Part shown: positions 1 to 29,039 of the stretch, one piece after another | Layout of the letters: the number at the start of each line of letters is the position of its first letter | Numbering within the stretch: position 1 is the stretch's first letter | Source: a virus | Length of the DNA stretch: 29,039 nt | Strand: one strand, 5' to 3' | IMG/VR virus record: IMGVR_UViG_3300022752_000293 | Span: 1 to 29,039 of that record | The notes under the pieces: model-generated | Seen by the model: the letters and a program-made list of their open reading frames with translations, nothing else | Told to the model about the DNA's origin: nothing | The model's database searches: none | Position numbers and translations under genes: made by a program

Positions 1-608
1 TGAATAACGCTGGTTCTGGTGACGCATCAGGAACCACGTTCAACGGTTCAGCAGCGCGTACCTTGAGCTATAACACGCTCGGCGCAGCGGCTACAGGTGC
101 ATCTAATACGTTTACCGCTGCACAAACATTTCGAGCAGCTAATGCGGTTAGGTCTGAAGCAGCAAGTACCCAAGATGCGATTGTCTTAGCAGGCAGAGCG
201 GGTGGCACGAGTTCTTATGCAGTAACACTGACACCGGCCACGCTAAGCGCCAGCAGAACAGTAACGCTACCTGATGGCGGTGGTAACTACACGCTTGGTT
301 ATATAAACGCTCCTCAATCAACAAACACAACGGTAGCGGCGAGCGATTCAGGTAAACATATTTATATAACAGGTGGTTCTACGGCAACGCTTACGGTAAA
401 CACTAATGCAACTACTCCAATCGACATTGGAACAACCATTCTTGTAGTGAATAACAATTCAGGCAACCTAACGATCTCTGGTGCTGGTGTGACGTTTCAG
501 TTAGCCAACGGAGCAACAGGCAACAGGACGGTAGCAACAAAGGGTATGGCTACCTTGCTTAAAGTTGACACCGATACATGGTATGTTTCTGGCGCGGGAG
601 TGACCTGA
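1..608 (+). CDS. Phage tail fibre protein, C-terminal part (5' end outside the window)
   Basis: The reading frame is open from position 3 through the left edge to the TGA at 606-608, so about 201 C-terminal residues are visible and the TTG at 63 is not a true start. The first visible residues carry the motif GTTFNGSAARTLSYNTLGA, a repeat typical of phage tail fibres. After it comes low-complexity Thr/Ser/Asn/Gly-rich sequence with predicted beta character, including a TVTLPDGGGNYTL segment often seen in fibre shafts. The protein is probably a trimeric receptor-binding fibre or fibre tip. The glycine-rich gene begins 1 nt after its stop, which suggests translational coupling and a shared structure. 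There are no catalytic motifs. Fibre class is well supported; the receptor is unknown. Confidence 0.72.
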   Translation, partial: NNAGSGDASGTTFNGSAARTLSYNTLGAAATGASNTFTAAQTFRAANAVRSEAASTQDAIVLAGRAGGTSSYAVTLTPATLSASRTVTLPDGGGNYTLGYINAPQSTNTTVAASDSGKHIYITGGSTATLTVNTNATTPIDIGTTILVVNNNSGNLTISGAGVTFQLANGATGNRTVATKGMATLLKVDTDTWYVSGAGVT

Positions 609-609
609 T

Positions 610-1440
610 ATGTCTGGCGCATTAAGTGCAATGATTGCTGCTGCCTTTGCTGGTTCGGCTGGATCTACCATATCTATTCAGTACCTTGTTATTGCTGGCG
701 GCGGTGGTGGCGGCACTGGCGGCGGTGGTGGCGGCGGCGCTGGAGGTTATAGAACAAACTATACGTCTGGTTCTGGTGTTTCTACTCCTAAAGCATCAGG
801 CGGTGGTGGAAGCGTTGAAGCAGCATTAAATTTATCATTATCCACTAACTACACAGTTACCATAGGTGCTGGCTCTAGCGGCTCAGGAAGTGATTCGGTT
901 TTTTCTAGTATTACTTCTGTAGGAGGTGGGCGAGGAGGTAATAACGGTTCTGGGGTATCAGGAGGTAGCGGAGGTGGTGGCGGTTGGACTTCAACTAACA
1001 GCGGAGGTTCTGGAACTGCAAATCAAGGGTATGCTGGTTTTGGCGGCACTCCGGCTGATGCCGGTGGTGGTGGTGGTGCAGGGGCTGCTGCAACCAATGC
1101 AAACGGTGGGCAAGGCGTTTGGTCGGATATAACAGGAACTGCAACACAGCGTGGCGGCGGTGGTGGTGGTGGGTATCAAACCATCGGTACTGGTGGTGCT
1201 GGCGGTGGTGCGCCAGGGAGTCCTTTTGGTACCGCAGGAACGCCAAATACAGGTGGCGGCGGTGGTGGCGCTGGTAATAGCCCTCCAACAAACGGTGGGT
1301 CTGGTGTAGTCATTCTTCGTTATTTAGACACCTACACAATTTCTAATCCCGGCGGCGGTCTTACTTTAAGCACTTCTTCATCGGGCGGCTATAAAACGAC
1401 AACGATTACCGCTGGAACCGGAAATGTAAGTTGGACATAA
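610..1440 (+). CDS. Glycine-rich phage tail/receptor-binding protein
   Basis: The 276 aa protein has an Ala-rich N-terminus (about 1-20), then the strand YLVIAGGGGGG that opens a glycine-rich domain. Poly-Gly runs lie near residues 30-46, 64-67, 105-125, 152-157, 182-188 and 215-220, separated by Asn/Ser/Thr-rich loops. The segment GGSGVVILRY (229-238) is the usual closing strand of this domain family, and a short beta-rich C-terminus follows. Such domains occur in phage tail-tip adhesins; in T-even gp38-type adhesins the Gly tracts pack as polyglycine II helices and variable loops contact the receptor. Its position directly after a fibre gene fits a fibre-tip adhesin or adhesin/chaperone. 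Alternatively it is a distal fibre segment. The domain is clear; the role is inferred. Confidence 0.68.
   Translation: MSGALSAMIAAAFAGSAGSTISIQYLVIAGGGGGGTGGGGGGGAGGYRTNYTSGSGVSTPKASGGGGSVEAALNLSLSTNYTVTIGAGSSGSGSDSVFSSITSVGGGRGGNNGSGVSGGSGGGGGWTSTNSGGSGTANQGYAGFGGTPADAGGGGGAGAAATNANGGQGVWSDITGTATQRGGGGGGGYQTIGTGGAGGGAPGSPFGTAGTPNTGGGGGGAGNSPPTNGGSGVVILRYLDTYTISNPGGGLTLSTSSSGGYKTTTITAGTGNVSWT
697..742 (+). repeat. GGN-repeat tract encoding poly-glycine
   Basis: This is a run of GGC/GGT codons broken by one ACT. The coding strand therefore carries many closely spaced GG pairs, giving short tandem-repeat character and potential to form two-tier G-quadruplexes. Similar shorter tracts recur near 922-985, 1065-1080, 1153-1172 and 1254-1271. 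Confidence 0.7.
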
Positions 1441-1449
1441 GGATATGCT

Positions 1450-1824
1450 ATGGCGCATTACGCTTTTTTAGATAAAAACAATATTGTCACTGAAGTCATC
1501 GTCGGCAAAAATGAGGGTGAAGAAGGTCGTGATTGGGAACAATGGTACGGTGAGTTTCGTGGGCAGGTTTGCAAACGTACAAGTTACAACACCATCGGCG
1601 GGGTACACAGATTAAACGGCACACCATTCCGTAAGAACTATGCAGGGATCGGTTACACCTACCGAGAAGATATTGATGCGTTTGTTCCTCCAAAACCTTT
1701 TCCTTCATGGCTGTTAAATGCCAATGCTCAGTGGGAAGCGCCTGTGGCTATGCCTACAGACGGGCAGATGTATAGCTGGGATGAGGCCACAACAAGTTGG
1801 GTACAAGTAATATTGCCACAATAG
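1450..1824 (+). CDS. Small conserved fibre-region phage protein
   Basis: The 124 aa protein opens with MAHYAFLDKNNIVTEVI and contains NYAGIGYTYREDIDAFVPPK followed by PFPSWLLNANAQWEAP. The combination of an AFLD-N start, an AGIGYTYDxxxDAF segment and a proline/tryptophan C-terminal part is recognisable from small proteins beside tail-fibre genes in many aquatic phages. AAGGA (1438-1442) lies 7 nt upstream of the ATG and supports the start. It is soluble, with no signal peptide, membrane span or catalytic motif. Its place after the fibre and adhesin genes suggests a virion component or fibre-assembly accessory. The exact function is unknown. Confidence 0.6.
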   Translation: MAHYAFLDKNNIVTEVIVGKNEGEEGRDWEQWYGEFRGQVCKRTSYNTIGGVHRLNGTPFRKNYAGIGYTYREDIDAFVPPKPFPSWLLNANAQWEAPVAMPTDGQMYSWDEATTSWVQVILPQ

Positions 1825-1841
1825 TGTTTGTAAGATAATAT
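1813..1841 (+). promoter_or_regulatory. Possible weak sigma70-like promoter before the scaffold gene
   Basis: TTGCCA (1813-1818) lies 17 nt before TAATAT (1836-1841), in an AT-rich stretch that spans the end of the 124 aa gene and the 68-nt gap before the scaffold. Both boxes are imperfect. The longer gap and local AT-richness are the main reasons to record it. Confidence 0.22.
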
Positions 1842-1892
1842 AGATTATCAATGTATCGGCCCACTAGACCGAGACTCTAACGAGTTGGATGT

Positions 1893-2687
1893 ATGACTGA
1901 ACAAATTCAAGAAAACTTAGCGGAAGTTGAAACCGCGCCAGCACCCGAGGTGACGGCCACCACGGAGAATGCACAGATTGCGCCGGAGGTCGCTGAACAA
2001 GCACCAGAGCAGACTGAGGAAAAGCGATTTACCCAGGCTGAACTTGATGCAATGATCAGCAAACGCCTTGCGAGAGAGCAGCGTAAATGGGAACGGGAAC
2101 AAAAGCTGCGGGGGTCTACTTCCGTAACGCCGTTAGATGAATCATTAACTCAAGATAATTTTGCGACAACTGAGGAATACGCGGAAGCGTTAGCCGAAAG
2201 AAAAGCCGTAGAATTACTTGCACGACGTGATGCAGAAAGACAGCGGGCTGAAATTCTTGAGGTCTATCACGAGCGCGAAGAAGAAGCACGGACTAAGTAC
2301 GAAGATTTTGAGCAAGTTGCGTACAACCCGCGTCTTCCAATCACGACAGTGATGGCCGAAACGATTCAAGCGTCTGACATTGGCCCTGAGGTAGCGTATT
2401 ACCTTGGTTCTAACCCGAAAGAAGCTGATCGTATTGCCAAGTTGTCTCCTTTTTTGCAGGCCAAAGAGATTGGGAAGATTGAAGCTAAATTAAGCGAAAA
2501 TCCTCCTGTTAAGAAATCATCGAGCGCCCCAGCGCCGATTCAGCCGGTTACCCCACGGGGTGGCAACGCAAGAGTTTTAGACACGACTGACCCACGTTCG
2601 ATTAAAGAGATGTCAACGTCAGAGTGGATTGAAGCCGAGCGTCAACGGCAGATAAAGAAATGGGAAGCTCAAAACCGTATCCGCTAA
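1893..2687 (+). CDS. Probable capsid scaffolding protein
   Basis: The 264 aa protein is highly charged. It has an acidic Glu/Ala/Pro-rich N-terminus (1-40), the segment FTQAELDAMISKRLAREQRKW (about 46-66) that is characteristic of phage scaffolding proteins, a long helical Glu/Arg/Lys-rich middle and a basic C-terminus. Scaffolds nucleate coat assembly and leave or are degraded before DNA packaging; a basic C-terminal segment contacts coat in P22. Its position immediately before the coat gene is the conserved location. Sequence similarity to P22 gp8 itself is not obvious. The start has only a weak GGA upstream. Confidence comes from composition, the N-terminal motif and synteny. Confidence 0.72.
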   Translation: MTEQIQENLAEVETAPAPEVTATTENAQIAPEVAEQAPEQTEEKRFTQAELDAMISKRLAREQRKWEREQKLRGSTSVTPLDESLTQDNFATTEEYAEALAERKAVELLARRDAERQRAEILEVYHEREEEARTKYEDFEQVAYNPRLPITTVMAETIQASDIGPEVAYYLGSNPKEADRIAKLSPFLQAKEIGKIEAKLSENPPVKKSSSAPAPIQPVTPRGGNARVLDTTDPRSIKEMSTSEWIEAERQRQIKKWEAQNRIR

Positions 2688-2706
2688 TTTTTTATAAGGA
2701 ATTGTC

Positions 2707-3915
2707 ATGGCAAATAGTTTATTAACCATTGACATGATTACTCGCAAGGCACTTGAAATCCTTGAGAATAATCTTGTCTTGACCCGCAACGTAAACCGTC
2801 AGTACGACGATAGCTTTGCTGTCGAAGGTGCTAAGATTGGTTCAACCTTGCGTATCCGTTTACCGGATCGCGCACTTGTTACTGATGGAGCTGCTCTGCA
2901 AGTTCAGTCAGATAACGAGCAATTCACCACATTGACTGTTGCTTCACAAAAGCACATCGGCGTTAACTTTACTTCTGCTGAGTTGACCTTGCAGTTGGAT
3001 GACTTTGCAGAGCGCGTTCTTAAGCCGCGTATTAGCCAACTTGCATCAAGCATCGATGCAGACGTTGCTAATTCGTATCTGTATGTTGGCAACACGGTTG
3101 GTACGCCTGGCACAACGCCTGGCACATCGTTGGTTCTGTTGCAAGCTCAGCAGAAATTGAACGAGAACGCTGCTGTGATGTCGCCCCGTTACGCTACGGT
3201 TAATCCCGCTGCTAACGCTGGTTTAGTTGAGGGTATGAAAGGTTTGTTTAACCCCACCGATACGATCAGCAAGCAGTTTAGAAACGGCATGATGGGCATG
3301 GGCGTACTTGGCTTTGATGAGATCAACATGTCTCAGTCGATCAAGCAGTTCACGACCGGCTCACGTACGGCTACCGGCGGCACAACTTCTGCGGCTGTTA
3401 CTAGCGAAGGTGCAACCACCATTGCTATTACCGGCGCAGGCGCTAGCGCAACGGTTAAGGCTGGCGACGTGTTTACCGTGGCTGACTGCTATGCTGTTAA
3501 CCCACAGACCCGTGAGTCAACTGGTTCGCTGTTCCAGTTCGTTGTAACGGTTGATGTGACGCTTAACGGTTCTGGCGCAGGTAACTTGACGGTTGCTCCG
3601 ATGTACTCGGCTAGCAACGCGCTTGCAACGGTTAACAGCTTGCCAGCAACCAGCAAGGCTGTAACGTTTGTTGGTGCAACATCGTCGCAGTACCCACAAA
3701 ACCTCGTCTACCATAAAGACGCAATCACTTTCGCTACTGCCGATCTGATGATGCCGCAAGGTGTTGACATGGCATCGCGTCAGGTTCATAACGGCATCTC
3801 GATGCGTATTGTTCGCCAGTACGACATCAACAATGACCGTATGCCCTGCCGTATTGACGTGTTGTACGGCTACAGTGTGATTCGTCCGCAAATGGCTGTT
3901 CGTCTTTGGGGCTGA
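2707..3915 (+). CDS. Major capsid protein, P22 coat (gp5) family
   Basis: The 402 aa protein starts MANSLLTIDMITRKALEILE and follows the P22-type coat pattern: a helical N-arm, RNVNRQYDDSFA, KIGSTLRIRLP, and a long E-loop/P-domain segment with DDFAERVLKPRISQLAS. A Thr/Ala/Gly-rich insertion at about 220-330 (with VKAGDVFTVADCYAVNPQTR) corresponds to the surface I-domain of P22 coat. The C-terminus has the IRQYDINNDRMPCRIDVLYG pattern. Length is close to P22 gp5 (430 aa). The protein folds as HK97-type coat and builds the icosahedral head on the upstream scaffold. TAAGGA (2696-2701) gives a strong ribosome site. A stable hairpin follows the stop codon. Confidence 0.92.
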   Translation: MANSLLTIDMITRKALEILENNLVLTRNVNRQYDDSFAVEGAKIGSTLRIRLPDRALVTDGAALQVQSDNEQFTTLTVASQKHIGVNFTSAELTLQLDDFAERVLKPRISQLASSIDADVANSYLYVGNTVGTPGTTPGTSLVLLQAQQKLNENAAVMSPRYATVNPAANAGLVEGMKGLFNPTDTISKQFRNGMMGMGVLGFDEINMSQSIKQFTTGSRTATGGTTSAAVTSEGATTIAITGAGASATVKAGDVFTVADCYAVNPQTRESTGSLFQFVVTVDVTLNGSGAGNLTVAPMYSASNALATVNSLPATSKAVTFVGATSSQYPQNLVYHKDAITFATADLMMPQGVDMASRQVHNGISMRIVRQYDINNDRMPCRIDVLYGYSVIRPQMAVRLWG

Positions 3916-3922
3916 TTGATTT

Positions 3923-3940
3923 AGGGGGCTTCGGCCCCCT
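3923..3940 (+). terminator. Hairpin with C(UUCG)G tetraloop after the coat gene
   Basis: AGGGGGC (3923-3929) pairs perfectly with GCCCCCT (3934-3940) around the loop TTCG closed by C-G, an exceptionally stable UNCG tetraloop. The T-run is displaced (TTTTTT at 3951-3956), so it may be a partial terminator or an mRNA 3'-end stabiliser rather than a full stop. Confidence 0.6.
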
Positions 3941-3969
3941 TACCAAATTATTTTTTGAAAGGATTTATC

Positions 3970-4371
3970 ATGGCAATCCCTAATGGCGCTGGCGGCTATC
4001 AATTTAATGATGGTAACGTCGGTGAAGCTCTTTTAATCGTTCAAGGCGCACCTACAGCAATCACCGCAGCGACTACAATGACTGCGGCTCAGCTTGCTAA
4101 CGGTTTGTTTACGTTTGACGGCACGGCTGGTAACTTGACGTTGCCCACCGTTGCTTTGCTTGAAGCAGAAGTTTCTTCAGCAACCAAAGTAAATGCAGCT
4201 TTTGATTTCTTCGTGATCAACATTGATGCCGCAGGTTCAGACACCGTAACATTGGCTGTTGGAACTGGCTGGACAATTGTTGGTGCTGCTGCTGTAACTT
4301 CGGGTACATCAGGACATTTCCGTGCTCGTAAGACCGGCGATGGCACTTGGACTTGCTACCGCGTGTCGTAA
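3970..4371 (+). CDS. Putative head decoration or small virion protein
   Basis: The 133 aa protein starts at the ATG at 3970, supported by GAAAGGA (3957-3963); an in-frame TTG at 3955 would lie upstream of that ribosome site and is rejected. It starts MAIPNGAGGYQFNDGNVGEA, continues with small residues and beta-prone sequence (LIVQGAPTAITAATTMTA, TLTLAVGTGWTIVG-type strands) and ends GTWTCYRVS. The composition is typical of capsid surface or fibre-like proteins. It sits between two strong hairpins right after the coat gene, the usual place for decoration proteins. No enzyme motif is visible. The role is inferred from position and composition. Confidence 0.5.
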   Translation: MAIPNGAGGYQFNDGNVGEALLIVQGAPTAITAATTMTAAQLANGLFTFDGTAGNLTLPTVALLEAEVSSATKVNAAFDFFVINIDAAGSDTVTLAVGTGWTIVGAAAVTSGTSGHFRARKTGDGTWTCYRVS

Positions 4372-4373
4372 CC

Positions 4374-4400
4374 AATAGAGGGCTACGGCCCTCTATTTTT
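4374..4400 (+). terminator. Rho-independent-type terminator with C(UACG)G loop
   Basis: AATAGAGGGC (4374-4383) pairs with GCCCTCTATT (4388-4397) around TACG. The stem has ten pairs and runs directly into TTTTT (4396-4400). It lies between two structural genes of one operon, so it probably trims transcription rather than ending it. Confidence 0.72.
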
Positions 4401-4412
4401 AAAGGATAAATT

Positions 4413-4874
4413 ATGCCTAATACCAAACCAATTGGCGTGGCGTATGAAGATCAAGCTATCAGCGGTGGCTCAGTAGACAACACGCCTATTGGCGCGTCTA
4501 CTGCATCTACGGTTGTTGGTACGACCATTTACGCTTCATCAGAACTTGGCTACACTGCCGCCGCACAAGGTACAGTAACGCAAGCTACTGACAAATCTAC
4601 GGGCGTGACGCTTAACAAATCTTCTGGCCGTATTACGATGAACAATGCAGCTTTAGCTGCTAACACTGCTGTGACTTTTACTTTAACAAATAGTGTTATT
4701 TCTGCTAAAGATGCAATTATTGTTAACGTGTCTGGCGGTGCTACAGCTGCTGCGTATACAACTTATATCTCAAGCATGACCGCAGGGTCTGCCGATATCA
4801 CGTTGCGTAATATGACCGGTGGTAGTTTGAGTGAAGCGGTTATTATTAATTTTGCGATTATTCACGGTGTTTAA
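4413..4874 (+). CDS. Putative virion surface protein with a phage beta-domain
   Basis: The 153 aa protein has a short N-terminus (MPNTKPIGVAYEDQAISGG) and a beta-rich domain from about 45 to the end. The domain carries KSTGVTLNKSSGRITMNNAAL, TVTFTLTNSVI-type strands and the closing pattern GSLSEAVIINFAIIHG. This domain recurs in phage structural proteins, often at the C-terminus of capsid or fibre proteins, and appears to be a trimeric beta fold used for surface display. AAAGGA (4401-4406) supports the start. Context suggests a second decoration or head-fibre protein. The domain class is recognised; the precise location in the virion is inferred. Confidence 0.55.
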   Translation: MPNTKPIGVAYEDQAISGGSVDNTPIGASTASTVVGTTIYASSELGYTAAAQGTVTQATDKSTGVTLNKSSGRITMNNAALAANTAVTFTLTNSVISAKDAIIVNVSGGATAAAYTTYISSMTAGSADITLRNMTGGSLSEAVIINFAIIHGV

Positions 4875-4909
4875 AGGCACGGGGGTTAATCACCCCCGTT
4901 AAAATTATG
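4873..4909 (+). promoter_or_regulatory. Ribosome binding site split from its start codon by a hairpin
   Basis: AAAGG (4873-4877) is the only Shine-Dalgarno-like sequence for the ATG at 4907 but lies 29 nt upstream. Between them ACGGGGGT (4879-4886) pairs with ACCCCCGT (4892-4899) in a perfect 8-bp stem with a 5-nt loop. With the stem folded, 8 unpaired nucleotides separate AAAGG from the ATG, a near-optimal spacing. Confidence 0.55.
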
Positions 4910-5095
4910 GCCGTCATTTATCTTCGCCATCCGGTACACGGCGCTAAAGTCGCAATTTCGCACATGGAAGTTGAACACGACACACAGAACGGTTGGGAAG
5001 AATACGACCCTAATAATTTACATGATGGGTCTGAACCTGTTAATGAACTTCAACCGCGCCGCCGCAGCCGTAAAACTTCGGAGGTTGAGTTATGA
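4907..5095 (+). CDS. Small conserved phage protein, unknown function
   Basis: The 62 aa protein starts MAVIYLRHPVHGAKVAISHM, then has an acidic middle (DTQNGWEEYDPN) and a basic C-terminal stretch (QPRRRSRKT). Small proteins with the YLRHPVHGxKVA start are found between coat and gp4-like genes of podoviruses. No domain of known function is visible. The stop overlaps the next start as ATGA, so translation of the gp4-like gene is probably coupled to it. A hairpin separates its ribosome site from the start codon. The mixed-charge, soluble protein could be a head-tail joining accessory, but that is only positional inference. Confidence 0.6.
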   Translation: MAVIYLRHPVHGAKVAISHMEVEHDTQNGWEEYDPNNLHDGSEPVNELQPRRRSRKTSEVEL

Positions 5096-5802
5096 CAACT
5101 GCTGCTGAAATCATCGATGGATCGCTTCGTCTTCTTGGTGTTCTAGCAGAAGGCGAAACGCCATCTGCTGCTGTCATGCAAGATTCGATCATGGCAATTA
5201 ACCAAATGATTCAATCTTGGGATACAGAACGTTTAGCCGTGTTTAGTACGCAAGATCAAACGTTTACGTGGCCTGCAAATGTTATATCGCGTACTCTTGG
5301 GCCTACTGGCAATTTTGTGGGCAACCGTCCTATTGAAATTGATGATTCTACGTATTTTAAAGATCCGTCATCAGGATTGTCATTTGGTATTAAATTAATT
5401 AACCAACAACAATATGACGGCATAGCGTTTAAAACGGTTACGTCAACTTATCCGCAAGTTATGTGGATTAACAATACATTTCCTGATTTGGAAATGACTG
5501 TTTACCCTGTACCTATTAAAGCCTTAGAGTGGCACATTATTTCGGTTGAAACTTTAACTGAAGTGTCAAGTGTTGCTACTGATATGTATTTTCCACCAGG
5601 CTATTTAAGAGCTTTCCGATATAACTTAGCGTGCGAGCTAGCTCCTGAATTCGGCGTGGAACCATCGCCGCAAGTGCAACGTATTGCTATGACTAGCAAA
5701 CGTAATCTGAAGCGCATTAACTTCCCCGGCGATTTGATGGCGATTCCATACCCGATTGTTGCAACCCGTCAACGGTACAACATTTACGCTAACAACTTTT
5801 AA
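5092..5802 (+). CDS. Head-completion / tail accessory factor, P22 gp4-like
   Basis: The 236 aa protein begins TAAEIIDGSLRLLGVLAEGE and continues with DSIMAINQMIQSWDTERL, the helical opening of the gp4-like family. A beta-rich middle and the segment DMYFPPGYLRAFRYNLACELA follow, where a YxxAxRYNLA-like helix is diagnostic. In P22, gp4 binds under the portal ring, closes the head after packaging and joins it to gp10. The protein is longer than P22 gp4 (166 aa) but matches the longer variants of podovirus metagenomes. GGAGG about 8 nt upstream and ATGA overlap define the start. The gp10-like gene follows with a TAATG overlap, keeping the conserved tail-hub order. Confidence 0.82.
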   Translation: MTTAAEIIDGSLRLLGVLAEGETPSAAVMQDSIMAINQMIQSWDTERLAVFSTQDQTFTWPANVISRTLGPTGNFVGNRPIEIDDSTYFKDPSSGLSFGIKLINQQQYDGIAFKTVTSTYPQVMWINNTFPDLEMTVYPVPIKALEWHIISVETLTEVSSVATDMYFPPGYLRAFRYNLACELAPEFGVEPSPQVQRIAMTSKRNLKRINFPGDLMAIPYPIVATRQRYNIYANNF

Positions 5803-7343
5803 TGAAAACCCCAATCCTTGGATCGACTTACGTTGCTCGTTCTGTCAACGCAGCCGATGCAAGGATGGTCAATTTGTTTCCAGAAGTTGTGCCGGAAGGC
5901 GGCAAAGAGCCTGCATTTCTTCAGCGCTGTCCTGGCCTACTCAATCTTGCTACGATTGGAACCGGCCCTATCCGAGGGCTGTGGTCGTTTTCGTCAGACA
6001 ACACCTCCGCGTTTGTTGTTTCAGGTAACAGCTTATACAAGATAAACACCAGCTACGCCGCCACGTTTCTAGGTAACGTAACGGGTACAGGGCCGGTCAG
6101 CATGTCTGATAACGGTATTCAACTGTTTATTGCGGCTAACGGCCCTAGCTACATCTACAACAATTCAACCAATGTGTTCGGCCAGATTACAGATCCTGAT
6201 TTTCCCGGCGCAATAACGGTTGGCTACATTGACGGTTATTTTGTTTTCAATGAACCCAACAGCCAACGCATTTGGGTCACGCAGCTGCTAGATGGTACAG
6301 ATATTGATCCGCTTGACTTTGCAAGCGCTGAAGGATCACCGGACGGCGTAGTGGGTTTGATTGTAGACCACCGTGAAGTTTGGGTGTACGGCACAAACAG
6401 CGTAGAAGTTTGGTACAACGCAGGCTCATTAGATTTTCCGTTGCAACGTATCCAAGGCGCGTTCAACGAAATTGGTTGCATTTCTGCATACACAATTGCC
6501 AAGATGGACAACGGGCTGTTTTGGCTTGGATCTGATGCTCGCGGACAAGGCATTGTCTACCGCGCTAACGGCTACACAGGGCAACGCATCAGCACACACG
6601 CAGTTGAATGGCAAATTCAACAATACGGCAATCTTACCGACGCATTAGCGTACACCTACCAACAAGACGGCCACAGTTTTTACGTACTAATCTTTCCTAG
6701 CGCCAATACAACATGGGTTTATGACGTTGCTACAGGTGCGTGGCACGAACGCGCTGGATGGAGTGATGGAACGTTTACACGGCATCGTAGCAATTGCCAG
6801 ATGGCGTTTAACAATAAAATTATTGTTGGCGATTACGATAACGGCAATATTTACGCTTTTGATCTAAATACATACGCAGATAACGGCCAGATTCAAAAAT
6901 GGTTACGCTCGTGGCGGGCGCTCCCCACAGGGCAAAACAATCTTAAACGCACAGCCCATCACGCCATGCAAATTGATTTAGAAACGGGCGTAGGGTTAGA
7001 CGGCTATTCAGTGACTGAAAGTGTTTTCTTTATTACTGAAACAGGCGGCAATTATTTAGTAACAGAAACGAACGACTATTTTATTGAAGAGCAACAAATA
7101 CCTGGAACGCAAGGCGCAGATCCTGAAGTTATGCTGCGCTGGTCAGATGATGGCGGGCATACTTGGTCTAACTATCACACCGCATCGGTAGGCAAGATTG
7201 GTCAATACTACTATCGCGTTTGGTTTCGTAGGTTAGGCATGACGCTTAAGCTACGTGATCGCGTGTATGAGCTGTCCATGACTGATCCTGTTAAAACGGC
7301 AATCATGGGCGCAGAACTTTTAATTTCCCCAACCAATGCTTAA
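5802..7343 (+). CDS. Packaged-DNA stabilization / tail hub protein, P22 gp10-like
   Basis: The 513 aa protein opens with LGSTYVARSVNAADARMVNLFPE, a hallmark of the gp10-like family, then has repeated beta blades. Recognisable segments are VNLFPEVVPEGGKEPAFLQRCPGL, YIDGYFVFNEPNSQRIWVTQ and EVWVYGTNSVEVWYNAG, with FNEIGC and GLFWLGSDARGQGIVYR further on. Its length compares with 472 aa in P22. In P22 a gp10 hexamer attaches below gp4 and carries the tailspikes and needle, sealing the packaged genome. The start overlaps the gp4-like stop (TAATG), and its last 8 nt overlap the fibre gene. Family assignment is strong; interaction with this phage's own spike is inferred. Confidence 0.85.
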   Translation: MKTPILGSTYVARSVNAADARMVNLFPEVVPEGGKEPAFLQRCPGLLNLATIGTGPIRGLWSFSSDNTSAFVVSGNSLYKINTSYAATFLGNVTGTGPVSMSDNGIQLFIAANGPSYIYNNSTNVFGQITDPDFPGAITVGYIDGYFVFNEPNSQRIWVTQLLDGTDIDPLDFASAEGSPDGVVGLIVDHREVWVYGTNSVEVWYNAGSLDFPLQRIQGAFNEIGCISAYTIAKMDNGLFWLGSDARGQGIVYRANGYTGQRISTHAVEWQIQQYGNLTDALAYTYQQDGHSFYVLIFPSANTTWVYDVATGAWHERAGWSDGTFTRHRSNCQMAFNNKIIVGDYDNGNIYAFDLNTYADNGQIQKWLRSWRALPTGQNNLKRTAHHAMQIDLETGVGLDGYSVTESVFFITETGGNYLVTETNDYFIEEQQIPGTQGADPEVMLRWSDDGGHTWSNYHTASVGKIGQYYYRVWFRRLGMTLKLRDRVYELSMTDPVKTAIMGAELLISPTNA

Positions 7344-9438
7344 CGTCACCAACATCCCTGCCCCCCGCGTTAGCATTATCGACGAACGAACAGGGCTTAT
7401 TTCGCGTGAATGGTATCGATTCTTTTTGAATCTGTTTACGTTGGTGGGGCAAGGCAACAATCCTACCAGTTTAGATGATATTCAAGTTGGGCCGCCATCG
7501 CAGCAAATTAACGTTTTAGTAACTAACAACATTACCGATCAAGCACCGCCGTCTGTACCATTTGTGTCGGTTGCTGACAACCAAGCTTTAGCCCCACCAT
7601 CTACACCATTTGTACAAATTGCTGACAACCAAGCTTTAGCCCCACCATCTACACCATTTGTACAAATTGCTGACAATCAAGCCTTAGCCCCAACGTTTAT
7701 ACAACTATCTATACCTAACTACGCCGATTTATTGCCGCCAGTAATTCCTACAACGGCTAGTTCAGGCACAGTCACTAGTGTGGATGTGTCAGGCGGTTCA
7801 ACAGGCGTAACGTTTAGTGGTGGCCCTATTACAACGTCTGGCACGATTACGATGGCTGGCACGTTGGCGGTAGCTAATGGCGGCACGGGCGCTACTTCTA
7901 CACCCACTAACGGCCAATTACTGATTGGTAACGGTTCTAACTACACACCAGCTAATTTAACCGCTGGAACCAACATAACCATTACTAACGGTTCTGGAAC
8001 CATTACCATCTCTGCAACGGGCGGCAGCGGTTCAGTCACTAGCGTTGACGGTAGCGGCGGCTCGACGGGTCTGACGTTGACCGGTGGCCCCATCACAACG
8101 TCTGGCACGCTCACGCTTGGCGGCACGTTGGCAGTTGCTAGTGGTGGTACGGGGTCAACAACGCTAGATGGCGCAGGCATCGTAACTAAAACCGGTGCTC
8201 AAATAATTAGTGGTCAGAAAAGTTTTACAAGTTTAACCAACCAATTTTTGGGGTTAACTTACGCCACATCTGACGGCTCTACTAGCAACGCATACCTTGG
8301 CGAAAACTCAGCCTATGCCACTGTAGCAGGCGTCAATGGTGTTGTGTTAGGTTCAGGAACTACGTACCCAGGCTTTGGCCGGGTTGTTGTGGATACAAAC
8401 GGCATACGCCCTTTTACTGATAACACATACAGTTGCGGCAACTTAACTTGGCGTTGGAGCAACGTAGTTACTTATGACTTGATAGTCAGTAATAAAATTA
8501 CCAGCGGCACATGGAACGGATCTACTATAGGTATCGGCTACGGCGGCACGGGCGTTACGTCTACGCCGTCTAACGGTCAATTACTTATCGGTAACGGTTC
8601 GGGCTATAGCTTATCAACGTTAACCGCAGGCACAAACATATCGATTAGCAACAGCTCGGGCGGTATAACCATTTCTTCAACGGGCGGCAGCGGTACGGTA
8701 ACTAGCGTCAGTGGTAGTGGTGGCTCGACAGGCTTGACGCTGACCGGTGGCCCAATTACCACATCAGGGACGTTAACGCTTGGTGGCACACTTGCCGCTG
8801 CTAGCGGCGGCACGGGCGCGTCCTCGCTTACGGGCGCGGGGATCGTCACAACAACTGACACCCAAACCGTATCCGGCGTCAAAACTTTTTCTAGCACCAG
8901 CAATCAATTTGTTGGATCTAGCTACAAAACATCTACGGGTTATTTTTACGGCGACGGTATTATCGGTGGGTCTACGGGCGTATTGCTTGTTTACGGCGCT
9001 TACCCAGGCACAGCTATTTTTTCAGGCGATAACGGCACTTGGCGTCCTACCGATGATAACACCCGCGCATTAGGCACAAGCGTCCATCGTTACACAACAG
9101 TTTATGCCGTCACCGGCACGATCAACACTTCAGATGCAAATCAAAAACAACAGATTAGAGAACTATCAGATGCCGAGCAGCGCACCGCGCAGCGGGTCAA
9201 AAAACTCATACGGGCGTTCAAATGGAACGATGCAGTTGAGACTAAAGGCGAAGAAGCAAGGATTCACTTCGGTATCATAGCCCAAGACGTACAAGAAGCA
9301 TTTGCTTTGGAAGGCTTAGATGCGTCAAAATACGGCTTATTTTGCAGCGACACATGGACTACATCAGACGGATCATCTCAAACGCGGTTGGGCGTGCGAT
9401 ACAGCGAGTTGTTAGCTTTTATCATCGCCGCGCTTTAA
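7336..9438 (+). CDS. Tail fibre with C-terminal peptidase S74 intramolecular chaperone
   Basis: The 700 aa protein has an N-terminal virion-binding segment with LISREWYRFFLNLF (about 22-35). A 16-residue proline-rich tandem repeat covers about 80-111, then a Gly/Thr/Ser shaft follows in which a block of about 130 residues occurs twice (182-312 and 403-534). The C-terminus is an S74 self-cleaving chaperone. SDANQK places Ser599 and Lys604 at the +5 spacing of the known Ser-Lys dyad, and FGIIAQDVQEAF and VRYSELLAFIIAAL complete the domain. Self-cleavage before Ser599 would release about 102 residues after trimerisation. The gene overlaps the gp10-like gene by 8 nt without a clear ribosome site, so coupling is likely. 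Confidence 0.85.
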   Translation: MLNVTNIPAPRVSIIDERTGLISREWYRFFLNLFTLVGQGNNPTSLDDIQVGPPSQQINVLVTNNITDQAPPSVPFVSVADNQALAPPSTPFVQIADNQALAPPSTPFVQIADNQALAPTFIQLSIPNYADLLPPVIPTTASSGTVTSVDVSGGSTGVTFSGGPITTSGTITMAGTLAVANGGTGATSTPTNGQLLIGNGSNYTPANLTAGTNITITNGSGTITISATGGSGSVTSVDGSGGSTGLTLTGGPITTSGTLTLGGTLAVASGGTGSTTLDGAGIVTKTGAQIISGQKSFTSLTNQFLGLTYATSDGSTSNAYLGENSAYATVAGVNGVVLGSGTTYPGFGRVVVDTNGIRPFTDNTYSCGNLTWRWSNVVTYDLIVSNKITSGTWNGSTIGIGYGGTGVTSTPSNGQLLIGNGSGYSLSTLTAGTNISISNSSGGITISSTGGSGTVTSVSGSGGSTGLTLTGGPITTSGTLTLGGTLAAASGGTGASSLTGAGIVTTTDTQTVSGVKTFSSTSNQFVGSSYKTSTGYFYGDGIIGGSTGVLLVYGAYPGTAIFSGDNGTWRPTDDNTRALGTSVHRYTTVYAVTGTINTSDANQKQQIRELSDAEQRTAQRVKKLIRAFKWNDAVETKGEEARIHFGIIAQDVQEAFALEGLDASKYGLFCSDTWTTSDGSSQTRLGVRYSELLAFIIAAL
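7573..7692 (+). repeat. 48-bp in-frame tandem repeat in the fibre gene
   Basis: Two identical 48-bp copies lie head to tail at 7573-7620 and 7621-7668, with a partial third from 7669 to about 7692. Degenerate sequence related to the unit lies just upstream (about 7549-7572). Each copy encodes 16 residues with ADNQALAPPSTPFVQI. Exact identity implies recent duplication or homogenisation, and the unit length keeps frame. Confidence 0.9.
7879..8938 (+). repeat. Duplicated fibre-shaft module (two diverged copies about 400 bp)
   Basis: The segment from about 7879 to 8276 reappears from about 8542 to 8938 in the same frame, offset 663 bp. Both encode GGTG-TSTP-NGQLLIGNG, TAGTNI-I, a TVTSV-GSGGSTGLTLTGGPI block and a GAGIVT-T end. 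A further half-copy of the TVTSV block lies near 7764-7880. The copies are diverged in DNA but clearly homologous in protein. Confidence 0.8.
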
Positions 9439-9446
9439 GGACTACT

Positions 9447-11519
9447 ATGCCAACGACTATCTTATCTCCAACACCTAAACTTCAATTCTTTACCTCAAAC
9501 GGCGTCCCGTTGGTTGGAGGTAAGTTGTATTCCTATCAAGCCGGCACGTTGACGCCGCTAGCGACTTACGCGGATTCTACCGGCAACACCGCCAATCCTA
9601 ATCCGACGATCTTAGATTCACGAGGTGAAGCTAACGTTTGGTTAAGCAGTTCGTCGTACAAATTTGTTCTTAAGGATAGCAACGATGTATTGATTTGGAC
9701 GGTTGATAATATTTCAACGCCGCAAGCGTTGATCACCGCGCTGCAAAATAACCTTGCTGCTTCTTCAGGATCGTCGTTAGTAGGTTTTATACAGTCTGGC
9801 GCTGGCGCAGTTGCCACAACAGTTCAAACTAAATTACGTGAAACCTTGTCAGTTAAAGATTTTGGTGCTGTTGGTAACGGATCAACCGACGATACTAGCG
9901 CGGTTCAAGCAGCTCTCACCGCAGCTACCGGCAAGTCGTTGTATTTTCCAGCAGGCACATATTTGTGTAACGGGTTGATTATTTACAGCGGCACGACCAT
10001 TTACGGTGATGGCCCTTCCAGTTCTATCATTAAAGCGAAGTCATCACTTTCTACTTCAGCGCCGCTGCTACGCAACCAAAACATAACGGGTACGGCGTAT
10101 GTGTATGTTGATACGGGGATTGAAATACGCGATCTAGGTTTTAATGGAAACAATCTTACACCACGCACTGTAGGTCTTATAGAGTTTGCCAAAGTTTATG
10201 ATGCGTTGATAAGCAACTGCAAAATTTATGATATTCAATATATTGGTTTAGCTTTAGGTGGTTGTTTAAGTGTTAACGTCACCAACTGTTTATTTTCAAA
10301 TTGCGGAAATACCGCAGTCAGCGCAGAGGGTGGCCCTGCTTTATGGACAGGCAGTTCGGCAGATGCAACTATAAGTTTTGACATTAGCGTTACTGAGAAC
10401 AGTTTTATCAGTAACAACTGGTCTGCTATGTACATTACTGGCAATCGCATGTCGGTTACAGGTAATTATATGAGCAGCAACAAAGAATCAGCCGTTTTTA
10501 TGACCGGTAGCAACAACGTGTTAGCCGACAATTGGGTTAGCGGACAAACGCGCAAAAACATCTCCGCGTCAGGTTTTGAAATTGGAGGCGATAACATCAC
10601 TATTTCAGGTAACTATATTGGTGATGTTCAATCAGATTGCATTTCATTAACCGACACGCAATTCGTAACGGTTACGGGAAACACTTTACTGAACCCCATG
10701 CGCGATAGCGTAACGTTTTCAACAGGATCATGTATCAGTATTGCGTCGTTAACTGCTAGCCCTGATCAGCCACGTTACCTTACCATTGTTGGCAACAACA
10801 TGTGGGCTCCTTTAAGTGATGCTTACGCGGCTATTACCGTTGGCGGTGCAGGCAGCGCTCCTGCGTATTGCCTGATATCTGACAATCAGTTAAGCAGCAA
10901 CTCATGGACAAGCGGAACAGCCATTTACTTTGGGTCAAATTTAGTTTCAACCACAATAACTATCCGCGATAACCCTGGTTATTTTGATGTGTTTGACCAA
11001 GGTGGTTATGCAGCCGCTCGTTTTTATGCGGGCGAAACCATGTCTCCGGGGTCAGCCGCAGGCACTTTAGCGTTGTCTGCTAACGTTATGTACGCCATGC
11101 CGTTTATTGTTCGGCAGCAAAAAGTTTGGACAAAAATTGGATGTCATGTCACAACAGGCGTAGCAAGCCGTTTTGCATATTTAGGTATATACAGAATGGA
11201 AAACGGCATACCCACATCCTTGGTGCTTGATGCTGGAGCTATTGGCATAGACACCGCAGGGACTAAAGAAATTACCGTGTCAAAGCCTTTGTTGTCCGGC
11301 ACTTATGCTCTTGTTATTTTAGTCAACAATAGTGGCGTATCCATCAGAGCTGGCACACCTAGCGACGTAGCGCAGGGTATGATAGGTGCTAGCGCCGTGG
11401 GAACTGCCGACACCTTGATTACGGCATCGCAAGCCTATGGCACGTTGCCCAACACGTTCCCAGCAGTATCCTATCTAACCAGCAGCACACCGCTGTTAAC
11501 TTTGCGCTACGGCGTGTAA
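9447..11519 (+). CDS. Tailspike with pectate-lyase-like beta-helix
   Basis: The 690 aa protein starts at the ATG at 9447, placed by AAGGA (9437-9441) just after the fibre stop; an in-frame ATG at 9342 lies inside the fibre gene and is rejected. Residues 1 to about 110 (PKLQFFTSNGVPLVGGKLYSY, then NPTILDSRGEANVWL) form a common particle-binding domain. From about 136 the segment VKDFGAVGNGSTDDTSAVQAAL opens a Pectate_lyase_3 right-handed beta-helix, with parallel-strand repeats (VTGNYMSSN, ISGNYIGD, VTGNTLLN). A beta-sandwich-like C-terminus from about 530 ends the protein. Such spikes bind and often cleave surface polysaccharide; catalytic residues cannot be assigned by eye. It probably attaches to the gp10-like hub. 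Confidence 0.85.
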   Translation: MPTTILSPTPKLQFFTSNGVPLVGGKLYSYQAGTLTPLATYADSTGNTANPNPTILDSRGEANVWLSSSSYKFVLKDSNDVLIWTVDNISTPQALITALQNNLAASSGSSLVGFIQSGAGAVATTVQTKLRETLSVKDFGAVGNGSTDDTSAVQAALTAATGKSLYFPAGTYLCNGLIIYSGTTIYGDGPSSSIIKAKSSLSTSAPLLRNQNITGTAYVYVDTGIEIRDLGFNGNNLTPRTVGLIEFAKVYDALISNCKIYDIQYIGLALGGCLSVNVTNCLFSNCGNTAVSAEGGPALWTGSSADATISFDISVTENSFISNNWSAMYITGNRMSVTGNYMSSNKESAVFMTGSNNVLADNWVSGQTRKNISASGFEIGGDNITISGNYIGDVQSDCISLTDTQFVTVTGNTLLNPMRDSVTFSTGSCISIASLTASPDQPRYLTIVGNNMWAPLSDAYAAITVGGAGSAPAYCLISDNQLSSNSWTSGTAIYFGSNLVSTTITIRDNPGYFDVFDQGGYAAARFYAGETMSPGSAAGTLALSANVMYAMPFIVRQQKVWTKIGCHVTTGVASRFAYLGIYRMENGIPTSLVLDAGAIGIDTAGTKEITVSKPLLSGTYALVILVNNSGVSIRAGTPSDVAQGMIGASAVGTADTLITASQAYGTLPNTFPAVSYLTSSTPLLTLRYGV

Positions 11520-11530
11520 AGGATTTTTAA

Positions 11531-11866
11531 ATGGCTGTTACCGCAAAAGTCTTGGCCCAAGGTCAAATTATTCCTAACACGGACACAACCGTGTATACAT
11601 CACCCACGTCAGTAACTACAATTATTGACAAGGCAACCGCTGCCAATTATGGCAACGTAGCTCGCATCATTACGATCAGTATTGTGCCTGCCGGAGGTGT
11701 GGTAGGCGATGCGTACTACATTGCTAAGCGTACGCTTGCTGCCAAAGAAACGTACATTTTTCCTGAAGTTGTGGGACAAATTATGTCGGCTGGTGACTAT
11801 GTATCTGCGATTGCCGATAGCAACACTGGCGTTAATTTTCGTCTAAGCGGGCGCGAGATCACATGA
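11531..11866 (+). CDS. Small phage structural-type protein, unknown function
   Basis: The 111 aa protein opens MAVTAKVLAQGQIIPNTDTT and is beta-rich, with VYTSPTSVTTIIDKATAANY, RIITISIVPAGG and DAYYIAKRTLAAKETYIFPE. Proteins of this length and pattern (a xVLAxGQ start, an IxxITI-V middle and a GDxVSA end) occur downstream of tail fibre genes in many phages and may be virion parts. AAAGGA 10-15 nt upstream supports the start. Its stop overlaps the cupin start as ATGA, so the two are probably co-translated. No catalytic residues are evident. A function cannot be given beyond likely structural or assembly. Confidence 0.6.
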   Translation: MAVTAKVLAQGQIIPNTDTTVYTSPTSVTTIIDKATAANYGNVARIITISIVPAGGVVGDAYYIAKRTLAAKETYIFPEVVGQIMSAGDYVSAIADSNTGVNFRLSGREIT

Positions 11867-12204
11867 TCCATCACCATTTTGGTGCAGGTGTTTACGTCAA
11901 AGAAACTCGTATGCCCGCAGGATATGTGTTTGTGCAGCATAAACATAAATTTGACCATTTTTCTATATTGGCAAGTGGGTCGGTTGAACTTATGATTGAT
12001 GGCATTCGTTCTGAAGTACATGCGCCTGCTTGTTTAACTATTCAAGCCAACAAGCACCACGGTATAAAGTCATTGACCGATGTTGTTTGGTACTGCATCC
12101 ATGCAACTGATTGTATGGATGAGGATAAGATTGATAGTGTATTGATCACGTCTGGCAACGAATCCGAAGCGCACTATATGGCCCAATGCCTAAAGGAGAA
12201 TTAA
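11863..12204 (+). CDS. Cupin-fold protein
   Basis: The 113 aa protein is a single small beta-barrel. Motif 1 is GYVFVQHKHKFDHFSILASG, giving an HxH pair (His26, His28) and His32 in place of the usual Glu, and a Gly at the strand end. Motif 2 has IQANKHHGIKSL with His65/His66 where the last metal ligand normally lies. A HxH-His-His set would bind a divalent metal. Small cupins serve as isomerases, dioxygenases or simply sensors, so the reaction cannot be named. It is fused by ATGA overlap to a structural-type gene and precedes the ejection proteins, so it is expressed late. It may act on host surface sugar or be a virion component. Confidence 0.68.
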   Translation: MIHHHFGAGVYVKETRMPAGYVFVQHKHKFDHFSILASGSVELMIDGIRSEVHAPACLTIQANKHHGIKSLTDVVWYCIHATDCMDEDKIDSVLITSGNESEAHYMAQCLKEN

Positions 12205-12205
12205 C

Positions 12206-12907
12206 ATGCCTTGGATGATCGCCGCTGCCGTTGTCGGCAGTTCTTTAATAGGTTCTAGCGCCTCAAGAAGCGCTGCTAGCACGCAAGCTGACGCGGCTAA
12301 CCGCGCCGCAGACTTGCAGATGCAGCAGTTTGAGCGCCAGGTTGAACTGCAAGAGCCGTGGCGGCAAGCGGGTATTACGGCACTGAATAAACTGATTCCG
12401 CTGTCAACCGAATACACGCCGTTTGGTATGAAACAGTTCCAGCAAGACCCAGGTTATGCGTTCCGTATGCAAGAAGGCATGAAAGCTTTAGAGCGATCAG
12501 CCGCTGCACGAGGTGGCTTGCTGTCAGGTGGCATGTTAAAAGGCGCACAACGGTACGGTCAAGATCTAGCGTCGCAAGAATACATGAACGCGTTTAACCG
12601 CTATCAGGCTGAACGCAACGCACAGCTAAACCCATTGCAATCCTTAGCTGGCGTGGGCCAGACAGCGACCAACCAACTAGGCCAAGCAGGGCAGACGATG
12701 GCCGGCAACGTCGGTCAGGCGCTGGGCGCAGCAGCTCAGGCAAGAGCGTCGGGGTATATAGGTGGCGCAAACGCGTTATCACAAGGTCTTGGAACGTATT
12801 TAAATTATCAACAAAATCAAAATTTATTAAATATGTTACGCCCCCAACAAATAGCAACACCTGCGCCTATTTATGGTGAAAGTGGGTACACCTATTATGG
12901 AGGCTGA
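12206..12907 (+). CDS. DNA-transfer (ejection) protein, P22 gp7-like
   Basis: The 233 aa protein starts with a hydrophobic segment (MPWMIAAAVVGSSLIGSSAS), followed by an Ala/Gln-rich helical region (about 25-55: ADAANRAADLQMQQFERQVE). The segments DPGYAFRMQEGMKALERSAA and ARGGLLSGGMLKGAQRYGQD are typical of the DNA-transfer protein family, and a Gly/Gln-rich helical C-terminus follows. In P22, gp7 is packed in the head and ejected with DNA to help form the channel through the envelope; an N-terminal leader is trimmed there. Nothing here proves cleavage. AAAGGAG upstream marks the start. It is the first of three consecutive candidate ejection genes. Confidence 0.75.
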   Translation: MPWMIAAAVVGSSLIGSSASRSAASTQADAANRAADLQMQQFERQVELQEPWRQAGITALNKLIPLSTEYTPFGMKQFQQDPGYAFRMQEGMKALERSAAARGGLLSGGMLKGAQRYGQDLASQEYMNAFNRYQAERNAQLNPLQSLAGVGQTATNQLGQAGQTMAGNVGQALGAAAQARASGYIGGANALSQGLGTYLNYQQNQNLLNMLRPQQIATPAPIYGESGYTYYGG

Positions 12908-12909
12908 TC

Positions 12910-14319
12910 ATGGCCCTCGTTGACCCGAACATCGCACTGTCGTACAAGGGTGTTCAACTGCAAGACCCGTTGGAGCAGTATGGGCGCATAACTAATATTC
13001 AATCAGCCCAACAAGCGCAACAGATGAACGCGCTTAAAATGGAAGATATGCAACGTGAACGCGATGCGTTGGCGCAAATTCAATCAACTATTGCGGCTAA
13101 AGGTGGGCCACCTGATTTAAGAGTTGCTGCTCAAGCTATGCTTAACACTGGCAGACCTCAATTTGTACAGTCTGCTTTATCTATTCTTGAAAAATTAGAC
13201 GCTCAAGATCAGTTTAACCAATATTTAAAACAAATTGAAAGTACATCAAATAACGCATTAGTGCCTGCGCCTGCGCCTGCGCCTGCGCCAGCAGCGCCTG
13301 CACCTACTAACGCACTAACAGCTGCACCCGCGCCCGCAGCGCCTGCACCTACTAATGCTTTAGTAACACCAACGTCATCACTTCAAGACTTAGAAAAACG
13401 CTATAGGGTGGTGTCTAATATTAACAACCCTGCGGCTAAAGCTGAAGCACAATTAATATTAGCAAAAATTAATGATGCTATGCGTGCTCAATTGCCGCCG
13501 GATACTATTCGCACAATGACCGCGCTTGGGTATCCAATTACGCCTGAAGGCTATCAAGCGTTTCAGACCGCGCAACGTGCACCTCAACAACCAGCCCCAT
13601 TAGTTCCTGTGCTACAAAATGGTCAACCTGTACTTGTACCGCGTGATCAAGCTGTAGGTCAAACGCCGTTTTCGCCTGCGACAGTACAAGTATTAGGTAT
13701 GGGGCCAGGAAAAGAACCGCCCGCACCGACGCTTACAACTATTCAAGATCCCACTAACCCCAATCAAATGATTACGATTGATGCGCGTCAATACAGAGGC
13801 GGCGGTGTAGGATCGCCTGGCGTTATAGGTCTAGCAGGAAAAACGCCTGCGGCAACTGCTGCGGCAAACAAACGCGAAGAAGGGCAACAGCAAGCAAGCG
13901 ACATACTCGACACGCTAGAGACAGCGTACAACGACTTAGATAGAATGAAAGCTGTACCAAGTCAGCGGCGCAGCGCTATAACTAACGCGTTGTCGTATGT
14001 TGCGGGTACAGGCGTTGGTCAAGTAGCTGGCCGCGTGGTAGGGTCTGAAGCGCAAACGCAGCGCGACATTATTCAAAGTTCAAGAAATCAGTTGTTAAAC
14101 GCGGTTAAAAATGCTACTGGTATGTCCGCGCAACAGCTTAACTCTAACGTTGAATTTAGATCTTGGCTTGAGGCGCTGTCTGACCCCACAAGATCTATTG
14201 AAGCTAACAGGGCTATTCTTAGCAACATAAGACGATTTATTGCTAACAATACTAAAAAGGATGAAACGCCAGCGCCCGCGCAACCCGCGTCAACTGGCGG
14301 CTGGTCCGTTGTGAGGTAA
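12910..14319 (+). CDS. Probable second ejection / internal virion protein
   Basis: The 469 aa protein has an N-terminal helical, Gln-rich region (about 1-110). A flexible Pro/Ala linker follows (118 to about 150) with a repeated APAPAAPAPTNAL unit. After a second mixed segment the C-terminus contains ASDILDTLETAYNDLDRM and ATGMSAQQLNSNVEFRSWLE. That last motif is shared by predicted internal virion proteins of many podoviruses. GGAGGCTGATC sits just before the ATG. By order it corresponds to gp20 of P22, but similarity to gp20 is not visible by eye. Expected role is to accompany DNA into the cell. The Pro/Ala linker would give a flexible tether. Confidence 0.6.
   Translation: MALVDPNIALSYKGVQLQDPLEQYGRITNIQSAQQAQQMNALKMEDMQRERDALAQIQSTIAAKGGPPDLRVAAQAMLNTGRPQFVQSALSILEKLDAQDQFNQYLKQIESTSNNALVPAPAPAPAPAAPAPTNALTAAPAPAAPAPTNALVTPTSSLQDLEKRYRVVSNINNPAAKAEAQLILAKINDAMRAQLPPDTIRTMTALGYPITPEGYQAFQTAQRAPQQPAPLVPVLQNGQPVLVPRDQAVGQTPFSPATVQVLGMGPGKEPPAPTLTTIQDPTNPNQMITIDARQYRGGGVGSPGVIGLAGKTPAATAAANKREEGQQQASDILDTLETAYNDLDRMKAVPSQRRSAITNALSYVAGTGVGQVAGRVVGSEAQTQRDIIQSSRNQLLNAVKNATGMSAQQLNSNVEFRSWLEALSDPTRSIEANRAILSNIRRFIANNTKKDETPAPAQPASTGGWSVVR
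13261..13370 (+). repeat. Pro/Ala-encoding tandem repeat linker
   Basis: GCGCCT/CCTGCG hexamers repeat at 13264-13290. A larger in-frame unit encoding APAPAAPAPTNAL then occurs twice (near 13279-13314 and 13324-13362). The repeats encode a disordered linker and may vary in number between related phages. Confidence 0.75.
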
Positions 14320-14321
14320 TC

Positions 14322-16484
14322 GTGGCCGATCAAATCTATAAAGTACGCGACCCGCAAGGAAACATCCGAGAAATTAAAGGCCCAGCAGGCGCTAGTGACG
14401 AAGAAGTTATCGCCCAAGCGCAACGTTTGTTTGCTACGCCTGCCGAATTTCCCGCGCCTGAACCTCGCAGTGAAGGTATGCCTACGGCACCACGGCAACA
14501 GTTAACGCCTGGGCAGCAGATGTACCAAAACATTCGCCCTTACGTTGCGCCAACCATAGAAGCACTTGGTTCGGCAGGAGGCGCGTTGCTTGGAGGTGCA
14601 GCTGCGCTGCCTGCGGGGCCGATTGGTGTTGCTACAGGCGGTGTTGCTGGTGCTGGTTTAGGTTATGGCATAGCTAAAGAAGCGCTTGAGTTAGGCGACG
14701 TTTATCTTGGTGGCAAACAACCACGCCAAGGCGAAGCCGCCATAACAACGCCGGTACAAAACGTGCTTGAAGGCGCCACTTACGAAACAGGTGGTCGTGT
14801 AGTTGGGCCATTGATTGGTAAGACTATTGGCATGTTTGCTGACTTTAAAAACGTAGCGCAAAACAAAGCTGCGTCATTAGCGCGTGCATCGTTAGGTAAT
14901 GATCTTGAGCAGACTTTAAGTATTCTTCGCAATGCGCCACCTAACGCTAGCGTGGCTGAGGTAACGGCAAAAATTCAAAACCCAACGTGGCAAGCGTTTA
15001 TACGTAACGCATTAGAGAAAAGTCCGTCAGGCGCTCAGTACCTAAATAAATTTGCCACGATGAGCCACGACGAAGGGGTTAATGAGTTAGCCAAACTCGC
15101 GGGCGGCGCAACAGCAACAGACGTACGCGCTACAACCGATTTGATGAAACAAACACTGCGCGACATCACAAGCCCTGCACGTCAAGCGGCGTTAAACCGT
15201 GCCAATCTTGGTCAGCAAGTCGCGCAATATGAAGCTGAGGCAGGTAAGTTAAGCGCTGAGGCGGCGGCTAAGGTGCAAGAGGTGCGTCGGCTTATCGATC
15301 TTGGTGATCATGCGGCAGCAGCAGCGCGTCTACAAGAGATTAAAGCAGGCATACCCGCAGGCTCACGTTTCGCTCCTGCTAAGGTGCAACCTGGTTACTC
15401 AAACACTTGGGCGGCTACATTTACATACCCTGGTAAGTTAGCGCAAATGTCTGATGAGTGGGCGTCAAAAGCAGCGGAAGCGTCGCTTGATTTAGGTCAA
15501 GGCGCGAGGTTTGCTCAGTCGGCTGCGGACAGCTTACGGCAGGCGGGCATCAAACCGCTTAAGGGCGACGAGATAGTGAGCCAGATTCGCGGTGTGTTAA
15601 ACAACCCTGAATTTGCAGGCAATGATTTGCTTAGTGGCGCGGCTAAGAACGTCGCTAACGATATTGCTCAATGGACTAAAAATGGCGGCATCATTGACGC
15701 TAGAGCGTTAGACGCCATTCGTAAGAACTCAATTAACGCTGCGGTGCAACAACTGCGTCCAGGCGTAGACGCTACAACGCAGCGCAACTTAGCGGCTAAA
15801 GTAACGTCAGAATTAAAACCCACACTGATTAACGCTATCGAAGCGGCGGGGGGTAAAGGTTACCGTGAATACCTTGATGAGTTTTCTAAAGGTATGCAAA
15901 AAATTGCTGAGACTAAGCTGACCGGCGAAGCCGCTAGGCTATGGAAAACAGATAAGGACGCGTTTGTGCGCTTGGTGCAAAACGAAGCGCCTGATGTGGT
16001 GGAAAAATTTCTTGGCCCAGGCAAATACAACATCGCCACTGAACTAAGCGAGAACACGATCTCGACGTTGCAGTCGCTAGCGTCTAAGCGCATCAACCAA
16101 CTTGCTTCTAGTAAACAAGCGTCAGAAGGCCAAAAAGCACTGGTGACATTATTAGAAGAAAACACATCTAATTTTCGTCTACCGTCGTTGCTTAATTTTT
16201 GGGCTACAGCCACTAACCGAACAATTAGTGAACTAGAAAAAGCAGTTGGTGCTAAGACCATGAAAATTTTAGCCGACGCTATGCAATCGCCTCAGACCGC
16301 TAAGAACTTGCTTGAGAAATTACCCGCGCAAGAGCGCAGTAACGTACTGCGTATCATTAGCAACCCTTCATCGTTTAAAAACAAGGCTGCACAGCGTGCT
16401 GCTGAATTTATGCGAAGCGGCGCAACCACAACCTCCATCAATGCGTTAGCATCTGAGCCTAGCGAAAATGCGCTAATTGATTAA
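14322..16484 (+). CDS. Large ejection / internal virion protein (gp16-like position)
   Basis: The 720 aa protein starts at GTG with GAGG just upstream and 2 nt after the previous stop. Residues 4-37 (YKVRDPQGNIREIKGPAGAS then DEEVIAQAQRLF) form a small N-terminal module seen in phage internal proteins. A Gly/Ala-rich hydrophobic stretch at about 80-118 could insert in a membrane. The remainder is long helical Ala-rich sequence (for example 180-350 and 400-640). In P22 the third ejection protein, gp16, crosses the membrane and helps DNA entry. The tripartite gene order and composition support that role. No lytic transglycosylase motif is visible. The remote family link is not proven. Confidence 0.62.
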   Translation: MADQIYKVRDPQGNIREIKGPAGASDEEVIAQAQRLFATPAEFPAPEPRSEGMPTAPRQQLTPGQQMYQNIRPYVAPTIEALGSAGGALLGGAAALPAGPIGVATGGVAGAGLGYGIAKEALELGDVYLGGKQPRQGEAAITTPVQNVLEGATYETGGRVVGPLIGKTIGMFADFKNVAQNKAASLARASLGNDLEQTLSILRNAPPNASVAEVTAKIQNPTWQAFIRNALEKSPSGAQYLNKFATMSHDEGVNELAKLAGGATATDVRATTDLMKQTLRDITSPARQAALNRANLGQQVAQYEAEAGKLSAEAAAKVQEVRRLIDLGDHAAAAARLQEIKAGIPAGSRFAPAKVQPGYSNTWAATFTYPGKLAQMSDEWASKAAEASLDLGQGARFAQSAADSLRQAGIKPLKGDEIVSQIRGVLNNPEFAGNDLLSGAAKNVANDIAQWTKNGGIIDARALDAIRKNSINAAVQQLRPGVDATTQRNLAAKVTSELKPTLINAIEAAGGKGYREYLDEFSKGMQKIAETKLTGEAARLWKTDKDAFVRLVQNEAPDVVEKFLGPGKYNIATELSENTISTLQSLASKRINQLASSKQASEGQKALVTLLEENTSNFRLPSLLNFWATATNRTISELEKAVGAKTMKILADAMQSPQTAKNLLEKLPAQERSNVLRIISNPSSFKNKAAQRAAEFMRSGATTTSINALASEPSENALID

Positions 16485-16498
16485 CCGATGAGATAGTG

Positions 16499-16717
16499 AT
16501 GGATCAAGACCTTGACACACGCTTATCAGTCCACGAAGCGGTCTGCGCGGAACGGTACAAAGCTATTGAGCAATCGTTCAATCGTGTCGAGGAACGTTTT
16601 GATGATGGTTCAGCAAAAATGAAGCGTCTTGAGTATCTGCTGTACGCCGTCATGGTTGCCGTGCTTCTTGGCCCTGGCGCTGCGGCCATTTTTTTTAAGA
16701 AGCTCTTAGGTGTTTAA
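16499..16717 (+). CDS. Single-span holin-like membrane protein (XhlA-like)
   Basis: The ATG at 16499 gives 72 aa; a GTG 3 nt upstream gives one more residue. The N-terminal two thirds are charged and heptad-like (RLSVHEAVCAERYKAIEQSF, then NRVEERFDD). One hydrophobic span (about 47-67, LLYAVMVAVLLGPGAAAIFF) and a KK-containing tail follow. This layout matches haemolysin XhlA-like phage proteins that cooperate with holins at lysis. It overlaps the endolysin gene by 8 nt, which strongly supports a lysis role. It could be the holin itself, an antiholin or a spanin-like partner. Confidence 0.6.
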   Translation: MDQDLDTRLSVHEAVCAERYKAIEQSFNRVEERFDDGSAKMKRLEYLLYAVMVAVLLGPGAAAIFFKKLLGV

Positions 16718-17090
16718 GCTAGGCAAACGATCGATCGAACGTCTGCAAGGCGTTCATCCTGATCTTGTCAAGGTCGTTGAGCGTGCGATTGAGATGTCGC
16801 CCGTAGACTTTACGGTGCTTGAGGGCTTACGCTCACCTGAGCGTCAACAGACTTTAGTAGCATCAGGCGCAAGTCAGACGCTTAACAGCCGCCACATCAC
16901 AGGCCACGCCGTTGATCTTGGTGCATGGGTAGACAATCAAGTTGATTGGTCTTGGCCTTTGTACCATAAGATCGCCAACGCCATGAAAGCCGCAGCGAAT
17001 GAGTTAGGCGTCACTATCGTGTGGGGCGGCGATTGGAAGACGTTTAAAGACGGCCCGCATTTTGAACTAGACCGAAAGTATTACCCATAA
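16710..17090 (+). CDS. Endolysin, peptidase M15 (L-Ala-D-Glu / D-Ala carboxypeptidase type)
   Basis: The 126 aa protein has the M15 signature SRHITGHAVDL with His62 and Asp69 as zinc ligands (SxHxxGxAxD), and the C-terminal GPHFEL with His117 as the third ligand. Upstream LEGLRSPERQQ (38-47) matches the arginine-containing strand of the family. It lacks a signal peptide, so it would depend on a holin to reach the wall, where it cuts peptide cross-links in peptidoglycan. The start is GTG, overlapping the preceding holin-like gene by 8 nt; the next gene begins at the stop as TAATG. Length is typical of single-domain phage M15 endolysins. Confidence 0.88.
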   Translation: MFKLGKRSIERLQGVHPDLVKVVERAIEMSPVDFTVLEGLRSPERQQTLVASGASQTLNSRHITGHAVDLGAWVDNQVDWSWPLYHKIANAMKAAANELGVTIVWGGDWKTFKDGPHFELDRKYYP

Positions 17091-17455
17091 TGGACCCGCT
17101 AACAATCCTCGCAGCGTTTGGCCCTCTGGCTGTTGATTTTGGTAAGTCCTTGATCGGTCGGTTTATACAGACTGAAGGGTATAAGCCTACTAACATCACT
17201 GAGTACGTGCGGATGCGCGAACTAGACCTTAACATGTTCAAGGCGATGAACGATGCCGGTGGTGCTAACCCGTCCTACCCGTGGGTCGAGGCGATCGTAC
17301 GGCTGATGCGACCAGGCGTGGCACTCATTGTCCTTACGACGTGGGCGACGCTAAAGCTCAACGGTCAGTCATCAGAGTCGGTTGATAACTTCGCAGCCGC
17401 CGTAGGTTTCTATCTCTTTGGCGACCGGACGCTGTTTTACTCAAAGAAGCGCTAG
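17090..17455 (+). CDS. Holin-like membrane protein (3-TM gene-transfer-agent holin type)
   Basis: The 121 aa protein has hydrophobic segments near 3-25 (LTILAAFGPLAVDFGKSLIG), 74-92 (PGVALIVLTTWATLKL) and 98-112 (FAAAVGFYLFGDRTLF). The arrangement RPxxALxxL...W followed by an FGDR ending resembles small holins of three membrane spans found beside M15 or other endolysins. It directly follows the endolysin with TAATG overlap. It probably forms or regulates the lesion that releases the endolysin, alone or with the XhlA-like protein. A conserved alternative is a tail or head accessory membrane protein. Its stop codon overlaps the stop of the convergent gene within CTAG. Confidence 0.58.
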   Translation: MDPLTILAAFGPLAVDFGKSLIGRFIQTEGYKPTNITEYVRMRELDLNMFKAMNDAGGANPSYPWVEAIVRLMRPGVALIVLTTWATLKLNGQSSESVDNFAAAVGFYLFGDRTLFYSKKR

Positions 17456-17637
17456 AGCGCCCTTGCTTCTCTCAGCAACTCCATCCGCTCGCGTGCCGTA
17501 CGCAGTGCTGTGTAGCGTTGGTGCAGCCGCTCTAGTATCGAGATGCGCTTGGCGCCTGCTCGCTCCTCATTAAGCAAACTCAACACCTGATCCTCGGTCA
17601 TAAGCGCCAGTTCTTTGTTGAGCTTTCGCCAGTTCAT
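17452..17637 (-). CDS. Small helical phage protein, unknown function
   Basis: The 61 aa protein, starting MNWRKLNKELALMTEDQVLS, is almost wholly helical and charged (LNEERAGAKRISILERLHQRY). Proteins with this opening and a LLNEERxGxxRxxILxRLHQR core are known as small accessory proteins in many phages of Gram-negative bacteria. The ATG at 17637 is preferred over an upstream TTG because it begins the recognisable conserved part; GGAG lies 13 nt upstream, a long spacing. The 5' end overlaps the preceding gene by 68 nt out of frame. It is the last gene of the minus operon. Function is unknown. Confidence 0.62.
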   Translation of the reverse strand: MNWRKLNKELALMTEDQVLSLLNEERAGAKRISILERLHQRYTALRTARERMELLREARAL

Positions 17638-17782
17638 ACTCAATTTTGTTCTCCAGTTCGGTAATCTGCTTTTGTATGCGCTCAAGTGCGCGGTACTGCT
17701 GCCGCAACATCTTCTCGTGCTGATGCTGCTCGGCTTTAGCGGCTTTAAGTTTAGTCTGCCATAAACTAAGTCGGGAGGTCAT
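17570..17782 (-). CDS. Small coiled-coil protein, unknown function
   Basis: The 70 aa protein has a strongly helical central part (QTKLKAAKAEQHQHEKMLRQ then YRALERIQKQITELENKIEY) with heptad spacing of Leu/Ile, so a coiled coil is likely. The start is ATG with AAGGA at the right distance (AAGGACCGCTATG on the minus strand). It overlaps the upstream 65 aa gene by 17 nt and the downstream 61 aa gene by 68 nt. No known domain is recognised. Position at the end of an early-type operon suggests an accessory function. Confidence 0.6.
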   Translation of the reverse strand: MTSRLSLWQTKLKAAKAEQHQHEKMLRQQYRALERIQKQITELENKIEYELAKAQQRTGAYDRGSGVEFA

Positions 17783-17963
17783 AGCGGTCCTTAATCACTC
17801 GCATGATGTCTTTAGGCGTCATGTTGGGTATGGCGGCGATCAGTAAGCAATCCATCGCCACCTTTTGCGCGAACTGGCGCATCTCCTTGACGGTCATCAC
17901 GGCGATCGGCAACTGTTCAGTCGCCGCGCTGCGTATCATGCCGATTAACTCGTCGTCAGTCAT
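17766..17963 (-). CDS. Small phage protein, unknown function
   Basis: The 65 aa protein is mostly helical, with TDDELIGMIRSAATEQLP near the start and MTPKDIMRVIKDRYDLPT at the end. A hydrophobic middle (VAMDCLLIAAIPN) is too short for a confident membrane span. Its start overlaps the stop of the winged-helix gene as ATGA, and its stop overlaps the coiled-coil gene. Tight packing makes it a genuine gene. Function cannot be stated. Confidence 0.58.
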   Translation of the reverse strand: MTDDELIGMIRSAATEQLPIAVMTVKEMRQFAQKVAMDCLLIAAIPNMTPKDIMRVIKDRYDLPT

Positions 17964-18292
17964 GGCCTGGCGCCTAAGTTAAACGGGTTGTGGTACTGAA
18001 ACTTAGGTGCTTTGGTCTTCTTTATCTTTTTTTCCGTCGCGGAGTAGACGTACGCCCAGCCCAGCTTGTTGCATACGACAGACTGACGCAGCACACGATC
18101 GCGCTCGATCACGCCTTGCTCAAGTAAAGGCATCAGCGAGTTGGATATAGACTTCGTTGTCATGCCCAACTTGCTCGCTAACTCCTTGAGCGTCACGGGC
18201 GTGGTTCTTGTCTGCATATATTTCAGACACGCTTGACCCCTATCGATCTTAGCCTTGGTTCTCAGTTTGTGGATACTCATACTTGTGGTCAT
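17960..18292 (-). CDS. Winged-helix DNA-binding protein, candidate regulator
   Basis: The 110 aa protein has the pattern LKYMQTRTTPVTLKELASKL then GMTTKSISNSLMPLLEQGVI, which reads as a winged-helix fold: helix, recognition helix (TTKSISNSLMPLLEQG) and a beta-wing (VIERDRVLRQSV). The C-terminus is Lys-rich (EKKIKKTKAPK). Such proteins bind DNA as MarR/IclR-like regulators or act in replication initiation. It is embedded in the minus operon, joined by ATGA overlaps on both sides. A plausible job is autoregulation of the divergent promoter near 20880, which contains a palindrome. That link is inference. Other options include a host-takeover transcription factor. Confidence 0.6.
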   Translation of the reverse strand: MTTSMSIHKLRTKAKIDRGQACLKYMQTRTTPVTLKELASKLGMTTKSISNSLMPLLEQGVIERDRVLRQSVVCNKLGWAYVYSATEKKIKKTKAPKFQYHNPFNLGARP

Positions 18293-18537
18293 TGCTCACC
18301 CCTTGCTCTGATGGCGTCGGAAAAATTCAGCAGCACCGTCGCAGTCCATCTTTGCAAGCGATGGTCAGCATCCATTGAGCTGAGGTCTACGTTCAAGAGC
18401 AAATTCGCACACGCCTCACGCTCATGATCGGCAACAAGGGCAGCGAAGCGGGCAAAGCCCTCAAGCCCCACTATTTCTGCCACGCCGTCAGCAAACCCAG
18501 CCTCCCGCGCCATGCGGATGATGTCGTCTCTATCCAC
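18289..18537 (-). CDS. Small conserved phage protein (DIIRMAREAGF type)
   Basis: The 82 aa protein starts at GTG and opens RDDIIRMAREAGFADG, then LEGFARFAALVADHEREACA and ends FSDAIRARGEQ. This ordered set (DIIRMAREAGF, RFAALVA-EREAC, AIRARG) is common in small phage proteins of proteobacterial viruses, though no function is assigned. It is helical and soluble with no catalytic motif. The start overlaps the preceding stop codon region and its stop forms ATGA with the winged-helix gene, so expression is coupled. Confidence 0.65.
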   Translation of the reverse strand: MDRDDIIRMAREAGFADGVAEIVGLEGFARFAALVADHEREACANLLLNVDLSSMDADHRLQRWTATVLLNFSDAIRARGEQ

Positions 18538-18838
18538 CGTTCTTCTCCTTTAGTTTGGCTTCGACGGCTTCAAGACGCTGAATGTCTGTACCGTAAAATG
18601 CCTCAACCAATTTTTCTTTTTCCTCATCCGTCAGCCCAACCCATTCACGCTCTCTTGGTGGGTGAACCATCGTTTCACCTTCCCATACTGCTCCGCATAC
18701 GCAAGTCAATTCACGCTTTGATGGTGCGGCGTAAAGTGGTTCAACCCAATTACCTTCCGTTGGTTTACAAGCAAATTTGTTTGATAATTTTCCGTCAGGT
18801 GATGTAGAAAACCACGCCACTGGATCTTCCTTGTTCAT
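18530..18838 (-). CDS. Small conserved phage protein with Cys pair, unknown function
   Basis: The 102 aa protein starts NKEDPVAWFSTSPDGKLSNK and contains WVEPLYAAPSKRELTCVCGA; the 'PVAWF...PLYAAP' pattern is frequent in small phage proteins. The CVCG segment gives a Cys pair; with no second pair visible a zinc site is doubtful. The C-terminal half (LTDEEKEKLVEAFYGTDIQR then LEAVEAKLKEKN) is charged and helical. It overlaps both neighbours by a few nucleotides. Function is unknown. Confidence 0.62.
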   Translation of the reverse strand: MNKEDPVAWFSTSPDGKLSNKFACKPTEGNWVEPLYAAPSKRELTCVCGAVWEGETMVHPPREREWVGLTDEEKEKLVEAFYGTDIQRLEAVEAKLKEKNGG

Positions 18839-19044
18839 TGCTCCCTCGCTTTCAACATAGCATCTGCAATTTTGTATGCGTTGCGTGAAACATCTCCTTC
18901 ATGGCTGTATTTCTGCGCCAGTGCTTGCATTGCCTTAGCTGCAAAGTAATCGCGCAGGGTCATGCCGACATCGTGCCCACTTGGGCTGATGCCGTTTATG
19001 TATTGCGTTGTCGGAAACGCTGGCCTGCCTGTGTCTATGTTCAT
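18835..19044 (-). CDS. Small conserved phage protein, unknown function
   Basis: The 69 aa protein contains GRPAFPTTQYINGISPSGHD followed by GMTLRDYFAAKAMQAL and AYKIADAMLKARE. The combination 'GxAFP...GMTLRDYFAAKAMQ' with a terminal AYxxADAMLxAR is a widespread small protein of phages and prophages of Gram-negative bacteria, without assigned function. Both ends make ATGA-type overlaps with neighbours. It is soluble and partly helical. Confidence 0.7.
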   Translation of the reverse strand: MNIDTGRPAFPTTQYINGISPSGHDVGMTLRDYFAAKAMQALAQKYSHEGDVSRNAYKIADAMLKAREQ

Positions 19045-19280
19045 GCTTTCTCTCCTGTTGCTTTAGCGATGGCGGCTCGGGCACGCTTTGCCTTGTGCCA
19101 GTCTCGGTCCGGTTGAATGCTGTTCAAGAGCTCAACGACTGAAGCCAGCAGATCCTGATTCACCTCATGCAATCGGCGCAGTTCGTCGGCGGCTTCTCCG
19201 CATAGACCCGTGTGGCTGAATTGCACGTCAAGTTCTTCTAGCGCATCAGCCAGCACTAAGGCTTTGGGTTGTAAGTTCAT
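19041..19280 (-). CDS. Small phage protein, unknown function
   Basis: The 79 aa protein is helical (LVLADALEELDVQFSHTGLC, AADELRRLHEVNQDLLASVV) and ends with a basic stretch (AKRARAAIAKATG). The pattern AxxLRRLHxxNxxLL occurs in small phage proteins. AGAGGA immediately upstream on the minus strand supports the ATG. A 22-nt gap separates it from the helicase gene, and its stop overlaps the next start. Function is unknown. Confidence 0.62.
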   Translation of the reverse strand: MNLQPKALVLADALEELDVQFSHTGLCGEAADELRRLHEVNQDLLASVVELLNSIQPDRDWHKAKRARAAIAKATGEKA

Positions 19281-19302
19281 GTGTTCCTCTCATTTTTTAA
19301 AT

Positions 19303-20613
19303 TCACTTCAACGCCTCCAATGCAATGTTGCTAAGATTTCTTTTATCGTGCAGCGCCGTCCAGATGCGCTCGTCGATGGCGTCCTTCGTCATAAGGACGT
19401 AGACCCACACGTCGCGCTGCTGGCCGGATCGATGCAATCGTCCAACGGTCTGTTCGTACAACTCAAGTGACCACGGCAAGGACAAAAAGACCATGTGGCA
19501 ACCTCCGAACTGCAAGTTAAGGCCGTGACCAGCGGATTTTGGATGCACCGCCATAAGCGAAATGTTGCCAGCGTTCCATCGTCCAATGGCGTCAGGGTCG
19601 TCCAAAACGGCAAGATGTTTGTATCGTCGTTTGAGTTCATTCAATTCCTCAATGTATTGGTAAACAATGATCGTGTTAGCCCGTTGGTTTTCCTGCAACA
19701 GCTCATCCAACGCGTCGAACTTATGTGAGCTAAACCAAACCGTTGACGGCGCGTACACAAAACCGGATGACATCTGTTGCAACTTTTGAGTGACGACAGC
19801 AGCGTTTTGTGCAATCGCTTGCGCGTTGTCAAACAACACCACAAAGTCACGCTTCATCGTGTCGTACGGCTCACGATTGATCAACTCAACCGGCACATGA
19901 ACCGTGTGCAGCGCAGGCAACGTGTCCGTGTACTGGCCCGGATCTAACAAGAACGTCGCCGATTGAATGCGCTTCATCACGCGTTCCAATGCGCCGGGCA
20001 GCGGCGTCCAATCGTCAAACCCAGCGTAAGTATTAAGACTAAAGTATTGCTGCATAAACGCACCTTTGCTGCGGCCTAACAATTGTTGGTCGATAATCTT
20101 GCACTGGCCGAACACATCCTCAAGACCGTTGCTGGTAAAGCTGCCGGTCAGCCCCCAACGGATCGTGAACCGATCGATGATCTTATGAAGCGCTTTAAAA
20201 CGTGCGCCTGATGGGTTCTTTAACTTAGTCAGCTCATCAAACACAACCCCATCAAACCCATCTAATGACCGCGCAGCAAGCCATTGCAGGTTGTCGTAGT
20301 TGGTTACAACAATATCGGCGTCGCTTTGTAGCGCGGCTATACGGTTGGCAGGTGATCCTGTAGCTGTGGCAAGCGCCAAACCTGGTGACCACTTCACTTG
20401 CTCGATGGGCCATACGTCGCGGGCCACGCGCAGCGGTGCGATCACCAGCCAACGCTTGACATGGCCTGCGGCAATCATGTCTCGCATAGCCGTCAACGTG
20501 ATCGCTGTCTTGCCGGCCCCCACGGGCGCTAGCACCATCGCACGGTCATGCTCAAACAAAAAGTCAGCCGCGTCTTCCTGATAAGGACGCAGTTTCAATC
20601 CACGCATCAACAT
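19303..20613 (-). CDS. SNF2/DEAD-type superfamily 2 helicase
   Basis: The 436 aa protein has a Q-motif-like LKLRPYQEDAADFLF, Walker A APVGAGKT (29-36), motif Ia (LVIAPLRVARDVWP), motif II DELTKLKN (126-133, DEL instead of DEAH) and motif III GLTGSF. Motif V is KSAGHGLNLQFGG and motif VI EQTVGRLHRSGQQ. These define a SNF2-like SF2 ATPase that translocates on double-stranded DNA. The ATG at 20613 is chosen because GTGGAG lies 8 nt upstream; a longer frame to 20700 overlaps the nuclease extensively. The VRR-NUC gene precedes it, overlapping by 50 nt, and the two commonly occur as a pair in phages. They probably act together in DNA repair, recombination or genome processing. Confidence 0.88.
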   Translation of the reverse strand: MLMRGLKLRPYQEDAADFLFEHDRAMVLAPVGAGKTAITLTAMRDMIAAGHVKRWLVIAPLRVARDVWPIEQVKWSPGLALATATGSPANRIAALQSDADIVVTNYDNLQWLAARSLDGFDGVVFDELTKLKNPSGARFKALHKIIDRFTIRWGLTGSFTSNGLEDVFGQCKIIDQQLLGRSKGAFMQQYFSLNTYAGFDDWTPLPGALERVMKRIQSATFLLDPGQYTDTLPALHTVHVPVELINREPYDTMKRDFVVLFDNAQAIAQNAAVVTQKLQQMSSGFVYAPSTVWFSSHKFDALDELLQENQRANTIIVYQYIEELNELKRRYKHLAVLDDPDAIGRWNAGNISLMAVHPKSAGHGLNLQFGGCHMVFLSLPWSLELYEQTVGRLHRSGQQRDVWVYVLMTKDAIDERIWTALHDKRNLSNIALEALK

Positions 20614-20854
20614 CGTCTTTGCTCCACAAACATACATACCGTTGACCAAGCCGAGCCATATCGTCAGCAAACACCTTCTGCAACGGCGACAGACGGCCAC
20701 CAGGCGCTTTCAACTCAACGAACCATACGACACCATCAGGCAAGCAGACCACGCGGTCAGCCACGCCTCGATGAGCGGGGCTAACAAACTTGTACGCCAT
20801 GCCGCCACAAGCTGCAACGCGCTTGACCAGATGGGCTTCAATGTGTTTTTCCAT
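20564..20854 (-). CDS. VRR-NUC domain nuclease
   Basis: The 96 aa protein (from the ATG at 20854; 100 aa from 20866) is a minimal VRR-NUC endonuclease of the PD-(D/E)XK fold. Visible catalytic elements are an N-terminal Glu helix (MEKHIEAHLVKRV), Asp33 in VADRVV, Glu47-x-Lys49 in VWFVELKAPGG, and Gln59 in LSPLQ. Standalone VRR-NUC proteins cut branched DNA such as Holliday junctions. It sits at the start of the minus operon and overlaps the helicase by 50 nt. The ATG at 20866 lies inside the predicted -10 box (20862-20867), so 20854 is preferred, which would make the message nearly leaderless. Confidence 0.85.
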   Translation of the reverse strand: MEKHIEAHLVKRVAACGGMAYKFVSPAHRGVADRVVCLPDGVVWFVELKAPGGRLSPLQKVFADDMARLGQRYVCLWSKDDVDAWIETASLSGRRG

Positions 20855-20861
20855 GCCACAA

Positions 20862-20890
20862 ATCATACCATGTCAAAAAGTTCTTGACAA
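20862..20890 (-). promoter_or_regulatory. Minus-strand sigma70-type promoter of the nuclease-helicase operon
   Basis: On the minus strand TTGTCA (20890-20885) is followed after 17 nt by TATGAT (20867-20862). Each box matches the consensus at 5 of 6 positions with ideal spacing. Transcription would begin about 20855, next to the ATG at 20854. Confidence 0.6.
20871..20889. promoter_or_regulatory. Imperfect palindrome overlapping both divergent -35 elements (candidate operator)
   Basis: The 19-nt sequence TGTCAAAAAGTTCTTGACA has perfect 6-nt arms (TGTCAA and TTGACA) and further symmetric AA/TT pairs; only 3 of 19 positions break symmetry, the centre among them. It spans the + strand -35 box and most of the minus-strand one, as expected for a repressor or activator site. 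Confidence 0.45.
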
Positions 20891-20911
20891 CTTTTTTATT
20901 TGTGTCATACT
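20884..20911 (+). promoter_or_regulatory. Plus-strand sigma70-type promoter of the replication operon
   Basis: TTGACA (20884-20889) is a perfect -35, followed by a 16-nt spacer and CATACT (20906-20911), preceded by TGT, an extended -10 feature. A start near 20918 leaves a leader of about 28 nt carrying AAGGAA before the ATG at 20946. Confidence 0.6.
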
Positions 20912-20945
20912 GGCATCTCCATTCACTCAACTCAAGGAAACTCAA

Positions 20946-21104
20946 ATGGAATTGAAACTTACGATGGACGAAGCCAAGAAGATCTTACTGGAGTGGGCTC
21001 GCGCCAAGTTTGGCGATGAGTTCAACACGGTGTCTGAGGGTGGCTACACCTACAACAAAGACTTCACCTTTCTTAAAGTCGAGGGCAACGATGAAGCACA
21101 GTAA
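20946..21104 (+). CDS. Small phage protein, unknown function
   Basis: The 52 aa protein starts at the ATG at 20946 with AAGGAAA (20935-20941) at good spacing; an in-frame extension to 20790 would read antisense through the nuclease gene and is rejected. Sequence MELKLTMDEAKKILLEWARA and EGGYTYNKDFTFLKVEG suggests an alpha helix followed by a beta hairpin. It is the first gene after the + strand promoter and overlaps the next by 14 nt. No domain is recognised. Confidence 0.6.
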   Translation: MELKLTMDEAKKILLEWARAKFGDEFNTVSEGGYTYNKDFTFLKVEGNDEAQ

Positions 21105-22206
21105 CATCGTCGGCGGTTCAACCGCCAGCCGCGTGATCAACTGCCCTGGCAGCGTCGCATTGGTTCAACGGATGCCGCCTCAAGTGGAAAGCAAGTATGC
21201 CGCTGAGGGTACGCTGTTACATTCTTGCATCGAATCGTTGCTTAGCGATTCAGTCATGGACGATGTTTCAGATGCGTTCAAACTGAGCGACGACCAGATT
21301 GACAAGTTGCAATTTTGCATTGATGCCATTGATAAAATTGACCCTGACGAATCGATGACGTTTCTTTTAGAGGTCGAGGTCAATTTTGAGGGCGTCAAAG
21401 GTCTTGAGAACGTCTTTGGCAACGTCGATCTGATCGGCAGGGTAGGTGACCGCGTGATCGTGTTGGATTGGAAGTTTGGTGATGGCGTAATTGTGGAAGC
21501 CGAGGAGAACTATCAGGGGCTATTTTACGCGGCTGCGGCTAGATCGATGGACAAGATGCGTTGGGTGTTTGATGGCGCAACAGAGATTGAGATCGTTATC
21601 GTTCAGCCCTTCGCTATTCGGCGTTGGGTGACGACATTTGAGCGTGTTGCTGCCTTCCAAGCAGAACTGCAAACCGCTGTGATGCTTGCTAACAAACCCG
21701 ACGCGCCGCTTGAGATCGGTGATTGGTGCAGATGGTGTACTGCCAAGCCGATCTGCCCTAAAATGACCGGCGAGATTGACCGCGTCGTGCATCTAAAGTT
21801 AGAGGCGCTTGCACCTGAAGAACTGTCCGCTGCGCTAATCGCTGCGGAACGGTTGGAATCGTTCATTGCAGACGCACGTAAACTGGCGCAAGATCGGCTA
21901 GAGAAGGACATGCCGGTTCCGGGCTTTAAGTTGGTTGCCAAACGAGCTGTTCGGCAATGGATCGATGAAGCTGCGGCGTCTGCTGCGCTGGCAAGTCTTG
22001 GCGTCAGCCAGAATGAGTTGTTTAAGAAAGAATTACTTAGCCCTGCTCAAGCGGAGAAGGTGCTAAAAAAGAGCAAGCTAGCATTGCCCGACGATCTTGT
22101 TGTGGCTGTGTCGAGCGGCAGCACGTTAGCGCCGGAGAGCGATCCCCGGCCTGCCGTGCTTAACGTGGGTACGCATTTGACCGCTGCCCTTTCTAAACTC
22201 CAGTAA
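21091..22206 (+). CDS. DUF2800 PD-(D/E)XK nuclease, AddB/Cas4-like with Fe-S cysteines
   Basis: The 371 aa protein starts at the ATG at 21091 with GAGG 6 nt upstream. An N-terminal Cys18 in INCPGS is followed by AAEGTLLHSC (a GTxxH motif, His44). The nuclease core has GNVDLIG (Asp113), VLDWKFG (Asp126-x-Lys128) and ENYQGLFYA (Gln142). A C-terminal cluster CRWCTAKPIC gives Cys213-x2-Cys216-x5-Cys222. This Cys(N)...CxxCx5C order matches the Fe-S 'staple' of AddB and Cas4 nucleases. The expected activity is exonuclease trimming of DNA ends in phage recombination or replication. The family name DUF2800 is recalled from its pattern and its place upstream of phage polymerases. Confidence 0.82.
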   Translation: MKHSNIVGGSTASRVINCPGSVALVQRMPPQVESKYAAEGTLLHSCIESLLSDSVMDDVSDAFKLSDDQIDKLQFCIDAIDKIDPDESMTFLLEVEVNFEGVKGLENVFGNVDLIGRVGDRVIVLDWKFGDGVIVEAEENYQGLFYAAAARSMDKMRWVFDGATEIEIVIVQPFAIRRWVTTFERVAAFQAELQTAVMLANKPDAPLEIGDWCRWCTAKPICPKMTGEIDRVVHLKLEALAPEELSAALIAAERLESFIADARKLAQDRLEKDMPVPGFKLVAKRAVRQWIDEAAASAALASLGVSQNELFKKELLSPAQAEKVLKKSKLALPDDLVVAVSSGSTLAPESDPRPAVLNVGTHLTAALSKLQ

Positions 22207-22217
22207 AGGAAATCGTG

Positions 22218-22862
22218 ATGTCTAATTTAGTAACGTTTAGTCAAGCAAACCTCCCCGCCGTCTCAAGTCTTTCAACAGCGCTGCGTGCGTTGGAGCAGGA
22301 CGTTGGACTCAACGGCATTGTCATTCTCAAAATGGACAAAACCGGCCATTGGGTGTTCGGCGCTGACCAGACTGAAGTTGAGGATGGTTCAACGTGGGCA
22401 GTCAATCCGTTCTCGTTTGTCCACGGCTATATTGCGTGGGGCGACGGTGAGGTGTTGGCTGAGAAAATGGTCTCGGTATCACAGCCGTTGCCTGAGATCG
22501 ATGTTGCGCCGCCCGGTGCAAAAAAGGGTTGGGAAACCCAAGTAGGCATGTCGCTGAAGTGTTTAGATGGCGACGACGCAGGCATGGAGGCGCGGTACAC
22601 CACGACATCTGTCGGTGGCAAACGTAGCGTCCAGACGCTTGCTCTTGCGATTGCTGCACAGGTTGAAAAGGATCAGTCCAACCCTGTGCCAATCGTGCAT
22701 TTGAAGAAAGACCATTACACGCACAAATCTTATGGCAGAATTTTTACGCCGGTATTTGATGTTGTGAAGTGGGTGAGCATGGACGGTAAGTCAGAAGACG
22801 AACCGCAGGCGTCAGCAGAAGCAGCTGCTGATGACGCTCCGCGTCGTCGTCGCCGCGCCTAA
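22218..22862 (+). CDS. Candidate single-stranded DNA-binding protein (unrecognised family)
   Basis: The 214 aa protein has AAAGGA at 22205-22210, with 7 nt to the ATG at 22218; a GTG 3 nt earlier is less well spaced. The body is beta-rich with aromatic residues (GHWVFGADQTEVED, VHGYIAWGDGEVLAEKM, HYTHKSYGRIFTPVFDVVKW). A disordered acidic stretch (SEDEPQASAEAAADDAP) and an Arg-rich end (RRRRRA) follow. Phages with DUF2800 and PolA usually encode a ssDNA-binding protein (DUF2815 type) at this position, but this sequence does not look like DUF2815. The role is inferred from gene order; a recombination mediator is equally possible. Confidence 0.42.
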   Translation: MSNLVTFSQANLPAVSSLSTALRALEQDVGLNGIVILKMDKTGHWVFGADQTEVEDGSTWAVNPFSFVHGYIAWGDGEVLAEKMVSVSQPLPEIDVAPPGAKKGWETQVGMSLKCLDGDDAGMEARYTTTSVGGKRSVQTLALAIAAQVEKDQSNPVPIVHLKKDHYTHKSYGRIFTPVFDVVKWVSMDGKSEDEPQASAEAAADDAPRRRRRA

Positions 22863-22866
22863 TCGG

Positions 22867-22897
22867 AAGGTCACGGCAGAAATGCCGTGGCCTTTTT
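22867..22897 (+). terminator. Rho-independent terminator with GAAA loop
   Basis: GGTCACGGCA (22869-22878) pairs with TGCCGTGGCC (22883-22892) through one G-U pair around the GNRA loop GAAA, and AA (22867-22868) extends the stem with TT. It runs directly into TTTTT (22893-22897). Structure and U-run are textbook quality. Confidence 0.88.
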
Positions 22898-22912
22898 CTT
22901 TTTGGAGAATGA

Positions 22913-23104
22913 ATGATGGATCATCCCTATGAAATCATTTTGCAGCTGTTGCGTGAGTACAAACATCTATGTGATTGTGTTGACTCGGATGCTGCGCTCG
23001 AAATTGCGATGCAAATCCGTTTGGAAGCTCAAAAACTTGTTGTGCTGGCTGCACAAAATGTTGACCCGTCGATTGACACGACTCAAATGAATTTGGATTT
23101 ATGA
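22913..23104 (+). CDS. Small phage protein, unknown function
   Basis: The 63 aa protein (62 if the second ATG at 22916 is used) is helical: EIILQLLREYKHLCDCVDSD then AALEIAMQIRLEAQKLVVLA. GGAG lies 5-9 nt upstream. The stop overlaps the polymerase ATG as ATGA, so translation is probably coupled to the polymerase. A Cys pair (CDC) is the only potential metal site. It lies between the internal terminator and polA. Function is unknown. Confidence 0.55.
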   Translation: MMDHPYEIILQLLREYKHLCDCVDSDAALEIAMQIRLEAQKLVVLAAQNVDPSIDTTQMNLDL

Positions 23105-25047
23105 CAATTTTGTGGGTTGACTTTGAGACACGCAGTCGTTGCGACCTAACAACCAAAGGCGTTTACAACTACGCGCAAGACGCAAGCACGGACGTGCTGT
23201 GCATGTCCTATGCGTTCGATGATGAGGAGGTGGCAACGTGGACGCCTGCGTTGCCCTTTCCTGACCGTTTACGTCAGCACACCGGTCAGATTAGGGCGCA
23301 TAACGCAGCGTTTGAACGGCTAATCTTTTGGTACGTGCTGCACATCAATTACGACCTTGAGCAGTTCTATTGCACGGCTACCCAAGCGCGGGCCAACTGT
23401 GCGCCTGGTTCGCTTGAGGATGTGGGACGGTTCGCAAGCGCTGACATGCGTAAAGACTATCGTGGAGCGCAACTTATTCGACGTTTGTGTATGCCGCAGG
23501 CAGACGGCAATTTTTACCGCGACGAGGCATTGTTTGCTGAGATGGTGGCTTATTGTGAGCAAGACGTTCGCGCTATGCGCGTTATCTCACAAGCTATGCG
23601 CGATTTGTCGGCTGAAGAGCTTGCTGACTACCATGTGAATGAGCGCATCAACGATCGTGGCGTGCTGGTTGATGTGCCGCTGTGTAAGGCAGCAGTGCAG
23701 TACGCGAGCGATGAGCTGGTCGAGATCGAGCAGATTGTGGCTGACGTGACGCAGGGCGAGATCATGAGCGTTCGCAGTCCCGCGATGAAGCAGTGGGTCA
23801 TGAATCGGGTAGGAAGCGAGGCGTTGGCTCTGATGGAGTCATACAAAGATGGCGAGAAGAAATATTCGATTGATAAGACCGTGCGAGCTAACTTGCTTGC
23901 GATGGACAATCCTGAGCAAGTGCCCCCGGACGTGGCAGAAGTCATCCAGTGCGCTGACGATCTATGGGCGTCGAGCGTGGCGAAGTTTGCCCGCTTGGCT
24001 GCGCTGGCTGACGATGAGGATCATCGGGTGCGTGGTGCGTTTGTGTTTGCCGGTGGGTCGGCCACGGGCCGAGCGTCATCTTATGGTGCACAGGTGCATA
24101 ATTTTGCCCGTCAGTGTGCTGACGATCCTGAAGCTGTCCGTACCGCGATGGTGCGCGGGCATCAGATCGTGCCGACCTATGGGCGACGCGTCACGGACGT
24201 GCTCAAGGGAATGCTGCGCCCTGCGCTGATGCCTGCGCCTGAGCATGTACTGATCGTCGCTGATTGGGCGGCGATCGAGGCGCGCATGAACCCGTGGCTG
24301 TCAGCGCACGCTACCTCGGAAGCTAAGTTGGACTTGTTTCGCACGGGCGCAGACATCTACAAACACAACGCCAGCCGGACGTTTAACGTGCCGGTGGACG
24401 CGATCGATAAAGAGCAACGCCAGATCGGCAAGGTCCAAGAGTTGGCGTGCGGGTACGGTGGCGGCGTGGGGGCGTTTGCATCGATGGGGCGCATCTATGG
24501 CGTTAACTTACCTGAAGCTGACAGCAGGCGCATGGTGGAGGCGTGGCGACGCGCTAACCCGTGGGCTGTGCATTACTGGCAGGCGCTTGAGACGTCGTAC
24601 ATGCGCGCGATGAGGAACCCAAAGTCTGAGTTTAAGGCTGGCCGTGTGACTTACTATTTTGACTCTCAGCACCTCTGGTACGCACTGCCTTCAGGACGCA
24701 TCCTATGCTACCCCTATGCTCGCATCGACGCTGATGGTGTGTCCTACGCCAAGGCGTCATGGAAGCCTGCGCAGGACGCCAAGGAATGGCCTCGCGCGCG
24801 GTTGTGGAAGGGTCTAGCGGCAGAGAACATCTGTCAGGCTGCGGCTAACGACATTCTGCGCGCGTCGCTGCGCCAACTGACTGATGTAGTGCTGCACGTC
24901 CATGATGAGATTGTGCTTGAGGTGCCAGCGTCGCGGGCTGAAGAAGCTGCGCAGGCGCTGCACCATGTGATGTGTACACCGCCAGCATGGGCGCAGGGGT
25001 TGCCTTTAGATGCTGAAGTTTCAACCATGACAAGGTATGGAAAATGA
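23101..25047 (+). CDS. DNA polymerase I family A with 3'-5' exonuclease
   Basis: The 648 aa protein has exonuclease motifs I (VDFET, Asp7/Glu9), II (HNAAFE, about 67-72) and III (YCEQDV, Tyr151/Asp155). Polymerase motif A is ADWAAIEARM with Asp388 and motif C is HDE (601-603). Motif B is RQIGKVQELACGYG with Arg440, Lys444 and Tyr452; spacing fits E. coli Pol I Arg754, Lys758 and Tyr766, so residue 448, equivalent to Phe762, is Leu. No 5'-3' exonuclease domain is present, as in most phage enzymes. It replicates the phage genome. Start overlaps the upstream stop (ATGA), and the stop overlaps the primase-helicase start. This is a single complete gene. Confidence 0.93.
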   Translation: MTILWVDFETRSRCDLTTKGVYNYAQDASTDVLCMSYAFDDEEVATWTPALPFPDRLRQHTGQIRAHNAAFERLIFWYVLHINYDLEQFYCTATQARANCAPGSLEDVGRFASADMRKDYRGAQLIRRLCMPQADGNFYRDEALFAEMVAYCEQDVRAMRVISQAMRDLSAEELADYHVNERINDRGVLVDVPLCKAAVQYASDELVEIEQIVADVTQGEIMSVRSPAMKQWVMNRVGSEALALMESYKDGEKKYSIDKTVRANLLAMDNPEQVPPDVAEVIQCADDLWASSVAKFARLAALADDEDHRVRGAFVFAGGSATGRASSYGAQVHNFARQCADDPEAVRTAMVRGHQIVPTYGRRVTDVLKGMLRPALMPAPEHVLIVADWAAIEARMNPWLSAHATSEAKLDLFRTGADIYKHNASRTFNVPVDAIDKEQRQIGKVQELACGYGGGVGAFASMGRIYGVNLPEADSRRMVEAWRRANPWAVHYWQALETSYMRAMRNPKSEFKAGRVTYYFDSQHLWYALPSGRILCYPYARIDADGVSYAKASWKPAQDAKEWPRARLWKGLAAENICQAAANDILRASLRQLTDVVLHVHDEIVLEVPASRAEEAAQALHHVMCTPPAWAQGLPLDAEVSTMTRYGK

Positions 25048-27341
25048 CGACCTTCATTGATTTTTTAACGTCGCTCGCGCCGGCGGGCGAAACAGCTTTA
25101 TTGGTACGTCAAAAACCGCAGTTGAAAAACGGTCGAATGCAGTTTCATTCTGACGGTGCGTTGAAGTGTGTGTGGCCTGCGTATTTACCTAGCAGCGCAA
25201 AGATAAGGCCCGATCAGGCATGGTACGGCAACACGGCGTCGTTTATTGTGGATCGATTCAAGGATGGTCATGTCTCAGCGTCGGCAGCCAACTGTGAATA
25301 CTGTCTGTTGATGGTGCTTGATGACATCGGAACCAAGAGCAAGACCCCGCCGCTTGAACCAACCTGGAAGATGGAGACGTCAACGGGTTCGTTTCAATGG
25401 GGGTATGCGTTTTCAGACCAACCAACCAAGGCTGAGTTTGCAGCAGCAGTAAAAGCGATTGCGATTGCAGGGTTTACAGATCCAGGTGCCATTAACGCGG
25501 TGCGTAATTTTCGCCTACCTGGTTCGGTCAATCTCAAGCCGGGGCGTGGCAACTTTGCTTCGCAACTGGTGGAGTTTCACCCAAAACGTGAGTTTACATT
25601 AGATCAGATTTGCGACGCGTTTGGCGTTGTGCCTGTTGAGGCTGATAGCACGAACTACATACCGATACGAATTGCTGACTCGGGCAACGATGATGTGTTT
25701 GCATGGTTGCTTGATAGAGGGCTGGTGCTTTCGAGGCCCAACCCTGAAGGCTGGGCGGGTATTGTTTGCCCCAACAACGGCGAACACAGCGACGGCAATC
25801 CAGAGGGTCGTTACATGCCAGCTACGCGGTCATTTTGTTGCTTGCATTCGCATTGCGTTGATTTTGACACGAAAATTTTTTTGAAATGGGTCGCAGACAA
25901 CGGTGGCCCAAACCATCAACACGGATTGCGTGATGATTTGATTGCGGTGACTATGAACGACGCCCTACAAAAACTTGAACCCACTGATTTTTTTACTGCT
26001 GATGCTGCGAAAATTATTGAAGATGTTGAGCGCAAAGAGTTAGGCCGAATTGAGAAGAACGCTTGGTATGAGCGTTTTGCCTACGTGATGGCTGACAACG
26101 CATTTTTTGATATGCTGGATCGGCGTGAGGTATCGCGGCCTACGTTTGATGCTTTGTACCGGCACATCAGCTGCACCAGCGTTCGCACGGGGCGCAAGGT
26201 TGAAGCGAGCATCTGTTTTGATGAGAACCGGCAGGCTAAAGGTGCTTGCACGCTCGTTGGGATCACCTACGCAGCGGGCGATGATGTGCTTGTGGCCCGC
26301 GACGGCGAAGTGTTTGGCAATCGTTGGCGCGACGCACGGCCAGCACCAGGTTCGGGTGACATTGCGCCGTGGCTGAGGCATTGCGAAACGCTTGTGCCAG
26401 AAGTAGCCGAGCGCGAGCATTTGTTCGACGTCATGGCATTTAAAGTCCAGCATCCTGAAGTTAAAGTCAATCATGCTGTACTGCATGGCGGCGATCAAGG
26501 TTGCGGTAAGGATACGTTGTGGGCTCCATTTATTTGGGCGGTTTGTGGCCCAGGATTGAAGAATCGCGGCTTGCTGGATAACGACTCGCTATCGTCGCAA
26601 TGGGGGTATCAATTAGAGTCGGAGATCCTCATCATCAACGAATTGAAGGAACCCGAAGCGGCTGCGCGGCGGGCATTAGCTAACAAACTCAAACCGATCA
26701 TCGCTGCGCCTCCAGATATGCTGCCGATCAATCGCAAGGGCTTGCATCCATACGACATGGCGAATAGATTGTTTGTTCTTGCATTTTCAAATGATCCTGT
26801 TCCGATTTCAATCGATTCACAGGATCGGCGCTGGTTTTGTGTGTGGTCGTCTGCACCACGCATGGATCCGAAAGTCGCATCAGACCTATGGACGTGGTAC
26901 AAGAGCGGTGGCTTTGCAGCGATTGCCGGCTGGCTGCACCAGCGCGACGTGTCTGCGTTCAACCCTGCCGCAGCGCCGCGATGGACAGAGTTCAAGTCCA
27001 ACCTGGTCGAGCATGGTATGTCTATTGCGGAGTCTTATCTGGTGGATATGATGCGACAGCGCGTAGGTGAATTCAGCAAGGGCGTCGTGGGATCTCCCTT
27101 TCACGCGTTATGTGATCGCGTCGCCGGAGCTGCCCCAGCAGGGGTTAAAGTGCCTCAAGCGGCGCTGCTCCATGCGCTTAAAGAGGCGGGCTGGGTCGAT
27201 ATGGGCCGGATTGCGTCGGGTGAATTGACGTCTAAGAAGCATATTTTTGCTGCACCGGATTTAGTCAATAAAGTATCCAAGTCTGAGCTTAGAAGGCTTG
27301 TCGAAGATGCGCCGGCGGCGCGAATGGTGGTCGTGAAATGA
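25044..27341 (+). CDS. Primase-helicase (RepB-like primase plus SF3/DUF5906-like helicase)
   Basis: The 765 aa protein has an N-terminal archaeo-eukaryotic-primase-like domain (CLLMVLDDIGTKSK with Asp93/Asp94, a SFQWGYAF strand, and RNFRLPGSVNLKPG about 154-167). A Cys/His cluster follows (Cys242, His248, Cys265, Cys266, His268, His270, Cys271), likely zinc-binding. The C-terminal ATPase has Walker A GGDQGCGKDT (482-491, Lys489), an ILIINELKEPE Walker B-like segment (Asn532-Glu533) and NRLFVLAFSNDPVPI with DRRWFCVW, as in DUF5906/SF3-like phage helicases. It unwinds and probably primes the fork for the upstream polymerase. ATGA overlaps occur at both ends. The primase active site is less certain than the helicase. 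Confidence 0.8.
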   Translation: MTTFIDFLTSLAPAGETALLVRQKPQLKNGRMQFHSDGALKCVWPAYLPSSAKIRPDQAWYGNTASFIVDRFKDGHVSASAANCEYCLLMVLDDIGTKSKTPPLEPTWKMETSTGSFQWGYAFSDQPTKAEFAAAVKAIAIAGFTDPGAINAVRNFRLPGSVNLKPGRGNFASQLVEFHPKREFTLDQICDAFGVVPVEADSTNYIPIRIADSGNDDVFAWLLDRGLVLSRPNPEGWAGIVCPNNGEHSDGNPEGRYMPATRSFCCLHSHCVDFDTKIFLKWVADNGGPNHQHGLRDDLIAVTMNDALQKLEPTDFFTADAAKIIEDVERKELGRIEKNAWYERFAYVMADNAFFDMLDRREVSRPTFDALYRHISCTSVRTGRKVEASICFDENRQAKGACTLVGITYAAGDDVLVARDGEVFGNRWRDARPAPGSGDIAPWLRHCETLVPEVAEREHLFDVMAFKVQHPEVKVNHAVLHGGDQGCGKDTLWAPFIWAVCGPGLKNRGLLDNDSLSSQWGYQLESEILIINELKEPEAAARRALANKLKPIIAAPPDMLPINRKGLHPYDMANRLFVLAFSNDPVPISIDSQDRRWFCVWSSAPRMDPKVASDLWTWYKSGGFAAIAGWLHQRDVSAFNPAAAPRWTEFKSNLVEHGMSIAESYLVDMMRQRVGEFSKGVVGSPFHALCDRVAGAAPAGVKVPQAALLHALKEAGWVDMGRIASGELTSKKHIFAAPDLVNKVSKSELRRLVEDAPAARMVVVK

Positions 27342-27526
27342 TGAAATGGCAACAAGACGAAGTGTTGAGAATGGTACGTAAGATCGTAGCCACGCAGGCT
27401 ATGCTACGCACCAAGGCGCAACGCAATCAAATTGATCCTGAGATGATCAAGGTGCGGCTTGATGATGATCTGCTGAATTTGCGCTTGATTTTATCAACGT
27501 ACAAAAACGATAAGCCCGCCTTGTGA
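27338..27526 (+). CDS. Small phage protein at end of replication operon, unknown function
   Basis: The 62 aa protein (61 aa from the second ATG) is helical and charged: WQQDEVLRMVRKIVATQAML then MIKVRLDDDLLNLRLILSTY. The start overlaps the primase-helicase stop (ATGA). Its last codons and stop lie inside the hairpin at 27514-27532, so translation could disturb that hairpin. No domain is recognised. Confidence 0.5.
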   Translation: MMKWQQDEVLRMVRKIVATQAMLRTKAQRNQIDPEMIKVRLDDDLLNLRLILSTYKNDKPAL

Positions 27527-27532
27527 GCGGGC
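27496..27532 (-). terminator. Terminator for the minus-strand metallophosphoesterase operon
   Basis: On the minus strand GCCCGC (27532-27527) pairs with GCGGGC (27519-27514) around a 7-nt loop and leads into TTATCGTTTTT. It lies 26 nt past the stop of the acidic gene. The same stem would also form in + strand RNA, but no U-run follows there. Confidence 0.65.
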
Positions 27533-27557
27533 GTGTCGTTGCGGCGTAAGACGAATT

Positions 27558-27728
27558 TTATTCGTCGTCTTCCACTTCCTCTGCTTCTGCGTCGCGGGCT
27601 TCAACTGCTGCGAGCAGTTTGTCGTACAGACCACTGAGGCCAGAGCTAATTTCTTTGTCGCCCAGCCAGTCAATAATTTCGTCGTATTCAAACTCGGTCA
27701 GATCTACTGATACAAATACGTCGTCCAT
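27558..27728 (-). CDS. Small acidic protein, unknown function
   Basis: The 56 aa protein starts at the ATG at 27728, which has GGGGG upstream; an earlier in-frame ATG at 27740 abuts the previous stop without a ribosome site. Sequence DDVFVSVDLTEFEYDEIIDW and an acidic tail (ARDAEAEEVEDDE) give a strong negative charge. Small acidic proteins of phages sometimes inhibit host DNA-binding proteins by mimicking DNA, but there is no direct evidence here. It follows the phosphoesterase gene in one operon. Confidence 0.55.
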   Translation of the reverse strand: MDDVFVSVDLTEFEYDEIIDWLGDKEISSGLSGLYDKLLAAVEARDAEAEEVEDDE

Positions 27729-27740
27729 GATTACCCCCAT

Positions 27741-28700
27741 TCAAGAAATTTCAGATCCACGAAAATAGGCACGTCCTTCGATCACTTCCACGAGTTCAGG
27801 CGGCAGCAACCGACCCTCATTATCAAACGTTAGTATTGCAAAACCACTACACCAAGGTACGGGGTTTTGTTCTAGGTAATGGAAGGCACTGCTTTCAGGA
27901 TCTGCCAGCATCCCTGTGGATATACCGTATCGGCGTCCGTTGTAATCCCCCCACGGTTTGACCTCCAGAAGGTGGGTGTGACCTGTTATAGAATTTATAC
28001 CGGATTTAAGAACGTTGTTATAACCGCTATGAATGCCAGAATGTTGCATCCGGTGTTTAATCATTGTGTTGCCATTGACAAACACCGACCACGACACGCT
28101 CCATTCAGGTATGTGATCTGTCAACGTCGTGCCTTTGATGCCTCGAAATTCAGGCGCTGCATTCGCCAAACGTTTATCAAATCTAATGTCGTGATTTCCA
28201 ACCGTTCGATGCAGGATGGTGCTTAAGCCTTTGCAGGCTTTTTTAATTGCGTCCATGTGCGTTTGAACGCTCTCGACTTCTTGTTGCAGTGTAGGGCGTT
28301 CTGTCCAGTCCTCAGGGCCGTATTTGCTGATCGTGCTTCCATCCAAAATGTCCCCATTTGCCACGATCATTGCCGGTTTGAGCTGCTTGATAAGTTTAAT
28401 GAGCGCATAGAAAGCAGCACTGGTTTGATTGGGCATAAAATGCGCGTCGCTGAAGACGATTACTCTTCCATAAATGTCTGCAATCGATTTAACTTTGTCG
28501 TAGCTGTGCGTGATCGTCGGATTGATGGGCCTGTCATGCGTTAGCGTCGGCAGTTCGATGTCGTACCGTGCCGCTACGCTGTTGCGCCGGTTGTAAACCG
28601 TGCGGACACTGGTGCCCAACTCACGCGCAACAGCAGCGGGGCTATTGAGCTTGTGCCATAGGTTGATGAAGTCTTCGTCACTACATGCTGGTGCGGTCAT
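27741..28700 (-). CDS. Metallophosphoesterase with N-terminal HTH
   Basis: The 319 aa protein has an N-terminal helix-turn-helix (about 18-40, SPAAVARELGTSVRTVYNRR). A calcineurin-like phosphoesterase domain follows with FSDAHF (Asp85, His87), NGDILDG (Asp117), VGNHD (Asn169-Asp171) and GHTHLLE (His241, His243), all canonical metal ligands. The family includes nucleases, nucleotide phosphodiesterases and protein phosphatases. The HTH suggests DNA or RNA as the partner. GAGGGG upstream supports the ATG at 28700. It is transcribed away from the replication operon, with its own promoter upstream. Substrate cannot be stated. Confidence 0.82.
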   Translation of the reverse strand: MTAPACSDEDFINLWHKLNSPAAVARELGTSVRTVYNRRNSVAARYDIELPTLTHDRPINPTITHSYDKVKSIADIYGRVIVFSDAHFMPNQTSAAFYALIKLIKQLKPAMIVANGDILDGSTISKYGPEDWTERPTLQQEVESVQTHMDAIKKACKGLSTILHRTVGNHDIRFDKRLANAAPEFRGIKGTTLTDHIPEWSVSWSVFVNGNTMIKHRMQHSGIHSGYNNVLKSGINSITGHTHLLEVKPWGDYNGRRYGISTGMLADPESSAFHYLEQNPVPWCSGFAILTFDNEGRLLPPELVEVIEGRAYFRGSEIS

Positions 28701-28733
28701 GATCGGCCCCTCACGTTAAGTTGCGGGGCTTAT

Positions 28734-28763
28734 ACCATATCCATATTGAAATTGTAATGACAA
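28734..28763 (-). promoter_or_regulatory. Candidate promoter of the metallophosphoesterase gene
   Basis: On the minus strand TTGTCA (28763-28758) is followed after 18 nt by TATGGT (28739-28734), with TATAAG (28734-28729) overlapping as an alternative -10. The -35 box is identical to that of the minus-strand promoter near 20885. The region is AT-rich and non-coding. Confidence 0.42.
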
Positions 28764-28788
28764 AAAAAAGCCCGTCGATTGACGGGCT
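28761..28788 (-). terminator. Rho-independent terminator of the rightmost minus-strand genes
   Basis: AGCCCGTC (28788-28781 on the minus strand) pairs with GACGGGCT (28776-28769) around AATC, then runs into eight T residues. It ends transcripts from the small ORFs to its right and directly abuts the -35 of the next promoter. Confidence 0.88.
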
Positions 28789-28790
28789 AA

Positions 28791-28804
28791 CTGGCATGTG
28801 CCAG
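28791..28804. repeat. 14-bp palindrome (CTGGCA-TG-TGCCAG)
   Basis: Perfect 6-nt arms flank a 2-nt centre. It lies between the last micro-ORF and the terminator. It may be an operator or extend the terminator stem region; no other evidence supports either. Confidence 0.4.
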
Positions 28805-28813
28805 AAGGAGCGA

Positions 28814-28876
28814 TCACAAGTCTAGCACTTCACAGATAAGCCAGGCAACAAATGTTGCAATGATTAGCGCTATCAT
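28814..28876 (-). CDS. Micro-ORF, 20 aa hydrophobic peptide
   Basis: The ATG at 28876 begins MIALIIATFVAWLICEVLDL and ends at TGA. Nearly all residues are hydrophobic, so it would be one membrane span. It starts 2 nt after the previous micro-ORF's stop, and no separate ribosome site is visible, so it would depend on coupling. It is too short for statistical support. The shared membrane character of the two adjacent ORFs is the main argument. Confidence 0.35.
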   Translation of the reverse strand: MIALIIATFVAWLICEVLDL

Positions 28877-28878
28877 GG

Positions 28879-28959
28879 CTAAAGGTTGAAAAAGATCGCG
28901 CAGGCTAACGCGACGCCGAACACGAGCGCGACGGCCCAGTCTAATAAAAAATCGATCAT
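28879..28959 (-). CDS. Micro-ORF, 26 aa membrane peptide
   Basis: The ATG at 28959 has AAAGGA at 7 nt spacing, a good ribosome site. The peptide starts MIDFLLDWAVALVFGVALAC and has one predicted span with acidic residues at the N-terminus. Phage peptides of this size can act as holin-like, regulatory or superinfection-exclusion factors, but none is recognised here. It is followed closely by a second hydrophobic peptide and the terminator. Confidence 0.45.
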   Translation of the reverse strand: MIDFLLDWAVALVFGVALACAIFFNL

Positions 28960-28969
28960 GTTAGTCCTT

Positions 28970-29039
28970 TCAATAAAGTGCTTCGCCATAGGTTTCAACG
29001 GTTTTCTTGTCGCGTAGTCGTTTAATGTCGCGTCGTTTG
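28970..29039 (-). CDS. C-terminal end of an unidentified phage protein (5' part outside the window)
   Basis: The minus-strand frame is open from the right edge to TGA at 28972-28970 and encodes 22 visible residues, KRRDIKRLRDKKTVETYGEA then LY. The sequence is strongly basic and probably helical. It ends 10 nt before the 26 aa micro-ORF, whose ribosome site lies in that gap, so it is probably in the same operon. Too little is visible for a function. Confidence 0.5.
   Translation of the reverse strand, partial: KRRDIKRLRDKKTVETYGEALY

Follow-up and report, generated by a model that had tools for sequence, protein, structure and literature searches.

Ribosome-binding sites split by a folded spacer are known from very few genes, namely genes 25 and 38 of phage T4, which provide the experimental precedent (Nivinskas 1999; Malys and Nivinskas 2009; reviewed in PMC3014915). 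In these split (accommodated) sites, folding shortens the spacing between Shine-Dalgarno (SD) sequence and start codon from 27 to 11 nt for gene 25 and from 22 to 5 nt for gene 38 (PMC3014915). Literature searches for hairpins in such spacers turned up no further case like those of T4. The bipartite ribosome-binding site of E. coli thrS is also interrupted by a hairpin that stays folded, but there the SD lies downstream of the hairpin, a U-rich stretch bound by S1 lies on the other side, and the function of the hairpin is in repression by ThrRS (PMC3858243, PMC3936740).

Here we describe a junction between head-region genes in a virus record of 29,039 bases, referred to as the window, from a P22-like phage that belongs to a family of uncultured freshwater phages. 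As in T4 genes 25 and 38, an SD-like sequence lies 5' of a hairpin and the start codon 3' of it, the linear distance of 20-30 nt would be cut to 5-11 nt by folding, and the arrangement is conserved in close relatives. The junction differs from the T4 cases in that it belongs to an unrelated gene and phage group and is known from sequence alone, in that stems of this type have 5-11 mostly G-C pairs and directly follow a stop codon, and in that the stem persists without an SD in many relatives. A G-C stem right after a stop codon, often with a UUCG loop, is also shared with Rho-independent terminators between phage late genes, and hairpins at the neighbouring junctions are of this terminator-like kind, with T-rich tails. 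Unlike terminators, the focal stem is followed by no U run in the window, and a start codon lies within 7 nt of it.

Genes and start codons of the head region

The focal hairpin lies between a head gene of unknown function and a 62-aa gene that has no Pfam or PHROG match (Table 1). The TAA of the upstream gene (4872-4874) overlaps the SD-like AAAGG. ATG 4907 is the genuine start of the 62-aa gene, as the protein is conserved in relatives from there (MAVIYLRHP); a later start was rejected on the same grounds. Other head-region genes with a real upstream gap have an SD, but no SD was found at normal distance before ATG 4907, where the best pairing is +1.2 kcal/mol, as an earlier note on this sequence had reported.

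That note also described the next gene as ATGA-coupled, and the overlap at 5092 is present. Its proposal that the hairpin could set expression of the head-tail connector was not supported, as the gp4-like gene has a strong SD of its own; the focal hairpin could control the connector only by way of coupling, and nothing points to such control. One open reading frame had been listed from TTG 3955; its start is very likely ATG 3970, which is preceded by the SD GAAAGGA (window 3955-3972).

Table 1. Features of the head region, numbered from the first base of the window.
Feature	Position	Strand	Details
Scaffold gene	1893		
Coat gene	2707-3915		Match to P22_CoatProtein, 5e-40
Hairpin after coat gene	3923-3940	+	AGGGGGCTTCGGCCCCCT; followed by SD GAAAGGA for ATG 3970
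Hairpin after the 3970-4371 gene	4374-4397	+	AATAGAGGGCTACGGCCCTCTATT; T-rich tail, then SD AAAGGA and ATG 4413
Upstream head gene	4413-4874	+	153-aa product of unknown function (phrog_18251)
AAAGG, SD-like sequence 5' of hairpin	4873-4877	+	AGG kept in 26/27 clade members
Focal hairpin	4879-4899	+	8-bp stem, 4879-4886 with 4892-4899; 5-nt loop
Single-stranded tail, hairpin to start codon	4900-4906	+	A/T-rich, TAAAATT
62-aa gene with putative split ribosome site	4907-5095	+	
GGAGG, own SD of gp4-like gene	5080-5084	+	7 nt before its ATG; -10.2 kcal/mol
gp4-like head-tail adaptor gene	5092-5802	+	phrog_12985; phrog_637 Ad3
Head closure gene Hc3	5802		

Geometry and folding of the focal hairpin

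The arms of the stem are ACGGGGGT and ACCCCCGT, closed by the loop TAATC (4887-4891). The stem had been described as a perfect 8-bp G/C stem; the eight pairs are there, although two of them are A-U and six G-C. Folded alone, the hairpin has an energy of -13.9 kcal/mol. Each of the six G-C pairs has a probability of at least 0.94 in local folds (71-121 nt), which leave the AAAGG mostly open (0.6-0.99), but over 201 nt both the SD and ATG 4907 become largely paired.

The coordinates given for AAAGG and the hairpin were confirmed, as was the shortening of the spacing: the linear gap from AAAGG to ATG 4907 is 29 nt (4878-4906), and with the hairpin closed it becomes 1 + 7 = 8 nt, within the 5-11 nt of the T4 sites. 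The pairing of AAAGG with the 16S tail is -3.2 kcal/mol, an energy that, like all SD energies here, assumes the usual anti-SD CACCUCCUUA for hosts of contigs that are uncultured. Between stem and ATG no SD was found (tail pairing +1.9 kcal/mol). The G-run of the 5' arm was considered as a hidden SD and rejected, since it is paired and 21 nt from the ATG; many other hairpins in these genomes have their G-runs in the same orientation, which also counts against it.

Taken by itself, a hairpin of this kind is weak evidence, because randomised sequence yields 0-4 with a pair score of at least 22 per window, and the window holds three distinct ones, the focal hairpin among them. The 91-nt focal region folds better than its own shuffles with a z of only -2.0. 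These values would fit a chance hairpin beside a chance AAAGG, a reading that we nevertheless consider very improbable, since the stem is conserved with covariation across 30 lineages (below). It is through this conservation and covariation that the focal hairpin stands beyond chance, although they speak against a chance hairpin and not against a chance SD alone.

As in terminators, the stem-loop is G-C-rich. No U-rich tract was found directly 3' of it (the tail is UAAAAUUAUGG), and a terminator scan did not place it among the terminator-like sites. Its U-tract score is 1.15, compared with 2.48 for the hairpin at 4374 and 1.05 for that at 3923. Rfam covariance models gave no match up to E = 1 between 3800 and 5200.

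Variants of the junction in relatives

We compared 180 distinct homologous start regions of the 62-aa gene, using hairpin and SD thresholds that were chosen by the analyst after the first alignments had been viewed. They come from many IMG/VR contigs and from contigs in Rhodoferax, Methylocystaceae and Oxalobacteraceae assemblies; among cultured or named relatives the small gene is matched by only two phage records, in both of which the hairpin is further from the ATG. A strong hairpin occurs within 55 nt before the ATG in 152 of the 180 regions; related sequences are not independent. In group A (95 regions, forming 30 lineages when grouped by upstream sequence) only 3-11 nt separate the end of the hairpin from the ATG, and they contain nothing SD-like. 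In group B (53 regions, 29 lineages) this distance is 12-20 nt, and an SD usually comes after the hairpin.

The family thus offers 180 natural variants of one junction, with split sites, hairpins without SD, an SD after the hairpin, or no hairpin. A stem 3-10 nt from the ATG, with an SD neither before nor after it, is found at 29 of 69 distinct junctions and in about half of the 30 lineages. Among the relatives compared, none keeps the SD-to-ATG distance without the stem, the case that would have told against a spacing function; the reverse, a stem kept without an SD, does occur. In some relatives (L233, L234 and L238) a different hairpin, with the arm TGGCCTCACG, has a T5 tail that leads directly into the ATG, and an SD is absent both before and after it.

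The hairpin-free relatives suggest another way of starting the small gene. In the 25 with a placeable upstream gene end, stop and start are -1 to 5 nt apart. L256, L263, L268, L284 and similar relatives are of this kind, with the upstream stop touching the ATG of the small gene and many having no SD; stop-start coupling is likely in them. By extension, a ribosome ending at TAA 4872-4874 could restart at ATG 4907, with the hairpin keeping the two close: they are 32 nt apart in sequence and 11 nt with the hairpin closed, and the effective distance is 7-25 nt in 94 of the 95 hairpin-adjacent relatives. Termination-reinitiation would account for the members without an SD. We regard it as unlikely for the window, since a ribosome sliding from stop to start should be impeded by a stable G-C stem on its way, and the position of the hairpin at other junctions does not need it. 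To our knowledge, there is no precedent for a ribosome reinitiating on the far side of a folded hairpin.

Conservation and covariation

The stem covaries in 30 diverse group A members. Both sides have changed in five of the eight pairs, and there are 27 double-change cells compared with 9.1 in shuffles, none of the 500 shuffles reaching as high; slid registers fail the same test. The alignment was made with MAFFT and did not use the structure; the score is lowered by three rows that are clearly out of alignment.

In the window's clade, the 27 relatives that share the upstream gene type, AGG stands just 5' of the stem and directly after the stop in 26. It occurs in the contexts TAAAGG, TAAGG and TAGAGG, while loop, outer pairs and tail vary. 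Where the site is split, the effective spacing from GG to ATG is 8-15 nt in 51 of 54 cases; the 8 nt of the window agree with the 7-8 nt usual at other junctions.

The SD is less constant across lineages. An SD-like sequence with an energy of -3 or better precedes the hairpin in 10 of 30 group A lineages, compared with 4 of 29 in group B, and the group A value is no different from shuffles of those 12 pre-hairpin bases, which are SD-like in 28 +- 6.5%. In favour of a split site, the split state is scattered on a tree of the adaptor proteins, with 12 changes, at least six of them forced by well-supported branches; this was a quick tree, and phages exchange the upstream gene. Even close relatives among the adaptor genes alternate between an SD and a weak one or none while hairpin and tail stay. 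L106 and L116, for example, have identical adaptor proteins but carry TAAGGAA and TAATGGTAT, respectively, before nearly the same hairpin and tail. Therefore, the gene downstream seems to carry the hairpin along with it and the gene upstream the SD, and to judge from these sequences the SD before the hairpin seems not to be indispensable.

Placement of the SD at focal and control junctions

A G-C hairpin is found at three successive junctions after the coat gene (3923-3940, 4374-4397 and 4879-4899), and this recurs in many relatives. T-rich stretches follow the first two, and all three may be partial terminators or may stabilise the RNA of the head genes. The focal hairpin might be a plain intercistronic element that terminates the upstream head-gene message or stabilises its 3' end, with the AAAGG beside the stop incidental and an SD-free start aided by ribosomal protein S1 and the A/T-rich tail. 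The comparable hairpins after the two preceding genes agree with this, as do the focal junctions without any SD, the shuffled pre-hairpin bases that reach SD-like energies about as often, and a further group of relatives in which a T-rich tail and a normal SD follow the focal hairpin.

The control junctions from the same group of genomes are the most telling evidence for an SD before the stem. At 98 other hairpin junctions in group A genomes, a set that includes a few chance hairpins inside genes, the SD follows the hairpin in 90 and precedes it in one; at the focal junction (n = 69) it follows in none and precedes in 40 (Fisher 6e-11, a value overstated by the relatedness of the sequences). 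This displacement argues against a plain hairpin, as do the conservation of AGG amid varying surroundings and the U-poor tail, although the tail of the 3923 hairpin scores no higher. We consider the plain hairpin possible but doubtful.

A proposed split ribosome site on an intercistronic hairpin

The sequence itself, the covariation of the stem, the conservation of AGG in the clade, and the displacement of the SD at the focal junction only are established. Building on them, we consider it an evenly balanced call that, in the window's lineage, an intercistronic hairpin of the coat operon lies against a start codon and is tolerated by means of a split ribosome site like those of T4 genes 25 and 38. 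The hairpin would be one of the set that follows the coat gene and the next two genes, probably serving primarily as 3'-end elements of the upstream message, either terminator-like or stabilising. The focal one adjoins the next start codon so closely that an SD does not fit between them. In the lineage of the window, as in several more, the 30S subunit would instead pair with AAGG just 5' of the stem, the stem would be carried folded on the platform side of the 30S during initiation, and the ATG would reach the P site across an effective 8 nt (8-15 nt in most relatives). Lineages without an SD would start by another route, perhaps reinitiation.

The likeness to T4 gene 38 put forward in the earlier note thus stands in part: geometry, covariation, the AGG of the clade and an SD before the hairpin only where none follows all agree with it, but the relatives that keep the stem without an SD do not. 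Because of these relatives, and because related adaptor genes swap the SD, the stem is not kept only to bridge an SD, and it probably has an older and more ordinary function as well. Also against a split site, AAGG is weak and shares half of its bases with the stop codon TAA(A), and the SD and ATG become paired in longer folds. Our confidence is modest because the lineage-level SD test in group A is no better than shuffles.

A related but improbable reading is that the start-proximal hairpin (3-10 nt before the ATG) is itself the conserved initiation element in this phage family, with or without an SD. It would keep the upstream stop, together with any SD, close to the start codon, allowing hairpin-bridged initiation or reinitiation.

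The variants of the junction provide a natural test of a folded spacer replacing linear spacing, and of SD loss with the stem kept. They are also a caution for gene finders, which expect an SD close to the start codon. In L106 and L116, different upstream genes are joined at the hairpin, and GGGGGCTTCGGCCCCC hairpins are repeated; such hairpins may act as joints for the exchange of head-decoration genes.

Follow-up and report, generated by a model that had tools for sequence, protein, structure and literature searches.

Gene content around the divergent region

The window, by which we mean the whole stretch of DNA analysed here, is a record of 29,039 bp. It holds a divergent control region that belongs to an uncultured tailed phage and lies between two sets of DNA-processing genes. 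To the left of this region the gene order is nuclease, SNF2 helicase, small genes and a winged-helix gene; to the right it is a 52-aa ORF, a DUF2800 exonuclease and a 215-aa protein. The genes and the terminator discussed below are:

17960-18292, minus strand: winged-helix protein, last leftward gene and candidate regulator (family matches below the cut-off, AlphaFold model)
19303-20700, minus strand: SNF2-type helicase (phrog_62, E 7.3e-124; PF00176), true start probably later
20564-20854, minus strand: VRR-NUC-like nuclease (vrr), first gene leftward, no clear Shine-Dalgarno (SD) sequence (phrog_93, E 6.7e-28 for the longer ORF 20564-20866)
20946-21104, plus strand: 52-aa ORF, first rightward gene, SD sequence AAGGAA, relatives in some loci
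21091-22206, plus strand: DUF2800 / PD-(D/E)XK exonuclease (PF10926, E 9.8e-59; phrog_69)
22215-22862, plus strand: 215-aa protein, last gene before the terminator (phrog_9528)
22865-22896, plus strand: intrinsic terminator, a hairpin with a 14-pair stem and a T-run, between the exonuclease and polymerase genes
23101-25047, plus strand: DNA polymerase I-type gene, beyond the terminator (phrog_17, E 6.4e-92)

The sequence-only reading had described the rightward genes as a polymerase operon. This is overstated, as a conserved terminator separates the exonuclease from the polymerase genes: a hairpin with a T-run is found in all 23 relatives listed, with changing letters in the stem. The terminator precedes a 63-aa gene and the polymerase gene, and the stretch that joins the exonuclease and polymerase blocks yielded no promoter-like site. 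The polymerase block would therefore need either read-through or a promoter of another type.

Among the proteins scanned, a subset of the ORFs of a 29-kb record that may be a fragment, there is no integrase or repressor. Elsewhere in the window a leftward metallophosphoesterase gene occupies 27741-28790, accompanied by a promoter-like site (28763-28734) and, around it, by sites resembling terminators.

Two promoters with overlapping -35 boxes

Two sigma-70-type promoters stand back to back in the divergent region, and a 7-mer is common to both of their -35 boxes. Their elements, and the near-palindrome discussed further below, are:

20884-20890, both strands: shared core TTGACAA, read as TTGACA on the plus strand (20884-20889) and as TTGTCA on the minus strand (20890-20885)
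P+, plus strand: TTGACA at 20884-20889, 16-nt spacer, CATACT at 20906-20911, extended -10 TG at 20903-20904, predicted start at about 20918
P-, minus strand: TTGTCA at 20890-20885, 17-nt spacer, TATGAT at 20867-20862, start predicted at the A of the nuclease ATG, about 20854
20875-20879, plus strand: A-tract directly upstream of the P+ -35, resembling a proximal UP element
20871-20889, both strands: near-palindrome TGTCAA-N7-TTGACA (TGTCAAAAAGTTCTTGACA), 19 nt, 8 of 9 pairs, candidate operator

The two promoters lie on opposite strands and their core elements overlap, with 5 of the 6 bp of each -35 hexamer in common and about 64 bp between the predicted starts. The boxes and the -35 overlap are present where the sequence-only reading had placed them. 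It had also called both -10 boxes good; the CATACT of P+ is weak, matching at 4 of 6 positions and aided by the TG. The A-tract lies where a proximal UP element of P+ would be expected.

P+ and P- are the two best among 10 promoter-like matches in 12000-29039. This number is not above chance (shuffle mean 13.7), and the whole window has 5 matches of at least 10/12 against a shuffle mean of 4.3; the matrix and spacer weights used for promoter scoring are E. coli values and may not match the host. Among 200 shuffled versions of the window, 2 contained a divergent pair of this quality (at least 10/12) with -35 boxes at most 2 nt apart, which makes the arrangement only mildly unlikely. Odd-centred palindromes with 8 of 9 pairs occur 4 times in the window and 1-6 times in each of ten shuffles. 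On the window alone, the case for the promoter pair is therefore moderate and there is none for the palindrome, whose significance as a single sequence is ruled out by its chance-level frequency.

The promoter region in related loci

Three scans of viral contigs gave 202 loci, and 204 together with MW202483.1 and the window locus. Thirteen were dropped because they had no vrr match (6), had no start codon (6) or were too short (1), leaving 191 with a readable nuclease start and 75 nt upstream. These comprise 142 distinct upstream 75-mers and reduce to 61 representatives with less than 80% identity, of which 49 were kept after leaving out 12 without a divergent exonuclease within 700 nt. Of the full set of 191, 172 have the divergent exonuclease within 700 nt and 12 have it at a distance of 863-1391 nt; in the other 7 none was found. 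MW202483.1 was left out of the counts because its nuclease start is unclear; it has the divergent genes, with the core TTGCACAA.

For the 49 representatives the mean best score is 6.50 for P- and 7.41 for P+. In 200 shuffle sets the means are 4.42 and 4.34 and the maxima 5.03 and 4.97, i.e. both promoters score above all shuffles. The best -35 boxes of P+ and P- are at most 2 nt apart in 19 of the 49 (shuffle mean 5.3, maximum 11) and unshared by the same measure in the other 30. In 12 of the 19 sharers TTGTCA and TTGACA overlap as in the window, and TTGCAC/TTGTGC is found among the other sharing pairs; the 19 include one locus with weak scores (L188), one with a different motif (L140) and one with its -10 box 23 nt from the start (L108). 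Among all 142 distinct upstream regions, 47 contain the core TTGNCAA, and each position from 5 to 9 nt upstream of the core is an A in 46 or 47 of these. The P+ -10 of the relatives is mostly TGnTACAGT.

That the boxes are chance matches and no promoters is suggested by one observation, the number of matches in the window, which does not exceed that in shuffles. The comparison contradicts it: the boxes are conserved across 49 representatives, in a divergent gap and at a fixed distance from a start codon, and we find the chance explanation scarcely credible. It is this recurrence that settles the promoter status by comparison, and both promoters are, judged from their sequence, very probably real.

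Sharing is scattered over the helicase tree. With 49 rows, 12 changes between sharing and not sharing are needed, and 14 for four classes; the tree was made by a quick method and has many long branches, and its motif-based classes count 20 sharers against 19 by the matrix, with one locus of different geometry (L135) classed as a sharer. The shared core persists across the tree while its letters change.

A second geometry also recurs. In 8 of the 49 representatives the -35 boxes are about 20 nt apart (offset -20 or -21), so that the -35 of each promoter lies near the -10 of the other; L135 and L144 are the clearest cases, and L059 and L067 score weakly. Overlap of the promoters may thus be commoner than an exactly shared -35. 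In L135 and L144 the divergent promoters upstream of vrr are almost perfectly symmetric, with the arms GTATTTGACA and TGTCAAATAC; the -35 of each lies on the -10 of the other, and the nuclease ATG follows after 7 nt. Ten other loci (L022-L025, L028, L053, L054, L061, L078 and L081) carry a P- of the form TGTGCTAAACT-7-ATG, or TGTGTTAAACT, upstream of vrr, and in many of them an inverted repeat TAGCACA ... TGTGCTA spans both -10 boxes. In L109, L113 and L120 the nuclease ATG is so near the core that there is no room for a leftward -10.

The genes next to the promoters vary as well. Across the 49 representatives vrr and the exonuclease are separated by 64-647 nt, and the slot, which is at 20946-21104 in the window, seems to be occupied by various small ORFs. 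A 69-aa protein of the leftward operon (18835-19044) has relatives directly upstream of the exonuclease, in the rightward direction, in L018, L019, L039 and L048, i.e. small genes seem to move between the operons.

A scan of genomes added three MAG contigs, labelled Rhodoferax (L205), Armatimonadetes (L206) and betaproteobacterium (L207). The latter two have a near-identical phage promoter region, TTGTGC-17-TATGAT-6-ATG, and are probably phage contigs binned into MAGs. As two differently labelled contigs carry the same promoter region, the bin labels do not fix the host. In the stretch of L205 that was examined there is no such promoter.

The start of the nuclease message

The nuclease ORF can also be read from 20866. 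This start would lie inside the -10 box of P-, and the proteins of the relatives align from 20854, which on sequence grounds is most likely the true start.

In 28 of the 49 representatives, 6 or 7 nt separate the end of the -10 box of P- from the vrr start codon; in the other 21 the distance is different. In shuffles, a -10 at 5-8 nt from the start is found in 4.0 representatives on average and in 12 at most. Further, the base at -1 is a C in 22 of the 28 leaderless-like cases, compared with 225 of 1421 bases (15.8%) between -30 and -2 of the 49. A calculated SD energy of -5 or lower is found for vrr in 12 of the 49 and for the exonuclease in 41, the medians being -1.7 and -7.4. For the window, vrr has -2.8 and the first two plus-strand genes have -5.4 and -6.4. 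Against a leaderless start, 3 of the 28 leaderless-like cases reach -5.9 or lower. The fixed spacing of the -10 box, the C at -1 and the weak SD together indicate that the vrr mRNA is probably leaderless, with a predicted start at the A of its AUG.

A leaderless start also saves space, and saving space could be all that is behind the overlap. If a gap of about 90 nt between the nuclease and the first rightward gene forces the promoters to overlap, the -35 would be shared without any regulatory role. The distance from vrr to the first SD-led plus-strand ORF is 78-106 nt in 16 of the 19 sharers and at most 110 nt in 33 of the 44 representatives (of 49) in which such an ORF was found, so that compaction of the genome alone could explain the overlap; the repeated loss or gain of sharing on the tree points the same way. 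Compaction does not directly explain why the core stays readable on both strands despite changes of its letters, and it leaves the invariant TGTC arm described below unexplained. We hold it to be possible rather than probable.

The palindrome and the winged-helix gene

The near-palindrome had been described as covering the boxes. It does cover both -35 boxes except for base 20890, and neither of the -10 boxes; it spans most of the shared core and most of the P- spacer. No further copy with up to 2 mismatches exists in the window, and matches with up to 3 mismatches are fewer than expected by chance. This single copy speaks against an operator, as phage repressors often act at more than one site.

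The arms TGTCAA-N7-TTGACA are found without mismatch in 21 of the distinct upstream regions, which represent 34 loci. Within these, TGTCAAAAA is invariant and the neighbouring bases, including those between the arm and the -10 box, vary. Both the TGTC arm and the A-tract are unchanging in the 21 sequences, and neither promoter needs the TGTC. The group includes one remote member, L021, which is identical to the window over 22 nt (TGTCAAAAAGTTCTTGACAACT); the VRR proteins of the two are 65.5% identical. Two other exact-arm matches, in L117 and L118, lie inside the exonuclease match and were treated as chance. The left arm was also considered as a second leftward -35 box; by eye, no -10 box lies at the right distance.

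The candidate regulator is the 110-aa winged-helix protein, whose gene closes the leftward operon. Its sequence has matches below the cut-off to HTH_Crp_2, Sta1 and Lrs14, and it falls outside the MarR/Lrs14 families as delimited by their cut-offs (Sta1 30.1 bits against 80, Lrs14 28.7 against 90). The AlphaFold model (pLDDT 75.6) has weak structural matches to folds of the Lrs14 and MarR types, with a best E-value of 2.9e-3 and none at or below 0.001. Contigs fetched twice by the scans were deduplicated by sequence before the gene was counted. Of 13 regions that have the palindrome and at least 4.5 kb of DNA downstream, 12 carry the gene; of 95 without the palindrome, none does. Shorter pieces with the palindrome add 4 with the gene and 6 that are too short or lack it. 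The palindrome group is mostly one clade, so the association may be due to common descent.

The sequence-only reading had suggested that one regulator may control both operons. In favour of this are an arm that is invariant in 21 sequences without being needed by the promoters and the winged-helix counts (12 of 13 against 0 of 95); the restriction to mostly one clade and the exception of L021 weaken it. In L021 the gene is absent from the locus and from the whole 23.4-kb record, although such records may be fragments. That the palindrome is an operator and the winged-helix product its regulator is our conjecture from these patterns. An operator at this position would overlap both -35 boxes and would repress both promoters, not choose between them.

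It could also be that there is no operator here, the left arm being a by-product of common descent and of an UP-like A-tract plus a -35 box, and that the winged-helix protein regulates something else. Chance alone would give the window palindromes this good, outside the clade the TGTC is lost while A-tract and core remain, and L021 has the palindrome without the gene. What this explanation does not account for is the invariance of the TGTC beside variable bases in 21 distinct sequences, and the identity of TGTCAAAAAGTTCTTGACAACT between the window and L021 despite the divergence of their nucleases. We rate it at somewhat below an even chance.

A model of the control region

We consider it likely that the two divergent replication and recombination blocks are controlled jointly from this one compact region, with alternating promoters and a leaderless vrr message. 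The sigma-70-type RNA polymerase of the host would use the 7-bp core TTGACAA as a -35 box in either direction. From P+ it would produce a leadered, SD-led message for the 52-aa protein, the exonuclease and the 215-aa protein, and from P- a message that probably begins at the nuclease AUG and continues through the SNF2 helicase, the small genes and the winged-helix gene.

The sequence-only reading had held that RNA polymerase could not occupy both promoters at once. The geometry of the -35 boxes agrees with this, as does PMC4207663, which says so for other overlapping promoters, and occupancy by two polymerases should be sterically implausible. With one polymerase at a time on the core, initiations would be shared by alternation, and both promoters would probably be active together at a fixed ratio, without excluding each other. 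If a regulator binds the 19-bp palindrome in the window's own relatives, it would lie over the spacer of P- and the two -35 boxes, so that neither direction could be transcribed; the most plausible case is the winged-helix product acting in negative feedback.

The same reading had gone further and proposed that the two operons may be mutually exclusive. This does not follow, as exclusive occupancy does not imply exclusive expression. In the E. coli bidirectional promoters with a shared -10 described in PMC12825309, competition is slight at basal activity and becomes marked only after one direction has been strengthened. A true switch would have the occupancy of one promoter shut the other, with a regulator tipping the balance, so that each infected cell makes either the nuclease-helicase set or the exonuclease set. 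The overlap of the -35 boxes fits such a switch, as do two statements in PMC4207663: that only one of two overlapping promoters is bound by polymerase, and, citing other work, that unequal promoters together with a regulator that acts very differently on each give a switch. The two promoters here have about equal scores (12.1 and 10.8) and the candidate operator would block both. Further, the E. coli promoters need one side strengthened for marked competition, and both gene sets look like DNA-processing genes that are likely needed in one infection. We regard a switch as improbable.

A more far-reaching form of the alternating model is that TTGACAA, TTGCACAA and TTGTGCAA have been selected as direction-neutral -35 boxes that split RNA polymerase between the two sides. 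A bound polymerase would go left or right, and with one polymerase and two directions the ratio of the leaderless nuclease-helicase message to the leadered exonuclease message would be fixed by the two -10 boxes. In the window's clade the palindrome would have grown onto the core, letting the product of the winged-helix gene at the end of the leftward operon close both directions. We regard this extension as rather unlikely.

Significance and comparison with known systems

Bidirectional bacterial promoters are, in the papers cited here, described mainly as symmetric -10 elements, and here the sharing is in the -35. Because the shared -35 returns in altered letters across a broad range of uncultured phages, it offers natural variants for testing whether competition sets expression ratios. 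The region is only 50 bp, small enough for complete testing. A probably leaderless nuclease message would in addition extend the phage leaderless messages known for repressors. Titles and the beginnings of abstracts yielded no paper on this region, and a narrow search for shared -35 boxes yielded none either.

Divergent promoters that overlap, phage messages without a leader and bidirectional promoters each have known examples. The present case differs in that the -35 is shared, that this sharing recurs among relatives although the letters change, and that the predicted leaderless gene codes for a nuclease.

Leaderless mRNAs are described for lambda cI and tetR (PMC4965119) and for cI and cro of the telomere phage PY54 (PMC4488713). 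Lambda PRM/PR and PY54 cI/cro resemble the window in having divergent phage promoters in a short gap, a leaderless mRNA and an operator, the leaderless mRNA being predicted and the operator a candidate in the window. In lambda and PY54 the leaderless genes code for repressors, with operators that serve a lysogeny switch, whereas the window has a predicted leaderless nuclease, a shared -35 and a candidate regulator only. The genes tetR and tetA are a divergent pair. The Tn-borne tetR/tetA regions share with the window a leaderless mRNA, that of tetR (PMC4965119, as above), the window's being predicted.

In plasmid pLS20, according to PMC4207663, the divergent promoters Pc and Pr overlap and cannot both be occupied, as we expect for the window. 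There the -10 and -35 of one promoter are thought to coincide with the -35 and -10 of the other, and the regulator RcoLS20 has been shown to act with looping. This geometry resembles that of L135 and L144, not that of the window.

In the E. coli class of bidirectional promoters, as in the window, one symmetric element is read both ways and steric competition is possible (PMC12825309). PMC10268837 defines this class by divergent starts with 7-25 bp between them and by -10 elements that are reciprocal; with predicted starts about 64 bp apart, the window falls outside it. The E. coli promoters share a -10, while in the window it is the -35 that is shared.
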